Source of the DNA: Stenotrophobium rhamnosiphilum
Lineage (GTDB): Bacteria > Pseudomonadota > Gammaproteobacteria > Nevskiales > Nevskiaceae
Reading direction: 5' to 3'
Assembly (NCBI RefSeq): GCF_003052265.1
Contig: NZ_QANS01000002.1
Span: 620,001-684,000 of the forward strand
Length of the DNA: 64,000 nucleotides
The notes beneath the pieces are model-generated. The model did not search any database and was not told where the DNA came from. It saw only the letters and a program-made list of their open reading frames with translations. Shown here in pieces: positions 1 to 64,000 of this stretch (positions are counted from its first letter, which is position 1; every line of letters begins with the position of its first letter). The position numbers were made by a program, and so were the translations under genes.

Positions 1-1907
1 GGATTGGGGGGAATCTTGCCCGTTGAAAGAAATCTCATCCGGCCACCATCAAATGAATGCACAGCAGCCTCAAGCGTTGAATTGCCCGTGATCACTTCTG
101 ACAAACCAGGAGAGCGTGGCTTGCTGAGTGATTTGTGCACATGGCCCTTGCGCATATCAGCATCAATCAACAGCACTGTCTTTTCGGCATCCGACAACAA
201 AAAGGCAAGGTTGGCTGCGACAAATGATTTGCCGATACCCGGTGTAGGGCCGTGAATAGCCACGATGTTGTTTTTGGCTTCTAGCAAGGCAAACTGCAAG
301 CTGGTGCGCAAGCTTCTCAAACTTTCCACAGCAGGTTCTTGCGGAACTTCACGACACAAAAGCGGTGATGCCCCGCCTGTCAATACTTTGCGACGAATTG
401 CGGCCTCAGTCTCACTATGGGGAATGGTGGCAAACACAGGCAAGCCCAACTGCACTTCGATTGCCTCTGGTGTTTCTAAAGCTCGTCGCAAAGCAACTTT
501 AATAAAGATGGAGCCAATGCCTGCAAAAATTGCGATGAGAAAAGTCAAGGCAAGCACGATGGCGCCTTGGGGTTTATCTTTTCTCCAAGGCTGCACGGCA
601 GCATCAACAATGCGCGCGTTGCCCACGGTGCCAGCCTTTGCCACTTTATATTCTTGTGCTTTGTTTAGCAGTTGAACATAAAGATCGTTAGCTACCTGCA
701 CATCTCGTGTTAAACGGATGGTTTCTAATTCTGTTTGTGGCAGCCCTTTGAGCTGTCCTTCAATCTCACCCTTAGTCGCCTCTAGCTGGCTCAACTGCTG
801 CTGCAGCGCCTGAACTGGAGGGCTAGCATCGGTAAAACGTAGCTTCATCTCACTACGTTGCAACCTCAGATTAGATATCTGCATTTCAACAGCAGTGGCT
901 TGATCAAGAATTGCTTTACCAGCAACGCTCAGATCAACTGCTGCACCTTTTTGAGATCTAAAGGCCTGTAAAGCCGCTTCAGCGGTCGTCAGCTGTCGGC
1001 GCAAATCAGGCAATTGCTGATCTAAAAACTGCAAAGACTTGCTGGCTTGCTCAGAGTGGATTTCAACATTTTGTCGGGTATAGCTGTTCATCACCCCGTT
1101 CAAAATATTGGTAATGCGAACAGGATCCTCCCCCAACATTGAAAGCCCAATGATCCCTGTTTGCTTACCCTTTTCTGCAATGCTGAGGTTGCCCTGCAGA
1201 GCAGCCACAACTGCGTCAGTGCGGTAGCTTGTAACGACGAACTCAGTGTCGGGAGATGCCGTTAACGCGCGAACAAAAATCGAAACTTGGCCTCCCGCAA
1301 AATTGGCAGCTGCTGCTTGGCCTACGCGTCCGCTCAGTATTTTCTGCCCATCCGGGCCTTCAAGCGTATAGGCCCCTGCTGCCCCCGCACGGAGAATCAT
1401 CGAAGTGGATTTGGCTCCGTGAAAGCTCGCCGGAACTTCTAAGCGACTCACGTCAATCTGCTCATCACCCCATGCGTAGCCACCGCCGATAGCACTGAAC
1501 ACTTCACCTAGGCCACGACGAACGAGAGCATCACCCCATAAAGGGAAACGATGCGGCTCAGCCTCAACCGTCAAATTGAGCTGCTCTACAACAGGCAGGA
1601 TCACCGAACGCGAAAGCATGACTTGGATTTCTGCACCAGCTTCCGTGTTTGAATTGGAGCCTAGCGCTGTACTGATATCTTGCAAGCCTGGAATCGGCAA
1701 TTGTTGCTGCTCAATCTGCACCAGCGCATCCGCCTTATAAATAGGCGTTGCAACAAATAAATAAAACACGCCGATAAACAGTACGGAGGCAGCAACCACC
1801 ACACCTAAAAGATAGTGCTGGCGAACGGTGTCCAAAATTTGACGGAGATCGATCTCTCCATCCTGCATCGCGGCACTAATGGATCGGGCGTGCGTATCGT
1901 TAGTCAT
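1..1907 (-). CDS. wzc: Wzc-type polysaccharide co-polymerase / BY-kinase, C-terminus cut by window edge
   Basis: This inner-membrane protein controls chain length and export of a surface polysaccharide together with Wza. Reading back from the ATG at 1907 gives an N-terminal Wzz-like region with a membrane segment (LLGVVVAASVLFIGVFYLF), a long periplasmic region rich in Gln/Leu coiled-coil sequence, and a second membrane segment near base 560. The cytoplasmic tyrosine-kinase domain follows, with Walker A (GPTPGIGKS, near base 240) and Walker A' (LLIDADMRKG, near base 165). The frame is still open at base 1 in the conserved GKIPPNP stretch, so roughly the last 100 residues, including the Tyr cluster, are missing. 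It lies 66 bp downstream of wza in the same orientation. Family assignment is firm; the exact polysaccharide (capsule or EPS) is inferred from the locus. Confidence 0.93.
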   Translation of the reverse strand, partial: MTNDTHARSISAAMQDGEIDLRQILDTVRQHYLLGVVVAASVLFIGVFYLFVATPIYKADALVQIEQQQLPIPGLQDISTALGSNSNTEAGAEIQVMLSRSVILPVVEQLNLTVEAEPHRFPLWGDALVRRGLGEVFSAIGGGYAWGDEQIDVSRLEVPASFHGAKSTSMILRAGAAGAYTLEGPDGQKILSGRVGQAAAANFAGGQVSIFVRALTASPDTEFVVTSYRTDAVVAALQGNLSIAEKGKQTGIIGLSMLGEDPVRITNILNGVMNSYTRQNVEIHSEQASKSLQFLDQQLPDLRRQLTTAEAALQAFRSQKGAAVDLSVAGKAILDQATAVEMQISNLRLQRSEMKLRFTDASPPVQALQQQLSQLEATKGEIEGQLKGLPQTELETIRLTRDVQVANDLYVQLLNKAQEYKVAKAGTVGNARIVDAAVQPWRKDKPQGAIVLALTFLIAIFAGIGSIFIKVALRRALETPEAIEVQLGLPVFATIPHSETEAAIRRKVLTGGASPLLCREVPQEPAVESLRSLRTSLQFALLEAKNNIVAIHGPTPGIGKSFVAANLAFLLSDAEKTVLLIDADMRKGHVHKSLSKPRSPGLSEVITGNSTLEAAVHSFDGGRMRFLSTGKIPPN

Positions 1908-1973
1908 TATTTTCTCAAGATGCAGTCATTGCTGATTCTTTCAGCATCAAAGCGTCATCAATACTGGCGACCA

Positions 1974-3161
1974 CTACCTCGTGGCATTGATCAAAATACC
2001 GGTCTGAAGCAATGCGGAAATAGAGGGGATAATTAGCGCCGCAGTACGGCTGTAGCTAACCAACGGTGCGGCCGAGGCAAAAACGACGTCACGTGGTTGC
2101 AGTTGGAACTGATCCGCTACCAACAATGCATCTGCAGATTTTACGTTGAGATGGAAAATATCGGGCTGCGCCACTGCCTGAACAGCGGATCCGTTTTTAC
2201 TTTCGCCAGTTGTAAATCCACCACGAAAAACGTAGATATTTTCCGCATTGGCAGTTTGCTGATTCAGGCCGCCAATGTCTCTGTCATTCAATGCGTCCGC
2301 CAAGCTCAGGCCACTAGCAGGAATATAAATTGCTGCTTGCCGATTAACTTCGCCCACGACAAAAACACGGTTCTGACGATTATCCTTGAGATAGATCGTG
2401 TCGCCTCCCAATAAAGGCTGAGAACTTAAGGGATCTTGCCCCTTATAAATGGCAAAGAGATCGACATTTCGGCGCACTTCTCCACGACGAAATTCGATAT
2501 CACGATGGGCATAAAGCGAGTTGTCATTAGCGCCCGCAGAAGCTGCACGAGTAACTTTGCATTGACTCATCGCATCGACAACCGTTATCGGCGTGTCGCT
2601 GATTGGCAATTTGCACGGCTGATCAATATCGCCAACGATATTTACAAACTGGCTTCGATACTGCAAAACCTTAATATCAACTTGAGGGTTCTGAACAGAA
2701 CGCGCGAGCTTCTGCGTTAAAAGCTCTCTAATTTCTGTTGTAGTTTTATCAGCAACTAGCACATCGCCCGCGTAAGGAAAGTAGATCGTGCCATCTGGTC
2801 GCACGACGCGACCAGAGCTATCGACATTCATTGTCGTACCGGCGGGATTGGTCAGCTCGGGATGATCCCAAACAATGACGCTTAGAATGTCGCTAACGCC
2901 AACGCGATAAACCCAAGAACGTTGAGCATAAGTAGTGGGCACCACCGCCCCCAATTTAGCTTGATGCTTTTGAAAGGCATCCTGAGCCAATTGCAAAGTC
3001 AGGCTGGGCGTAATTTCTTTAATTTGAACATCTGCACCAGACTGGTTGCCCTGCTCCTTCCAGACCGAGCTGCCGCCTTCGCGGTATTGCAGCCCAGGCA
3101 GCGCGCAACCACTGATTACACTGGCAGACAGGCCAATCAATATTATTCGTGCAGCATTCAT
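1974..3161 (-). CDS. wza: Wza-type outer-membrane polysaccharide export lipoprotein
   Basis: This protein forms the outer-membrane channel through which Wzx/Wzy-made polysaccharide leaves the cell. I chose the ATG at 3161 because it is preceded by GGGGAA and starts a lipoprotein signal (MNAARIILIGLSASVISGC, lipobox ISGC, Cys about residue 19). The protein is about 395 aa. An upstream in-frame start at 3197 would bury the signal peptide. The body has the poly_export (PES) domain beginning around YRVGVSDILSVIVWDHPEL, then SLBB-type repeats (VNIVGDIDQP, VFVVGEVNRQ). The C-terminus is hydrophobic, as expected for the amphipathic helix of Wza. It is followed by wzc, probably in one transcript from a promoter in the AT-rich leader upstream. 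Confidence 0.93.
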   Translation of the reverse strand: MNAARIILIGLSASVISGCALPGLQYREGGSSVWKEQGNQSGADVQIKEITPSLTLQLAQDAFQKHQAKLGAVVPTTYAQRSWVYRVGVSDILSVIVWDHPELTNPAGTTMNVDSSGRVVRPDGTIYFPYAGDVLVADKTTTEIRELLTQKLARSVQNPQVDIKVLQYRSQFVNIVGDIDQPCKLPISDTPITVVDAMSQCKVTRAASAGANDNSLYAHRDIEFRRGEVRRNVDLFAIYKGQDPLSSQPLLGGDTIYLKDNRQNRVFVVGEVNRQAAIYIPASGLSLADALNDRDIGGLNQQTANAENIYVFRGGFTTGESKNGSAVQAVAQPDIFHLNVKSADALLVADQFQLQPRDVVFASAAPLVSYSRTAALIIPSISALLQTGILINATR

Positions 3162-3361
3162 AAGATTTCCCCAAACATGGCAGGCCACGTGCCCCAAAAA
3201 GCCACTTTTAAAGTGATCAGAAGCGGGCTGTTTTTAAACTTTAGTTATTACACATGATTGTAAAACATTTTCACGCATGCTTAATCAGATTAGTTTTTAA
3301 ATGCACGCCGTATGCATCTGTCATTGCGCAAATCCATATATGAGAGTCAGAATGACTAATC

Positions 3362-3389
3362 ATTATTTTGCAACTATCTGAATAGTCAA
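3362..3389 (-). promoter_or_regulatory. Candidate sigma-70 promoter for wza-wzc in the 395-bp intergenic stretch 3162-3556
   Basis: On the minus strand TTGACT (3384-3389) is followed after 16 bp by AATAAT (3362-3367), about 195 nt before the wza start. The stretch is AT-rich compared with its neighbours, as expected for a promoter region. It also holds a 6-bp hairpin (TGCCCC/GGGGCA, 3527-3544) just past the DUF4910 stop, without a T-tract. No gene is seen in this stretch. Confidence 0.45.
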
Positions 3390-3556
3390 TGATTTTACAG
3401 AAATTTAAGATCCGATTAAATGCTCAATAAATTATCATGCATATAATTTTTAATATGTGACAAGGCAACAGATGGGGTATTCGCCCCACAGTCAAGAGGA
3501 TTGGGCTCCAAAATCATTCGGCTACCTGCCCCATCACAGGGGCATCGCACTAAAAC

Positions 3557-4855
3557 TCAGCCAACGACTTCCAGCAAGCCATGCTGCTTCAGATTTTTAA
3601 CCGCATCTAATAATTCCCACATTGGACAGTCGATAGTTTCAGCAATTGAAAGCAAATCCCGGCTGCCATCACAGTACGCAAGCATATGCATCATGTTCGC
3701 AACTGCTGCAGCTGACCCACGACTTGAGATTGTGGGATAGAGGCCGCGCTTGCCAAGCTGGGGCTCGCAAAGAACCGTTACCTTGAGCGTCTCATTGTTT
3801 TCCAGACAGGTCAGACACAATTGCAGTGCGTTCAAGGCACCGGCAAGCCCTGTCGGCGAAATCAGATCGAGATTGTCGAGGGAGGTGTGGTACTCAGGAT
3901 ATTGTCCATACTTGGATCGCATCACTGAGCAGACTGGCAAATCAACGCCAGGGGCGTTGTATTGCCGTTCATCGCTACCACGATCCAGATAGGTATACGA
4001 AATAAAATCCGGGGCAATGTGCTTGAGGACATGTTTGGCTGCTTTGTCAGCCACGGTCTTTCCATTGCGAGTTGGAAGAAATGAATAGCAGCGATCATCA
4101 CCCACGCAAGAAACATTGAAGCCTGCGATGGTTACCGGCTTCATGGCCGCAAGATTCTTGCTGAGATAAGTAATAGAGCCAATAGTCTCTGGAATAAAAA
4201 CAATGCGATACGAATAGCGTCGCTTGGTTTGCGTCAACCATTTCGCCAACCACGCTGTAACCACCGGCCCTGATAACTCGTTGTTCCCCATTGAAGGGTG
4301 ACAAACATAGCTGGAAACCAATATTTCCTGCTTACTCTCACCGGGAAGCAACAGTTCAGCGTAAGTGAGGGAGCCAGCCTCCAGGGAGCTGTCAATTACC
4401 GCGCGATATTGGCCAGGCTTTAATCCTTCACGCTGCCGGTGCGTCAAGCAAAAACCCCATCGCCGCTTGTAGTAGGAAGTGACATAAGGAATTGCGTCGG
4501 GCTGATCTGGCAATGAATACAAATGTTCCTGCAATTCATCCAGTGAAAGCTCAATATCTACCGGCTCTGAATATCCAACCACATGAAGATTGTGATCAGC
4601 AAAATCAACAACAACTTGACCATCAGGCCCAAGCAGACGCGCGCTGCGAATATTCCACTCCTCAGGAACCGTCCAATCAAATACTTGCGTTCCCGAAGGC
4701 ACCTCATGGAGTCTCAACCCTGGCAACTGCGCGCCGAGGGCAGCCAGGGTTTGCCGCACTCCATCTCCAGTGATACTGCGGCAGATTGGAAACAAGTCCC
4801 TGGCCAGTTGATACATCTCATTGCCGGAGTCTTTTGCAGAAGAAAAATTATTCAT
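3557..4855 (-). CDS. DUF4910 aminopeptidase-like protein of polysaccharide loci
   Basis: About 432 aa. It has a zinc-peptidase-like fold resembling M28, followed by a C-terminal winged-helix region (about residues 370-432, with SIAETIDCPMWELLDAVKNL). Likely metal-site residues are the CHP and NNELSG segments, the Glu of PETIG and the His of YHTSLDN. Such proteins recur in surface-glycan gene clusters; their substrate is not established to my knowledge. I chose the ATG at 4855 because it overlaps the end of the upstream MaoC-SDR-ACP gene by 8 nt, a sign of translational coupling. An upstream in-frame start exists at 4939. By context it may remove or edit an acyl or amide group made by the two genes before it; that is inference. 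Confidence 0.8.
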   Translation of the reverse strand: MNNFSSAKDSGNEMYQLARDLFPICRSITGDGVRQTLAALGAQLPGLRLHEVPSGTQVFDWTVPEEWNIRSARLLGPDGQVVVDFADHNLHVVGYSEPVDIELSLDELQEHLYSLPDQPDAIPYVTSYYKRRWGFCLTHRQREGLKPGQYRAVIDSSLEAGSLTYAELLLPGESKQEILVSSYVCHPSMGNNELSGPVVTAWLAKWLTQTKRRYSYRIVFIPETIGSITYLSKNLAAMKPVTIAGFNVSCVGDDRCYSFLPTRNGKTVADKAAKHVLKHIAPDFISYTYLDRGSDERQYNAPGVDLPVCSVMRSKYGQYPEYHTSLDNLDLISPTGLAGALNALQLCLTCLENNETLKVTVLCEPQLGKRGLYPTISSRGSAAAVANMMHMLAYCDGSRDLLSIAETIDCPMWELLDAVKNLKQHGLLEVVG

Positions 4856-6329
4856 TGGCTTTTCCAGCGTTGATTTTACTTCTGCACAATGCATCAAGGT
4901 CAGAGAATCGCTTGAGCAGGGCCATTTCCGAAGAAGCAAAATGAATCTTCAGCGATGATTCAATTGCCAGCAACAATTCAAGATGCTTGAGCGAGTCCCA
5001 ACCTGGTGTCACACCCAAAGCTGCATTTCCGACATCATAGTCGGCTGGAAGACGTAAAATTTCACGCACTATCGAATCAATAGACCCTTGCAATTCTTTT
5101 TGCTCTGCTTTGACAGATGCGCCCACATTTCCGGATGACACCTTCACCGCCATTACTGCCGCAGCAGTTGCATGAAAACCAACCCGCCCTCGCACAATCT
5201 TTCCTGGTTCGATAATCACCGTATTCTCTGAAACTTCACGGTCTCGCAAGACATCCAGCAAAGCCACGGCAACTTCCTGGGGCAAAAGCATGGCCTGATC
5301 GCCTCGAAAATCCTTTGAGAATTCCGTCAGCACCATGTCAGGCAAGATATTGAGCCCACGCACTCCATAGTTGGAAAAACTCCGGTCCATGCCATTTATC
5401 AAGTTGACTGCCATGCTTTTCGCACCAGAATAGGCTTCCCATCCGGGCAACGATACTTCGATGGACTTTGATCCAATGAACGCAACAGTCCCACTTTGTC
5501 TCGACAAAAACACCGGGGTTACGGCGCTGATAATTTCCTTTAGTGCGGAGAAATTTACAGAAATCAAATCTTCAACCGACGCCGTAACGCCCGGTGAAGC
5601 CGCATGCACGACCAGATCGAGAGCAGGAATTTTGCTCAACTCAGTGGCCAACTTCTCGCGGCCTTTCGCATTGGTCAAATCAGCATCGATGAACCGTACT
5701 TGCGCGTTTATTCGAGATAAATCCGCGATTAGTTGATCGCGATTAGCTGATACCCCGCGATCATGAATGAAAATTTGCCAACCTTCCTTTGCAAGGGACC
5801 AGGCGATCGCCCTGCCGATTTCACCGCTGCCCCCTGTAATAACAACCGATCTGCCGGTTGTGCTTCTTTGTATAGCCAGCGCGGATGGTGTGTGCCACTC
5901 CGCAACGCGCGCTTGAACTCGCAGGCGAGAATCAATCAATACCTGATTCCCGCGCAGAGCCAAAATCCGGATTGTCAAAATCCTGTGGCTCGCATTGATA
6001 GCTTCAATGCGAGCCGAGTAGCAAATGGCTTCACCAAAGAAAATCGGGTGAGGTGCTCGCACCTCTTGTCCAAGAATCAGTGATGGTTCACCTGGGAAAA
6101 TCATCCCGGCAATCATGGATAAAGGCAAAAGAGTTAATTGGAGTGGCGCTATGGTTTTGCCAAATTCCGTATCGCGAGCGTAATCCTGATCATAATGAAG
6201 CGGATTTTCATCGCCGCTTAACGTCCTAAAAAACTCTGCATCCTCGCAAGTAAAAACTCTTTCAAAAGAGACATAGTCTCCAACCTTAAAAGAATCGATC
6301 GAGAATGATAGGGGATGATTATTTTTCAT
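4848..6329 (-). CDS. Three-domain fusion: MaoC-like hydratase + short-chain dehydrogenase + acyl carrier protein
   Basis: A 493-aa protein with three readable domains. Residues 1-145 are a MaoC-type hot-dog domain (GDENPLHYD, with Asp40 and His45 at the hydratase site). Residues about 158-385 are a short-chain dehydrogenase/reductase (GGSGEIGR at 166-173, Tyr300 and Lys304 of YSGAK). Residues about 412-488 are an acyl carrier domain (PGWDSLKHLE, Ser446 as phosphopantetheine site). In known families these do enoyl hydration or dehydration, beta-keto reduction and carrier tethering, so the protein could form or process a 3-hydroxyacyl or related short acyl group on its own carrier. It starts 1 bp after the FkbH fusion stops and overlaps the DUF4910 gene, so the three form one cassette. 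The product chemistry is inferred. Confidence 0.85.
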   Translation of the reverse strand: MKNNHPLSFSIDSFKVGDYVSFERVFTCEDAEFFRTLSGDENPLHYDQDYARDTEFGKTIAPLQLTLLPLSMIAGMIFPGEPSLILGQEVRAPHPIFFGEAICYSARIEAINASHRILTIRILALRGNQVLIDSRLRVQARVAEWHTPSALAIQRSTTGRSVVITGGSGEIGRAIAWSLAKEGWQIFIHDRGVSANRDQLIADLSRINAQVRFIDADLTNAKGREKLATELSKIPALDLVVHAASPGVTASVEDLISVNFSALKEIISAVTPVFLSRQSGTVAFIGSKSIEVSLPGWEAYSGAKSMAVNLINGMDRSFSNYGVRGLNILPDMVLTEFSKDFRGDQAMLLPQEVAVALLDVLRDREVSENTVIIEPGKIVRGRVGFHATAAAVMAVKVSSGNVGASVKAEQKELQGSIDSIVREILRLPADYDVGNAALGVTPGWDSLKHLELLLAIESSLKIHFASSEMALLKRFSDLDALCRSKINAGKANE

Positions 6330-8819
6330 TTAGGTAGGCCCTGCACTCTGTTCAGTAAATCGATCAACAACCGTCAGCCACGAAGGAAAATTCGCCGAGC
6401 CATTTGCTGCCGATATCCATTCACCTTCAATTTGTCCTCGTTCAAAACCAGCATCAAGGAATACACTTCGAACGGGTGTATTTCTCTCGGTCTCGATAAT
6501 CAAACCTTTCAAGGTTTCCCAGCCGCGTTTAGCTGAACGCGCAATAGCCCATTGCAGCACAGCCGTCTCAAGGCCTCGGCCCAGAACGCGACAAGACAAG
6601 AGATAGCTATCTACAAATCCGCATTTATCATGTTCCGAGTCTCGCTGCAGGATGAGCAAGCCAATATTTTCAAACTCGTTGAACCGATCTTCCGATCCTA
6701 GAACAACGACGTCACCACCATCAGCAACAATCTTGCAAAGATTACTTTGGTCATGGCGCCGCGTAGTAGTATTGAACTGATTTGTTTTTTGGCATAACTG
6801 CGCAGCCCGGGCCATGTTTCCATCGTTTAAACCTTGGAAATAAAGCTTGAGCCCCAAGCTTTCGTAGAAATCATTAAGATTGGCCGATGATGACTTGTGC
6901 TGATTGAGTGCTTGCCTTTTCTTGTAACTCTGCACTCTCTTCATATCTTCAGCAGTCACGCTAGCCGCTGATAGCCAGGGCGAAGTCAACAGAGCCTGCA
7001 CATACATTGCAGGATCAACAGGAAGATCCAGTATCTTGACCTCCGGTAAATTGCGCCGCACGCCCTCGCGCTCTACTGGATTGTCATCAACAAACAAGAC
7101 TGAACCCAATCCAATATTCAATTCTTCGCAAATCTGGCTTATGCCTATCCATTTTGGCTGCCAATTAATACGATGGGCAAGCAAATTTTCAGATCGAATT
7201 TGCATCGCCGGCAAGGCGTCGATGGCTTTAAGCGCAAGATCCTCATCATTCTTGCTGCAAACTGCGAGGCCAATTCCACGCTCCGAAAGACATTTCAAAC
7301 TACGTTGGAAGGCCAAGAAGGCGTTACCTGGATAATCGCCACCAATATGGACCCCTGCAAAGCCATCCTCACCTAGCACCCCACCCCACAAGGTATTATC
7401 CAGATCGAGGACGATGAGCCTTGCAGATTTACCCAGTATCGTATTGATCAGTCCCAACCATCGCTTCGCGAGTTGCGAGGCGAAACGCTCTGAAAATGGG
7501 AAACGGCCGAGATACCAGAGTCTAGTATCTGTAACTGGCCCGACGCTGCATGCGGCCTCAGCCGCAATATCGACCCAAAGCACTTGCGCCAGCCCAGCTA
7601 GACGTTGCCCAAGGCGCGCATTCAACTGACTAATCAGGTCTGCGGCCATGCGGCCATCACTTTCTGCCGCCAGATACCCCAGAACTGCAAAGCGGTGCAC
7701 GACTATCCAGTTACCGTTGGACTGATGGTAAGCGGAAATAAGCTCAGCATATTGGTCTACCAATTGGCCAAGCATATCGTGAGACATGCCATCCAAAGTC
7801 GGCTGCCCAGCCAAATCTTCTACACGGTCACAGAAAAATGAAACCTGTGGTTTGAATCCATGAAGTGGAGATTCAGTGTCCAGCAAGCTTTGCCTCAGTT
7901 GACCGTAGGGCACGGCATAGATTTCGACGTTCCGGTCAAGAAGAAATTTCTTGCAATCAGAAGCCAGGGCCGTCTCCAGCATATGAACATTGGAACTACC
8001 TAGCAGCGCGATGCGTACCACCGGCTGACGAAGCATCTGCGAAGAATTAGCCAGGGCGTGAACAACGTCTGCACGATTTGTAACAAACGCATAAGGGTCA
8101 GCGGCAACCATGGAAGTGCAGACCCTGGCAAGATCAAAGGCGCTAACAGCTTCCACGCGACCACGCCATAGCACACCCGACCGCACTGCCCCTTCTTCTC
8201 TCAATCGCCCGATAGCGGGCATAAAGTCATTAATTGGATTGGCTTCCAATTTCCTGACGAACATATCAGCCGACACACTGCGCTCGCCATGACCATCTCC
8301 AAGGTCCGCTCGGCCTGAAAAAGTTTTGAAATACCGATATGGCACCTTGGCCATTTCTTCATAACGATGAAACTGGGTGCAATATTCCCAACCACATCCA
8401 AGCATGACAATGACTGCGTCCTCGCTCTCAAAAAGCGCAAACGGCGAATCGTCGCCAAAGGTAGTAGAGGCCGCACATGCGCCAATTCTTTGGGCTGCGG
8501 GCCCCGCAACAGTAAAAGAATAAATAGGATGAGGAGTGCGTATAGCCGTTGGATTAGCCTTCAAAAGCCAATCGGCGAGCACTCCAACCTCTGATGGACT
8601 GTCCTGACATTGATACGGGCGCCCGCCACAAAAACTGAAAGTGAACGCGGGCAAGGCGATTGTCCATCCTTCCTTGATCAGGCATTCCAAACCATAGAGG
8701 AATTCCCAGCACTCAAAGCTGGCAGGCGGCGCCAGACTGGCAATAGACGAATGAATAACCGCTACACGCGGCGTCCCACTCAGCACGCTCCGCAATGCAT
8801 CTAATATTTGTTGGCGCAT
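6330..8819 (-). CDS. Fusion of AAC(3)-like N-acyltransferase with FkbH-type HAD acyl-carrier loading enzyme
   Basis: An 829-aa fusion. Residues about 1-255 resemble the aminoglycoside 3-N-acetyltransferase family (VIHSS near 22-25, TPHPIYSF near 95-102, FGDDSPF near 121-127). Residues about 268-829 are FkbH-like: an SGNH-like front part, then a HAD-IIIC domain with Asp472 and Asp474 in LDLDNTLWGG, then a C-terminal GNAT-like part (NEFENIGLLIL). FkbH proteins load a glyceryl unit from 1,3-bisphosphoglycerate onto an ACP. AAC(3)-like domains transfer acyl groups to amino sugars. Together with the ACP fusion downstream this suggests a loading and transfer pair that acylates an amino sugar of the glycan, possibly the nonulosonate. 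The start is supported by AAGGA about 8 nt upstream. Domain calls are firm; the glyceryl substrate is inference. Confidence 0.85.
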   Translation of the reverse strand: MRQQILDALRSVLSGTPRVAVIHSSIASLAPPASFECWEFLYGLECLIKEGWTIALPAFTFSFCGGRPYQCQDSPSEVGVLADWLLKANPTAIRTPHPIYSFTVAGPAAQRIGACAASTTFGDDSPFALFESEDAVIVMLGCGWEYCTQFHRYEEMAKVPYRYFKTFSGRADLGDGHGERSVSADMFVRKLEANPINDFMPAIGRLREEGAVRSGVLWRGRVEAVSAFDLARVCTSMVAADPYAFVTNRADVVHALANSSQMLRQPVVRIALLGSSNVHMLETALASDCKKFLLDRNVEIYAVPYGQLRQSLLDTESPLHGFKPQVSFFCDRVEDLAGQPTLDGMSHDMLGQLVDQYAELISAYHQSNGNWIVVHRFAVLGYLAAESDGRMAADLISQLNARLGQRLAGLAQVLWVDIAAEAACSVGPVTDTRLWYLGRFPFSERFASQLAKRWLGLINTILGKSARLIVLDLDNTLWGGVLGEDGFAGVHIGGDYPGNAFLAFQRSLKCLSERGIGLAVCSKNDEDLALKAIDALPAMQIRSENLLAHRINWQPKWIGISQICEELNIGLGSVLFVDDNPVEREGVRRNLPEVKILDLPVDPAMYVQALLTSPWLSAASVTAEDMKRVQSYKKRQALNQHKSSSANLNDFYESLGLKLYFQGLNDGNMARAAQLCQKTNQFNTTTRRHDQSNLCKIVADGGDVVVLGSEDRFNEFENIGLLILQRDSEHDKCGFVDSYLLSCRVLGRGLETAVLQWAIARSAKRGWETLKGLIIETERNTPVRSVFLDAGFERGQIEGEWISAANGSANFPSWLTVVDRFTEQSAGPT

Positions 8820-9024
8820 ACCGTTCCTTAATTACATCTCGAAGCACAATGCCTTAACTTAAACTATCCCCAGCGCCTCTCTCACCGCACCATGGAAGTC
8901 CACATTCGTTAGAGCAATGAATCTTCAATAACTTTTCTTCAAACCACATGGAAATGGGCGACGACGACTCCCAATTCTTGATTGCCATGAATAAAGGTAA
9001 CGCGACAGGCGCCGTAATTGGAAT

Positions 9025-10992
9025 TCACCGGTTTATCGACACCTTATTCAAGGCCTGATCAATAAGCGGGCGAAGCAAGTTTGCGCCCAATCTAGTCAAA
9101 TGATTGTCGTCAAAATATAACGGCATTCCGGAATGCATGGCATAGCATTGCTGCAAGTCACAAAGATACTTTGAAGGATCCAGCAGCGTCAGACTTTGAG
9201 CTGAACTCACAAGCGCATTCGAAAATATGTCGCGTACAACAGCATTTCTTTCCAGATACATCTCTGGAGATAGCCGCGGAGGCTCTCGACCTAAAAATAC
9301 ATATCGTGGCAGGTCAGGATTGGAAAAAAGCTGTTCTGGAACAGGCTCGATAATGACAAGTTTTTTCCCTGGGAGCTTTTCAATGGTTCGCTGCAATCCG
9401 CGCCTGAACGTTCTCTCATTTTCTGCGACAGACGTTTCCCGCGATAAGTCGTCCAAGTAGTACCGGGTTCTTTCACCCAATCGATATCCAGTCGCGTATT
9501 CCGACCATTCAGATGCCATCAAAACTAAAACTTGATCTGATGATGCAGCGATTTGATCATAATAAGCCTTCACGATTTCCGTGCAATCGCTCTTGATGTA
9601 AGACACGACTCCGTATAGGGGTACACATCGATTTGCGCTGAAAAATACTCCCTTCAATCCTCTGGATCGGAGCGCTTCATCAAACACCTCGTAAAGCATC
9701 GCGGCATGGCTATCGCCGACGAGCGCAACCGTAGTTTTTTCCGCATTTAGATTGCCTAGCAAACATGCGTGGCCCGCTTCGATTTTCTTGACCGAAACTC
9801 CCTTGTTGCAGCCATGTGCGTTAACCCGGAGGTCAGCGTACGGGAAATTCAACGCGTTTACTTCATCCGAAAATCTTCCCCTCCAGCCATCCGAGAGATA
9901 AGCAGATAATCCAACGATTAAAGCGCAGCCCATGCATGAAAGAGCAGAGATGAATAGGGCCCTGCGCTTCATCCCAGGCTGTTTCTTTCTGAAGGGGGCC
10001 TCGATAAATCGCCAGGAGATGGTTGCAATGAGGGCAGAGAGGCCAATTAGCACGATTGCTCCCCAAGTCGGCAATGGATCTATATTCAGATATTTGGCAA
10101 ATACAATCAGAGGCCAATGCCAAAGGTAAAGCGAGTACGAAATCAAACCGATGAGCACCAATGGCCGACTGGCCAAAAGCCGATTTATTGCTGGCTGGGT
10201 TTCAGCGCCAGCATGGATAATCAGTCCAGCTCCAATGCATGGCAACAGCGCATACGCACCCGGGAATGGGGTCTGATCTGTCAGAGCTACCGTACACCAT
10301 GCAATCATTCCGAAACCCAGCAAGCTCGCTACCTCGCGTAGAGCCTGACCAGTTATCGGAGGAACTATCGAAAGCGCAATCATGGAACCCAGCAATAACT
10401 CCCATACGCGCGTTGGCGCAAGGAAGAATGCCGCCGTCGGATAGTGCTGTACAGAAAAAATATTCAGAAGCAAGGAAACAAGCAAAAGCGGGAGGATATA
10501 CAAGGCCCAACGGCTTTTCCCCCACTTATAAATGCCCCAGAGCAATAACGGTAAGAAAATATAAAATTGTTCTTCAACCGCTAACGACCAAGTATGAAGC
10601 AATGGCTTCATCTCAGCTGGGCCATCAAAATAGCCTGCTTGGGTCCAGAAAAGAATATTGGACGAAAACAGTGTTGTTGCAATAACGCTTTGTCCAAACT
10701 CCTTAAAATATGCAGGAGTAAAAATTACACTCGCAACAACAATAGTAAAAAGCAAAACTCCAAACAGTGCAGGGAAAATGCGACGAATTCTACGCTCATA
10801 GAAAGATGCAATAGAAAAGCGACCCGAATGCAAGTCATTCAGCAATATGGACGTTATCAGATACCCTGATATAACAAAAAAAACGTCAACTCCAACATAC
10901 CCACCACTGAACGCATCAATGCCAGCGTGAAATAGTACTACCGGCAAAATAGCTACTGCGCGTAAACCATCAACATCTGCACGATAACGCAT
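9025..10992 (-). CDS. OafA/YrhL-type O-acyltransferase (acyltransferase 3 + SGNH)
   Basis: About 655 aa. It begins with the typical YRADVDGLRAVAIL start of the acyltransferase-3 family and has about ten hydrophobic membrane segments to residue 360. A periplasmic SGNH domain follows, with block I Ser in VGDSHAAM and the C-terminal Asp/His of DDNHLTRLG. Such proteins carry acetyl or other short acyl groups across the inner membrane and put them on O-antigen or EPS sugars. I chose the ATG at 10992, which has AAGGG 8 nt upstream; an in-frame ATG at 11028 lacks this. It is followed after 205 bp by the AAC(3)-FkbH gene. It is the first gene of that minus-strand run, facing away from the beta-helix gene. 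Confidence 0.9.
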   Translation of the reverse strand: MRYRADVDGLRAVAILPVVLFHAGIDAFSGGYVGVDVFFVISGYLITSILLNDLHSGRFSIASFYERRIRRIFPALFGVLLFTIVVASVIFTPAYFKEFGQSVIATTLFSSNILFWTQAGYFDGPAEMKPLLHTWSLAVEEQFYIFLPLLLWGIYKWGKSRWALYILPLLLVSLLLNIFSVQHYPTAAFFLAPTRVWELLLGSMIALSIVPPITGQALREVASLLGFGMIAWCTVALTDQTPFPGAYALLPCIGAGLIIHAGAETQPAINRLLASRPLVLIGLISYSLYLWHWPLIVFAKYLNIDPLPTWGAIVLIGLSALIATISWRFIEAPFRKKQPGMKRRALFISALSCMGCALIVGLSAYLSDGWRGRFSDEVNALNFPYADLRVNAHGCNKGVSVKKIEAGHACLLGNLNAEKTTVALVGDSHAAMLYEVFDEALRSRGLKGVFFSANRCVPLYGVVSYIKSDCTEIVKAYYDQIAASSDQVLVLMASEWSEYATGYRLGERTRYYLDDLSRETSVAENERTFRRGLQRTIEKLPGKKLVIIEPVPEQLFSNPDLPRYVFLGREPPRLSPEMYLERNAVVRDIFSNALVSSAQSLTLLDPSKYLCDLQQCYAMHSGMPLYFDDNHLTRLGANLLRPLIDQALNKVSINR

Positions 10993-11407
10993 AGAAATAC
11001 CCTTATTTCGCGTTTCTGAGTTAGGCATTTCTATAGTTTGACTTCTTGAAATACCAGCAAGCTACCCACGATTTATTTTAATTAAAAGCGGCAGTATAAA
11101 AAACATTAAATTGCAATAATCGATGCGATTTATTCAATATTGCTGAACACTTGAGAATTCCTACTATATGCTGGCCAAACTCAAATAAATAGTTTGCGAA
11201 TCTAGCATTCCCCTGGGGCTCCTGAAAGGTCTCGTGCGGGGACACACCTCACGAGTCGGCATCTCTTCACACTTGAGTGCGAAGCTCCCCAAGCAATTGC
11301 TGGAATAAAGCGCACATAGTTTGCGACAAGCAGCTAGATTAAGGCACTCGTATCTATAGCCTCGTCACTCACCACGGTTTTGGATTCGACGCAATCCAGA
11401 GAAGGCC
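10993..11407. promoter_or_regulatory. Divergent intergenic region between the OafA-like gene and the beta-helix gene
   Basis: A 415-bp stretch with no gene. The part next to the acyltransferase is AT-rich. An 11-bp direct repeat ATAGTTTGCGA occurs at 11189-11199 and 11316-11326, and a small inverted repeat CTCGTG/CACGAG lies near 11232-11256. It probably holds promoters for both directions; no clear -35/-10 pair was found. Confidence 0.4.
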
Positions 11408-12742
11408 ATGGAAAATCCATCAAAAATGTCCCGCCGAAAATTCCTGCTTGGAGCCAGCGCAGTTGCCTCTGGATTAGTCCCGGATTCCGCACTGGCCTCC
11501 AGCGTTGGCAACGATGCGGGTTCCAACGAGCCGCCAATACGCTCAAGCGTGGTCATCCGCGTGAAGGAACTGGGTGCAGTCGGAGATGGCAATGCAGATG
11601 ACACCGCTGCATTCCAAGCCGCGATCGACAAGGTAGCGCCGACAGGAGGGGAAATACTGGTTGACCCAGGCAGCTACAAAATCACTAAAACCCTTCGCTG
11701 GATCAATCCAAGAAATTCACGGGCGTCTGGAATATGGATAGTAGGCGCCGGGTACGTCACCACACGAATTCTTTCTTATGTACAAGAGGGCCCGTTGCTG
11801 CAAGTACGCGGCGTGCCTGTCAACGGCCCGGTCAGTACAACATTCTACTGGGGCGGCGGCATCGAGGGGATTGATTTTTCTGGCGAAAAAGGTGGCGCCA
11901 AGGATCATGATGCGCTCGATATCCTAGGTTGGTACTACGCAAGGATTCGCAACTGCAGGATCACCAAGTTCAGCAGACACGGAATCTATGGTCGCGTCGA
12001 TCTGAATATCAATAGCAATCCTGACTTTACCAGTTCCATAGTCACAGTCGAGGACAGTGCTTTCGAATACCTGGGTGGCAAGGGCTACTGCGGCGCGTTT
12101 ATCGGCAACCCTGCGTGGCGGTGGACTCGCTGTGGTTTTTCCTTCTGTGCCCAAGGCGCAGCTCTGGTCACATCAGCCGGACACACCTTCGACACCTGCT
12201 CATTTCAAGGGAGCGGATACTTCAACGACAAAAGAGTGGCTCCAGGAGAGCAGGCACATCTCACGATCGGCCAATTGCGCGGCAGCATCGCCAGGATAGA
12301 TGTGTTCAACTGCGAATTCGATTTTGCGAAATCAGCGCATCTGTATATCAACAGCCTAGCAGTGGGCCACATCCACGACAATCGTTTCATCTTCAGAAGC
12401 TGGGGAACCGAGGAAACAACTCCCAAGGAATCCATTGTCCTCGCCAACGACGGCGCTGAGGCTGCGGCAAAAAATATCACCTTTGAGCGCAATGTATTTC
12501 GCGTCGGAGCTACGGGGGATCTCACTCTGTTCCGCTGGGCCAACACCGCTAATGTCCAGGACATTACCATCATCGGCAATCTTGTTTCCGATCAGACTGG
12601 GGGGAAAGCCAAGATCCACAAATACATCGGATACGACCGCGCTGACTTCAATAAGCGTCAGAATTTCATTATTCAGGATGGGGCTGAAGGCTGGGTCTCG
12701 AAAGGCAAGTGGGATGCACTGCCGAATTCCAGCAAGGAATGA
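11408..12742 (+). CDS. Tat-exported pectate-lyase-fold (right-handed beta-helix) protein
   Basis: A 444-aa protein. A twin-arginine signal lies at residues 8-13 (SRRKFL), followed by a hydrophobic stretch and an Ala-rich cleavage region, so it is likely exported folded to the periplasm. From about residue 55 it has the start typical of pectate-lyase-3 type beta-helices (VKELGAVGDGNADDTAAFQAAID), then many short beta repeats with conserved Asn/Phe positions (NITFERNVF, NCEFDFA). Related proteins are polysaccharide lyases, hydrolases or epimerases. It is the only plus-strand gene inside the minus-strand glycan locus and ends 7 bp from the convergent GT4 gene. It may trim or degrade the polysaccharide of this locus; the activity is not shown by sequence. 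Confidence 0.8.
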   Translation: MENPSKMSRRKFLLGASAVASGLVPDSALASSVGNDAGSNEPPIRSSVVIRVKELGAVGDGNADDTAAFQAAIDKVAPTGGEILVDPGSYKITKTLRWINPRNSRASGIWIVGAGYVTTRILSYVQEGPLLQVRGVPVNGPVSTTFYWGGGIEGIDFSGEKGGAKDHDALDILGWYYARIRNCRITKFSRHGIYGRVDLNINSNPDFTSSIVTVEDSAFEYLGGKGYCGAFIGNPAWRWTRCGFSFCAQGAALVTSAGHTFDTCSFQGSGYFNDKRVAPGEQAHLTIGQLRGSIARIDVFNCEFDFAKSAHLYINSLAVGHIHDNRFIFRSWGTEETTPKESIVLANDGAEAAAKNITFERNVFRVGATGDLTLFRWANTANVQDITIIGNLVSDQTGGKAKIHKYIGYDRADFNKRQNFIIQDGAEGWVSKGKWDALPNSSKE

Positions 12743-12749
12743 TCGCGTT

Positions 12750-13877
12750 TCAGTCCCGCTGAGCCAGAGTTTCGATATAAAGTTTTTCGGTATCGGCTAT
12801 GAAACGTGCAACTGAAAACGTGGCGTGGAATCGCTGTCGTGCACCCTCGCTCAGCAACTGATGCAACTGGCTATCCTGCAAAATCCTTGAACAGGCAACA
12901 GCAAGAGCCGGTGCGTCCCCTGTCGCTACATTAAGGCCAGATACACCATCTTGATTGACCCAGGAGGTTCCCGAGCCCTCGATCCGAGTCGCTATCAACG
13001 GAATGCCACGGCACATCGCTTCCAGCAGAACGACGCCAAAGGCCTCTGAACGCTCTACCGACGGCAGGCAAAAAACATGCGCGTGAGCCAGCAAGGCCGA
13101 TAGCTCTTCATCAGAAACCCGCCCGGCCAGTAAAATTTTACGGCCTACGCCTGCGCCGTCGATCTGGGCCTGCAACGCTGAACGAAGGGGGCCATTGCCG
13201 GCGATGATCACGGCCGCGTCATCAGGCATCGCAGCAGCGGCATCGACCAAATGCTGGAAGCCCTTGTATGGCACCAGCCTGCCGACACTCAGAATCAGTT
13301 TGCGTCCACTTAGAAATTGGTCAAACGTATTCGCCAGCGCAGGACGCAGACCAAGACTGTCGGGCAACGGGATGCCAATGGGAACAACGCGTACCTTGTC
13401 GCGAACATATTGCAGAAGCTTTGACTGATTCAGATATGGAGGAGACGTGGCAATCACGGCATCAGCCCGGCGCAGCATTGCACGCTCCAGTGGGCGCACC
13501 ACCTTGCCAAACCACCCCTTGTTCACCACATCGCTATGCCAATGCACGATTACGCGTGGACGCTTGCTGACAAATAAAGTCATCAGGCTGGCCAGAAGAT
13601 TGGGCACATGGACGTGTACGACATCAGCAGCACGCGCCATGCGCAGCCCCTCACGCACATACCGCCAGCCCACAGGCTGCGATGCCCAAAAAAGGTCCAT
13701 TGGAAAGCGATGAACCATTACTCCGTCCATTATCGCGGGCACCAACGCATTGCGCGCAAAGCATCCGACAGCAACATCGTGCCCAAGCCCGGCATGCCCC
13801 TGAGCTAGAACTTGCGTCACACTTTCAATGCCTCCAGTATCCGGAGGATAAAATTTTCCTAGGTGGACAATCTTCAT
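12750..13877 (-). CDS. GT4-family glycosyltransferase
   Basis: A 375-aa GT-B glycosyltransferase. The N-terminal half starts with MKIVHLGKFYPPDTGGIESV, the glycine-rich acceptor side of GT4 enzymes. The C-terminal half has the nucleotide-sugar side, with LSVGRLVPYKGF and the E-x7-E motif in EAFGVVLLEAM. It would add one sugar, perhaps mannose given manB/manC nearby, from a nucleotide sugar to the undecaprenyl-linked repeat unit at the cytoplasmic face. It sits 15 bp downstream of the flippase gene in the same orientation. Donor and linkage cannot be told from the sequence. Confidence 0.9.
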   Translation of the reverse strand: MKIVHLGKFYPPDTGGIESVTQVLAQGHAGLGHDVAVGCFARNALVPAIMDGVMVHRFPMDLFWASQPVGWRYVREGLRMARAADVVHVHVPNLLASLMTLFVSKRPRVIVHWHSDVVNKGWFGKVVRPLERAMLRRADAVIATSPPYLNQSKLLQYVRDKVRVVPIGIPLPDSLGLRPALANTFDQFLSGRKLILSVGRLVPYKGFQHLVDAAAAMPDDAAVIIAGNGPLRSALQAQIDGAGVGRKILLAGRVSDEELSALLAHAHVFCLPSVERSEAFGVVLLEAMCRGIPLIATRIEGSGTSWVNQDGVSGLNVATGDAPALAVACSRILQDSQLHQLLSEGARQRFHATFSVARFIADTEKLYIETLAQRD

Positions 13878-13892
13878 AACGTATCTAAATGC

Positions 13893-15155
13893 TCAGGAAA
13901 GCCACGCATAGAGGGCAAGAAAGGAGTAAGCGCCCACCGTAAATGACCATAATTTTTTGAGCTTGATGCCCTGTGATCGCATGGTGATGATCTGCACCAG
14001 ATAGAAAGTCAGCATGATCATCCCGTGGACTTTCACAAATGCAGACACCGAAACTCCAAGGCTCTTTATCACCCAGACGCCTATCGCCAGCATGGCAAAC
14101 AAAGCCGGCATACTCCATTTCAGCACACGCCCTACAGTACCGAACCGGTTGTTGACCAGATCATTCAGAGCAATCGCCGACCAGAGAATCGCCTGGCTGA
14201 GCACCCACAGGAACTCCGCCCGGTAGGTCGCGACGGCATTCGCAAAGCTGGGGCCTAGCATCCACGCCAGCCAAGGACTGAGTATCCACACCGCGCACGC
14301 GCTGGCCGTAACAAGACCTATAATTGCCAGCAAGATGTTCTCGAGATTCGCCGTTTCTTCAACAAATACATTGCGAAATCGTGCAACGAGTATGACTTGA
14401 TGCGCAATGATTGGTAACGCTGCCCCGCGTGACAAGACCGAATAACTGGCGGTCATTACGGGATCAGACAACCAGCCCATTCCCAAGCGCCCCGCAGAAG
14501 CCACCAGCGTGGCCACAAGGCCTGTGAGCATCAGTGGCACCCCTGCCTTCAAGGTGGGGATCCAGTCTTTGACACCTTGACTTATTTCCTGCCTGCCAAT
14601 GCCCGCCACCATGCTCGATCCAAGGACCAAGGCACAGGCAGAAGCAGCGAGCCAAACCACAACACCGGTCTGCTGTGGCATCAGCAAACGCGCAAGTACT
14701 GCAGCCACGGCCATGGTTCCGAATAGGCTAGCGTCCGTTAACAGGGAAGCGTTCGCCCTTCCATCAGACTTTGCCTGCGTGCTGCGCAGTCCTTGCAGCG
14801 CAAGAACGCCGATGAGCAAAGCCACTTGCCATACTTCCGCCCGCGCACCAAGCATTGCCAGAACAGTGCCTGCGCAAAGCATCACAACTGCCAGATGCTG
14901 GATACGAATGCCATGTATGGACACTCCAGGCAACGAGGTTCCGACCATAACCACTGGCACAAGACCCGCGGTTCCCAAGGTCACCACATTGACCAATACG
15001 GCCGCGGTGGCGTATGCCCACTCAAGAATGCCGTACTCAGTCGCAGGCAAGACGCTGGCGAGCACAAGCGGGGCAATAAACAAGGTGCCCCGGGCAACTC
15101 CGAAAATCGCCAGGTAACGGAGGATGGGCAATAGCCTCCTCATTGCTCCTGACAT
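13893..15155 (-). CDS. wzx: Wzx-type oligosaccharide flippase / polysaccharide biosynthesis membrane protein
   Basis: A 420-aa protein with about twelve hydrophobic segments, of the MATE/MOP superfamily seen in Wzx flippases. The start LRYLAIFGVARGTLFIAPLVLA and the EYGILEWAYATA segment fit this family. It would flip undecaprenyl-diphosphate-linked repeat units to the periplasm for the Wzy polymerase. The ATG at 15155 has AGGAAG upstream and overlaps the preceding acyltransferase gene by 16 nt. The call rests on topology and context, as Wzx proteins share little sequence. Confidence 0.8.
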   Translation of the reverse strand: MSGAMRRLLPILRYLAIFGVARGTLFIAPLVLASVLPATEYGILEWAYATAAVLVNVVTLGTAGLVPVVMVGTSLPGVSIHGIRIQHLAVVMLCAGTVLAMLGARAEVWQVALLIGVLALQGLRSTQAKSDGRANASLLTDASLFGTMAVAAVLARLLMPQQTGVVVWLAASACALVLGSSMVAGIGRQEISQGVKDWIPTLKAGVPLMLTGLVATLVASAGRLGMGWLSDPVMTASYSVLSRGAALPIIAHQVILVARFRNVFVEETANLENILLAIIGLVTASACAVWILSPWLAWMLGPSFANAVATYRAEFLWVLSQAILWSAIALNDLVNNRFGTVGRVLKWSMPALFAMLAIGVWVIKSLGVSVSAFVKVHGMIMLTFYLVQIITMRSQGIKLKKLWSFTVGAYSFLALYAWLS

Positions 15156-15913
15156 TTTGGAATCTTCCTATAAACCCGTTCGCACAACCCAGCATCAGCA
15201 AGCGACTGGAGATCGGCGCGCGATTCAGGGGAAGCAGGGCGTGGCAACTTGCGGATCGCCGCGGAAACATAGAGCCCCGGCTCATCCAGGTCACGAGCAA
15301 CGGTGGTACCCGCACCGACAATGACGCCGTTACCGATGCGAACGCCCATGCTGATGATGCACCCAGCACCGATGTAAACATTGTCACCAATGAACACTTT
15401 TCCATCGATCCGATAGCGGCCAGGACCCGAAGTATCGTGAACGTACCCATGCGTCCAGACCTGACAACCCACACCAGCAATCGTCGAGTAATCGCCGATG
15501 CTGATGCTAGTGGTGCAATCGATTCGATGCCCGCCAGTAATCTTGGCCACGCGACCCAAATAAAGGCGCGAAGGCCCGCTAGTCACCAAACCCTGCCGTC
15601 CTCGCACGATCTTATTTGCGTTACCGATCGCACCTTGTGGCGCCAGATCAATGGAAATCGGGCCGAGAACCACATTCTGGCGACCGATGTACGCGCGCTC
15701 CCGCAGCACCAAGCGCTTGACCACCAACAGGTTCAGATGCCCGACTCGCGTGTGCTGATCAAGACAGATTTTATCCACCCACAGCAGGGAGAACCCGATG
15801 CGAGCGGACGCCGCGACACGATGCCCTAGCAAACGTAAAACGGGCCGCAGGAAGAACGAAGGCAGCAGCACGGCAGCCAAAGCCGTAAGGAGTTTTTTTG
15901 GAGACTTTCGCAT
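15140..15913 (-). CDS. Left-handed beta-helix (hexapeptide) acyltransferase
   Basis: About 257 aa. After a hydrophobic N-terminal stretch the protein shows hexapeptide repeats, especially from about residue 170 (VFIGDNVYIGAGCIISMGVRI), with a likely catalytic His in WTHGYVHDT. It is of the LbH/WbbJ-like O- or N-acetyltransferase type and would modify a sugar of the repeat unit. I chose the ATG at 15913 because it overlaps the stop of the dioxygenase gene as TGATG, a coupled arrangement; an upstream in-frame start exists at 15943. The C-terminus overlaps the wzx start. Confidence 0.8.
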   Translation of the reverse strand: MRKSPKKLLTALAAVLLPSFFLRPVLRLLGHRVAASARIGFSLLWVDKICLDQHTRVGHLNLLVVKRLVLRERAYIGRQNVVLGPISIDLAPQGAIGNANKIVRGRQGLVTSGPSRLYLGRVAKITGGHRIDCTTSISIGDYSTIAGVGCQVWTHGYVHDTSGPGRYRIDGKVFIGDNVYIGAGCIISMGVRIGNGVIVGAGTTVARDLDEPGLYVSAAIRKLPRPASPESRADLQSLADAGLCERVYRKIPKCQEQ

Positions 15914-16842
15914 CACTGGCAAAAGTAAAAACGATTGATCCAAGGATCAACCTTGATACCGGGAGCATACTCACCAAGCTCCCTCAAGGTCGCCACAGGT
16001 TTTCCAGGGCCATATGGCAGCGAGTACATGCTGTAAACCGCTTGGAACATCAGTCGTCTGCCCTGTTTCACTGGCTGCCCCTTGTGAATGCCAAACGTGT
16101 CCTCAAGAAACGCCTGGCCGGGATGCCCAGTCAGGCATTTAATGTTCTCGATCCCAAACACGCTCTCAACTTCCTGGTCTGTAAACCGGCGAATCTCACG
16201 TAATTTTTCGCTTTCAACAGAATTCGTCACATACTTGTGCGGGCCATTGTCGGGACCAACATCGCTCAAGCATACGAACAGCTTTAAAAACCGCCAGTCA
16301 TCGACATCGCGGTGAAAGTTTTCCGCTTGCTGGGCGCCTATTTCCGTAGGATAGCTCCACCACACTGCAAGATAAGCCAGCGTGGGTTTGCATCCCAAGT
16401 ATCGACCTGCAATATCAAGGATTTCCGGATCGTTTGCGACGGCCAGCAGTCTTGGCGCCAAAACGATGTCCCGGGCCTGATGATGTGCCACATGACTCAA
16501 GGGGTGTCGACGTTCGCTATCCGGCAGGAAACTCCCGTTTTCGGGACGGTAGGCGTCCCGTACTTCATGCCGCAGGAAATACTCCATCAGGGCATCGCAA
16601 TCTTCCGCGCTCAGCATGTCACGCAGCCTGACCAATCCCGAAGTGAGCAACGCCTGTAGAGCCTGACCAACATTTGGCGAAATCTCTGCCTTCAAAGCAT
16701 GCGGCGGCCGGAAACGCGCCATTAAACGAGTAACCGCCCGGCGGCTGACGGGGCCAATAACGCTCCTTTGCAGATAGAAACGCCACCATCGAAAATCCCG
16801 CCACACGAGGCGCAGATGCCGCATTTTTGAGGATAGGCTCAT
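15913..16842 (-). CDS. Phytanoyl-CoA dioxygenase (PhyH) family Fe(II)/2-oxoglutarate oxygenase
   Basis: About 309 aa. The metal-binding triad of PhyH oxygenases appears as the His and Asp of FHRDVDDW and a distal His in FGIHKGQP, with an Arg (RRLMFQ) that would hold 2-oxoglutarate. Members hydroxylate small molecules. Inside a polysaccharide operon, coupled to an acetyltransferase, it may hydroxylate a sugar or an acyl substituent; that is inference. The ATG at 16842 is preferred over 16878, though its ribosome site is weak. Such genes are occasional in glycan clusters and usually of unknown substrate. Confidence 0.8.
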   Translation of the reverse strand: MSLSSKMRHLRLVWRDFRWWRFYLQRSVIGPVSRRAVTRLMARFRPPHALKAEISPNVGQALQALLTSGLVRLRDMLSAEDCDALMEYFLRHEVRDAYRPENGSFLPDSERRHPLSHVAHHQARDIVLAPRLLAVANDPEILDIAGRYLGCKPTLAYLAVWWSYPTEIGAQQAENFHRDVDDWRFLKLFVCLSDVGPDNGPHKYVTNSVESEKLREIRRFTDQEVESVFGIENIKCLTGHPGQAFLEDTFGIHKGQPVKQGRRLMFQAVYSMYSLPYGPGKPVATLRELGEYAPGIKVDPWINRFYFCQ

Positions 16843-16965
16843 GCCACTATTACTCTGTGCACATTTTCCCCACAGCACACTTTACTTTTTCCATATTTAC
16901 TCGTTCAGTCATGTCGCTGCACCTTCAAGACAAACAGAATGCCACCAGCATCAGAAGCGATATCG

Positions 16966-17511
16966 TCATTCAGCCTTCTGGAAAGTCTTGACAACTTTTG
17001 CCGGGTTCCCGGCAACGACAGCATAAGGTGGCACATCCCGAGTCACCACAGCGCCAGCGCCAATAACAGCATATTCGCCAATAGTCACCCCGCTCAACAC
17101 CATGGAACGGGCACCCAGCCAGACGCCCTTGCGTATAACGATGGGACGCGTGTGGTGGCGATATGGTGGATTTCCATCGAATATCAGGCCTGCGGTTTCA
17201 ATGAATACGCCCTTTGAAATCCTGACGCGATCCTCCAGGATGATTTTGCCTGCGGCACCAAGGGTTGTCTCAGGTCCGATCACCACCCCTCTGCCAATCT
17301 CAAGCCGTTCCGGATACTTGATCTCAACGCTCCAATGACATACCGAATCCTGTCCAGCCGTTGGACACAGCGCACGGAACCTGAGGCGACTGTATACCCA
17401 CATGACCTTTTTTAAAATTTTCTCGACACCCAACAACAACCATCTTAGCGGCCCGTGCCCGGCAAGAACGGATTCCATACACTTGATCTGGATTGCGAGA
17501 GACTTGCTCAT
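16966..17511 (-). CDS. WbbJ/maltose-O-acetyltransferase-like acyltransferase
   Basis: A 181-aa left-handed beta-helix acetyltransferase. Hexapeptide repeats run from about residue 70 to 165 (IGRGVVIGPETTLGAAG, then WLGARSMVLSGVTIGEYA), ending in the family signature VTRDVPPYAVVAGNPAKVVK. The active His lies in the PPYRHHTRP loop. It would use acetyl-CoA to O-acetylate a sugar of the repeat unit. It lies 37 bp downstream of the Wzy gene. Confidence 0.88.
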   Translation of the reverse strand: MSKSLAIQIKCMESVLAGHGPLRWLLLGVEKILKKVMWVYSRLRFRALCPTAGQDSVCHWSVEIKYPERLEIGRGVVIGPETTLGAAGKIILEDRVRISKGVFIETAGLIFDGNPPYRHHTRPIVIRKGVWLGARSMVLSGVTIGEYAVIGAGAVVTRDVPPYAVVAGNPAKVVKTFQKAE

Positions 17512-17548
17512 AAATTGAGGGCTGCCAACGATAGGGTTTCAGATAAAT

Positions 17549-18880
17549 TCAGGGATGCGCCCGCGGCGCATCCTGAACGGTCAAATCCTGTTCCGAGGGT
17601 GTTGCCATAGCGACCAGCCGCGGAGTCATTTTCGTTCCAGGAAATTTTGAAATCAGGATAAACACGATAAAAGCATTGATGGCATATATGCCTTGAGCGC
17701 CGATGAATAAATTGACCGTAGGCATCATCAGGATAATCAACGCCATGTAGAGATACAGCGGCGTCACATAAACATTGCCATTGATCATGGCATTGGATGC
17801 CCTTGCAGCAAGGAAGCCAAACAGCAGCATGAATATCAGGCCAAAATATCCAAAATCCGCCCATAACGGCCCAAAAAAGCTGGTGAATATCCCAGCCCGC
17901 ACGTAGACATCCTCAGCCTCGGGAATCGGGATATTTGCCAATTGCAGGATATTCAGTGTTTTGACATAGGGGAAGAAGAACTGGCTACCCCAGGTAAACA
18001 ACTGGGAATCACCGCGATCCCATAACAAGCAGAATTCAGGAATGCCGTGCAGCAAATACTGGCTGAAGTTAGTCACGGTCAGCAGGGCACCAGTAAAATA
18101 ACTCCCACTCTGCTCAATATAGGCCAATAGATTTGCACTGGGTTGCACTGTGAAAGCGTAGCCAGAGTTGAGGATGCTGTATGCAAGGTCATGCCCCATG
18201 CCTTCAAGGCGAGTCGCGAAAACCACGGCGGAAAGCGTTACTAGGAACGCCAGAATACCCACTGCCACCAAAACCATCTTGCGTACGATCAGACGTCCGC
18301 CATGTACTGCATGGCTGATTAGCAGATAGATCAGCAATCCAGAAACCAGCATCTGCGAGCGCGAGAGCAACAACAGCGCATCAACCGCGGGGAAAATAAA
18401 CAGCAGCGCCGCAACTACACGTCTAAACCTCAGGCGCTTCACCCTGTATATCGACAGATCAACAATCAGTGGGATCAGGCTGAAGGGATAGAGCAGGCCC
18501 GCGATCACCGAAAACGGACCCGAGGCAGCGTCATTCAACTCCTCTCTAGCGTCGAACAAACCTGCACCCAAGGATATGCCGCGAATAAAGTAACGGTCAT
18601 AAACCTTCAGGCATGCCCCAATCAATCCTATGACGCAGATGATCCAGAAGACCTTTGAAGACATATCGCCACGCAGCTGTGGCATCTGCCGATACAGCGC
18701 GAGCGTGGTTCTTTTCTTGTTGCCCAGAACACAGCCTGCAATAAAAAAAACGTAGCAGGCGAATATAAAAGCCAAACCACCAAACGAAAGCGGCGCATCC
18801 AGATGCACCGGGGCCAATACCCAAAGCAGTAGATAGAAGCCCATCCCGGCGATTGCCAGCCCTGCCGGGTTATAGAGCAT
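17549..18880 (-). CDS. wzy: Wzy-type O-antigen/polysaccharide polymerase
   Basis: A 443-aa integral membrane protein with roughly 11-12 hydrophobic segments and one large periplasmic loop (about residues 235-320), the layout of oligosaccharide repeat-unit polymerases. It would join repeat units in the periplasm after Wzx flipping. It overlaps the preceding surface-carbohydrate gene by 11 nt. Wzy proteins diverge strongly in sequence, so this rests on topology, length and place next to wzx and transferases. Confidence 0.75.
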   Translation of the reverse strand: MLYNPAGLAIAGMGFYLLLWVLAPVHLDAPLSFGGLAFIFACYVFFIAGCVLGNKKRTTLALYRQMPQLRGDMSSKVFWIICVIGLIGACLKVYDRYFIRGISLGAGLFDAREELNDAASGPFSVIAGLLYPFSLIPLIVDLSIYRVKRLRFRRVVAALLFIFPAVDALLLLSRSQMLVSGLLIYLLISHAVHGGRLIVRKMVLVAVGILAFLVTLSAVVFATRLEGMGHDLAYSILNSGYAFTVQPSANLLAYIEQSGSYFTGALLTVTNFSQYLLHGIPEFCLLWDRGDSQLFTWGSQFFFPYVKTLNILQLANIPIPEAEDVYVRAGIFTSFFGPLWADFGYFGLIFMLLFGFLAARASNAMINGNVYVTPLYLYMALIILMMPTVNLFIGAQGIYAINAFIVFILISKFPGTKMTPRLVAMATPSEQDLTVQDAPRAHP

Positions 18881-20234
18881 TTTCCTGCCCCCCGGATGAG
18901 TCTTGTTGCATGGCGGTCAACATCGTCCGCCCGCCAAGACACGCCTGCTGCAGTGCAGCCGCAACTAGATCCAGATTCTGTCGAGCAATGGCTTCGGGAT
19001 AGGACACGGGGTCACTAATCATGCCGGGAAAAGACTGCCTGTACATTGAGCTAATCAAATTTGCGCCTAATTTTGCATTACCCCTGCCCCCTTCCTCGGA
19101 TCGAAGAATCCTGTCGATCGCGTCATTGAGGCTCGCAACCGCAAATTCCGGAAACTGGCTGTTGATGATGGGATGCGCAAGCGAGAAACACCTGGCTGCT
19201 CCAAATACTGCCTCCAAGCCAATGGTTCCAGAAACCGTAATCGCTCCACTGCAGCGATTCAAGGCATCTTCCATGCTGGTATTCTTGGGGAGCAAAGTGA
19301 TCGCAGGCGAACTAAGCTTGAGCAGCTCCTCGCAAACTTCATACTTGGCCTTGGGATTGACCTTTATCGCTACAACTACGCCATCCCCGGCCAGTTCGGA
19401 AATCCGGCGAATCAATCCGACCTGATCCCGGTAAGGTCTGCCCCATACATCGATATTGGCTTCCGGCTGCAACTGCAGAGGGTAAAGAATCACCTTGGCT
19501 CCACGCGGCGGGAGCGCCGCCAGCCGATCCCAACTTGCAAGGTTTGCCTTGACCTTGGCACCCAAGGCCAGTTTTCCCTGCGGAGAGGGCGTGTTATAGC
19601 GCTCTCCCATGCACCAGCCCGCTAACACCTTGGCTTGCTCCAATCTCAGCCGCAAGGCTTTTTTTGCCCTGGTCAACCGTCCACCCATATTCATGTAGAA
19701 CGGCACTATTGAGCGAGTGGAGATCAATTCGGCAAGCGCCGATGCATCCTCCGCGGTCATTTCGTCACCACTGCCGCAGTGCACTTCTTGCGTGTCGTAG
19801 TCACAGATGAAGAATCGACCTGCCGGGTAGCGCGCCGCAACTGGATGCACATAACGAATGCCTCGATCACGGCACAAGTGCGCAGTGATGAGTTCATGGA
19901 ACAATGCCACCTCGCCTATGACAAGATCGGGAGCCCAATCACTCAGGACCTCCGCTATCTTCCGGCGATAATACTCATAGTGAGTAGTGTTGCCAGCAAA
20001 ATAGTTGGTATTCCTGTCGCTTGCGGAAATGGGCTGGAACCAGGGATCGGCCGTTGCCACCAGCTCGCTTTCACTCGGGAAATGGATGCGGTAAACATTC
20101 CGGCCACCGGGGCTGAATAGCGGGTTCTGCACCAGCCACGCAACCTGATGACCGAACTGTTCCAGGCGCTCGGCAATCAGCTCCCAGAACCATGTTTTCT
20201 GCCGATTCTCGATAAACAGGATTTTCATCCGCAA
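18870..20234 (-). CDS. Capsule-synthesis-like (GT-B) surface carbohydrate transferase, candidate nonulosonate transferase
   Basis: A 454-aa cytoplasmic protein. The N-terminus (KILFIENRQKTWFWELIAERL) and the mid-protein block ILYPLQLQPEANIDVWG resemble the Capsule_synth (KpsS/LipB-like) type of transferase; a later SGTIGLEAVF block fits the nucleotide-binding side. These families use CMP-Kdo or related CMP-sugars. As the gene directly follows pseI and the whole nonulosonate operon with a 32-bp gap, it is the best candidate here for the transferase of the CMP-nonulosonate. Its family placement is moderately secure; the donor is inferred. Confidence 0.65.
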   Translation of the reverse strand: MRMKILFIENRQKTWFWELIAERLEQFGHQVAWLVQNPLFSPGGRNVYRIHFPSESELVATADPWFQPISASDRNTNYFAGNTTHYEYYRRKIAEVLSDWAPDLVIGEVALFHELITAHLCRDRGIRYVHPVAARYPAGRFFICDYDTQEVHCGSGDEMTAEDASALAELISTRSIVPFYMNMGGRLTRAKKALRLRLEQAKVLAGWCMGERYNTPSPQGKLALGAKVKANLASWDRLAALPPRGAKVILYPLQLQPEANIDVWGRPYRDQVGLIRRISELAGDGVVVAIKVNPKAKYEVCEELLKLSSPAITLLPKNTSMEDALNRCSGAITVSGTIGLEAVFGAARCFSLAHPIINSQFPEFAVASLNDAIDRILRSEEGGRGNAKLGANLISSMYRQSFPGMISDPVSYPEAIARQNLDLVAAALQQACLGGRTMLTAMQQDSSGGQENAL

Positions 20235-20266
20235 CTACCTAGGCCTAGGCGCAAATGTGTGCCGAC

Positions 20267-21310
20267 TCAAGCGAGCAAATCCCAATTCAGAGGGGTGCCT
20301 TTTTTTACATCGCGATTTAGCGACTTGCCCAGAAGTAATTCATAGAACTTTGGCGGCAACCCGCCCCCTGGCCTGATACAACGAAGGTTATCGACGGTTA
20401 AAGGCTCCCCCTTCTTAACATCCTCGGAAATGTACATCGACCTGCGGAACTGGAGTGATTTTTTCTCGGCATCAGTCGGGCCATAGCTGATTTGCCCCAG
20501 TGACAACGCAGCTCGTTCAGTTTCAACAACCAGGGCCGTCAACTCCTCTGGTTCCAACGAAAAAGCAGAGTCCACACCGCCATCGGCCCGATTTAGAGTG
20601 AAATGTTTTTCGATGACGCTAGCACCGAGTGCAACACTCGCAACCGCCACACCGATACCCATCGTGTGATCTGACAATCCAACCTCGCAACCAAAAAGTT
20701 GGCGAAGATGAGGGATCGTAATGATATTGGTATTTGCTGCTGCCGCAGGATAAGTGCTGGTGCACTTCAGCAGGATGATATCGCTTGCACCTGCTCCCCT
20801 CGCAGAGTCCACCGCGTCCTGAATTTCACCAATTGTTGCCATCCCGGTCGAAATGATGAGCGGTTTCCTAGTGGCTGCGCATTTTCGAATCAGCGGCAAA
20901 TCAAGAATCTCGAAAGACGCGATCTTGTAAACCGGCACATCAAGTGTCTCAAGGAAATCCACTGCTGTAGCATCAAACGGAGAACTGAATCCGATCATGC
21001 CAAGCTCACGGCAACGATCAAAGATTGGCTTGTGCCATTCCCACGGGGTATATGCCTGCTTGTACAAATCAAAAAGCGAAGTGCCCTGCCATAGACTATC
21101 TTTATCCTTGATAAAGAATTCACCCTCGGCAAGGTCAAGAGTCATGGTTTCTGCGGTATAGGTCTGTATCTTGAGGGCATGTGCACCAGCCTTGGCCGCC
21201 GAATCCACAATCTCAATTGCACGCTCTAGGGACTGGTTATGATTCCCAGACATTTCCGCAATAACAAAGGGCTTATTGCCTGCTGAAACAACAAAATTTC
21301 CAATCTTCAT
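20267..21310 (-). CDS. pseI: Pseudaminic acid synthase
   Basis: A 347-aa NeuB-family enzyme, which condenses phosphoenolpyruvate with a 2,4-diacetamido-trideoxyhexose to form a nine-carbon acid. The N-terminal TIM-barrel (IAEMSGNHNQSLERAIEIV, about residues 18-36, and GLSDHTMGIGVAVAS) is followed by a C-terminal SAF/antifreeze-like domain (about residues 285-347, RRSMYISEDVKKGE). The EMSGNHN segment is the form usually seen in PseI rather than in sialic acid synthases. The start overlaps the pseG stop by 4 nt (ATGA), and a transferase follows. Confidence 0.92.
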   Translation of the reverse strand: MKIGNFVVSAGNKPFVIAEMSGNHNQSLERAIEIVDSAAKAGAHALKIQTYTAETMTLDLAEGEFFIKDKDSLWQGTSLFDLYKQAYTPWEWHKPIFDRCRELGMIGFSSPFDATAVDFLETLDVPVYKIASFEILDLPLIRKCAATRKPLIISTGMATIGEIQDAVDSARGAGASDIILLKCTSTYPAAAANTNIITIPHLRQLFGCEVGLSDHTMGIGVAVASVALGASVIEKHFTLNRADGGVDSAFSLEPEELTALVVETERAALSLGQISYGPTDAEKKSLQFRRSMYISEDVKKGEPLTVDNLRCIRPGGGLPPKFYELLLGKSLNRDVKKGTPLNWDLLA

Positions 21311-22812
21311 AATTCACACCGGTATTCGTATTGATATTCGCTGTAGCCAGCTTCAGTAAATGCCGCAACTGAGGGCGTATTGTCTACATGTATCTTGGCA
21401 ATGATCCAACGGAGCTTCGGGTATTCAGCAGTAAGCCAGCGCTGCCCGGCTCGCAACAATAGAGGGCCATAACCCTTACTAAGCTCGGTTGGGACCAGAT
21501 ATATAGAGACAGTTGTCTCTGTGGACATCAGGTCATCAAATCTAAGCACTCCGATAGCTCGACCATCTATTTCGCCAATCAGAAGTGCCCTGTTGGGATC
21601 TGAGAGCAGGGCTAAAAACCAGCGCTCGTGATCAACTCGTTGGATTTCCTGGCCATTACCCGAATAGCGCCGGACTTCTGGACTATTACGCCATTCATAG
21701 GTCGCCAATGCATCAGCTGCCGTGGCTCGGCGCAACGATATTCCCTCACCAAGCATGTGCAGCGCCACACGCTTTGCACCCTTACCATCAACGATACGGC
21801 CTGAATGATCCGATAACGCGTACAAGAGCTCTGGACAATGCAACGCCGTACTGATGATGTGGCTAAGTGTCTCGACAGTCACATCCTGACTACGTCCGAG
21901 GTAAAGAATAGCGCCTGTCTTGGCAAGGTCTTCCGAAATCTTCTCTTGATTTTCAGCAATAGAGATCACAATGCTCGGCAACCTAAGGGCAGATCGCTCC
22001 CAAGTGGTAGTGCCTCCAGCACCAATACTCAAATCTGCATTCCAGAAAATATTGGCTATCTGGTCTGTCTGGCAATGAAATCGCATGCGCACATCGGCAG
22101 CGCACCTAGAAGCAATTTGATCGCGATGTAAATTAGATGCGCCGACAATCACATCGACTTCAATATCTTCCAGCCCTACCAAATTCAAAGCATCGAGTGC
22201 TTTGGTAGTTTCATTGCTTGCGTCTGAGCCACCGAATGAAATTACAATCTTTCGTGCACCCTTACAAACAGATTTTTCGAGCTTTCGTAGAGCTGAAAAT
22301 TCATCCCGCAACAGTGCATACCTAGGCCCTAAAAGCTGCCTACATTTAGCCGGCAGCAAACCTTGATAGCGGCGCTCAATCGTCTGAAAGAAATTCTGAT
22401 CCAACAAAATATCGGCATCATGTTTGCGATCCGCGAGATCATCAATAACCATGATCTGCCCAGCCGAAATTCGCAGAGCCTGCTCCCAAGTTGCACTAAG
22501 TCCGTAATGGTCAACAATTAACCAATCCAGTTCGTAGCCAGCCTTCTTCAAAACATCAGCAGTTTGATTTGCGTCAATCTGCTCAGGAATCGAATTCCAT
22601 GACTCCGCAACATCATTCGGAGTCGGCAGCGCATGAACAACAAATCCCTGCGTCCGAAGCCAATTGACTAGATCGCCGGGAAGCTCACGACAAATAAATG
22701 AAAGCTCGACGCCTTGGTCCTGCTTGAGCAAAGCCTTGGCCAGAGTCGCACATCGCACTACATGTCCCGTTCCAATGGAGACTGAGGCGTCGACTCTTAT
22801 GGCAATGCGCAT
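21307..22812 (-). CDS. pseG: PseG-PseH fusion: UDP-sugar hydrolase plus GNAT acetyltransferase
   Basis: A 501-aa fusion. Residues 1-340 are PseG/SpsG-like, a GT-B-fold hydrolase that removes UDP from UDP-2,4-diacetamido-trideoxy-altrose (GTGHVVRC near 17-24, then IGAGGTTTWERSAL). Residues about 350-501 are a GNAT domain (LRRATAADALATYEWRN, then GYGPLLLRAG) like PseH, which N-acetylates C4 of the amino sugar. So two steps that flank each other in the pathway sit in one chain. It overlaps pseI by 4 nt. A second, separate GNAT lies at 24943-25539, so which one is the true PseH is open. Confidence 0.9.
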   Translation of the reverse strand: MRIAIRVDASVSIGTGHVVRCATLAKALLKQDQGVELSFICRELPGDLVNWLRTQGFVVHALPTPNDVAESWNSIPEQIDANQTADVLKKAGYELDWLIVDHYGLSATWEQALRISAGQIMVIDDLADRKHDADILLDQNFFQTIERRYQGLLPAKCRQLLGPRYALLRDEFSALRKLEKSVCKGARKIVISFGGSDASNETTKALDALNLVGLEDIEVDVIVGASNLHRDQIASRCAADVRMRFHCQTDQIANIFWNADLSIGAGGTTTWERSALRLPSIVISIAENQEKISEDLAKTGAILYLGRSQDVTVETLSHIISTALHCPELLYALSDHSGRIVDGKGAKRVALHMLGEGISLRRATAADALATYEWRNSPEVRRYSGNGQEIQRVDHERWFLALLSDPNRALLIGEIDGRAIGVLRFDDLMSTETTVSIYLVPTELSKGYGPLLLRAGQRWLTAEYPKLRWIIAKIHVDNTPSVAAFTEAGYSEYQYEYRCEL

Positions 22813-22821
22813 GTTGAAGAA

Positions 22822-24108
22822 TCAGCGTACGCGGAACAGCGGTTGAAGCGGAGAACAACGAAGCAACTCGCCCATCTGCTTTTCATCCACAGCCCGCTTC
22901 AAGATTGGCAAGATTTCATCGTAGGCACTAAGCAGCGCCGCAATTTCACTGTCACCGTGCGAATAACTAATGTTGTGGCTGCCAAGGGTCAGAATTCCGC
23001 GAGCAAACATTTCCTGAAGATAAAGTGTTTTGATTTCCCACGACGAGTAGCCGTTGGCATCATTGATCAGGAAGAAGCTCCATGTGGGATGACCCGCGGT
23101 CTTACCTATATGAGCAACTCCATGCTTATCAATCAGCGCATTCAGTCCTTGAAGTAATTTTGTTCCCTGCAAAAACATCTGCTCGACTACAGGTTCACGT
23201 TGCAATTTCTGCATGGTTGCAAGAGCGGCTACTAGAGATAGTGTCTCGCCGCCAAAAGTGAAAGAGAAAAAAATCTCTTCCATCAGTTGCATAACATCGG
23301 CACGCCCTGCCACAGCAGAAACCGGATATCCGTTCGCGAGCCCCTTGCCAAAAGTCGCCAGATCAGGCGTCACATTGAAATATTCTTGAGCGCCGCCATT
23401 GGCATAACGGAATCCGGTAATGGTTTCGTCAAACACCAATAGAGCGCCATAGCGATGCGCCAGCGTCTTTACACCTTCCAGGAATCCCTTGCTCGGCTCT
23501 ACTACGTTCATAGGCTCGAGAATTACCGCTGCGAATTGCTGCGGGTACTCAATTAATAGTTTTTCCAAACTTGCAAGATCGTTATAAACAAACGTGTGCG
23601 TCAGATCGCTAGTTGCCTTCGGCACGCCACGATTGCGTGCGGTACTGCCGATATACCAATCCTGCCAACCGTGGTAACCACAGACAGCCACTCGGTCGCG
23701 ACCGGTATAAGCACGCGCCAATCTGATTGCGCCAGCAGTCGCATCCGATCCATTTTTGCCAAAGCGGACTTTTTCAGCGCACGGCACCATCTCAATGATT
23801 TTTTCTGCAACCAATGTTTCGATCGGGTGCGGCAAGCTAAAAATCACGCCGTCTTGCAATTGCTTACTTACCGCAGAAGTAACGTCATCGTCGTTATAGC
23901 CCAATGTAACGGCAGCAAGGCTGTTAATGAAATCGATATATTCGTTTCCATCGGCGTCCCAACTACGACATCCCTTGGCACGCACCATGAAATAGGGCGA
24001 AACCCCCAATGGGTATTGAGTTTTGCTCTTGCTGAAAGTTTGCGATCCCAACGGCATCGCCGCTAGCGCGCGTGCGAGCAACTCTTCTGATTTCTTGTAT
24101 CTATTCAT
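22822..24108 (-). CDS. Class III aminotransferase of the glutamate-1-semialdehyde aminomutase type
   Basis: A 428-aa PLP enzyme. It shows the class III landmarks: FVRFGKNGSDATAGAIRLAR-like binding region near residue 110, the Asp of VFDETITGFR, and the PLP lysine in TFGKGLANG (about residue 265). The fold is that of HemL, but its place inside the nonulosonate operon, 9 bp from pseG, argues against tetrapyrrole synthesis. The canonical pseudaminate route needs only the DegT-type PseC, so this is an extra aminotransferase, probably for a variant amino-nonulosonate or another amino sugar. Substrate unknown. Confidence 0.85.
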   Translation of the reverse strand: MNRYKKSEELLARALAAMPLGSQTFSKSKTQYPLGVSPYFMVRAKGCRSWDADGNEYIDFINSLAAVTLGYNDDDVTSAVSKQLQDGVIFSLPHPIETLVAEKIIEMVPCAEKVRFGKNGSDATAGAIRLARAYTGRDRVAVCGYHGWQDWYIGSTARNRGVPKATSDLTHTFVYNDLASLEKLLIEYPQQFAAVILEPMNVVEPSKGFLEGVKTLAHRYGALLVFDETITGFRYANGGAQEYFNVTPDLATFGKGLANGYPVSAVAGRADVMQLMEEIFFSFTFGGETLSLVAALATMQKLQREPVVEQMFLQGTKLLQGLNALIDKHGVAHIGKTAGHPTWSFFLINDANGYSSWEIKTLYLQEMFARGILTLGSHNISYSHGDSEIAALLSAYDEILPILKRAVDEKQMGELLRCSPLQPLFRVR

Positions 24109-24190
24109 CGTATTAAACCTTACAGAATTCGTAATTCAAATTTATGCTTAGAAGAACTGCCACTGGCTCAAAAATATCTGTGCCTGAACG

Positions 24191-24946
24191 CTAAACTGCC
24201 TTGTCCTGAATGAGCGATTTTTTATAGCCCGCGTTGCGTTCAAAATCCGTGTTATGGGATTTCCAACGAGGATTCTGTTGTAGCCAATGCAGAATATCTT
24301 CAGTTGAGAAATCTGCTCTCAGTGGATACAACGCTTCATATATAGCGTTGACTAGTTCGAAGTCTTCCAATTCATCAACCGTCCACCTCAACTCCGAAAG
24401 ATCCTGAATTGAGCGGAACTCCCCAAGCTTGAATATCTGCGGATTCTTGTAGATGAAGGGCGTAACGTGCTCACGCTCTGAGACCATTTTGGCATTGGCA
24501 CCCGCTTCAACCAAAGCACTGTAACGGACTACCTCAACATCTAGGCCGTCAGGGAAACTCTGATTTAATGTGTTACTTGTATAGTCATTGCCATTACTCA
24601 GGTGCATCGAAATCACTTGGTCAATGATGTCTGGATCTGCAAGTGGGCAATCACCTGTTAGTCGCACTACATGCTCTGGAGCATAGGGCTCAGCAGCCTT
24701 GCAATAACGATCAAGTACGTCTGTCAGGCTACCTCTATAACAGTCAACGCCAAATTCAGCGCAGACCAGCGCCAACGGATCATCACTAGCTTCAGAACTA
24801 GTAGCTACAAGTAGTCGATCAATCTTCCGACTTCGACGCAGTCGCTCTATTTGGAGCATGAGCATCGGCTTACCCAAAATAGGGCGCAGCACCTTACCTG
24901 GCAATCGGGTTGAAGAAAGACGAGCTTGTAGAATCGCAAGAATCAT
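24191..24946 (-). CDS. pseF: SpsF/PseF-type nonulosonate cytidylyltransferase
   Basis: A 251-aa nucleotidyltransferase of the SpsF family. The N-terminus ILAILQARLSSTRLPGKVL is the nucleotide loop; RLTGDCPLADP holds the metal-binding Asp. In Pse-type clusters this protein would activate the sugar with CTP to give the CMP-form used by the transferase. It resembles SpsF of Bacillus spore coat clusters more than the NeuA-like PseF of Campylobacter. It overlaps the GNAT gene by 4 nt (ATGA), so they are translated together. Confidence 0.82.
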   Translation of the reverse strand: MILAILQARLSSTRLPGKVLRPILGKPMLMLQIERLRRSRKIDRLLVATSSEASDDPLALVCAEFGVDCYRGSLTDVLDRYCKAAEPYAPEHVVRLTGDCPLADPDIIDQVISMHLSNGNDYTSNTLNQSFPDGLDVEVVRYSALVEAGANAKMVSEREHVTPFIYKNPQIFKLGEFRSIQDLSELRWTVDELEDFELVNAIYEALYPLRADFSTEDILHWLQQNPRWKSHNTDFERNAGYKKSLIQDKAV

Positions 24947-25539
24947 TTGGGCTCTGGGCCATCAACAGTCTTTTGGACTGACGCCTCATCTTCACCGGTT
25001 GGCGAATATTCAGGGTTGAAGTAAGCCAAGCAAAGCTTGTCTAAGACTTTTCCGTTCCTTACGAGCTGACCCCGCAACGTACCTTCAAGTACCCAACCCG
25101 CCTTGAGGAGCATGAGCATAGACCCGTAGTGATCAGAATATGGGCCCGCACTGAACTTTCGGATTCCATACTCGGAAAATCCTACGCGCGTACTTAAAGC
25201 TGTGGCTTCAGACGCGTACCCTTTTCCCCAATACGCGCGATCACCAATGACTAGCGAGTAATCAGAGACGCCGTGCTTTCTAACTATTGGCCCAATCTTG
25301 ACGTTGCCGATATGCAAATCACCATCTCTAGTGCACAACGCATACATAAAATATGACTGCGTTGCTAAGCCCTCCTTAAGATGGCGTATTGAGTCTTCGC
25401 GGGTTAAATCTAGTACTTCAAGAAAGCGGGTGACTTCTGGATCTTTGAACCAAGACAGATAACGATCATTGCAATCGTCCTCAGTCAAAGGACGAATGTA
25501 GAGCCGCTCGCTATAGTGGTAATTTTGCATTTCAGTCAT
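24943..25539 (-). CDS. GNAT N-acetyltransferase of the RimJ/RimL type (second PseH-like enzyme)
   Basis: A 198-aa GNAT protein with YIRPLTEDDCNDRYLSWFKD at the start and the acetyl-CoA loop region near AYWGKGYASEATAL. It lies between the aldo/keto reductase and spsF in the nonulosonate operon. It could be the C4 N-acetyltransferase (PseH) or acetylate another position, as a second GNAT is fused to PseG. The overlap with spsF is 4 nt. Confidence 0.85.
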   Translation of the reverse strand: MTEMQNYHYSERLYIRPLTEDDCNDRYLSWFKDPEVTRFLEVLDLTREDSIRHLKEGLATQSYFMYALCTRDGDLHIGNVKIGPIVRKHGVSDYSLVIGDRAYWGKGYASEATALSTRVGFSEYGIRKFSAGPYSDHYGSMLMLLKAGWVLEGTLRGQLVRNGKVLDKLCLAYFNPEYSPTGEDEASVQKTVDGPEPK

Positions 25540-25576
25540 CAGTTGTTCCTGATTAATTGGCTCTTAATCTTTGCAC

Positions 25577-26442
25577 TCAAGCTTTTGCCGCCCATAACGA
25601 TGGGTCGACAAGTGCAAGATCGTCACTATTCAAATCTTTGAACGCAGAAGTGGGTAAAGGCTCCGCTCGGGTCGCAGTCAAAATCTCTTCTAACTGCTTG
25701 CAGCTCTCTACGCCAATCACAACTTGATCAACCTGCGGCAAGTCGAGCGCAAAACGCAAAGCAGCCTGCATAGGAGTCAACTTGAGATCGCGGCAGCGTG
25801 CTTGAAAACGCTCTAGAACATCACGATATTTTGCAAGATGCCCAACAAGTTCTGCAGGATTTCCGATGGCAAAACCTTGAAGAAATATGGATCGAGCATG
25901 CACCTCGATTCCGCGAGACTTACAAATCTCCAGCAGTCCACTATCGATATGACGAGTATCGAATACATTCAATGGCAGCTGAATTAGCTCGACTGGATAA
26001 CGTCGCAAAACCTCAAGCGCTTCAGTCGGGCCATAGGCCGAAAATCCGATGCGTTGTACGAATCCCCGCTCTCGCTGATCTTGTAATTTCTTCCAAATAT
26101 CGTCTGCATTGGGGCCGAGCAAGTCCGCCGCACGATGAAGCAGCAATCCATATACGCGCTGCACTCGTAACCGTCTCAGGCTCTCAGAAAAGAGTTCGGT
26201 CGCGCGGTTCGCCAGATCATCGTTCAATGCAGGCAACTTAGTAACAACGCGAAAACGACTTGCTGCGTCCAGCGATCCGAGCACTGATTCGCTGTTTCCA
26301 TAAGCATGCGCCGTATCAAGCAAATTTATGCCGGCTGCCTTGGCACGCTCCAAGATGTTGGCAGTCTCACTCTCAGTCACTTGACCATTGCGATTGAACG
26401 CGCCATAAGCGAGTCCAAACTGAACAGTGCCCAAAGCTAATT

Positions 26443-26446
<4 letters not shown>
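25577..26446 (-). CDS. Aldo/keto reductase of the nonulosonate operon
   Basis: A 289-aa aldo/keto reductase, an NADPH-dependent TIM barrel. The family signature appears as NLLDTAHAYGNSES (catalytic Tyr of AYG), with RVVTKLP for the Lys and LLLHRA for the His position. It overlaps pseC by 4 nt (ATGA), so it is firmly part of the operon. The six-step pseudaminate pathway does not need it, so it should act on an extra step, perhaps stereochemistry or oxidation state of a variant sugar. That role is inference. Confidence 0.88.
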
Positions 26447-29172
<2,726 letters not shown>

Positions 29173-30525
29173 CTATGACCCCAGTCTCGCCAGGATTTCT
29201 TCACTCATTTTGTTCACTATCCCGATATCGTTACGAGATTCCACATTTAAACGAATCACTGGCTCTGTATTTGAGCCGCGCAAATTAAAGCGCCATTCCG
29301 GAAATTCAATACTGATCCCATCAGTCGTATCTACGTTGATCGCCGACTTTTTATAGGCCGCGGAAATCTCGGCAATCGCGAATTTGACATCCGCAACCGT
29401 GCGATTGATTTCACCACTCGCAGGGAATTTCTGGATGCGATCAAGTACTAGGCTTGAAAGCGGCATGCCCATTTCACAAACAAGTGCCGAGACAAGCAGC
29501 CAAGGAATATTGCCGTTATCGCAGTATGCGAATTCTCGGAAATAATGGTGGGCGCTCATTTCGCCCCCATAAATCGCATTTTCAGAGCGCATCCGCTCTT
29601 TAATAAATGCGTGACCTGTCTTTGACTGAATGGGGATTCCGCCAGCGGCCTCTACGATATCAATCGTATTCCAAGTCAATCTTGGATCATGAATAACTTT
29701 TTCACCCGGATGTTTTTTTAGCAACGCAGCGGCTAATAACCCGACGATGTAATAACCCTCGATGAACTCGCCCGTTTCATCAAACAAAAAACATCGATCA
29801 AAATCGCCATCCCAAGCAACTCCGAAATCAGCTTTGTGCAGGCGTACTGCATCGGAAGTTGCCGCGCGATTCTCAGGCAACAATGGATTAGGGATGCCAT
29901 TTGGAAAATCGCCATCCGGCTGATGATGGATCTTGATAAATTCAAATGGCAGGTGTGACTCAAGTGCATCAATCACAGCACCTGCTGCCCCATTGCCTGC
30001 ATTCACCACAATTCGTAAAGGCTTTAATGCCGCAACATCCACATAACTCAACAGATGCTGCACGTAACTATCGCGAAATGATTGCGCTGTCATTTTGGGC
30101 TCGCCCTGCGGCAGCACAGCATCTGAACTGGCCACTGCCGTCTCAAGCTCACGCAATCCTGTATCGCCCGAGATGGGTATTGCTCCACCTCTGACCAGCT
30201 TCATGCCGTTGTAGTCGATCGGGTTATGGCTCGCAGTGACTTGGATGCCGCCATCCACTCCGCTCTGTTGCGCAGCCCAATAAATTTCTTCGGTTCCACA
30301 AAGACCAATATCGATTACTTCAACGCCTTCATCGACAAACCCGTGAGCCAGAGCGTGCAGCAGCGACAAGCTTGAATGCCGGTTATCTCGCCCTAACGCA
30401 ATCTTTGTAGGTCGAAATTTTCTAGCGTATGCCAGCCCCAATCGATAAGCGATATCAGGATTCAATTCATCCGGCACGCGTCCACGGATATCGTAAGCCT
30501 TGAAACACGGGAGTCGCGTTGTCAT
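29173..30525 (-). CDS. manB: Phosphomannomutase/phosphoglucomutase
   Basis: A 450-aa alpha-D-phosphohexomutase. It starts [15 protein letters not shown]; the active phosphoserine is in TASHNP, the metal loop in WDGDFDRC, the sugar loop in GGEMSAHH and the phosphate loop in [10 protein letters not shown]. It converts mannose-6-phosphate to mannose-1-phosphate (and may act on glucose) to feed GDP-mannose. It overlaps manC by 4 nt. Confidence 0.93.
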
Positions 30526-31943
30526 GTCGATACACGTCCGTACACATCTTCGAAGCGAACGATATCGTCTTCACCCAAATACGATCCTGATTGCACTTCG
30601 ATCAATTCCAAAGAGCTTGTGCCGGGATTTTCCAGCCGATGCTTCTCACCAAGCGGAATATAAGTTGATTGATCTTCACCTAGCAGAAACACCTTTTCAC
30701 CACAGGTAACTTGTGCAGTTCCCTTAACCACAATCCAGTGCTCAGCGCGATGGTGATGCATTTGAAGCGATAACTTGCAACCCGGCTTAACTATGATTCG
30801 TTTCACTTGGAAACGCTCACCTAACGCAATCGTCTCGTAGCTGCCCCATGGTCGATAAACCCTTGGGTGCTCCTGCGCTTCTGTACGCTTCAGCGCTCCA
30901 AGTTGCGCAACAATTTTTTTGACGTCTTGCACGCGATCACGTGTCGTGACCAATACAGCATCCTGTGTTTCGATAACGATGTGGTTATCAACGCCAGCCA
31001 ATGTCACCAAACGAGATTCAGCATGAACCAGGTTATTACTTGCAGATTCGAGCAACACATCGCCGCGGCAAACGTTTCCAGCAGAATCTTTCGTCAGGTG
31101 CTCAAGGAATTGCCAACTGCCGACGTCATCCCAGCCGGCATCTAGCGGGATCATTGCTGCTTTACGGGTTTTTTCCATCACTGCGTAATCAATGGATTCC
31201 GCGCGAGTACGACGAAATGAGTCGGGATCTAGTCGAACAAAATCAAGATCACGCCGACTGCGGGTAACAGATTCCGCAGAAGCATCGAACGTTGCAGGCT
31301 CAAACTCCTTCATTTCCTCTAGAAATGAAGAGGCTTTGAACATAAACATGCCGCCATTCCAGAAGTACGCGCCAGCATTAATGTAAGCCTGAGCCGTTTC
31401 TGCATTTGGCTTTTCAACAAAGCGGTCAATAACAAAAGCTCCGCCTTCCAAGCTGTTGCCAGCCTGCATATATCCAAAGCCGATTTCTGGTCGTGTCGGC
31501 ACAATGCCGAAAGTTACAATTTTCCCATCTGCGGCCACTTTAGTTGCGGCTCTTACGGCATCTTTAAAACGCACGACATCACGAATGACTTGATCAGCCG
31601 GCATCAATAACAAAAGCGCATCCGCTCCATATTTTTCAGCGACAAAGTGCGCCGCAACCGCCGCAGCAGGCGCGGTATTTCGCCCCTCTGGTTCTAAAAT
31701 AATTGTTGCACCACCCAATCCAATTTCGAGCAATTGCTCAGCAACAATGAAGCGATGCTTATCGCCACAAAGCGCAATCGGAGGCTCAACACCATCGAGG
31801 CCTTGTGCGCGCAACGCTGTATCTTGCAGCAGCGTCTTATCACCAAGCAGCTTTAGGAATTGCTTAGGATATTGATCTCGAGACAGCGGCCACAGACGCG
31901 TGCCCGAACCACCAGCAAGAAACACTGGAACAATTTTAGTCAT
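30522..31943 (-). CDS. manC: Mannose-1-phosphate guanylyltransferase / mannose-6-phosphate isomerase
   Basis: A 473-aa bifunctional enzyme. The guanylyltransferase part has [14 protein letters not shown] at residues 9-22 and FVEKP near 165. The C-terminal cupin-type isomerase part (about residues 345-470) has the metal-site His residues in [11 protein letters not shown]. It makes GDP-mannose with ManB for the glycosyltransferases of this locus. Confidence 0.94.
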
Positions 31944-31976
31944 TGAAATTCACTGTTCATTTGCTGAATCTATTAC

Positions 31977-33257
31977 TTACAAACGCCCATCTACATCGGC
32001 CTTAGGCAACGCGCCCTTGATGTCGTACAACACGCTGCGACTATTACCCAGATTGCGTACACCTTCGCTACCCATCGCCTTGAATTCGTTGTGCGCAACA
32101 GCAAGCACGATGGCATCGTAGATATGAGGCTGGGGTTTTTCTGGCAGAAGATTGAGCCCGTATTCAGCCTTCGCTTCAGCAACATCTGCCCATGGATCGT
32201 AAATATCCACAACTGATCCATAACTCTCAAATTCTCTGACCAAATCAACTACGCGAGTGTTGCGCAGATCTGGGCAGTTTTCTTTAAATGTCAGCCCCAG
32301 CACCAACACGCGACTGCTCTTAATCGCATGACCTTTAGCGATCATCAACTTTATAACTTCAGCAACAACATGCTGCCCCATCGCATCGTTGATACGGCGG
32401 CAGGCCAATAAGATATCTGGGTAATAGCCGACAGATTGGGCTTTTTGAATCAGGTAATACGGATCCACGCCAATGCAATGTCCACCAACCAAGCCCGGGG
32501 AAAATGGCAGGAAGTTCCACTTTGTTCCGGCTGCCGCCAATACTTCTTGTGTATCAATACCAAGGCGATGAAAAATTAAAGCGAATTCGTTAATCAAAGC
32601 AATATTCGCATCGCGCTGAGTGTTCTCGATCACCTTAGCCGCTTCAGCAACCTTAATGCTCGGGGCTTTATGGGTGCCTGCGGTAATGATGCTGCGATAA
32701 AGTTGATCGACAAGCTCAGCTATCTCCGGCGTTGATCCTGATGTGATCTTGACGATGTTGGTCAAGTGGCGCTGTTTATCACCTGGATTAATACGCTCTG
32801 GGCTATAGCCACAGAAAAAGTCCTGATTGAATTTCATACCCGATACTCTTTCAAGCACGGGCACACAAATCTCTTCGGTAGCTCCGGGGTAAACCGTGGA
32901 CTCATAGATCACGGTAACGCCCTTCTTCATGACGCCACCGATCGTTTCACTCGCCTTGATCAAGGGCATGAAATCGGGTCGTTTTGTAGCATCGACCGGC
33001 GTGGGCACGGCGACGATAAAGACATCGCAATCAGCAAGCTCGCTAGCGTTGGCTGAAAACGTAAGGTGCGTTGCCAACTTTAATTCGTCGGCACTCACCT
33101 CGAGCGTGTGGTCAATTCCTGAACTTAAAGCAGATACACGGCTTGCACTGACATCAAATCCAATAATTGCCTGGCGCTTTCCAAACTCCACAGCAAGCGG
33201 GAGGCCGACGTAGCCAAGGCCGACAACAGCAAGCTTGCCACTGAAGAATGAGCTCAC
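31977..33257 (-). CDS. UDP-sugar (UDP-GlcNAc-type) 6-dehydrogenase, TviB/WbpA-like
   Basis: A 426-aa UDP-glucose/GDP-mannose dehydrogenase family enzyme. Rossmann start LAVVGLGYVGLPLAVEFG, the active Cys in GGHCIGVDPYYL, and ESTVYPGATEEICVPVLE typical of the TviB/Vi group that oxidises UDP-GlcNAc to the uronic acid. No TviC/WbpP-like 4-epimerase is seen in the window, so the uronate may be used as such or be processed elsewhere. Substrate is judged from family resemblance. Confidence 0.85.
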   Translation of the reverse strand: MSSFFSGKLAVVGLGYVGLPLAVEFGKRQAIIGFDVSASRVSALSSGIDHTLEVSADELKLATHLTFSANASELADCDVFIVAVPTPVDATKRPDFMPLIKASETIGGVMKKGVTVIYESTVYPGATEEICVPVLERVSGMKFNQDFFCGYSPERINPGDKQRHLTNIVKITSGSTPEIAELVDQLYRSIITAGTHKAPSIKVAEAAKVIENTQRDANIALINEFALIFHRLGIDTQEVLAAAGTKWNFLPFSPGLVGGHCIGVDPYYLIQKAQSVGYYPDILLACRRINDAMGQHVVAEVIKLMIAKGHAIKSSRVLVLGLTFKENCPDLRNTRVVDLVREFESYGSVVDIYDPWADVAEAKAEYGLNLLPEKPQPHIYDAIVLAVAHNEFKAMGSEGVRNLGNSRSVLYDIKGALPKADVDGRL

Positions 33258-33328
33258 AACCTGCTTCCTATCGTTTTAACAATGCAAAACATATCGCGCA
33301 CGACTCATGGCCGTGCGACGACACTGTA

Positions 33329-34474
33329 TTACTTACTGGAAGACCGCGTGCGCTTTGAGGTATGCAAACGTTTTGAAGCTGAAGGCTTAAGCACCATAAA
33401 ACGTGGCATGCGGAATTGGATCAGTCTGCGATACAGAATGACGTAACTAATCGCGAACAAAAACGAGAAGCCCATTAATGCGGGCGTGTTGTTCCAGAAC
33501 AGCATTGCGGGCACCGCGCAAAATACAGCTAATGCCCACAAATAGAGTGAGGTAAAAGAGTTGCGCATCAAACGATGATGCGGATCTTTGCTGCTGCCGT
33601 AACGCTTCATTAAGCGACGATAGATCAGCTGGTGTAGATGCAATGCGTCGGGCTGGCCAATTTGAGCCAAGCTACGTAGAGCTCGGCGGAACACAGAGAA
33701 CAGGGTTTCCCAGACTGGGTACATTACCAACAGCAACGGGCACCATGGTGAAACTTCTGGATTGCGTACCACTAGCATCATTGCCAGTTCTGCAATCACA
33801 AAGCCCAAAAGATATGCTCCGGCATCGCCCATAAAGATGCGACCGAACGGGAAGTTCCAAACCAAAAATCCAAGCACGGACGCCGCCGATATCAATGCAA
33901 TTTGCATGACCAGCACATCACCCACTTGGCTGGCCACTACGGCCAACGATGCCAATACAACGATTACAAAAAATCCGCTGAGACCGTTGTAGCCGTCGAT
34001 GATGTTGATCGCATGTGCAACGCCGCCTGCCGCAACTAAGGTCAGCACCAAAGCAAACAACGGCCACATGGCAAGCAAGGTATCAACGCCGGGGATATCA
34101 AGTCGATGCAAACCAGCATCTAGCAGCCACCAGCCCAAACCTGCGGCAACCATCGTCATCACCAAGCGTGGCAATACACCTGCACGACGTGTGATGTCTT
34201 CTAGCAACCCAATACCAAATGCCGGCAGGGTGCACAGAATCACATTGGCAAATGTTTGCTCGCCGTCATGCATCCCCCATGACAGGAGTAACAAGCCAGA
34301 AAAGAATGAGATAAAAATTGGGATGCCTCCGAGTCTCGGCACCCAGTGATCATGAAACTTCTGTACGCCGCTCGATTCGTCTCCACCAAATTTAAGTTGG
34401 TGAGCCATACGAATCGTTAACCAGCAGACCCAAAAGCTAGTTAGCACCGCAAAAAAAACAAAGCCCCAGATCAT
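33329..34474 (-). CDS. wecA: WecA/MraY-like undecaprenyl-phosphate glycosyl-1-phosphate transferase
   Basis: A 381-aa membrane enzyme with about ten or eleven hydrophobic segments. It has the catalytic Asp pair region GLLEDITRR, the NIIDGYNGLSG motif and FMGDAGAYLLGF typical of polyprenyl-phosphate HexNAc-1-P transferases. The basic C-terminal tail is rich in Arg/Ser/Thr. It would start the repeat unit by loading GlcNAc-1-P or similar on undecaprenyl phosphate. It lies at the core-gene end of the locus, 149 bp from secF. Confidence 0.88.
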   Translation of the reverse strand: MIWGFVFFAVLTSFWVCWLTIRMAHQLKFGGDESSGVQKFHDHWVPRLGGIPIFISFFSGLLLLSWGMHDGEQTFANVILCTLPAFGIGLLEDITRRAGVLPRLVMTMVAAGLGWWLLDAGLHRLDIPGVDTLLAMWPLFALVLTLVAAGGVAHAINIIDGYNGLSGFFVIVVLASLAVVASQVGDVLVMQIALISAASVLGFLVWNFPFGRIFMGDAGAYLLGFVIAELAMMLVVRNPEVSPWCPLLLVMYPVWETLFSVFRRALRSLAQIGQPDALHLHQLIYRRLMKRYGSSKDPHHRLMRNSFTSLYLWALAVFCAVPAMLFWNNTPALMGFSFLFAISYVILYRRLIQFRMPRFMVLKPSASKRLHTSKRTRSSSK

Positions 34475-34616
34475 TTGTATGTTTGTTCGTCAATTAATAA
34501 TTAAGAACACGCTGAGTTACTCAACGCTCGACCACTCTATGCGCATCTGACGACTGTGTTGTAACGAACACCTCAAACAGCGGAATTATCCTACAGACCG
34601 ACATGCGAGCAGCATC

Positions 34617-34630
34617 CCCCCGTTAGGGGG
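34617..34630 (-). terminator. Weak hairpin at the secF stop
   Basis: CCCCC/GGGGG with a GTTA loop overlaps the secF stop codon on the minus strand. There is no T-tract, so it is at best a weak or 3'-end-protecting hairpin that separates secF from wecA. Confidence 0.3.
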
Positions 34631-35570
34631 TCTCGTCTATTTCCTTCGTTTCTGGTGGCAGCAGGTCTTCGCGCGATACGCCCAGGGCGACGGCCAAGCC
34701 GGTGGAGACGTAAATTGATGAATACGTCGCAACGATCACGCCAACAATCATCGAGATCGAGAAGCTGTGTACGCTGGGGCCGCCGAGCAAGAACAGTGCG
34801 GTACACACCAACAAGGTTGTAACGTGGGTAATGATCGAGCGAAGCAGCGTCTGGTTCACTGACAAATTCACGATGTCGTAAATGGTGCCTTTGCGCTGGT
34901 TGATCAAGTTTTCGCGAACGCGGTCGAAGATAACGATGGTTTCGTTATTGGAGTAACCGATCAGCGCGAGGATTGCCGCCAGCGTGGTCAGATCAAATTC
35001 AACTTGGAATATCCACAGAAAGCCAACCACCATCAAGGCATCGTGAACAAGCGCAGCAATAGCGCCAACTGCAAACTTCCACTCGAAGCGGAACATGATG
35101 TACAGCGCAATACCGATGAACGCGAACACCATCGCCAAGCTGCCATTAACCGTCAGCTCATCACCCACCTGCGGACCGACAAACTCAATACGACGCAGCT
35201 GCACACCCTTCTGCTCCGCGCCCAGTGCCTGCAACACGCTGGCGCTGATCGCAGATGAATTCTCTTTCTCTTCTGGTGCCAGACGAATCAGCACTTCTCG
35301 CGTGCCGCCGAAGTACTGCACGATCGGGTTGTGGTAACCACCCGCCTTGAGATCATTGCGTACGGAATCGAGCTCAATGTTCTGCGGATAAACCACTTCA
35401 ACCAGCACACCGCCAGTGAAATCGATGCCGAAATTCAGATTGCGGCCCAAGTGAAGGGCGCCCAACAACATCATCAAAATCACGCCGATGCTGAGCAGCG
35501 AAGAAACCCACAGACCAGCTTTGCGCTGGGCCATGAAATTGAAATTGGGGACTTTAGCGAAAATTCTCAT
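34623..35570 (-). CDS. secF: Protein translocase subunit SecF
   Basis: A 315-aa inner-membrane protein. One membrane helix, then the periplasmic domain with FGIDFTGGVLVEV, then five membrane helices with the RND-like segments ALIGYSNNETIVIFDRVREN. Together with SecD and YajC it aids late steps of protein export at SecYEG. It is 17 bp downstream of secD. Confidence 0.97.
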   Translation of the reverse strand: MRIFAKVPNFNFMAQRKAGLWVSSLLSIGVILMMLLGALHLGRNLNFGIDFTGGVLVEVVYPQNIELDSVRNDLKAGGYHNPIVQYFGGTREVLIRLAPEEKENSSAISASVLQALGAEQKGVQLRRIEFVGPQVGDELTVNGSLAMVFAFIGIALYIMFRFEWKFAVGAIAALVHDALMVVGFLWIFQVEFDLTTLAAILALIGYSNNETIVIFDRVRENLINQRKGTIYDIVNLSVNQTLLRSIITHVTTLLVCTALFLLGGPSVHSFSISMIVGVIVATYSSIYVSTGLAVALGVSREDLLPPETKEIDETP

Positions 35571-35587
35571 TGATATATCTCTTTCGC

Positions 35588-37441
35588 TTACCAGATCGGG
35601 AGGTCTTTAAGTTTGCGCTTGGCAAACACAAGATGAGCCAGCGAACGCGAACCCACGATGGAGGTGAACTGCGAAGTCAAAATGCCGAGTGCCAGCGTGA
35701 TCGCAAAGCCCTTGATTGGGCCCGCACCCATGGCAAACAACACCAAGGTGCCGATCAACACAGTGACGTTAGCGTCGGCAATGGTGAGGAACGCGCGGTC
35801 GTAACCGGCTTCAATCGACGCATGCGGCGTTTGGCCATCACGCAATTCTTCTCGGATACGCTCGTAGATCAGCACGTTGGCGTCGACCGCGATACCCATG
35901 GTCAAAACCATAGCCGCGATACCCGGCATGGTGAGCGTTGCCGACATGATCGACATGCCTGCAATGATCAGCACAATGTTCAATACCAACGCAGCGATGG
36001 CGAACGCACCAAATACGCGGTAATAGAAAACCATAAACAACATCACCAACACCAAGCCCAGCACTGCAGCCTGGAAACCGCGGCGAATATTGTCTGCACC
36101 CAAGCTTGGGCCCACCGTGCGAACTTCTACGATATCGACCGGCGCAGCCAGCGCACCAGCACGCAACAGAATCGCAAGGTCATGTGCTTCTTTGCTCTCC
36201 AGACCCGTGGTCTGGAAACGCTTGCCGAACACGCCGCGGATTGTTGCGATGGAGATGATCTCCTGCACATCGCGATGCTCACGCATCGGCTCGCCCTTGG
36301 CGTTGTAGTTGGTCACAACTTCGCGTTCTTTAAACAACACGGCCATCGGCTTGCCGACGTTCTTTTCCGTGAACTCAAACATCTTCTTGGCGCCGGAACC
36401 GTCCAGCGTTACCGATACTGCGGGGCTGCCGTTCTCATCTACCGTCGAAGCTGCATCAACCAACTGCGAGCCCGCAGCGATGATGTCTCTCTTCAACAAA
36501 ATTGGACGATGGCCTGCGCGGGTGTAAAACAATTCTGAATCCGCTGGCACCAAACCGCTGGAGGCTGCGAGATTAGCATCGCTCTCATCAACTGCGCGAT
36601 ATTCCAAAGTCGCAGTCGCGCCGAGCAGTGATTCAACCTGCGTTGCATCCGTCACGCCGGGCAGTTCCACCACAATGCGGTTCTGACCCTGACGCTGTAC
36701 CAGAGGCTCAGCCACACCGAGTTGGTTGACGCGATTACGCAGCGTGGTGAGGTTTTGCTTAACCGCGAAATCGACGATGCGCTTGGCTTCAACCACTGAC
36801 ATTTTTACTTCGAGCGTCAGCGGCGCAGATGGCAATACAGTGAGCATCAACTCACTGTATTCCTTCGCCAGTGCAGACTTGGCGGCGCTGAGCTTGTCAG
36901 CATCAGCAAAGTCGAGCAGCACAGCATCAGCAGACTGATGACGACCGGTGTAGCGGATGTCGTTCTTGCGCAAGAAAGCTGGCAGTTCCGTGAGGTAACG
37001 TTCAACGGCCTTCTTGCGAACGTCGTCGATATCCACTTCAAGCAAGAAGTGCACGCCACCACGCAAGTCCAGACCCAGCGTCATCGGCTTGGCGCCAATC
37101 GCACGCAGCCACTCCGGTGTCTTAGACGCAGTCGTGAGTGCCACAACATAGTCATTACCCATTGCACGCTTAAGTGCATCAGCCGCTAAACGCTGAGCAG
37201 CTTCGTCTTCAAAGCTCACCAGCCACTGCTGGTTTTTCAAAACGCTTAACTTGGCCTTTGCGCCGGCTTCAGTAATGGTCTTGCCGACCACATCACCGAA
37301 GTCATTGGCGAGTGCATCACCTGACTGCGTTGCAATCTGCACTGCGGGATCTTCGCCATAAAGATTAGGCGCGGCATAGAGCCCGCCCAATACCATGACG
37401 ACGATAAGAAGAACGTACTTCCAAGTTGCGTAGGGCTGCAT
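35588..37441 (-). CDS. secD: Protein translocase subunit SecD
   Basis: A 617-aa inner-membrane protein with LGLDLRGGVHFLLEVD near residue 120, the large periplasmic P1 domain, and six membrane helices with GIAVDANVLIYERIREE near residue 530. It is in the secD-secF operon with yajC in front. Its length is usual for gammaproteobacterial SecD. Confidence 0.97.
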   Translation of the reverse strand: MQPYATWKYVLLIVVMVLGGLYAAPNLYGEDPAVQIATQSGDALANDFGDVVGKTITEAGAKAKLSVLKNQQWLVSFEDEAAQRLAADALKRAMGNDYVVALTTASKTPEWLRAIGAKPMTLGLDLRGGVHFLLEVDIDDVRKKAVERYLTELPAFLRKNDIRYTGRHQSADAVLLDFADADKLSAAKSALAKEYSELMLTVLPSAPLTLEVKMSVVEAKRIVDFAVKQNLTTLRNRVNQLGVAEPLVQRQGQNRIVVELPGVTDATQVESLLGATATLEYRAVDESDANLAASSGLVPADSELFYTRAGHRPILLKRDIIAAGSQLVDAASTVDENGSPAVSVTLDGSGAKKMFEFTEKNVGKPMAVLFKEREVVTNYNAKGEPMREHRDVQEIISIATIRGVFGKRFQTTGLESKEAHDLAILLRAGALAAPVDIVEVRTVGPSLGADNIRRGFQAAVLGLVLVMLFMVFYYRVFGAFAIAALVLNIVLIIAGMSIMSATLTMPGIAAMVLTMGIAVDANVLIYERIREELRDGQTPHASIEAGYDRAFLTIADANVTVLIGTLVLFAMGAGPIKGFAITLALGILTSQFTSIVGSRSLAHLVFAKRKLKDLPIW

Positions 37442-37495
37442 GGCTTACCAAGTCTGCTGCGCGCGGCTTAATGACCGCGGGATTCTGTTTTTTAA

Positions 37496-37837
37496 TTAAA
37501 GCGCTTTCAACGTGCCTTTTGGCAAAACGCTGCTGATCGAGCCCTTCTGGACTTTGATGACAACGTTATCGGCGATCTCGACTGACACGTAAACTTCGCC
37601 AAGGTTCGCAATTTTTCCGGCCAAACCGCCTGCGGTCACAACTTCGTCACCCTTAGCGAGGGCGCCGAGCATCGATTTGGTCTCTTTGGCACGCTTCATC
37701 TGCGGACGGATCAGCATGAAGTAGAAAAGGACAATCAAAACAACCAGCGGTGCGAACTGGAACAAAGGGTTAGGCTGCTGTGCGGCAGTCTGGGCGTAAG
37801 CCGGGCTAAGAATAAAATCCAACACTTGCGACTCCAT
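37496..37837 (-). CDS. yajC: Preprotein translocase subunit YajC
   Basis: A 113-aa protein with a short periplasmic N-terminus (AYAQTAAQQ), a single membrane helix (FQFAPLVVLIVLFYFMLIRPQMKR) and a cytoplasmic domain with GDEVVTAGGLAGKI. In most gammaproteobacteria it lies directly after tgt; here tgt is 13 kb away in the same orientation. Confidence 0.97.
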   Translation of the reverse strand: MESQVLDFILSPAYAQTAAQQPNPLFQFAPLVVLIVLFYFMLIRPQMKRAKETKSMLGALAKGDEVVTAGGLAGKIANLGEVYVSVEIADNVVIKVQKGSISSVLPKGTLKAL

Positions 37838-37932
37838 TTACCGCTTTAAGCGGGTCAAAAAATGAGCGCAGGATTATGCCACAAGGCATGCGATAACCAT
37901 TTGCATTTGTGCCATTTTCGATCGCAGTTATT

Positions 37933-37990
37933 TAGATTGTTTTAATTTATAAACTTATCAAGCCTTTAATTAGGCTTATAAAACAATCTA
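37933..37990. repeat. 58-bp inverted repeat in the yajC / acyl-CoA dehydrogenase divergent region
   Basis: A perfect 12-bp inverted repeat (TAGATTGTTTTA at 37933-37944, TAAAACAATCTA at 37979-37990) encloses a smaller one (AAGCCT at 37960-37965, AGGCTT at 37972-37977). The intergenic stretch 37838-38095 holds no gene. It could be a regulator site for the fatty-acid gene or a cruciform left by a small mobile repeat. Confidence 0.6.
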
Positions 37991-38095
37991 TATTATCTAG
38001 GCATTCTTTTGCGGGTAGGACAAAACGGGCGGGGGAAAGCAATAAACCCTGTGGTAACCTGCGCGCCCATTTTTCCCCAGACAGCTCAACGAATC

Positions 38096-39844
38096 ATGGC
38101 CACTTATAAAGCCCCCCTGCGCGAAATCGAATTTGTCCTTAATGACGTCCTTAATGTAGAGCAATTGTCCAAATTGCCCGGTTTTGAAGACGCCACCCCC
38201 GACACCCTTCTGGGCTTGGTCGAAGAAGCCGCCAAGCTGGTCGAAGGCCAGATTGCCCCGCTCAACGCCAGCGGCGACGCGCAAGGCTGCAAGATTTCCA
38301 ATGGCGTGGTCACCGTGCCAGATGGCCTCGCAGAAGCCTACAAGCTGTACTGGCAGGCCGGCTGGGTCTCGCTATGCAACCCAACCGAGTACAACGGTCA
38401 GGGCCTGCCCTTCACGCTTTCTAAGGTCGTCGATGAAGTGCTTTGCGGCGGCAACGTTGCTTTTGCGCTCTACCCTGGCCTGACCATGGGCTGCTTTGAA
38501 GCGATCCACGCCACCGCCAGCGAAGAAATCAAGAACACCTATCTCCCTAAGCTTGGCACCGGCGAATGGACCGGCACCATGTGCATCACCGAACCACACG
38601 CGGGTTCTGACGTCGGCGCAGCCAAAACCAAGGCCACGCCGAACGGCGACGGCAGCTACGCCATCGAAGGCGGCAAAATCTTCATCACCTCGGGCGAACA
38701 CGAGATGGCGGAGAACATCATTCACTTCGTGCTGGCTCGCCTGCCGGACTCCCCTCCGGGCGTAAAAGGTCTGTCGACCTTTGTCGTGCCTAAATACATG
38801 GTCAACGCGGACGGCACGCTCGGCGCTCGCAACAAGCTGATCGCCAGCGCCATCGAACACAAGATGGGCATCAACGCGTCTTGCACCTGCGTCATGCAGT
38901 TCGACGGTGCACAAGGTTGGATGGTTGGCGCGCCGAACACCGGCATTCAGAACATGTTCGTGATGATGAACCTCGCGCGCATCCTGGTTGGCTTGCAGGG
39001 CCTCGGCCTTTGCGAACTCGCCACGCAGAACGCGATCCGCTACGCGCAAGAGCGCAAGCAGGGCAAGGCGTTCAACGGCAAAGAACAAATCATTGAACAC
39101 GCTGACGTCCGCCGCATGCTGCTGCAGATGAAAGCCACCACCGAAGGCGCACGCGTTCTTGCTTATGAAACCGGCATGTATGTCGACATCGCCAAGAACC
39201 ATCCCGATGCAGCCGTGCGCGAAGAAGCGCAGGACTGGGTCGACCTCAACACCCCGCTGACGAAATCCTGGTGCACCGACTCTGCGGTTGAAATGGGCAG
39301 CATGGCGGTTCAGGTTTACGGCGGCCACGGCTTTATTAAAGAGCATGGTGTTGAACAGATCGTTCGTGACGCCAAGATCCTCTGCCTGTACGAAGGCACC
39401 AACGGCATTCAAGCCATGGACCTCGTACGCCGCAAGCTGATGATGAATGGCGGCCGTCTGCCAAAGCGCTTCTTCGCCAAAGTGCGTGATGCCATCAAAT
39501 CTGCAAGCGCTGACTACGACTTCATCGCCAAGCCATTGGCCGCGACGATTGATGATCTCGAAGCCACCACCCAATGGATTCAGCAGTCTTACAAGACCAC
39601 GCCGGATGACGCCGCTTTCGGTTGCGTCGATTTCCAGCGCGCGTTCTGCCTCGTCTATCTCGGCTTTAACTGGCTGCGTATGGCACAGGCGGCTGCGAAC
39701 CACGCCGATGCAAGCCTGCGTCAGTCCAAGCGCGTAACGGCTGAGTTCTTTGCCCAGCGCATGCTGTCGCAAGTGGGCGCGCTGCTGAGCAACGTGCGTA
39801 ACCCTGCTGTTGAAATGATGCAGCTGGACGCCGCCAACTTCTAA
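38096..39844 (+). CDS. Acyl-CoA dehydrogenase (DmdC/FadE-like long form)
   Basis: A 582-aa flavoenzyme. It has the acyl-CoA dehydrogenase N-terminal, middle (CITEPHAGSDVGAAKTKA) and C-terminal (YGGHGFIKEHGVEQIVRDAKI) domains plus a further C-terminal helical part of about 130 residues. This is the layout of the 580-600 aa group that includes 3-methylmercaptopropionyl-CoA dehydrogenase and many Pseudomonas fatty-acid dehydrogenases. The end of the catalytic domain is LYEGTNGIQAMDL. I chose the ATG at 38096 (MATYKAPLREIEF), matching the family start; an upstream in-frame start at 38009 is not needed. Substrate unknown. Confidence 0.93.
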   Translation: MATYKAPLREIEFVLNDVLNVEQLSKLPGFEDATPDTLLGLVEEAAKLVEGQIAPLNASGDAQGCKISNGVVTVPDGLAEAYKLYWQAGWVSLCNPTEYNGQGLPFTLSKVVDEVLCGGNVAFALYPGLTMGCFEAIHATASEEIKNTYLPKLGTGEWTGTMCITEPHAGSDVGAAKTKATPNGDGSYAIEGGKIFITSGEHEMAENIIHFVLARLPDSPPGVKGLSTFVVPKYMVNADGTLGARNKLIASAIEHKMGINASCTCVMQFDGAQGWMVGAPNTGIQNMFVMMNLARILVGLQGLGLCELATQNAIRYAQERKQGKAFNGKEQIIEHADVRRMLLQMKATTEGARVLAYETGMYVDIAKNHPDAAVREEAQDWVDLNTPLTKSWCTDSAVEMGSMAVQVYGGHGFIKEHGVEQIVRDAKILCLYEGTNGIQAMDLVRRKLMMNGGRLPKRFFAKVRDAIKSASADYDFIAKPLAATIDDLEATTQWIQQSYKTTPDDAAFGCVDFQRAFCLVYLGFNWLRMAQAAANHADASLRQSKRVTAEFFAQRMLSQVGALLSNVRNPAVEMMQLDAANF

Positions 39845-39857
39845 GTTGTGCTGACCA

Positions 39858-39902
39858 CGCCGCCGAAGCCCGATTCAAATCGCGCTTCGGCGGCGTTTCT
39901 AT
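39858..39902 (+). terminator. Rho-independent terminator after the acyl-CoA dehydrogenase
   Basis: A perfect 12-bp stem CGCCGCCGAAGC / GCTTCGGCGGCG with a 14-nt loop is followed by TTTCTATTT. Confidence 0.9.
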
Positions 39903-39957
39903 TTGCGCGATCCTTATAGAGCTATGCAACAATCCAGCCCCATTTCTGGAATTGTCC

Positions 39958-40575
39958 ATGTCCTTCCTGCAGCCCTTGATTGATTGGTACCTCGCGCAGC
40001 TCGCCACCGGCGGTTATCCGCTGATTGTTTTGTTGATGGCGATTGAGAGCTCTTTCCTGCCCTTGCCTAGCGAGTTGGTGATTCCACCCGCCGCAATTCT
40101 GGCCTCACGTGGCGGCGAGCTGACCTATGTTGGCATCGTCATCGCTGGCACCGTCGGCTCATGGATTGGCGCCACATTCATGTATTGGGGCTCACGTTGG
40201 CTCGGCCGTCCACTGGCGATGCGCTACGGCCGCTACTTCATGATCTCGCCAGAAAAGATCGAAGCTGCTGAACGTTGGGCTGCGCAGTACGGCGCGGCTG
40301 GCGTCTTCATTTCGCGCCTGTTGCCGGTGATCCGCCATCTGGTAGGCATTCCATTCGGCATCGTGAAAATGAATTTCCTTCGTTATTCCATTTTCACCAT
40401 TCTAGGCTCCGCTATTTGGTGCACCGTGCTCACCGTGATCGGCGTGCACGCAGGTCAGGACGAAGCCTTGATGCGCGGAGACCTGCATCAGATTACGCTA
40501 TGGATCATTGTCGGCGCTGCGATACTCGGGGCGCTTTATTATTTCCTGGTCCACCGGGCCATGAAGAAAACTTAA
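39958..40575 (+). CDS. DedA-family inner-membrane protein
   Basis: About 205 aa with 4-5 hydrophobic segments. It shows DedA/SNARE-associated features: ESSFLPLPSELVIPPAA near residue 30, the conserved Gly-rich and FISRLLPVIRHLVGIPFG stretch near 115-135. DedA proteins are linked to undecaprenyl-phosphate or phospholipid recycling and to envelope integrity. I chose the ATG at 39958; a TTG two codons upstream is also in frame. It is 15 bp before the glutathione peroxidase gene. Confidence 0.92.
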   Translation: MSFLQPLIDWYLAQLATGGYPLIVLLMAIESSFLPLPSELVIPPAAILASRGGELTYVGIVIAGTVGSWIGATFMYWGSRWLGRPLAMRYGRYFMISPEKIEAAERWAAQYGAAGVFISRLLPVIRHLVGIPFGIVKMNFLRYSIFTILGSAIWCTVLTVIGVHAGQDEALMRGDLHQITLWIIVGAAILGALYYFLVHRAMKKT

Positions 40576-40589
40576 GGGGGTTTCAGCGC

Positions 40590-41066
40590 ATGGGCATTTA
40601 CGATATCTCGGCTAAGGCCATCGACGGCAGCGACAAGAAACTGGACGCTTACAAAGGCAAAGTCCTGTTGATCGTCAACGTTGCCAGCAAGTGCGGTTTC
40701 ACGCCGCAGTACAAAGGTCTTGAAGCGCTGCATCGCAAATATGCGGGCAAAGATTTTGAAGTGCTCGGCTTTCCCTGCGACCAGTTCGGTCATCAGGAAC
40801 CGGGCGACGAAAACGAGATCAAGAATTTCTGCTCACTGACCTATGACGTCAGCTTCCCGATGTTCGCCAAGATCGACGTCAACGGCGCCAACACGCATCC
40901 GCTCTATCAATTCCTCAAGAGCGAAGCCACCGGCATCCTCGGCAGCGAAGGCATTAAGTGGAACTTCACCAAGTTCCTCGTCGACAAGAGCGGCAAAGTC
41001 GTGAAGCGCTATGGCTCAATCGACACGCCAGAAAAGATCGACAAAGACATTGCTGAACTGATCTAA
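40590..41066 (+). CDS. Glutathione peroxidase (BtuE-type thiol peroxidase)
   Basis: A 158-aa protein. It has the peroxidatic Cys in NVASKCGFTPQY, the FPCDQFGHQEPG motif with the likely second redox Cys, and the WNFTKFLVD motif. It reduces hydrogen or lipid peroxides with glutathione or thioredoxin. The ATG at 40590 follows AAGGGGG. A much longer open frame runs upstream through dedA but is not the gene. Confidence 0.93.
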   Translation: MGIYDISAKAIDGSDKKLDAYKGKVLLIVNVASKCGFTPQYKGLEALHRKYAGKDFEVLGFPCDQFGHQEPGDENEIKNFCSLTYDVSFPMFAKIDVNGANTHPLYQFLKSEATGILGSEGIKWNFTKFLVDKSGKVVKRYGSIDTPEKIDKDIAELI

Positions 41067-41093
41067 GCAAAGCCTGTATTGATGTGTGACCCG

Positions 41094-41124
41094 CAAGGCC
41101 TCTTCATAGAGGCCTTGTTGCTTT
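41094..41124 (+). terminator. Rho-independent terminator after the glutathione peroxidase
   Basis: A 9-bp stem CAAGGCCTC/GAGGCCTTG with a TTCATA loop, followed by TTGCTTT. Confidence 0.75.
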
Positions 41125-41260
41125 GCGGCGATAAAAAATGTGCGGGGGCGGGATACTCCCTCCCTACGTAACAATCCGGAAATCACTGAAAGTTAAAATT
41201 ACTAAAAACAAAGAACCACCGCTCTGCGACACTGTTAAAAAATATAAGGGACAATAAAAA

Positions 41261-42262
41261 ATGGGCCAACATTTTCCAGCGTGGCGTTTGGGCGTCATCG
41301 CCGCGACGCTCGCTTTAACAGGCTGCATGGAGCGCAGTGATTCCAGCGGCAACGGCGCTCCAATCGTTTGCGTTGCCAAAGTACAGAGCGGCCCGATTAT
41401 TTCCGCGCATCGCGGCGGCGCAGCGTATGCACCAGAGAACACACTGGCGGCCTTTCGCAATGCGCTGCGTCTTGGCGTCGATCAACTGGAGTTAGACACC
41501 CAGCTCACTGCCGACAACGAGCTGATCGTCCTTCACGACGACACGCTTGAGCGCACCACGCAGTGCGCTGGTGCAGCCAATAGCAAAACGCTGGAGGAAG
41601 TGCGCGCCTGTGATGCCGCGTATTGGTTCTCTCCCGGCCAAGCCACCACGACACCGGGCGCAGACTTGTCACATCCTCTGCGTGGTAGTGGCGTGAAAGT
41701 GCCGACGCTTAAAGAATTGCTCGGCTGGTACTCCGCCCTGCCCTGCGGTCGTCCGACACTTTCGATCGAGATCAAAAACATTCCGGGCGAAACAAATTTT
41801 GATCCAGTGGGTGACAAGATCGCCAAAGTGTTGCTGCCGCTACTCGCGCAATATCAACTTGAAAGCGAAGTCGTGATTCAATCGTTTTGGCCGATCACCC
41901 TCATTCAGGTGAAGTCGCTCAACTCGAATTTGCATACACAGTTTCTGAGCACCTCAAGTCTCGGCGTTACCGCAGCAGTGAATATCGCCGACACCATCGC
42001 CACAGGTCAGGACATCAGCTCACCCAATTTCGACGCGCCTGATTTTCTCGCGCCAGTCATTGAAATCGCGCACGCGGCAGGCAAACAAGTGCTGCCGTTT
42101 ACGCCGGATAGCCAAGCAGATCAGCAAAAGACTTTGGACGTCGGCGCTGACGGCGTCATTACCAATTACCCAGCTTGCACACTGCAGATATTGAATCGCG
42201 AAGTACCCAGCCGCATTGCCGTTAAGGGTTCGCCAGAAATCGCCGCTTGCCCCGGACCTTAA
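41261..42262 (+). CDS. Glycerophosphodiester phosphodiesterase, lipoprotein
   Basis: A 333-aa protein with a lipoprotein signal (lipobox LTGC at about residue 22). The GDPD domain has the catalytic and metal residues in ISAHRGGAAYAPENT, LELDTQLTADNELIVLHDD and, near the end, TNYPA. It would split glycerophosphodiesters in the periplasm or outer membrane to glycerol-3-phosphate and alcohol. It is longer than cytoplasmic UgpQ, like GlpQ-type exported enzymes. Confidence 0.92.
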   Translation: MGQHFPAWRLGVIAATLALTGCMERSDSSGNGAPIVCVAKVQSGPIISAHRGGAAYAPENTLAAFRNALRLGVDQLELDTQLTADNELIVLHDDTLERTTQCAGAANSKTLEEVRACDAAYWFSPGQATTTPGADLSHPLRGSGVKVPTLKELLGWYSALPCGRPTLSIEIKNIPGETNFDPVGDKIAKVLLPLLAQYQLESEVVIQSFWPITLIQVKSLNSNLHTQFLSTSSLGVTAAVNIADTIATGQDISSPNFDAPDFLAPVIEIAHAAGKQVLPFTPDSQADQQKTLDVGADGVITNYPACTLQILNREVPSRIAVKGSPEIAACPGP

Positions 42263-42362
42263 GCTGCCCTTTCGGGTGGTGACTGGCGATGCTGATCATG
42301 CAAGGCTATTCATGCCCGCATTGACCGAATTCGCCAAGCGATACGTATAACAGGAGCCGCAC

Positions 42363-42902
42363 ATGTCGTTGATCACATCACACCCGCAGTTGGATGCTGC
42401 GTTGAACGAATGGACCAAGGAAATCGGCCCAAATTTCAACGCCTATCGCAATCACTGCTACTACGTGCTGAATGTGGTGAACACTTTGGCGCAGCCTTCT
42501 GCGCAGGAGCTGGACCAAGTCGCAATCGCCGTCGCATTTCACGACCTCGGCATCTGGAGCGACAAAACGCTCGACTATCTCGACCCTTCTGCTGACCGCG
42601 CTCGCGCTTATCTCGTTGCCAAAGGTCGCGAAACGGATGTGCCAGCGGTGGAAGCGATGATTCAAGGTCATCACAAATTCACTCGTTGCAAAGGCGAGCA
42701 TGCGAGATTGGCCGAAGCATTCCGCTGCGCTGATTGGAACTTCGTCAGCCTCGGCTCAATATCAATGGGCGTGCCACGCGCGCTGCGAAAACAGCTGCTC
42801 GCCGAATTTCCAAACGATGGTTTTCACAATATGTTGCTTAAGCTGGGAGGCGCGGAATTTCTGCGTCGCCCTTGGAAACCTTTGCCAATGATGCGTTGGT
42901 AA
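42363..42902 (+). CDS. HD-domain protein
   Basis: A 179-aa protein. NHCYYVLNVV supplies the first His of an HD phosphohydrolase site, AFHDLGIWSDKT the His-Asp pair, and IQGHHKFT a later His; the whole order fits the HD superfamily. Members cleave phosphates of nucleotides or similar molecules; here the substrate is unknown. It has a CAGGAG site upstream and lies 10 bp before a small membrane gene. Confidence 0.85.
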   Translation: MSLITSHPQLDAALNEWTKEIGPNFNAYRNHCYYVLNVVNTLAQPSAQELDQVAIAVAFHDLGIWSDKTLDYLDPSADRARAYLVAKGRETDVPAVEAMIQGHHKFTRCKGEHARLAEAFRCADWNFVSLGSISMGVPRALRKQLLAEFPNDGFHNMLLKLGGAEFLRRPWKPLPMMRW

Positions 42903-42912
42903 TTAAAAGTCT

Positions 42913-43314
42913 ATGGATATTCTGATTGGCATTAGTCTGGCACTCGCCATCTCGCTGTTGGCGCGCATCGTTGGCTTTGATCGTGAGCGTTCGTTCTATC
43001 CAGTTGTGATGATTGTCATCGCGTCTTACTACGGCTTGTTCGCCGTCATGAGCGGCTCACAACAAGCCTTCATCGCAGAAGCGATACCGATGACGGCATT
43101 CATGCTTGCCGCCATCATTGGATTCCGCAAAAACCTTTGGATCGTCGTTGCCGCGCTCGCTGGACACGGCGTGTTTGATTTCTTCCACGACGGGCTCATC
43201 CAGAATCCCGGCGCTCCTACGTGGTGGCCAACATTCTGCGGCGCTTACGACATCGTGGCGGCGGGCTTCCTCGCTTATTTGCTCAAGCGTGGTCAACCAC
43301 CCGCTGTCGCCTAA
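42913..43314 (+). CDS. Small four-helix membrane protein of unknown function
   Basis: A 133-aa protein with about four hydrophobic segments (5-17, 26-47, 55-70, 75-90) and a conserved-looking HGVFDFFHD stretch with several His/Asp near residue 95. It resembles small uncharacterised DUF6010-like membrane proteins. It is likely co-transcribed with the HD gene upstream. No function can be given. Confidence 0.7.
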   Translation: MDILIGISLALAISLLARIVGFDRERSFYPVVMIVIASYYGLFAVMSGSQQAFIAEAIPMTAFMLAAIIGFRKNLWIVVAALAGHGVFDFFHDGLIQNPGAPTWWPTFCGAYDIVAAGFLAYLLKRGQPPAVA

Positions 43315-43476
43315 ACGTCTCGTCGACGAGGAAGACTTCGCGCCCTACGACAGCGTCGCTTTCTCGGCATATCCATAGACGTTTTGAGTGAATGGCAGCG
43401 ATTGGGCTGATTTTTCATATCGAATCACGCCCCAACCGTTTGACCGCAATGGGCTGCGCTCCATAAACTTGCCCGC

Positions 43477-43851
43477 ATGTCTTCCCGTCTCCGCCAATTC
43501 ATCAGCCGCTTTTTGCTGATCGCGCTCGTGTTCAACGCGCTCACGCCGTTGATTGCGGCTGCGCAAGATCGCGCGGGCAAAGGTTCGATTCTGGAATTTT
43601 GTACCGCCAGCGGCCTTAAACAAATCGCGGTCAATCTTGATGGCAAGACACTGCCATCGCCTGATATGCAAAAGAACGCTTGCCCGTTCTGCCTGCTCAC
43701 CGCTGCTCAGGCTGCACTGCCATCAGCGTCGCTGACACTGGCTTATCTGCAATTACAGGCTGAGCCTCAGCCTGAGTATCTCTCGCCTGCACAGCCTCGC
43801 AGCGTTCACCGACTCACCGCAGCACCTCGCGGCCCGCCCGCTCTGTCCTGA
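43477..43851 (+). CDS. DUF2946-like exported protein, likely copper-related
   Basis: A 124-aa protein with an N-terminal hydrophobic signal and the NACPFCLLTAAQAAL stretch, where a CPFC pair resembles the Cys/His metal patch of DUF2946 proteins. It is followed 69 bp later by a YcnI-like protein and a TonB receptor, a grouping seen in copper-handling loci. The role is inferred from neighbours. Confidence 0.75.
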   Translation: MSSRLRQFISRFLLIALVFNALTPLIAAAQDRAGKGSILEFCTASGLKQIAVNLDGKTLPSPDMQKNACPFCLLTAAQAALPSASLTLAYLQLQAEPQPEYLSPAQPRSVHRLTAAPRGPPALS

Positions 43852-43920
43852 TCTTTAGCCCGTTGTTGCCCGAGCCGCCTTGGCTCTCGCGCGTTCTCAC
43901 GCGCACATCAGGATCAGAAC

Positions 43921-44421
43921 ATGTTGCGTCACACCCTAATCGCGCTGGCTGCTGCCAGCAGCTTTGCCACACCCGCATTCGCTCACATCACCGCTCGCCC
44001 AGATAGCGGCGACGCGAATAAATATTTTCAGACCGCGTTCACCGTGCCGCATGGCTGCGGCGATGGCGCATCGACCATCGCTGTACGCGTGCAGATTCCC
44101 GAAGGCGTTTTTTCAGTCAAGCCACAGTTCAAACCGGGCTGGACGGTGAGCACCAAAAATCGCAAGGTCGATCCACCGATCAAAGCGCATCATGGCCCGG
44201 ACATCACCGAGACCATCAGCGAAGTCGAATGGCGCGGCGGCCCACTGCCTGATTCACAGTTCGATAACTTTGGCCTGATCGTGAAATTGCCCGCCACGGC
44301 GCAGACGCTGTCATTCGCCGTCACGCAAGAATGCGATAAAGGCTCCGTGCAGTGGAATGAAAAACCAGATGGCGATCATCCGGCACCCACTGTTCGCGTT
44401 CTCTCCGGAGAACAGAAATGA
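43921..44421 (+). CDS. YcnI/DUF1775-family copper-binding periplasmic protein
   Basis: A 166-aa exported protein. The signal peptide ends AFA-HITARPDSG, so the mature protein would begin with His, which in the YcnI family binds copper with a Trp and an acidic residue. The domain then shows FTVPHGCGDGASTIAVRVQIPEG and a Trp in KPGWTVST. Length is typical of a single DUF1775 domain. It overlaps the TonB receptor gene by 4 nt (ATGA), arguing for shared copper uptake or handling. Confidence 0.9.
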   Translation: MLRHTLIALAAASSFATPAFAHITARPDSGDANKYFQTAFTVPHGCGDGASTIAVRVQIPEGVFSVKPQFKPGWTVSTKNRKVDPPIKAHHGPDITETISEVEWRGGPLPDSQFDNFGLIVKLPATAQTLSFAVTQECDKGSVQWNEKPDGDHPAPTVRVLSGEQK

Positions 44422-46517
44422 ATTCGCTAGCGAAAACTTTTTGCGCCACGCTTGCATTGCTGCCTTTGCAGGCGACGTACGCGAATCATGGTGATGACAC
44501 ATCCGCTGCAACACCATTGCCTGCTGTGGTGGTCACCGGAGAGCGCAACGGCTCACTCACAGCCTCAAGCGTGGCCGCACAAGAAAAACGTCTTGATGAA
44601 ACCGCTGGCTCTGTGGGTTTTATTGACAGCACGGACTATCAGAATAGTTACGCCAGCAACCTGCGCGACGTACTCGGCAATTCGCCCGGCGTTCTGACTG
44701 GAACGCGCTATGGCCAGGAAATGCGCGTCTCCATTCGCGGATCAGGCTTGGCACGTGGCTTTCACACACGTGGCTTGCTGATTCTGCAAGACGGCATTCC
44801 TACCAATCTCGCAGATGGAAGCGGCGACTACTATCAAATTGATCCACTCGCACTGCGCAGCACTGAGATCTACAAAGGCGGCAACGGCCTCGCATACGGT
44901 GCCACCACACTGGGCGGCGCAATCAACTTTGTCACCCCCACTGCCTACACCGCAGTCGCTCCAGCGCTGATTCGTGTTGAAGGCGGTGGCTACGGCAGTG
45001 AACGTGTCAGCGGTCAGGCCTCAGGCGTGCTTGGCAATGCCGATGCATTGATCAATGTCACGCTCTCGCACAACGATGGCTGGCGCGATCACTCGCGCGG
45101 TGACTATGGCCAGTTCAACAGCAATGTTGGCTACCGCATCAGTTCAAATGTCGAAACGCGTTTTTATGGCGGCGTCTATATCGTCAACCAGCTCCTGCCG
45201 GGCTCGTTGACTTTAGGTGAAGTTGAAAATGATCCTCGTAAAGCCACTCTCGCCGCAAAGTCAGGCAATCAAGCACGCGACACCCGCACGCAGCGCATTG
45301 CCAATCGCACCAGTTTCAAACTCGAAAACGGACAGATTGATCTTGATAGCTGGTTCATCCACAAATCACTGTTGCATCCGATCTTTCAAGTCATCGATGA
45401 GAACGGCAGCACCTATGGTTTCGCCCCGCGCTATAGCTCCAGCTTTAACCTGTTCGGGCTTCGCAATGATCTTTACGCCGGAGCGCAGTTCTTTGGTGGC
45501 AGCAATCACTCACGGCGCTTTTTCAATGTAGGCGGTAGCTCTGGCGCCCCTAGTGCAGACGCCGAGCAAACTTCGAAGAATTACGAAACGTACTTCGAGA
45601 ATCGTTTATTTGTAACCGACAAAGTGGCATTGATGACCGGGGCCAAGCTGTTCAAGAATTTACGCGATTACGACAGTCAGCTACCCAACAAGGAAGCCAG
45701 CAAAACCTACAACGGTTTTAATCCAAAGCTCGGCGTGCTGTGGCTACCGCAACAGAATGTGCAGATTTTTGCAGACATTGCACGGAGCCAAGACGTTCCA
45801 GACTTTACTGATCTCACACAATTTCAGCCTCCACCTGCCCCACCCACTGCCGTATTTGTACCGCTTGCAGCACAAAAAGCTTGGACACTAGAAGTGGGGA
45901 CACGTGGCAAGATTGATCGACTCACTTGGGACTTCACCCTCTACAGCGCTCAACTGCGTGATGAGATGTTGCAGTTCACAGCGGCTGTGGATGCTCCTGC
46001 AACCACCTTCAACGCAGACCGCACACGCCATCAAGGTGTTGAGCTAGGTCTTTCATACGAAGCAGTGCGTGACAACTTTGTTGCTGGTGATCACATCACT
46101 ATTAAACAGATGTGGACGCTCAACGATTTCTCGTTCAAGAACGATAAGACCTACGGCAACAACAAAATCCCAGGCGCACCGCGCAATGTTCTGCGTACCA
46201 GCATCGCCTACACACAAGCCAGCGGTTTCTATTTCACACCGACACTGGATTGGGTGCCGCAAGGTGCTTGGGCTGATGACAAAAATACGCTCCGCGTACA
46301 TGGCTACGCACTTCTAGGCCTGCAAACTGGCATGGAATGGCGCAACGGCATCTCGCTGTTTGTTGATGCCCGCAATCTTGCTGATCGTCGTTACGTCAGT
46401 GATGTCAGCACCGTTACCGCAGCAACGTTTGATCTTGGAACTGGAAAGCCCACCAACGCAATCTTTGCACCCGGCGATGGTCGCAACGTTCACGCAGGTC
46501 TGCGCTACGCGTTTTAG
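44418..46517 (+). CDS. TonB-dependent outer-membrane receptor, likely copper-linked
   Basis: A 699-aa receptor with a signal peptide, TonB-box-like VVVTGERNG near residue 36, a plug domain (about 50-170; LRDVLGNSPGVLTGTRYGQEMRVSIRG-like start of plug, GGAINFVTP at its end) and a beta-barrel ending in a C-terminal Phe (LRYAF). The plug resembles FecA-type receptors. Translation is coupled to the YcnI-like gene, so copper or a copper complex is the likely ligand; that is inference. Confidence 0.92.
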   Translation: MNSLAKTFCATLALLPLQATYANHGDDTSAATPLPAVVVTGERNGSLTASSVAAQEKRLDETAGSVGFIDSTDYQNSYASNLRDVLGNSPGVLTGTRYGQEMRVSIRGSGLARGFHTRGLLILQDGIPTNLADGSGDYYQIDPLALRSTEIYKGGNGLAYGATTLGGAINFVTPTAYTAVAPALIRVEGGGYGSERVSGQASGVLGNADALINVTLSHNDGWRDHSRGDYGQFNSNVGYRISSNVETRFYGGVYIVNQLLPGSLTLGEVENDPRKATLAAKSGNQARDTRTQRIANRTSFKLENGQIDLDSWFIHKSLLHPIFQVIDENGSTYGFAPRYSSSFNLFGLRNDLYAGAQFFGGSNHSRRFFNVGGSSGAPSADAEQTSKNYETYFENRLFVTDKVALMTGAKLFKNLRDYDSQLPNKEASKTYNGFNPKLGVLWLPQQNVQIFADIARSQDVPDFTDLTQFQPPPAPPTAVFVPLAAQKAWTLEVGTRGKIDRLTWDFTLYSAQLRDEMLQFTAAVDAPATTFNADRTRHQGVELGLSYEAVRDNFVAGDHITIKQMWTLNDFSFKNDKTYGNNKIPGAPRNVLRTSIAYTQASGFYFTPTLDWVPQGAWADDKNTLRVHGYALLGLQTGMEWRNGISLFVDARNLADRRYVSDVSTVTAATFDLGTGKPTNAIFAPGDGRNVHAGLRYAF

Positions 46518-46524
46518 AAATAAA

Positions 46525-46564
46525 AATGCCGGACGGCTGCACAAGCCGTCCGGCATTGCTTTTG
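46525..46564 (+). terminator. Bidirectional rho-independent terminator between the TonB receptor and desaturase genes
   Basis: A 14-bp stem AATGCCGGACGGCT / AGCCGTCCGGCATT with a GCACA loop, followed by GCTTTT and preceded by an A-run, so it can serve both convergent genes. Confidence 0.88.
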
Positions 46565-46624
46565 TAGGAGCGCCCCTTAGGCGCGATGGCTTAACCAGCT
46601 ATCGCGCCTAAGAGGCGCTCCTAC
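46564..46624. repeat. REP-like palindromic repeat
   Basis: Two arms GTAGGAGCGCC...GGCGCGAT and ATCGCGCC...GGCGCTCCTAC form a near-perfect 60-bp inverted repeat just past the terminator. The GTAGGAGCGCC end resembles REP elements common in Pseudomonas and Xanthomonas relatives. Confidence 0.8.
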
Positions 46625-46629
46625 GTTAG

Positions 46630-47640
46630 TTATGCAACAACCGGCGTAGACGCAATCCTCAACACATCCAGATAACCCGGCGCTTCCGGCACCGCATCGC
46701 GTTCGCGTAGCAGGCGATGCATCTGCGGCAAACGGTAGAACGGCACCGATGCCATTGCGTGATGTTCGATGTGATAGTTGACGTTCACTGGCGCCACCGT
46801 AATTCGCGCGATCCAGCCTGCACGGGTGCTGCGCGTGTTCAGAAACATATCCGGCACTCGTTCAAGCATGCCGTGCTCCGCCAGCGAGCGAATACGCACG
46901 AATAAGGGAAACGGTGTGATGTATGCCAGTACCCAGACGCCATACAACCAAGCATGTCCACTAGCAGCGCAAACGCCGAACAGAATGGCGTTGGTGATGA
47001 TCATGCCTGAAGCGTTACGCAGAAAATTCAGCGGATAGCTCCACCAGCGACGTCCTTCCTGCGGCAGCTTTTCCAAGTGATTGGAGACTGTCCACTTAAA
47101 CAGACCCGCATCCATCAGCACCAGGCCCAGCATCAGCTTGAGCCCAGTGATACCCGATACATCGCGCAAGGTTTTACGCAACATGGAGCTGCGTGTAGTC
47201 GGATAGCCAGAATGCAAAGACATATCCGGATCAGCATCCGTTCCTGTTTTCGTGTGATGAACGAAATGATGCTCGCGATATTTCTGCAGATGCTGCCAGA
47301 CCGGACGCGCGCAAAACCAGTCGCCAAAGAAATTGTTCATCCACCGCGTCTTGAACAAAGTACCGTGTGCCGCTTCGTGCTGAAGAATCGCCAGCGCTAA
47401 CTGACGCCCGGCGATCAGCACCAGTGCCGCAATAAAAGTCAGCGGATTAGGCCAGCGCGCCAGCATAAACAGAGACGCCGCAATAATCAGCCACGTCGAT
47501 GCAACGGCCCACGCGCCGCGCCAGTCTGAGCGCGCGGTGAATTGTGCAATCTCTTCGCGCGAGAACAGTTCATTGATACGACGGCGCGTTGCTTGCGGCA
47601 ACTCTGTTGGCGTTGAGCTAGTGATTTCAACAGTATTCAT
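46630..47640 (-). CDS. Fatty acid desaturase-type membrane di-iron enzyme
   Basis: A 336-aa membrane protein. The three His boxes are visible: HEAAH (about residue 88), HHFVHH (about 125) and YHIEHH near residue 288. The hydrophobic segments between them match the membrane desaturase/hydroxylase family. It would insert a double bond or hydroxyl in an acyl or related chain. Substrate is not evident; the nearby PaaX-crotonase pair may be unrelated. Confidence 0.92.
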   Translation of the reverse strand: MNTVEITSSTPTELPQATRRRINELFSREEIAQFTARSDWRGAWAVASTWLIIAASLFMLARWPNPLTFIAALVLIAGRQLALAILQHEAAHGTLFKTRWMNNFFGDWFCARPVWQHLQKYREHHFVHHTKTGTDADPDMSLHSGYPTTRSSMLRKTLRDVSGITGLKLMLGLVLMDAGLFKWTVSNHLEKLPQEGRRWWSYPLNFLRNASGMIITNAILFGVCAASGHAWLYGVWVLAYITPFPLFVRIRSLAEHGMLERVPDMFLNTRSTRAGWIARITVAPVNVNYHIEHHAMASVPFYRLPQMHRLLRERDAVPEAPGYLDVLRIASTPVVA

Positions 47641-47668
47641 ACAGCTACTCCAAGAATAAAAATATCGC

Positions 47669-47740
47669 TCGTAGGGTGCGCTGTGCGCACGCGTTGTCGA
47701 GTTCAGCTCTAACTTCTGGTGCGCTTAGCGCACCCTACGA
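47669..47740. repeat. Inverted repeat of two REP-like units
   Basis: TCGTAGGGTGCGCTGTGCGC and GCGCTTAGCGCACCCTACGA face each other across about 30 bp, between the desaturase start and the PaaX stop. It may also act as a 3'-end hairpin for the paaX-like gene. Confidence 0.75.
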
Positions 47741-47741
47741 A

Positions 47742-48566
47742 TCAATGCGGTCGCGTGGCTTTGGCGCCCGCTGATACTGCGTTGGAAAAATTGAAATGCA
47801 GGCGCTGCCAGATCGCGTGGCCCGCGCGGTCATAACGCACAACGGCTTCCACGAAGGCGCGGCGTTCTTTCACATCCACTAGCGGCTCGGGCAGCAAAGG
47901 ATCGAATACCAACTGGTGAATCGCCTTGTCGCCGAGCAAGAATGATTCGCGTGCTGCGGCTTCGGGATCCAGTTGATCTGCGCGCGCCAGCCAACTTTCT
48001 AACTTCAGCCTTGTATCGCGATAGCTCTTGCTGAGTGCTTTGCCATTCCAAAGCTTGCGGGCGCGCTGCTCGCGCTCATCATCAAATTCATGCGCAACAA
48101 ATACGACTGCGTCGTTATCAAGGCCCAGCTTGTGCAAGCGCTCACGCACGCTAACAACGCCGCCTGCAAGATTGTCTGGGCGCACATAGAGGCCACGATC
48201 AAGTTCACGCATGCCCAGAAGCTGCAGCGCACGATCACGCCCGCGGAGTGCAGAGCGATCACTGCGACCAAGGCTGGCGGTGTGTACGGCGATCCACCCG
48301 CCTTTCCATTCCTTCACGCGCTTTTCGGCATCACGCCAGTTAGAGATTTCACCAGCGAGGCCCGAAGCGTTTGGACCCAGCTGATAACTGCCGCGTCCGG
48401 TGGATTCAATCATGCCCGCCGCCGCCAGCCGCAGCAGCGCCACACGCACGCTGTTCTCACGAATGCCCAGCAGGCCACAAGCGCCAATGGCTTCTCGTGC
48501 AGACAGAGTTTCGTCATTAGCTGCCAACAACAAATTGAGGACGACGTGGCGCGGGTTTGGCTTCAT
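47742..48566 (-). CDS. PaaX-family transcriptional repressor
   Basis: A 274-aa protein with an N-terminal winged helix (ARE-AIGACGLLGIRENSVRVALLRLAAAGMI, about 25-55) and the PaaX middle and C-terminal parts (WKGGWIAVHTASLGRSDRSALRGRDRALQ-like region). PaaX members bind acyl-CoA thioesters and repress catabolic genes. It is divergent from a crotonase with 107 bp between, so it probably represses that gene and itself. Confidence 0.88.
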   Translation of the reverse strand: MKPNPRHVVLNLLLAANDETLSAREAIGACGLLGIRENSVRVALLRLAAAGMIESTGRGSYQLGPNASGLAGEISNWRDAEKRVKEWKGGWIAVHTASLGRSDRSALRGRDRALQLLGMRELDRGLYVRPDNLAGGVVSVRERLHKLGLDNDAVVFVAHEFDDEREQRARKLWNGKALSKSYRDTRLKLESWLARADQLDPEAAARESFLLGDKAIHQLVFDPLLPEPLVDVKERRAFVEAVVRYDRAGHAIWQRLHFNFSNAVSAGAKATRPH

Positions 48567-48673
48567 AAATTACAGATATGGGCATTTATTGGCCTTCATT
48601 GTAATGTTACTTATAACTGCACGTCAATACATTTTGTGTAACTATTGAGCATAGCCATCAAAGAGGACGTGCC
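48567..48673. promoter_or_regulatory. Divergent promoter/operator region between paaX-like and crotonase genes
   Basis: A 107-bp AT-rich spacer. An inverted GTAA-TG-TTAC lies at 48601-48610, and GTAAC/GTTAC-like half sites recur nearby (ATTACA at 48569, TGTAACT near 48640). It is the natural place for the PaaX-type repressor to bind. A GAGGA ribosome site precedes the crotonase ATG. Confidence 0.4.
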
Positions 48674-49588
48674 ATGCAAGAACTCAAAACGATGCTGTAC
48701 GAAGCGACCGGCCGCATCGCGCGCATCACGCTCAACCGCCCCGCGCGCGGCAACGGCATCACCATGGATATGCCGCGTGAACTAGCCGCGTGCATTGAGC
48801 GCGCCAACATCGATCCCGCCGTGCATGTCATCGCCCTTTCAGGAAACGGCACCGGCTTTTGTGGTGGCTACGACCTAGTGGAAAGCGCAGAAACAATGAC
48901 AGTCGGCGATCCAGATGCCTCACGCCCAAAAAGCTCGGTGCTTGATCCACTCGTACAAATGAAAAACCACCGCCCCAATAGCAACTGGGACCCGATGGTT
49001 GATTACGCAATGATGAGTCGCAATGTGAAAGGCTTCATGAGCCTGTTTCACAGTGAGAAGCCCGTCGTCTGCAAAGTGCACGGCTTCTGCGTTGCAGGCG
49101 GAACCGACATGGCGCTGTGCTCAGACCTGCTCGTAATCGCCGACGACGCCAAGATCGGCTACCCACCTGCACGCGTCTGGGGCTCGCCCACCACCTCCAT
49201 CTGGTTTCACCGCATTGGCCTGGAAAAATCCAAGCGCCTGCTCTTCACCGGCGATTGCTTGTCCGGCAAGGAAGCGAAGGAATGGGGATTAGCGATTGAG
49301 TCTGCACCCGCCGACAAACTTGATGAGCGCTTCGAAATCCTGCTTGAACGCATCGCGCGCATGCCGATCAATCAACTGGTGATGATGAAGCTGCTACTCA
49401 ATCAATCTGTGATGCAGCAAGGCCTGCAAACCACACAAATCCTCGGCACTGTCTTCGATGGAATTACTCGCCATACGCCAGAGGGTTATGCGTTTCAACA
49501 GCGCGCGGCGGAATCAGGCTTTAAACAAGCCGTACGTGAACGTGATGAACCGTTTGGGGATTTTGGGATGTCGTCGTTTAAAGGCTGA
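48674..49588 (+). CDS. Enoyl-CoA hydratase/isomerase (crotonase) family protein
   Basis: A 304-aa crotonase fold protein. It has IARITLNRPARGNGITMDM at the start, the first oxyanion-hole region ALSGNGTGFCGGYDL, an insert of about 35 residues, then the second oxyanion-hole region VHGFCVAGGTDMALCSDLLVIADDA. The usual catalytic Glu positions are not evident, so it may be an isomerase, hydrolase or similar. It is controlled by the PaaX-like gene next door and may act on CoA esters of an aromatic or terpenoid acid; that is inference. Confidence 0.88.
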   Translation: MQELKTMLYEATGRIARITLNRPARGNGITMDMPRELAACIERANIDPAVHVIALSGNGTGFCGGYDLVESAETMTVGDPDASRPKSSVLDPLVQMKNHRPNSNWDPMVDYAMMSRNVKGFMSLFHSEKPVVCKVHGFCVAGGTDMALCSDLLVIADDAKIGYPPARVWGSPTTSIWFHRIGLEKSKRLLFTGDCLSGKEAKEWGLAIESAPADKLDERFEILLERIARMPINQLVMMKLLLNQSVMQQGLQTTQILGTVFDGITRHTPEGYAFQQRAAESGFKQAVRERDEPFGDFGMSSFKG

Positions 49589-49610
49589 TAAAAGTGCAGT
49601 GCACTTTACA

Positions 49611-49676
49611 TAGCCCGAGTGAAACCCGGGACAGGACATCACAAATAAAGAAGAGCCCCGGGTTACACCCGGGCTA
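49611..49676. repeat. REP-like inverted repeat
   Basis: TAGCCCGAGTGAAACCCGGG and CCCGGGTTACACCCGGGCTA form an imperfect inverted repeat just past the crotonase stop; it may also protect or end that transcript. Confidence 0.75.
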
Positions 49677-49702
49677 CCTACCTGCAGACTGGGGTACATT
49701 CA

Positions 49703-49768
49703 TCAACCCAGCATGTGCAGCGAACCATCGAGATATGCTGGGTTTCGCCATGCTTCAACCCAGCCTAC
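49703..49768. repeat. Second inverted/direct repeat of an AACCCAGC unit
   Basis: CAACCCAGCAT, ATGCTGGGTTTCGC and CAACCCAGCCTAC lie within 66 bp, giving an inverted pair plus a third copy. It follows the REP-like repeat at 49611-49676. Confidence 0.6.
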
Positions 49769-49780
49769 ACACTTCAACTT

Positions 49781-50650
49781 TTAGAGATTCGCCGCCGCAA
49801 ACGTATCGCACTTAGCCACCGATCCACTCTCAAACCCAGTCTTAAACCACTTCACACGCTGCGCTGAACTGCCATGCGTAAACGAGTCCGGCACCACGGT
49901 GCCTTGAGATTGTTTCTGCAAACGATCATCACCAATTGCTGAGGCCGTGCTGAGCGCTTGTTCGATGTCGCCTACTTCCAGCCACTTCATCTGCTGTTGC
50001 GCATCGTGTGCCCAGACGCCCGCAAAGCAATCAGCCTGCAATTCCAGACGCACAGAAGGACCATCATCGCCTGCTACTGATTCGCCTTGCGCGCGTGCAG
50101 CGTCGAGGTTTTTGGAATAACCGAGCAAGGTTTGGATGTGATGACCGACTTCATGTGCGATGACGTAAGCGTTGGCGAAATCACCGCCGCCACCGAGACG
50201 TGATTTCATTTCGTCGAAGAAGCTGGTGTCTAGATAGACCTGCTGATCGCCCGGGCAATAGAACGGACCGGATGCAGCGGTTGCGCCGCCACAAGCGGTT
50301 TGCACGCTGCCGGAGAAGATCACCAACTTGGGTGGAACGTAGCTTCGTTCGGCGGCGTTGAATTGCGTGTTCCAAACGTCTTCAGTGGAGCCGAGGATCA
50401 CGCGGACAAAATCTGAGTCGCGATCATTTATCGGCGCCGCTTGTTGCTCAGTCGGCGCTGGCGCGCCGCCATCGATTTGCCCGAGCAGGCCCAGCATCTG
50501 AATAGGGTCTTTGCCCATCAGCAAGCTCAGCACCACTACAACTGCGATGCCGCCAATGCCTAAGCGCCCTGCGCCAAGGCGCATACCGCCACCGCCTGCG
50601 CCGCGTTGGTCGTTAACGTTGTCGCTTTTTCGGCCGCCTTCCCATTTCAT
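49781..50650 (-). CDS. YpfJ-family putative neutral zinc metallopeptidase
   Basis: About 289 aa. It has one N-terminal membrane helix (GIGGIAVVVVLSLLMG), a Gly-rich linker before it, and the zinc signature HEVGHHIQ near residue 160, with QLAD-like LELQADCFAGVWAHDAQ downstream. This is the layout of the YpfJ group of membrane-anchored neutral zinc peptidases. I chose the ATG at 50650 (MKWEGGRKSDN), which matches the family start; an upstream in-frame start at 50719 runs into the repeat region. Confidence 0.92.
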   Translation of the reverse strand: MKWEGGRKSDNVNDQRGAGGGGMRLGAGRLGIGGIAVVVVLSLLMGKDPIQMLGLLGQIDGGAPAPTEQQAAPINDRDSDFVRVILGSTEDVWNTQFNAAERSYVPPKLVIFSGSVQTACGGATAASGPFYCPGDQQVYLDTSFFDEMKSRLGGGGDFANAYVIAHEVGHHIQTLLGYSKNLDAARAQGESVAGDDGPSVRLELQADCFAGVWAHDAQQQMKWLEVGDIEQALSTASAIGDDRLQKQSQGTVVPDSFTHGSSAQRVKWFKTGFESGSVAKCDTFAAANL

Positions 50651-50733
50651 GCTGATACCTGCTTCAGATGTGGACGATGGCCGTGCGCCACCAGCAACTA
50701 TTCTGCACCGCAAAAACAAACTACAGCATCTAT

Positions 50734-50817
50734 GTCATTCCCGCGAAGGCGGGAATCCAGTTTTCGTTCCAGCAAGCAACCAAGCCAGAACTGGATCCCC
50801 GCCTTCGCGGGGATGAC
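50734..50817. repeat. GTCATTCCCGCGAAGGCGGGAAT-type inverted repeat element
   Basis: The arms GTCATTCCCGCGAAGGCGGG and CCCGCCTTCGCGGGGATGAC face each other across about 45 bp. This is a widespread palindromic repeat of proteobacterial genomes, and could end transcription of both flanking genes. Confidence 0.85.
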
Positions 50818-50823
50818 GATCGC

Positions 50824-52020
<1,197 letters not shown>

Positions 52021-52126
52021 TTACGCGCTACGCGGCTGCCAGTGCTGAGGCTCAGCATGGCTATGCAGACTTTATGCGAGCCAGTGACAGTGCGGATGCT
52101 GATACCTTGAGGGCTCCAAGGATACG

Positions 52127-52537
52127 GTGACCGTCATGGCAGATAAGAAAACCTCCTGGTTTACGCACTTTGCAAAACTGACTGCTTCTCAGGCCGGCAG
52201 GCCCAGAACCTTTGCCATCGCAACGCTCGTCGTGGTGATCTGGGCCGCAGTCGGGCCGATTTTCAACTTCAGCGACACTTGGCAGTTGGTGATCAACACC
52301 AGTACGACGATCATCACCTTCCTGATGGTGTTCCTGATTCAGAACACGCAGAACCGCGACTCAGAAGCGCTGCAAATCAAGCTGGACGAAATCATTCGTT
52401 CGCTCGAAGGCGCAAATAATGTGGTGCTGAACCTTGAAGAGTTGGAAGAAGAAGAGCTCGACTCGATCCGCGAGCGCTACCTCGCGCTCGCACGCGAAGC
52501 TCGCAAAGTGCGCGACAGCAAAGACGGCGATGACTAG
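52127..52537 (+). CDS. Low-affinity iron permease family membrane protein
   Basis: A 136-aa protein with two membrane helices (about 28-48 and 56-75) and a C-terminal acidic coiled-coil ([25 protein letters not shown]). It fits the low-affinity Fe permease family. The GTG at 52127 has AAGGA 4 nt upstream, while the ATG at 52136 is 13 nt away; either may be used. It is on the plus strand between tgt and queA and overlaps the queA end by 4 nt. Confidence 0.85.
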
Positions 52538-53574
52538 CCGCGCAAAGGCTCAATCAACATCGCATCGCCATAACTAAAGAAGCGATACCGCGCCTCGACG
52601 GCGTGGCGATAAGCGGCCATCAGTCGCTCATAACCGCCAAAGGCACTGACCAACATCATCAGCGTGCTTTCTGGCAGATGGAAGTTCGTCAGCAGCAGGT
52701 CCACAACTTTAAATGTGTAACCGGGCGTGATGAAAATCTGCGTCTCACCTTTTCCGGCATGCAACGTGCCCTGCGCAGCGGCAGACTCCAGCGCACGCGT
52801 CACAGTCGTACCGACAGCCACCACACGCCCACCGCGCTCGCGGGTCTGCGCAATTGCAGTCACCAACTCGGTGGAAACTTCAAAACGTTCGGCGTGCATT
52901 TTGTGCTCACTGAGCAACTCCACGCGCATTGGTTGGAAGGTGCCCGCGCCAACATGCAACGTCAGCGTTGCGGTACGAATGCCGCGTTCGCGGATGCGCG
53001 CTAGCAAACTTTCATCAAAATGCAGGCCCGCCGTTGGCGCCGCAACCGCGCCGGGTTCGCGCGCAAAAACAGTTTGGTAGCGCTCGCTGTCGGTCTGATC
53101 GGGATCGTGGTGAATGTAAGGGGGCAACGGCATTTGGCCGACGCGCTCCAAAAACGACAGCACATCGCCCTCGCCTTCGCCTTCGTAACTGAGGCGAAAC
53201 ATGTCGTCGGCGCGGTCAATCATGCGGAAGACGGCATCTGCCACCAAAATCTCGCCGCCCGGTTTCGGCGTTTTGCTAGCGCCGACCTGCGCAATGATTT
53301 CGCGATCGCCCAGCACACGTTCGACCAAAATCTCCACCCGACCACCCGTGGGCTTTTGCCCGAACAGACGCGCGGGGATCACACGGGTGTCGTTAAACAC
53401 CAATAAATCGCCCGGCTGCAGCAAATCCGGCAGGTCCGCAATCGCCCGATCAGCCACGCCCGACGTGCCCAAATGCAATAAACGACTCGCACTGCGCGGC
53501 TCAACTGGGTGCTGCGCGATTAAATCGGGCGGTAAATCGTAAAAAAAGTCAGAACGACGTTGGTGTGTTGTCAT
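52534..53574 (-). CDS. queA: S-adenosylmethionine:tRNA ribosyltransferase-isomerase
   Basis: A 346-aa enzyme that makes epoxyqueuosine from preQ1 in tRNA. It begins [22 protein letters not shown] and has [28 protein letters not shown] and [19 protein letters not shown], all family blocks. I chose the ATG at 53574; an upstream in-frame start at 53688 would run into the tRNA gene. It is followed by tgt in the same direction, with a small plus-strand gene between. Confidence 0.96.
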
Positions 53575-53588
53575 AGGATCGTTATAAT
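53560..53588 (+). promoter_or_regulatory. Promoter of the tRNA-Leu gene
   Basis: TTGGTG (53560-53565), 17 bp, TATAAT (53583-53588), then a GC-rich discriminator CGCGGCCGC. It overlaps the start of queA, which reads the other way. The pattern fits a stable-RNA promoter under stringent control. Confidence 0.7.
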
Positions 53589-53636
53589 CGCGGCCGCTGA
53601 AGTCGTGCGGCGGTGTTGGTACGACGGATTTTTTCA

Positions 53637-53724
53637 GCCTTAGTGGCGGAATCGGTAGACGCAGCGGATTCAAAATCCGCCGGGGCAACCCCCCGTGGGA
53701 GTTCGAGTCTCCCCTTAGGCACCA
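53637..53724 (+). tRNA. tRNA-Leu, anticodon CAA
   Basis: An 88-nt class II tRNA with encoded CCA. The anticodon stem-loop GCGGATTCAAAATCCGC gives CAA; the variable arm is CGGGGCAACCCCCCG and the T-arm GGGAGTTCGAGTCTCCC. The acceptor stem is GCCTTAG against CTTAGGC, which pairs except for a U5-U68 mismatch. It sits just before a P4-type integrase gene and is the likely attachment site of the island. Confidence 0.95.
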
Positions 53725-53760
53725 ATTTGATGTATCAGATGGTCTCTTGTCAACTCTAAG

Positions 53761-53783
53761 CCCCCGATAATACGGGGGTTTTT
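53761..53783 (+). terminator. Rho-independent terminator of tRNA-Leu
   Basis: CCCCCG-ATAATA-CGGGGG followed by TTTTT, 36 bp after the tRNA CCA. Confidence 0.9.
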
Positions 53784-53819
53784 AGTTTTTACAGCTTTCA
53801 GGTGGTCTCACCCGGTCTT

Positions 53820-53873
53820 TTGACATACCCCTATCTTAGGGGTATCTATAGGGGAAGCCCGCAAAGACCCCTA
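53820..53873 (+). promoter_or_regulatory. Integrase promoter with palindromic operator in the spacer
   Basis: TTGACA (53820-53825), 17-bp spacer, TATCTA (53843-53848). The spacer and -10 edge form a perfect 21-bp palindrome ATACCCCTA-TCT-TAGGGGTAT (53825-53845). Two more CCCCTA/TAGGGG half sites follow (near 53848-53854 and 53868-53873) before the start codon. This looks like a repressed, self-controlled promoter or an integrase arm site. Confidence 0.7.
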
Positions 53874-53875
53874 CG

Positions 53876-55114
53876 ATGCCGCGCACCGTTAAACCCCTGA
53901 CTGAAACCAAGTGTAAAAGCGCAAAGCCCAAGACCAAGCCTTACAAGTTGTTTGATGGTGATGGCCTATTTCTACTTGTTACCCCAACCGGTGGCAAGCT
54001 GTGGCGGTTCAAATACCGGCTTGATGGCAAAGAGCGCGGCCCTATCGCTTTTGGCAGCTACCCTGAGATCGGTTTGGCCGCCGCGCGCGATCTGCGCCGC
54101 AATGCACGCGAGTTGGTAGCAAAGGGGATTGACCCTGATAACCACCGCAAAGAGGTCAAGCTAGCTGCCCAAACACACCGTGAGAATACTTTTGCGGCAT
54201 TAGCCGAGGCCTGGTATCAAGCCAACGCCTCAGGCAACTGGCGACCGACGACAGCTAAAAAAGTACGGCTTTACCTCGATCTAGATCTATTACCCCCGCT
54301 AGGCACGCGCCCAATCGCCGAAATTAAACGCGCAGAACTAATCACCGTCCTTCGGAAAATTGAAGCCCGCGGAGCATTTAACGTAGCGAAGAAGTGCCGT
54401 GGCTGGCTTTCACTGATATTTCGCTATGCGAGGAGCCTCGGCGTTATAGAAATAAATCAGGCTACCGACCTAAATGTGGTGGCAGCACAGGCGCCAAAAT
54501 CCAAACCCTATGCGCACGTCCCGCAATCTGAGCTGCCGGCCTTCTTGCGCGCACTGAACGATCACAAAGCCTCATTACAGATTAAGCGTGCCTGCTTACT
54601 TTTGTTATTAACCGGTTTTCGCCCAGGCGAATTACGCAAAGCAACTTGGGACGAGATCGACTTTAAGGCCGCAACTTGGAACAAATCAGGCGCCGACATG
54701 AAGATGAAGCGCGCGCACGTCGTGCCACTTTCAGCGCAGGCAATAACAATATTGTCTGAAATGAGAAATGACGCAGGAAGAAATTTTCTGGTTTTTGCGA
54801 GTCCGTATAAACCCAAGCAACCGATCAGCGATGGAACGATTAACCGCCTGCTCGGGGCCATAGGCTATAAAGGCAGGCAAACCGGCCATGGCTTCCGACA
54901 CGTCGTGAGTACCGCGCTAAACGAACGCGGGTACAACAAAGACTGGATCGAACGCCAGTTAGCTCACGGAGATGATGACGAAATTCGCGGCACATACAAC
55001 CAAGCTCAATATCTCGATCAACGTCGCGAAATGATGCAGGAGTGGGCTGACCATTTGGACAGTATAAAAGCCAACGAAGAGATTACTCCTTACAAATCTG
55101 GACAAAGAAAATGA
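53876..55114 (+). CDS. int: P4-type tyrosine integrase
   Basis: A 412-aa tyrosine recombinase. The N-terminal DUF4102-like arm-binding domain (LTETKCKSAKPKTKPYKLFDGDGL, read in short from residue 8) is followed by a core-binding part and the catalytic domain with Arg249 (TGFRPGELR), His338/Arg341 (GHGFRH), His364 (QLAH) and Tyr374 (RGTYNQ). It would insert and remove the island at tRNA-Leu. No good ribosome site stands before the ATG. The next gene overlaps its stop by 4 nt. Confidence 0.96.
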   Translation: MPRTVKPLTETKCKSAKPKTKPYKLFDGDGLFLLVTPTGGKLWRFKYRLDGKERGPIAFGSYPEIGLAAARDLRRNARELVAKGIDPDNHRKEVKLAAQTHRENTFAALAEAWYQANASGNWRPTTAKKVRLYLDLDLLPPLGTRPIAEIKRAELITVLRKIEARGAFNVAKKCRGWLSLIFRYARSLGVIEINQATDLNVVAAQAPKSKPYAHVPQSELPAFLRALNDHKASLQIKRACLLLLLTGFRPGELRKATWDEIDFKAATWNKSGADMKMKRAHVVPLSAQAITILSEMRNDAGRNFLVFASPYKPKQPISDGTINRLLGAIGYKGRQTGHGFRHVVSTALNERGYNKDWIERQLAHGDDDEIRGTYNQAQYLDQRREMMQEWADHLDSIKANEEITPYKSGQRK

Positions 55115-55641
55115 GTCGGTCAAAAGTCAGTAAAAGCTCATGGGTAGCACAGTATCTGGAAAGCGCCCCTGAAAAATATGAGGGCTTCAATCATTTCGAA
55201 CAAAGGCTATTACAGAGCTTGCATGAGAATGGATGCATTGGCATCGATATGCCTGCGGTCCACGAGAAGCAGGCGGCCGTGAAGCAAGCGCTGGAGCTCT
55301 ATGAGAGTGTGATTTCCGCAAAATCAGATCCCGAGGCGTTAGCACTTATTGCAGCTCGCCCACTATCTGGCTGGGGTGTCTTAGGATTAATACTCATCGC
55401 TCACGAAAGGGGAAACTCACGAAGAGCAGGGAAAGGACCTAAGACCAAGGAAGAAAAATATGCGGCACAAAACGAAGAAGGCAGAAAGTATTTTCTAGCC
55501 CAATGGACTCTTCGCACTCAACGTAAAGAAAAGCTCTCTCAAGATGACTTCTTGGATATTTTATATCCAATCCTGCTTAGGGATTTCAATATAAGAGCGA
55601 AGAGATCAACTGTTAAAAGAGATTGGTTCAAACCTTTGTAG
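55111..55641 (+). CDS. Unknown protein translationally coupled to the integrase
   Basis: A 176-aa soluble protein that I do not recognise. It overlaps the int stop as ATGA, so it is made with the integrase. It is helical in look, with a basic middle (RRAGKGPKTKEEKYA) and a basic C-terminus (RAKRSTVKRDWF). It could help recombination or regulate the element, but nothing in the sequence shows this. Confidence 0.75.
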   Translation: MSRSKVSKSSWVAQYLESAPEKYEGFNHFEQRLLQSLHENGCIGIDMPAVHEKQAAVKQALELYESVISAKSDPEALALIAARPLSGWGVLGLILIAHERGNSRRAGKGPKTKEEKYAAQNEEGRKYFLAQWTLRTQRKEKLSQDDFLDILYPILLRDFNIRAKRSTVKRDWFKPL

Positions 55642-55649
55642 AAAATGTA

Positions 55650-55684
55650 TTTGCTGGCAAACGCATTAGTTTTCCAGCAAACGC
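55650..55684. repeat. Iteron-like repeats before the alpA-like gene
   Basis: GCAAACGC occurs at 55657-55664 and 55677-55684 (20-bp period), and TTTGCTGG/CCAGCAAA forms an inverted repeat (55650-55657, 55674-55681). It lies 60 bp before the AlpA-Rep gene pair and could bind either product. Confidence 0.55.
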
Positions 55685-55743
55685 GTTGTTGAGGAAAAAA
55701 TCAGGGACTACTTTGCTTTCGCCAACATCAATATGAGCGAGAG

Positions 55744-56010
55744 ATGTCCCGCAACAACCGCTTTAGCCATTCTTCCGACTTACTTCAATTTTTTGATCAA
55801 CTACCCGATAGTGCATATGTTCGGCAACCGGTAGTCCAAGCACTGTTTGGAATTTCACATGCCACAGTGTGGCGGTGGTGCAATTCTGGACACCTGCCTA
55901 AACCCATTAAGCCGGGCCCACGCGTTACAGCTTGGAACGTCGGAGCTTTACGGGCAACACAAACTGCCTTGCGCGAACCATCGCCATCCGCTGAAAAGAG
56001 CGCTCCGTGA
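55744..56010 (+). CDS. AlpA/MerR-like helix-turn-helix regulator or excisionase
   Basis: An 88-aa protein. The helix-turn-helix reads YVRQPVVQALFGISHATVWRW followed by GHLPKPIKPGPRVTAW, the order of AlpA-type regulators (wing after recognition helix). AlpA proteins switch on excision or replication of integrated elements. It overlaps the Rep-like gene by 4 nt. Confidence 0.8.
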   Translation: MSRNNRFSHSSDLLQFFDQLPDSAYVRQPVVQALFGISHATVWRWCNSGHLPKPIKPGPRVTAWNVGALRATQTALREPSPSAEKSAP

Positions 56011-56480
56011 GCAACCGTCGGCCATCCGGCCTACGCGCCCCTTCGAAACAGACTGAGCGTCAACAATTGCATGATTCCTGGGCAAAGTTCCTGCGCAATC
56101 GCAATTTCCAAGCATGGGCAACATTGACCTTTAAGCATCAATCTGTGACGCCACACAGAGCGTTAGCCATTTTCAAGAATTGGATTCACGCCTCTAACCG
56201 GAAGATGTTTGGCTCTCGATATTTTAATAGGGCCGCCGAGCACCTCTCTTGGGCGGTCTCAATTGAGGCAGGGACTAAGAAATTGCATTTGCATGTGCTG
56301 CTTACCGTCAAAGGCAAAAATCTTTCACGCGAAGAGTTAAATAGCATGGAAAACTTATGGAACCGTAAGCACGGCATTGCCAAAGTTGAGATGGTTCAAT
56401 TTGCAGAAGCTGTATCCGCTTACCTCACAAAAGTAACCGCCTTTAACGGCGAGATCGAACTCAGCAAAAACTTCAAGTAA
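56007..56480 (+). CDS. Short HUH-type rolling-circle Rep-like protein
   Basis: A 157-aa protein with the three rolling-circle initiator motifs in order: motif I ATLTF (residues 38-42), motif II HLHVLL with His94 and His96 (the HUH pair), and motif III YLTK with candidate catalytic Tyr139 and Lys142. This suggests a nicking replication or relaxase-like endonuclease domain. At 157 aa it is shorter than usual Rep proteins and has no helicase or other domain. It is coupled to the AlpA-like gene, so excision and replication of the element may be switched on together. Confidence 0.75.
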   Translation: MSNRRPSGLRAPSKQTERQQLHDSWAKFLRNRNFQAWATLTFKHQSVTPHRALAIFKNWIHASNRKMFGSRYFNRAAEHLSWAVSIEAGTKKLHLHVLLTVKGKNLSREELNSMENLWNRKHGIAKVEMVQFAEAVSAYLTKVTAFNGEIELSKNFK

Positions 56481-56697
56481 ACATTGCCACCATTTGGGGA
56501 CGCCCAATCTCTTCACTAAAAAATTTCGCAGATGCTCATGCATCGCGAAGTAATCACCGTGCCCGTCAATCTATGGGCCATCTCACATGTCAGGCATACG
56601 CGCCTTGTCGCTTTAGCTATGTGCTGTACATCTGTTAACGGCAAATTGCCTAAAACAAGCCCTTACTTAGCTTTACCTGCAAGGGGCGCTATGAGAT

Positions 56698-57717
56698 TTA
56701 ACAAAGTGCTGTGTGTTCTCCATCGAAAGCCCAGTTCGCGATCCCTTCACAACCCGACACAAGGTAGCTTGCGGGCACGGGTATGTGCGGGTGTGTCATT
56801 AGGTGGATTCGTGAAATGGCTGCATCTTTGGAGCTTCCGTCAAGGCCATCCCACCAGGAAACACGTATGGCGTGATTCTCACAGCAAGAGAGCGTAAACC
56901 GTAGAAGTGCGTCTTGAAGTTTCTCGCCATTAGCCACTTTCGAATCAAGTGATTGAATAAAGGGCTCACACGTTTGATTGCTTGATACATGCCAAGCGAA
57001 TACAAATGCCCAACCTTCACGCATTGGTGCAGTAAAAAACGTGATTAGATCTAACGCAGAGCGCCTTTCAAGGAGATCTTGAAGTAACTGACCAGAGAAG
57101 TCGTAGTCGGGATACAAGAGACCCGACATTTGCACATTGCACGGCTCCGATGAGGTAAAGCACGTGAACCTAAATTTCTCGTAATCTCTATTGAGCAGCG
57201 CTTGATCATAATGAACTTTTTGCTGATGCAACGGAGCGAAGCCTAAGCCATGCCCCATCCAAGTCTCTTTGAGCGACGCCTTTTGGGACGTACTGAGCTC
57301 AGGGTGGTCTTTCATCTTGTCGGCCAAAACAAGTGCATTTTCCTTTACGAAGTATTCGCGGCATAAACATCTATATGCGTAAAGGGCGACTTGATGCTTG
57401 ACTGGCTCAAAGGGAAAGTTGTCTATTGGCTCGAAGAGCTCGTTGTCATGATGCTTGCAGAATCCCGCGAAAGTTGACGCTTTGTTGACACCAACTTTTA
57501 TAAGCTGCGGCAGCCCCTGCGTCCTCCGAAGAAGTGAAATATCTGCACCTACACGATAAACATGTCCCCTCTCTGCAATGAGGCTCAATTGCCCCTTGCT
57601 CTGTATGGAATGAGCTGAAATAAGCTCATCGCATCGCGCTCCTTTGGCGTAATGCAAACAGCGAGAACGTTCGGTTTGACGTTTGGATTCACGCTGATAA
57701 TCGCCGATGAAGCTCAT
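56698..57717 (-). CDS. Zinc/HNH-like protein of a two-gene conflict module
   Basis: A 339-aa protein I do not recognise by name. Its first 95 residues hold a Cys/His cluster that looks HNH- or zinc-finger-like: Cys20, Cys29, His36 (AHSIQ), then Cys87, His90 and Asp91 (FCKHHDNELF). The remaining about 240 residues show no motif I know. It lies 10 bp after the 568-aa HEPN-like gene, same strand, so the two form an operon. It could be a nuclease, an antitoxin or a sensor. Confidence 0.65.
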   Translation of the reverse strand: MSFIGDYQRESKRQTERSRCLHYAKGARCDELISAHSIQSKGQLSLIAERGHVYRVGADISLLRRTQGLPQLIKVGVNKASTFAGFCKHHDNELFEPIDNFPFEPVKHQVALYAYRCLCREYFVKENALVLADKMKDHPELSTSQKASLKETWMGHGLGFAPLHQQKVHYDQALLNRDYEKFRFTCFTSSEPCNVQMSGLLYPDYDFSGQLLQDLLERRSALDLITFFTAPMREGWAFVFAWHVSSNQTCEPFIQSLDSKVANGEKLQDALLRFTLSCCENHAIRVSWWDGLDGSSKDAAISRIHLMTHPHIPVPASYLVSGCEGIANWAFDGEHTALC

Positions 57718-57727
57718 AAATTGTTCT

Positions 57728-59434
57728 CTACGCGAATAACCCTTCGATAGCTGCTAGCTCCTCGGTGAGAAGCCCGCAAACATACTTAAAATGATTCGCA
57801 AACGTCTCGTGCTGCATCAAAGCATTCTGCGCCAATTCTTCCGCTTCGGACCCTCCAGCGTGTCCCTTGGCTTTTGAGCGCAAACTCTGAACAGTGCGAA
57901 GCCCTACAAGCTTTTTCTGATCACTGAGCGCAGCATCTTTGTTGAGTAGTTTTTCTAGCAAAGTAATTGTCCGATCATCCTTGCTGTACACGAGCTTCGC
58001 CGCATCTAGCTTTGCGCGGATCGATGAAGTCTCAAATCCCTCAACAACAAGCTTGGCAAGATCCATAAAGGCTTCGGCCCATTCGTCGCGACTTGCCGTC
58101 AGTGGGGTATTTACGCATCCCAACAACTTTTGGTCGCGAAGTGCCCACCATGAAACTTTTTCATCGTGCCAGCGCCGGACCGTTGAAAGGACGGCTGCTG
58201 GGGGCTCCGTAAAATGCACGAACTTGCCCTCAAAGTCATTGATGAACGCTCGTTTCGAGATGGATGCTTTTGGTGACTCGTTGTGACCGAGCCAGTGAAG
58301 TTGTTCCTCGTATGGCAGACGGCGGAGATCGCAAATATAAGCGTGGACTTGGCCCGCTTCATTCACATCGATGCCTTTTAGGCGCCATGCGGTCCTGCAT
58401 GTGACTTCACGCTCAGCCAGCGTGTATTTGTCCCTATCAGTCTTATATTTTGAGAGAACTTCGGGGCGAAAGAATGCCGGAGACAACTCGAAAGGCAAAG
58501 GATTGTCCTTTGCATCAAAGTAATTGGTTGTTGCCTCTGGCGAAGCTGAGATCATTGCGTTCTTATTATTTCGCCAGTCGTAGGCAAGAAATTCGGCGTA
58601 CTTCTTGTCCGTAGTGCCACCCCAGCTGTTCGTTATAGCCGTGCTGATAGCTTGCTGAGATCTGCGCGGGCGAATAATTTGTCTTCCCGCAGTATAGGCA
58701 GCATGTCCATGAAGAATGAGCCGACGATAGAACAGCTCATTTGATTCTCGAACGCTTTCTGGCGTCGTCTGCGGCCAGCCATTGAACCCGCCCCGCCGAA
58801 GCAGTGTGAAATCGAATCTCCGAAGCAGGACTGCGTCCGCGGCCGATAGATATTCCTCCAATGCATCCCATTTGAATGTCACGAGAGTCATCCGACTTCC
58901 TTTGTCCTCCCGCGTCGTAACCGATACAGCAGCCTCAAGATCTCCGCGACTATCAAAGCGGCAATACGCTCGCTTCTCGGGCCTCCAATGGACGCCAGTT
59001 ACATGAGTAAATTCTTGATTCACCTCAACGTAACTACGCCCTGAACCCTCCCACCCTTCAAATGTCCTGTTGAAAACAAGTCGGGCAGCCTTTAGATGTT
59101 CGTCATCACGATGCCTGACGTCGCGTTCAATCCACACGCCCTCTTTGCCCCCGCCAGAGACAAAACTAGCTATAGGTGCGTAAGCCTCAAAGTGCCACTG
59201 CTCCAATTGCTCTGGCGTCATTCGCGCAAGCAGTTTGTTGGGAACAACGACGGAGTCCACAAACGAATATTCGCCGTTAGCAAAAATTACAAGCTCGTCT
59301 GAAACAGCGTTAATACGAAGGAAAGCAAGATGCGCCTCAGCCGTAATCCACTCAGCGTACTCCTCCGGATTCGCAGGAATCGCGTCGAGCTTAGCGATGG
59401 TCTCGATGACCTTTTTATGAGAATAGTTATGCAA
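57728..59434 (-). CDS. Large protein with C-terminal HEPN-like motif, candidate defence effector
   Basis: A 568-aa protein with no clear homology over most of its length. Its helical C-terminal part (about residues 440-568) ends in a R-x5-H element (Arg519 to His525 in RSKAKGH) followed by an amphipathic helix, the pattern of HEPN ribonucleases. The start is TTG at 59434 with a strong AGAGGA site 5 nt upstream. With the 10-bp-away zinc/HNH-like gene it makes a two-gene operon on a mobile element. A toxin or abortive-infection role is inferred; the HEPN match is by eye. Confidence 0.6.
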   Translation of the reverse strand: MHNYSHKKVIETIAKLDAIPANPEEYAEWITAEAHLAFLRINAVSDELVIFANGEYSFVDSVVVPNKLLARMTPEQLEQWHFEAYAPIASFVSGGGKEGVWIERDVRHRDDEHLKAARLVFNRTFEGWEGSGRSYVEVNQEFTHVTGVHWRPEKRAYCRFDSRGDLEAAVSVTTREDKGSRMTLVTFKWDALEEYLSAADAVLLRRFDFTLLRRGGFNGWPQTTPESVRESNELFYRRLILHGHAAYTAGRQIIRPRRSQQAISTAITNSWGGTTDKKYAEFLAYDWRNNKNAMISASPEATTNYFDAKDNPLPFELSPAFFRPEVLSKYKTDRDKYTLAEREVTCRTAWRLKGIDVNEAGQVHAYICDLRRLPYEEQLHWLGHNESPKASISKRAFINDFEGKFVHFTEPPAAVLSTVRRWHDEKVSWWALRDQKLLGCVNTPLTASRDEWAEAFMDLAKLVVEGFETSSIRAKLDAAKLVYSKDDRTITLLEKLLNKDAALSDQKKLVGLRTVQSLRSKAKGHAGGSEAEELAQNALMQHETFANHFKYVCGLLTEELAAIEGLFA

Positions 59435-59448
59435 TTCTTTCCTCTCAC

Positions 59449-59477
59449 GACGGCCTCACATCGGCCGTCTTTTTTAT
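59449..59477 (+). terminator. Plus-strand terminator hairpin upstream of the HEPN-like gene
   Basis: GACGGCC-TCACATC-GGCCGTC followed by TTTTTT ends plus-strand transcripts, i.e. any antisense reading through the HEPN-like gene. It lies 15 bp before that gene's TTG start on the other strand. Confidence 0.7.
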
Positions 59478-59759
59478 TGGCGTGTCATACCCGAAAAAAT
59501 GTCAACCACTCGAAACCAGAGCGGCCGAAGTAAATTCGCCGTATTTGACGCCTTGTTAGGATCTAAAGTGGGCACTGATTAGGCCTCCCAATAGCGCCAT
59601 TTCCAAGCAGATAAAAGCTGACAATTGATTTTTGATCTTCATCGCATACACGGCATTTCATAGCTGTTCAGAAATCAAAATGAGTACTCGCAAGACAGCG
59701 TAGACGAAGCATGTAGCTTGTCTTCTGGCTCAAGAAAAACTCATTGCCTTCAAGTCAGT
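59478..59759. other. Gene-free stretch between HEPN-like and GNAT genes
   Basis: About 280 bp (with the hairpin, 325 bp) without a supported gene. It must contain the promoter for the HEPN-like gene on the minus strand, but no clear -35/-10 pair was found. Confidence 0.4.
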
Positions 59760-60482
59760 CTATTTCTTTAGATTGTTCTGAATAAGATCTTGGACTTCGC
59801 CCCCAAGGCATTCAAGATCGCGTATATATCTTTCTATACATGAGCTACCGTCTCTGCCGTATGCCATATCTAACTGATCTTTGATCATTTCTAAATATAG
59901 CCTGGCTCGATTGAGCTTAACTTTAATTCCAGAATGGTAGTCATCCCAAGATAATGGAGCTCTTATTGGGGCGATTTCTTGCCAGGCAGAATAAACGGAC
60001 AAGTCGATTTCAGCCGTTTTTTCCCCGGTCACAGAAAATCCCCAATTTCTCACGCAGTACTCAGCCACGTAGGGATCGTTGAACGTAATTTTTTGTATCG
60101 CTCTACCATCTTGGAATAGTTTGGGAAGGATCGTTATCTTCATCGCCCTAGAGAGATGACCTTGACGGCGATAAGCTGGCTTCACAAAAGCATGGAGATC
60201 GTATTCAAAATCTTCTATAGCAGCGACATAAAGGCCTTCATCATTTTTGATAAAGAAGAATTCGCGAACGCCTTCAAATCCGGCTACGCCTTGAGGCTCA
60301 TTTAGCCAAACTTTAGCCCTATCCACGGCGCGCGAGAGGCTGGCTAGGAATATGCGATCACCTAACCTTTGCGCGTTCAACTCGTCTATAAGGTTCTCAA
60401 TCTGGTCATTAGTCATGGCTTGCGACCCATTTTCATTATGTGGATTTACTCCACTCTCATAGACATCTGATTGAGTAAGCAT
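59760..60482 (-). CDS. GNAT-like acetyltransferase
   Basis: A 240-aa protein. The middle has the acetyl-CoA loop FVKPAYRRQGHLSRAM (R-x-x-G-x pattern) and NDPYVAEYCVRNWGF typical of the end of a GNAT domain. The C-terminal 70 residues are helical. An in-frame ATG at 60416 could be the true start. It begins 8 bp after the HNH-like gene, so they are likely one operon. The substrate is unknown; GNATs next to HTH proteins can be toxins. Confidence 0.7.
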   Translation of the reverse strand: MLTQSDVYESGVNPHNENGSQAMTNDQIENLIDELNAQRLGDRIFLASLSRAVDRAKVWLNEPQGVAGFEGVREFFFIKNDEGLYVAAIEDFEYDLHAFVKPAYRRQGHLSRAMKITILPKLFQDGRAIQKITFNDPYVAEYCVRNWGFSVTGEKTAEIDLSVYSAWQEIAPIRAPLSWDDYHSGIKVKLNRARLYLEMIKDQLDMAYGRDGSSCIERYIRDLECLGGEVQDLIQNNLKK

Positions 60483-60490
60483 TAAACGTA

Positions 60491-61297
60491 TTATCGAAAG
60501 CGACGCGGCCTTTCTATCGTTCGCATTGCGTGATTGCCTGAAAGAATTAGGCCGTGCTCACCAACATAGCTCTCTGGCCATCGTGGATGAGTAGTTGGCC
60601 GAAGAGGGATGTGCAAATCAATCTCAGCATCCATAGGAAGGTCGCTGTACACACTCATTTCAGGCAAATCCAAAGCGATCCCTTCTTCTTGATTAACAAA
60701 GAGGAACGCTAGTGGGAAAAATTTCATGACCCAGCCGACAAAAATGGATCCAGAGCCAATCATGGGAGTAAATCCAAAGCCTCTCACAATAATTTGTGGC
60801 TTATAGGGATAGAACCAGTAATAAAGTTTAAGCCCAGCTGGCAGCTGCCCCTTGCCCGAAAGAAACCAGTGACTTAACTCTTCGTATCCGCTCCACTGTC
60901 CATAACCATTCACTGTCGCTGCCGCTAGATGCCCATAAATAGAGCGCATGATTTTTTGCGGTTGCCCCGGAATAGCCATATTCCGGGGAAGTGAATCTTG
61001 AAACATCGCCAGCCTTGCTACTTGCGTCGAGAATTTGATCAACGCAGGATCGTACAAGCCACCTAACAGCGCATTATTGCAATGTGCGCATAGTGACCTG
61101 AACCTTACGCCGTTGTTTGTTTTATATTTGCGAGGCAGAGGTTCAGCGCTCAGCGCCTGATGCAGGTGTTGTACCTCCATGGCTGTCGGACGATAACAAC
61201 CTTTAGGTGGAGTGTGATCCTCCGTTAGCTTCCCAAACTCGCCGCAGATATTGCACTGTCCGGCAGACGCTCCGCGGAATACTAATGGGGTGACCAT
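60491..61297 (-). CDS. HNH-like zinc protein
   Basis: A 268-aa protein. Its N-terminus has two CxxC pairs (Cys15/Cys18 and Cys70/Cys73) with Asp27-His28 in TEDHTPPKG between them, the arrangement of an HNH/His-Me-finger nuclease. The C-terminal two thirds are hydrophobic-aromatic with no known motif. The ATG at 61297 follows GAGGAAAC. Its direct neighbour is a GNAT and an XRE regulator lies upstream. Nuclease function is likely but not proven from sequence. Confidence 0.7.
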   Translation of the reverse strand: MVTPLVFRGASAGQCNICGEFGKLTEDHTPPKGCYRPTAMEVQHLHQALSAEPLPRKYKTNNGVRFRSLCAHCNNALLGGLYDPALIKFSTQVARLAMFQDSLPRNMAIPGQPQKIMRSIYGHLAAATVNGYGQWSGYEELSHWFLSGKGQLPAGLKLYYWFYPYKPQIIVRGFGFTPMIGSGSIFVGWVMKFFPLAFLFVNQEEGIALDLPEMSVYSDLPMDAEIDLHIPLRPTTHPRWPESYVGEHGLILSGNHAMRTIERPRRFR

Positions 61298-61383
61298 GTT
61301 TCCTCGAATATTTAGTGGCCTGGCAATGTATTTGCCGGTCTATCGCCAATCGCAGCGGCATTCGCTGCGTGACACGTCTTGGA

Positions 61384-61629
61384 TTATTTAGGCCCACCCG
61401 CTAAGTACCATTTCGAAAAATGCACCAAATTAGTTTGACACGCGACTAGAACCTCTTCGATGGCAACCCAATCGAGCCGTCGGTGACCACGTTCATAATC
61501 ACTCACGTAGCTTTGATGGCGTTTCAATTTATCCGCTAGCTCGACTTGAGTTAAGCCGGCATCAAGCCGCACTTGCTTGATTGTCGTGCGAAATCTTTCC
61601 CGCTGCTTATTGTAGAGCTGCTTCCCCAT
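61384..61629 (-). CDS. XRE-family helix-turn-helix regulator
   Basis: An 81-aa protein that is mainly a HTH_XRE/Cro-CI domain (IKQVRLDAGLTQVELADKLKRHQSYVSDYERG). It likely binds the palindromes at 61642-61679 just before its start and thereby represses itself and the divergent membrane genes. Confidence 0.9.
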   Translation of the reverse strand: MGKQLYNKQRERFRTTIKQVRLDAGLTQVELADKLKRHQSYVSDYERGHRRLDWVAIEEVLVACQTNLVHFSKWYLAGGPK

Positions 61630-61641
61630 ACAGCAACCCTA

Positions 61642-61679
61642 ATATCTGTTTTACAGATATCTAAAATCCAGATATTCTG
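61642..61679. promoter_or_regulatory. Operator palindromes between the XRE gene and the divergent operon
   Basis: ATATCTG-TTTTA-CAGATAT (61642-61660) is a perfect inverted repeat; CAGATATTCTG (61669-61679) is a second partial copy. The spacing and place in a divergent promoter fit XRE autoregulation. The next operon starts with GTG at 61703 behind AAGGAG. Confidence 0.75.
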
Positions 61680-61702
61680 AAAAATCGAAAAAGGAGATTT
61701 TT

Positions 61703-62950
61703 GTGGGAAATATGCTGCTAATGGCTTGGGGAGCCATATTCTTTTTGGCTTGCGCAAACATAGCTCATGGGAAAGGTCGTGATGCAGCCTTATGGGGTTT
61801 GGCAGGCGCACTACTAAGCATCGCGACTTTGCTAGTCCTTTTATTGCTACCTGATCGAGAAGAACAGATTGAGCGCAATCAAATATCCAGCGGAGAGATG
61901 AAGCGCTGCAATAAATGCACAGAACTCGTTATGTCTAACGCCACGAGATGTAGGCATTGTGGTAATTCGCTTACAGAGCAGACGATGCCAGTTAACGGGC
62001 TAATTAAAAAAGCTCACTGGCTGCCCAATTGGATCGGTTCATGTCGAGTAGCAATTTCCGCTGTAATTTCGGCAACGTTTTTTCTTGTCCTCATTGTCCT
62101 GAGCGGTCCGAAGCCTCCAGCTATTGAGCCATCCATAAGTCGCGCTGCGCAAAATCAAGCATCAGATCCAGCGCCAACAGCAACCTCACCTTCTGTCTCA
62201 TCAGTGTCCAGTGCGGCGATTGAGCAACCCAATCAGGATCTTGATCAAGAGCGATGCGTACAGATGCTGACGCTCGGCAAAGGTATCGCTAAAAATGTTG
62301 CGGCGGGATATCCCATCAAGCTTTCCCTTGATGCCATCACTGATGAGCCTGATTTGGCGAAAAAGATTTACCCCGCACTGTCGGCTGCCGACATGGAGGC
62401 TACAGTGTTGGCAATGTATTCAAAGGAGGATGCCGCATCAGCGTATGCTCTGATTGCTCTTGAATGTCGAGATGGCATCCTTTCGAGGGCAACCTTAAAT
62501 AACGTAAAAGCTAGTACTGGACCTACTGAGCAATTTTTTGCCTGGAAGGTCGACAATGTAGTTTGGGGAATTGCTGCTCACCCCGAGCACGGCGTATATC
62601 TCTTAATTAATAACGCTTCCAAACATGTCGTGTCTGCGGATTTTCATGATTTCGCATTCGCTCTGGCAAACGGAAAAATACTAGCGCCATGCTGCGGGTA
62701 TGAAAGGGGCTCCCTCGGATTTGCCACTACCCTTATTGAGCCGATCTCTGTTCCCAGCGGCGGAGCTAAGGCCTATTCACTCGCTCAAAATGCGCAGCAA
62801 GTAATCCAGCGTGGTTCTTACATGCGAATGAATCAGCAGATTATTTCAATTGCCTTTAAAGACACTGCCCTTTGCCAGCTTAAAACCCGTCAAGAATTCG
62901 ACGACGCTACTGCGGATGGGATCATGCCGTCATATTGCAAGATGAACTAG
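61703..62950 (+). CDS. Membrane protein with zinc ribbon and a domain shared with the next gene
   Basis: A 415-aa protein. Two hydrophobic segments (about 4-20 and 30-50), then a zinc ribbon (Cys69, Cys72, Cys83, Cys86), a third hydrophobic segment (about 115-134) and a Pro/Ser/Ala-rich linker. Residues about 183-267 form a domain with Cys185 and Cys255 that recurs in the next protein. The end (270-415) has a beta-rich look and no known motif. The GTG at 61703 is chosen for its AAGGAG at the right distance. Function unknown. Confidence 0.7.
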   Translation: MGNMLLMAWGAIFFLACANIAHGKGRDAALWGLAGALLSIATLLVLLLLPDREEQIERNQISSGEMKRCNKCTELVMSNATRCRHCGNSLTEQTMPVNGLIKKAHWLPNWIGSCRVAISAVISATFFLVLIVLSGPKPPAIEPSISRAAQNQASDPAPTATSPSVSSVSSAAIEQPNQDLDQERCVQMLTLGKGIAKNVAAGYPIKLSLDAITDEPDLAKKIYPALSAADMEATVLAMYSKEDAASAYALIALECRDGILSRATLNNVKASTGPTEQFFAWKVDNVVWGIAAHPEHGVYLLINNASKHVVSADFHDFAFALANGKILAPCCGYERGSLGFATTLIEPISVPSGGAKAYSLAQNAQQVIQRGSYMRMNQQIISIAFKDTALCQLKTRQEFDDATADGIMPSYCKMN

Positions 62951-62987
62951 GCCATTCAAAAAAGACCGAACCATTGGGGAGAAGGAT

Positions 62988-63503
62988 ATGCGCGTTGCTG
63001 GATATATTGGCCTTGGTGCTATTTATGTGTTTTTGTCGGCAGCAATGCTCAAATTGTTATTCTGGACGCCGCGATCACCTGTGCCGGTTTCGCCAGTAGT
63101 AGCTCAAGCCCAATCTGCGGTGAGCCCCGTGCAGACTATCGAACAGCCTACCGAATCAGATGATGAGTTCAGGGCCAAGCGTTGCTCTGAAATGCTCGCT
63201 ATTGGAAAGAACATATCCAAATCCATGGAGAATGGTTTTTCGATTACAGATGCCTATCAGGGCTATAAAGCAGGTGAAGATCTTCTTCCATATAAGTTTC
63301 CGCATCTCAACGGCGAAGATGTTAAAGCGGTGATCGTGACAATGTATTGGTATGACGCGAGCGATCCCGGAACTGATCGTGGCCTCAAGGAAATAGAGAA
63401 TCGGTGCTTTAAAGGGGAGCTTTCAAGGGAAGGGATCAAGAAGCTCCTGAAACAGAAAGATGAGAGTGACAATGTCACGCCGCAAGCGGAAGGCGCTAGA
63501 TGA
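62988..63503 (+). CDS. Single-helix membrane protein with the same Cys-pair domain
   Basis: A 171-aa protein with one N-terminal membrane helix (about 7-26), a Pro/Ala-rich linker and a domain at residues about 64-153 that matches residues 183-267 of the protein before (IEQP before it, RC near 65, GK.I.K, MY, RC near 140, G.LSR). It has Cys66 and Cys140 at the shared positions, perhaps a disulfide. A GAGAAGGA site precedes the ATG. It overlaps the next gene by 4 nt. Confidence 0.75.
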   Translation: MRVAGYIGLGAIYVFLSAAMLKLLFWTPRSPVPVSPVVAQAQSAVSPVQTIEQPTESDDEFRAKRCSEMLAIGKNISKSMENGFSITDAYQGYKAGEDLLPYKFPHLNGEDVKAVIVTMYWYDASDPGTDRGLKEIENRCFKGELSREGIKKLLKQKDESDNVTPQAEGAR

Positions 63504-63823
63504 CGGGAGAATCCAACTGCAAATGTTTAACCGACGGGCCGCAGCGAGATTGGTCTACAGAAGATCTAGGAGAAACCAAATCCTACGGCGAGGTGTGCTT
63601 GCGGACGTGCTCAATTTGCGGCAGTCGCTGGCTTAGCTATTTCTACGAGCATGAAGCGTTCACTGCTAGTGACCGCTCCTATATCGGCTATCTCGGCTCT
63701 CTCTCAGCACCAAATCCAGACGATGCAATCGCGTTGATGCGCATGCTCGAACCTAGATTCATCTGGGACAAGAAAAAAGTTCGATGGGTGAAGAACTCTG
63801 GAGCCGTTATAGATGGGCTTTGA
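63500..63823 (+). CDS. Small Cys-rich protein, possible immunity or zinc protein
   Basis: A 107-aa protein with a Cys cluster near the N-terminus (Cys7, Cys9, Cys33, Cys37, Cys40), perhaps a zinc site. It is coupled to the previous gene by a 4-nt overlap and ends this operon. I do not recognise it; small cytosolic partners at operon ends may be immunity proteins, but that is a guess. Confidence 0.65.
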   Translation: MTGESNCKCLTDGPQRDWSTEDLGETKSYGEVCLRTCSICGSRWLSYFYEHEAFTASDRSYIGYLGSLSAPNPDDAIALMRMLEPRFIWDKKKVRWVKNSGAVIDGL

Positions 63824-63866
63824 TTTTCTCAGCCCTTCCCAAGGTGGAAATTCCATGAGTGATTCC

Positions 63867-63893
63867 CAGTAGTTAGATGCTTTCCAACTACTG
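63867..63893 (+). terminator. Hairpin after the three-gene operon
   Basis: CAGTAGTT / AACTACTG with an 11-nt loop stands 43 bp past the last stop. There is no T-tract, so its role as terminator is doubtful. Confidence 0.35.
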
Positions 63894-63923
63894 TTGAAGT
63901 ATTCAAGCAATCATTCCAAATAT

Positions 63924-63956
63924 TTGGAAGGGCCTTGGGAGGGCCTTGGAAGGGCC
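63924..63956. repeat. Tandem 11-bp repeats
   Basis: TTGGAAGGGCC, TTGGGAGGGCC and TTGGAAGGGCC are directly joined at 63924-63956, a short iteron-like array at the window end. Confidence 0.8.
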
Positions 63957-63969
63957 TTGTTAGAGTATT

Positions 63970-63993
63970 CCATGACCCTTCGAAGGGTCATGG
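63970..63993. repeat. 24-bp perfect palindrome
   Basis: CCATGACCCTTC followed by its exact reverse complement GAAGGGTCATGG, with AAGGGTC repeated just after. It lies 13 bp after the tandem repeats and may continue past the window. Confidence 0.85.
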
Positions 63994-64000
63994 AAGGGTC

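Follow-up and report, generated by a model that had tools for sequence, protein, structure and literature searches.

A recurrent AAC(3)-FkbH and MaoC-SDR-ACP cassette as a candidate N-acyl-exchange unit for amino sugars in Stenotrophobium rhamnosiphilum

A cassette of three genes in the 64-kb window, the whole stretch of Stenotrophobium rhamnosiphilum DNA analysed here, probably encodes an acyl-exchange unit that would combine FkbH loading, MaoC/SDR tailoring, DUF4910 deacylation and AAC(3) transfer. The amino sugar on which it acts is most likely pseudaminate, a sialic-acid-like surface sugar whose synthesis is encoded at 20–28 kb. Domain composition, active-site residues, gene coupling, recurrent linkage and the FkbH-partner type of the acyl carrier protein (ACP) support this reading at the level of sequence; the step order, the acceptor used by this organism and the choice between glyceryl and lactyl are inferred. 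The cassette is a new combination of already known parts; literature on FkbH in polysaccharide, LPS or pseudaminate contexts yielded no report of such a glycan cassette.

All three reading frames are open and follow directly upon one another on the minus strand. The AAC(3)-FkbH fusion, FUS (positions 6330–8819), is followed with a 0-nt gap by the MaoC-SDR-ACP protein, MSA (4848–6329), FUS ending at 6330 and the MSA ATG lying at 6329. The third gene (3557–4855) encodes the proposed N-deacylase partner, a DUF4910/DUF2172/HTH_47 protein belonging to the PETIGS/GSDERQ subtype (CHPSMGNNELSGP); its ATG at 4855, most likely the true start rather than the TTG at 4939, gives an 8-nt overlap with the MSA stop. 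This gap and overlap confirm the coupled minus-strand arrangement described in the initial annotation. Promoter and terminator predictions show no surplus over shuffled sequences, and no methyltransferase is found among the three cassette genes.

FUS consists of an AAC(3)-like N-acyltransferase (residues ~1–248) followed by SGNH-like (~262–460), HAD (~467–620) and GNAT-like (~650–800) regions, the latter three forming its FkbH part. Domain search, which the initial annotation had named as capable of refuting it, backs both assignments above their cut-offs, with 75.3 bits against Antibiotic_NAT PF02522 (cut-off 25) and 256.6 bits against FkbH TIGR01686 (curated cut-off 146.65). Sequence and fold comparisons match the SGNH-like and HAD regions (residues 262–620) to PDB 3slr and the AAC(3) part to 6mn3 (Foldseek E 8e-13), and the AF2 model has a mean pLDDT of 85.6. 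The ortholog alignment reveals invariant T148/H151/E154 together with DLDNTLWGG-type, DDNP, KTNQFNTT and SCR motifs. DLDNTLWGG and DDNP supply the conserved HAD DxD motif of FkbH, and H151 aligns with the catalytic His of AAC(3)-IVa, the residue mutated in 6mn4/6mn5. The cysteine of the HAD AVCSKND motif was rejected as a glyceryl carrier, being Ala or Val in L006, L008, L009 and L145–L147; C743 in the LLSCR motif is invariant. A role of the AAC(3) part as an aminoglycoside resistance enzyme was likewise rejected, the scores reaching 42.1 bits against a required 420 for AAC(3)-IV and 39.5 against 270 for AAC(3). The expected donor of this domain is an acyl-ACP, not acetyl-CoA.

MSA combines a MaoC dehydratase-like domain (residues ~8–148; PF01575, 32.9 bits against a cut-off of 27), an SDR domain (~155–385; PF00106), a linker and a C-terminal acyl carrier domain (~410–485), with a mean pLDDT of 85.0 in the AF2 model. 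Among 10 orthologs, MaoC D40/N42/H45, SDR Y300/K304 and ACP S446 are invariant. The carrier domain claimed by the initial annotation has no Pfam PP-binding match in the MSA of the window itself and is upheld through its orthologs: PF00550 is matched by 7 of the 10 at E≤1 (best 5e-4), and the WDSL motif, with its DSL serine, is present in 13/13 compared. The profile of this region also matches small free-standing ACPs adjoining other FkbH genes, and a small ACP lies within 400 bp downstream in 44 of 70 FkbH loci, features consistent with a carrier of FkbH-partner type. MaoC and SDR catalytic residues are retained in nearly all cassettes and a MaoC gene lies within 4 kb in 20/70 other FkbH loci, so both domains are probably used. 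L146 lacks the catalytic N and H of MaoC; dehydration therefore cannot be universal in these cassettes.

Co-occurrence of the two fusion architectures, which the initial annotation had proposed to search for, is borne out by full-length AAC(3)-FkbH fusions in 12 further loci. Nine are in other public genomes from Alphaproteobacteria, Planctomycetota, Prochlorococcus and Streptomyces (L003–L011) and three in additional Pseudomonadota genomes (G1152, G1175 and G1098). MSA lies directly downstream of the fusion in 11 of the 12; in the remaining one, Prochlorococcus L009, AAC(3), FkbH and ACP form a single 907-residue protein, so that an ACP adjoins or is fused to FUS in every locus with the full fusion. 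DUF4910 is present in 10 of the 12 loci (absent from L007 and L009), and the linkage is retained in either order, FUS-MSA-DUF4910 or DUF4910-FUS-MSA. Because these architectures and their linkage recur at 32–67% protein identity over several phyla, the cassette is not a product of chance; moreover, the divergence of FUS and that of MSA are correlated (r=0.91). Split versions also occur, encoding FkbH, ACP, a MaoC-AAC(3) fusion and DUF4910 in L138, ACP, FkbH, AAC(3) and MaoC-SDR in L148, and AAC(3), FkbH and ACP in L149. No MaoC or SDR was matched in the L009 and L149 loci as read.

The window also carries a pseudaminic acid pathway on the minus strand, 11 kb from the cassette with other genes between. 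It comprises the synthase PseI (20267–21310; TIGR03586, 495 bits against 340), the hydrolase PseG fused to a PseH-like GNAT (21307–22812; TIGR03590, 285 against 154; TIGR03585, 49, under the cut-off of 93), a CMP-nonulosonate cytidylyltransferase-like protein in the PseF position (24191–24946; PF02348), the aminotransferase PseC (26443–27597; TIGR03588, 567 against 424) and the UDP-GlcNAc 4,6-dehydratase PseB (27594–28685; TIGR03589, 540 against 408). PseB, PseC, PseG and PseI all exceed their curated cut-offs, and no PseF equivalog was matched in the window at E≤1e-10. These genes are proposed to make the acceptor of the cassette. Where the flanking sequence is long enough, most loci have Pse-type genes close to the cassette (the window, L003, L005, L006, L010 and L011), and NeuB lies within ~15 kb of it in the window, L003, L006, L010 and L011. 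Only such locus-level proximity is used as NeuB evidence; mere presence in a genome was rejected as too common, occurring in 9/14 control genomes. The Streptomyces copy, L007, is embedded in an NRPS-type cluster, next to AMP-binding and condensation domains, and the sequence read around it contains no DUF4910; the acceptor therefore need not be a nonulosonate. The nonulosonate acceptor suggested by the initial annotation thus gains from the Pse pathway in the window, and a general tie of the cassette to nonulosonates falls away.

The identity of the DUF4910 protein given in the initial annotation holds, with 342.7 bits for the DUF4910/DUF2172/HTH_47 architecture (PF16254, PF09940, PF16221) and a match to PDB 3k9t at E 4e-110. 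Its partner pattern suggests that it is more than a companion and may remove the old acyl group. PETIG/GSDER-type DUF4910 genes have an AAC(3) or formyltransferase gene within 6.5 kb in 9 of 11 surveyed loci, against 0/20 for the other subtype (Fisher p=2.7e-6), a link that is new here. In addition, a cyanobacterium (L132) encodes AAC(3) and DUF4910 in one open reading frame, and DUF4910 and AAC(3) are independently tied to Pse operons in L121 and L124, the order in L121 being PseB-PseC-cytidylyltransferase-PseG-formyltransferase-PseI, then DUF4910 and a second formyltransferase. The family carries Ser and Pro at the M28 catalytic Asp and Glu positions (PMC4000134). These M28 residues are also absent from the protein of the window, which reads CHPS and PETIGS there, and its subtype has Asn at the zinc-ligand position Asp195 of 3k9t, so hydrolysis is not assured. 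The Asp-to-Asn change was rejected as a marker of FkbH cassettes, L119–L121 sharing the Asn without FkbH and 3k9t and L010 retaining Asp. That DUF4910 acts as a transacylase, or supports the acyltransferase structurally, and is no deacylase is conceivable, if rather unlikely: the missing catalytic residues favour this and the L132 fusion speaks for closeness to AAC(3) rather than for a chemistry, but the pairing of DUF4910 with donors as chemically unlike as FkbH-ACP, AMP-ligase neighbours and formyltransferase fits a shared step such as freeing an amine.

With DUF4910 as the deacylase, the HAD/FkbH part of FUS would take the glycolysis intermediate D-1,3-bisphosphoglycerate, remove phosphate and place the glyceryl group on the phosphopantetheine of the MSA carrier. 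MaoC and SDR could then act on the carrier-bound unit, most plausibly by dehydration to pyruvyl and reduction to lactyl; DUF4910, with its zinc-site hydrolase fold, would strip the GlcNAc-derived N-acetyl from the nonulosonate C5, and the AAC(3) domain would transfer the C3 group from the ACP to the amine freed in this way. The final group is thus amended from the glyceryl put forward by the initial annotation to one that MaoC-SDR probably tailors and that may be lactyl. A possible precedent, an FkbH-DH-KR route to lactyl in bryostatin, was not found in the literature consulted and is not counted as evidence. Transfer of plain D-glyceryl that MaoC-SDR leaves unchanged, the form of the Campylobacter group prior to its methylation, has a limited chance of being correct; it would suit the dependence of that group on a DUF4910 protein, the loci L009 and L149 with AAC(3), FkbH and ACP but no matched MaoC or SDR, and the degenerate MaoC of L146, but sits poorly with the general retention of MaoC/SDR catalytic residues and the frequency of MaoC beside other FkbH genes. 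A fatty-acid-type 3-hydroxyacyl such as 3-hydroxybutyryl, with MaoC as hydratase, SDR as ketoreductase and FkbH serving another purpose, is improbable. MaoC and FabG-like relatives do use such substrates, and other flagellin glycosylation islands contain acyl-carrier and 3-oxoacyl-ACP reductase genes (PMC7874193); however, the cassette includes no ketosynthase or acyl-ACP ligase, and FkbH, fused to the transferase, is with ACP the invariant member, MaoC-SDR being absent in L009. Least probable is an FkbH part devoted to making a natural product or lipid with no connection to sugars, in a coincidental glycan neighbourhood, to which the setting of the Streptomyces copy lends itself but against which stand the recurrent Pse-type neighbours and the independent ties of DUF4910 and AAC(3) to Pse operons.

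Collectively, the unit envisaged by the initial annotation, FkbH loading of its own ACP with AAC(3) N-acyl transfer to a nonulosonate, appears well founded in the conserved cassettes, the one-piece L009 protein, the Pse pathway of the window and Campylobacter genetics. More tentatively, the cassette may be a portable module in which glyceryl is converted to lactyl by MaoC/SDR and swapped for the pseudaminate acetyl, PETIG-type DUF4910 proteins being the deacylases that enable exchange for glyceryl, lactyl, formyl and other acids. The question addressed is how bacteria replace the GlcNAc-derived acetyl of nonulosonates, for which the literature consulted shows one Campylobacter di-O-methylglyceroyl gene; the neighbouring genes were set aside by a 2026 paper. 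Since donor-making enzyme, carrier, N-acyltransferase and DUF4910 are tied in one cassette, donor identity, deacylation and transfer become testable with three proteins. The rule offered for reading genomes is that a PETIG-type DUF4910 gene next to one for an acyl- or formyltransferase predicts surface sugars with unusual N-acyl groups.

Among known systems, the Antibiotic_NAT proteins AAC(3)-IVa, FrbF and YokD share with FUS the fold, the T-x-x-H-x-x-E motif and the catalytic His (H154 of AAC(3)-IVa), whereas FUS lies far under every AAC(3) resistance equivalog cut-off and is fused to FkbH. Polyketide FkbH systems (tetronate, methoxymalonate; Mad7/Mad8), which draw glyceryl from 1,3-bisphosphoglycerate, likewise pair FkbH with a dedicated carrier protein (PMC7489565); their unit enters C–C or C–O bonds or methoxymalonyl extenders, whereas the AAC(3) fold of FUS leads to the expectation of N-acylation. 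The Clostridium acetobutylicum neighbourhood CA_C2186–CA_C2199 resembles the window in holding DUF4910, a NeuB-type synthase and an acyl carrier protein, together with an "aminosugar N-acetyltransferase + HAD phosphatase" protein (PMC4000134). Its ACP is separate and no MaoC-SDR is listed, in contrast to the fused proteins here, and that paper is silent on FkbH and on glyceryl loading. A close parallel is the Cj1295/cj1302 system of Campylobacter jejuni, likened through published descriptions, in which DUF4910 and fkbH genes accompany an N-glyceroyl-type group; the initial annotation had already pointed to methylated glyceric acid on Campylobacter flagellar pseudaminate. The N-(di-O-methylglyceroyl) group that pseudaminate carries at C5 depends on the DUF4910 protein Cj1295 (PMC3068675), and the fkbH gene cj1302, located in the same flagellar glycosylation locus, is a pseudogene in a strain without that group (PMC7099621). 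The C. jejuni genes are separate and the group O-methylated, whereas the window has an AAC(3)-FkbH fusion and joins MaoC, SDR and ACP in one protein; the cassette suggests an origin for this puzzling sugar decoration on Campylobacter flagella.

The three-gene cassette FUS, MSA and DUF4910 runs from 8819 to 3557 on the minus strand with no gaps between genes. The AAC(3)-FkbH fusion FUS (829 aa) ends with its stop at 6330, the MaoC-SDR-ACP protein MSA (493 aa) starts at 6329, and the gene of the DUF4910 protein (432 aa, counted from its ATG at 4855) shares its first 8 nt with the end of the MSA gene. According to domain models, FUS joins an Antibiotic_NAT/AAC(3) domain to a complete FkbH part; structure comparison matches its AlphaFold model (mean pLDDT 85.6) to AAC(3)-IVa/FrbF and to 3slr, a protein from Bacteroides that has a phosphatase domain of FkbH type. 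The invariant FUS residue H151 aligns to the AAC(3)-IVa histidine mutated in the solved H154A structures. In MSA, residues D40, N42 and H45 of MaoC and Y300 and K304 of SDR are invariant among ten orthologs, and the C-terminal carrier domain has the DSL serine; this domain returned no Pfam match in the window's own MSA and a match in seven of ten orthologs (E up to 1). The last of the three proteins clearly belongs to the DUF4910/DUF2172/HTH_47 family. These domain matches and conserved residues, together with the recurrence of the genes, uphold their identification in the initial annotation. Immediately upstream, also on the minus strand and separated by about 205 bp, lies an acyltransferase-3 protein with an SGNH domain (O-acyltransferase type, 9025–11028), and the glycan locus also holds a PhyH-type dioxygenase (15913–16878).

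Scanning about 85,000 species genomes yielded nine more full-length or nearly full-length AAC(3)-FkbH fusions, hosted by Rhizobiales, Rubripirellula, Loktanella, two Rhodobacteraceae, another alphaproteobacterium, Streptomyces and two Prochlorococcus; in a third Prochlorococcus (L012) the fusion is cut by the contig end. Three additional fusions occur among 378 genomes of the window's phylum, and among the window's own genome and 40 relatives only the former carries the full fusion. The two fusion architectures co-occur, MSA lying directly behind FUS in 11 of 12 loci. The twelfth, Prochlorococcus L009, encodes AAC(3), FkbH and ACP as one 907-aa protein and gave no MaoC or SDR match. DUF4910 is found in the locus of 10 of the 12 cassettes, before or behind the FUS–MSA pair; in L010 it is set apart from the pair and adjoins NeuB. 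FUS identities of 32–67% (ten cassettes) and the correlation between FUS and MSA distances (r=0.91) argue that the pair is an old unit moving between phyla.

Split forms confirm the predicted partnership of the cassette domains: L138 encodes FkbH, ACP, a MaoC-AAC(3) fusion and DUF4910; L148 encodes ACP, FkbH, AAC(3) and MaoC-SDR; and L149 encodes AAC(3), FkbH and ACP. Neither a cassette-type AAC(3) nor DUF4910 was found in 70 other FkbH loci. A small ACP lies ≤400 bp downstream in 44 of these, and the fused-ACP profile picks up these ACPs, which marks the fused carrier as an FkbH-partner type.

The product of known FkbH systems is glyceryl-ACP (PMC7489565), and the contents of L009 and L149 suggest that FkbH, ACP and AAC(3) alone suffice as a working core. 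Transfer of plain glyceryl is a less probable reading of the full cassette, where MaoC-SDR likely has a tailoring role: on chemical grounds, MaoC and SDR acting on the same carrier would dehydrate glyceryl to pyruvyl and then reduce it to lactyl. In L146, the MaoC-SDR-ACP protein (1427–2908) has lost the MaoC catalytic Asn/His and is otherwise intact, keeping SDR and ACP, so the tailoring step may be optional. We tentatively favor a lactyl or related reduced unit, some other acyl group being slightly less probable than plain glyceryl.

The window encodes PseI, PseG, PseC and PseB at 20–28 kb, all four main models scoring above curated cut-offs. The PseG hydrolase is fused to a PseH-like GNAT domain (21307–22812), and a second, free GNAT lies at 24943–25539. 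The cluster also contains a class III aminotransferase resembling glutamate-1-semialdehyde aminomutase and an aldo/keto reductase (22822–24108 and 25577–26446); a similar pair is described from the group I flagellin glycosylation islands of Aeromonas (PMC7874193). Elsewhere, NeuB-type synthases lie roughly 15 kb or less from the cassette in four loci (L003, L006, L010 and L011), and PseF/AKR-type genes are near it in L005. The main proposal of the initial annotation, an acyl unit for an amino sugar, holds as a prediction with strong comparative and literature support. The acceptor would not always be a nonulosonate, because the Streptomyces copy (L007) adjoins AMP-binding and condensation domains, with no DUF4910 in the stretch read. 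There (Streptomyces sp. MspMP-M5, 4775–16140) the fusion pair clusters with a nucleotidyltransferase-aminotransferase fusion and adenylation and condensation domains, possibly producing an N-glyceryl or N-lactyl natural product.

A DUF4910 survey covering the window's class, the order of L011, cyanobacteria and planctomycetes separated two subtypes, PETIG/GSDER (including the window protein) and PGTIG- or PATIG/GYDER. An AAC(3) or formyltransferase lies ≤6.5 kb from DUF4910 in 9 of 11 loci of the former versus 0 of 20 of the latter (Fisher p=2.7e-6, the genomes being not fully independent). A tenth PETIG/GSDER locus, L124, has AAC(3) at 6.8 kb, within a Pse operon, and cyanobacterial L132 joins AAC(3) and DUF4910 in one ORF. 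In the loci read, neighbors of the second subtype, identified by eye, mostly resemble glucose-1-phosphate cytidylyltransferase and C-methyltransferase genes, a hint that this subtype has a function of its own in branched sugars; an epimerase is also usual (PGTIG/GYDER loci L107–L118 and others). Four PETIG-type loci pair nearby AAC(3) with an AMP-binding ligase gene, a call backed by Pfam for L119 and L137 and made by eye for L127 and L130. These putative acyl-exchange sets would parallel the cassette but draw on another donor; the L137 set adjoins repeated flagellin genes.

Because the donors of DUF4910 partners vary (FkbH-ACP, AMP-ligase neighbors, formyl), the comparison suggests that the shared DUF4910 step is freeing the amine. 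Such a role fits pathway logic: the pseudaminate C5 nitrogen already bears the GlcNAc acetyl, C7 being acylated by PseH, so a C5 acyl change needs prior removal. L121 would illustrate this, with one formyltransferase at the PseH place inside the Pse operon and a second adjoining DUF4910. This DUF4910 role is a likely addition to the initial reading.

Knock-out and complementation experiments by Hitchen et al. established that C. jejuni NCTC 11168 requires Cj1295, a DUF4910 family member, for the N-(2,3-di-O-methylglyceroyl) group on pseudaminate; the function they proposed for Cj1295 is cleavage of the C5 acetamido group (PMC3068675). Strain 12664, in which the fkbH-domain gene cj1302 is a pseudogene, is without the di-O-methylglyceroyl group; this link is a correlation, since strain 12661 also is without it and differs in other genes (PMC7099621). 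A 2026 paper regards Cj1296–Cj1310 as uninvolved in flagellar glycosylation (PMC13317340), which makes the prediction for Campylobacter a contested, though testable, one. For a Clostridium DUF4910 neighborhood with ACP and a HAD-acyltransferase, Das et al. suggested amino-sugar transacylation or deacylation (PMC4000134). No description of an FkbH fusion with an AAC(3) fold, combined with a carrier fused to MaoC-SDR and coupled to a DUF4910 subtype, was found in the literature searched; the parts, namely FkbH, the AAC(3) fold, the carrier, MaoC-SDR and DUF4910, are already known.
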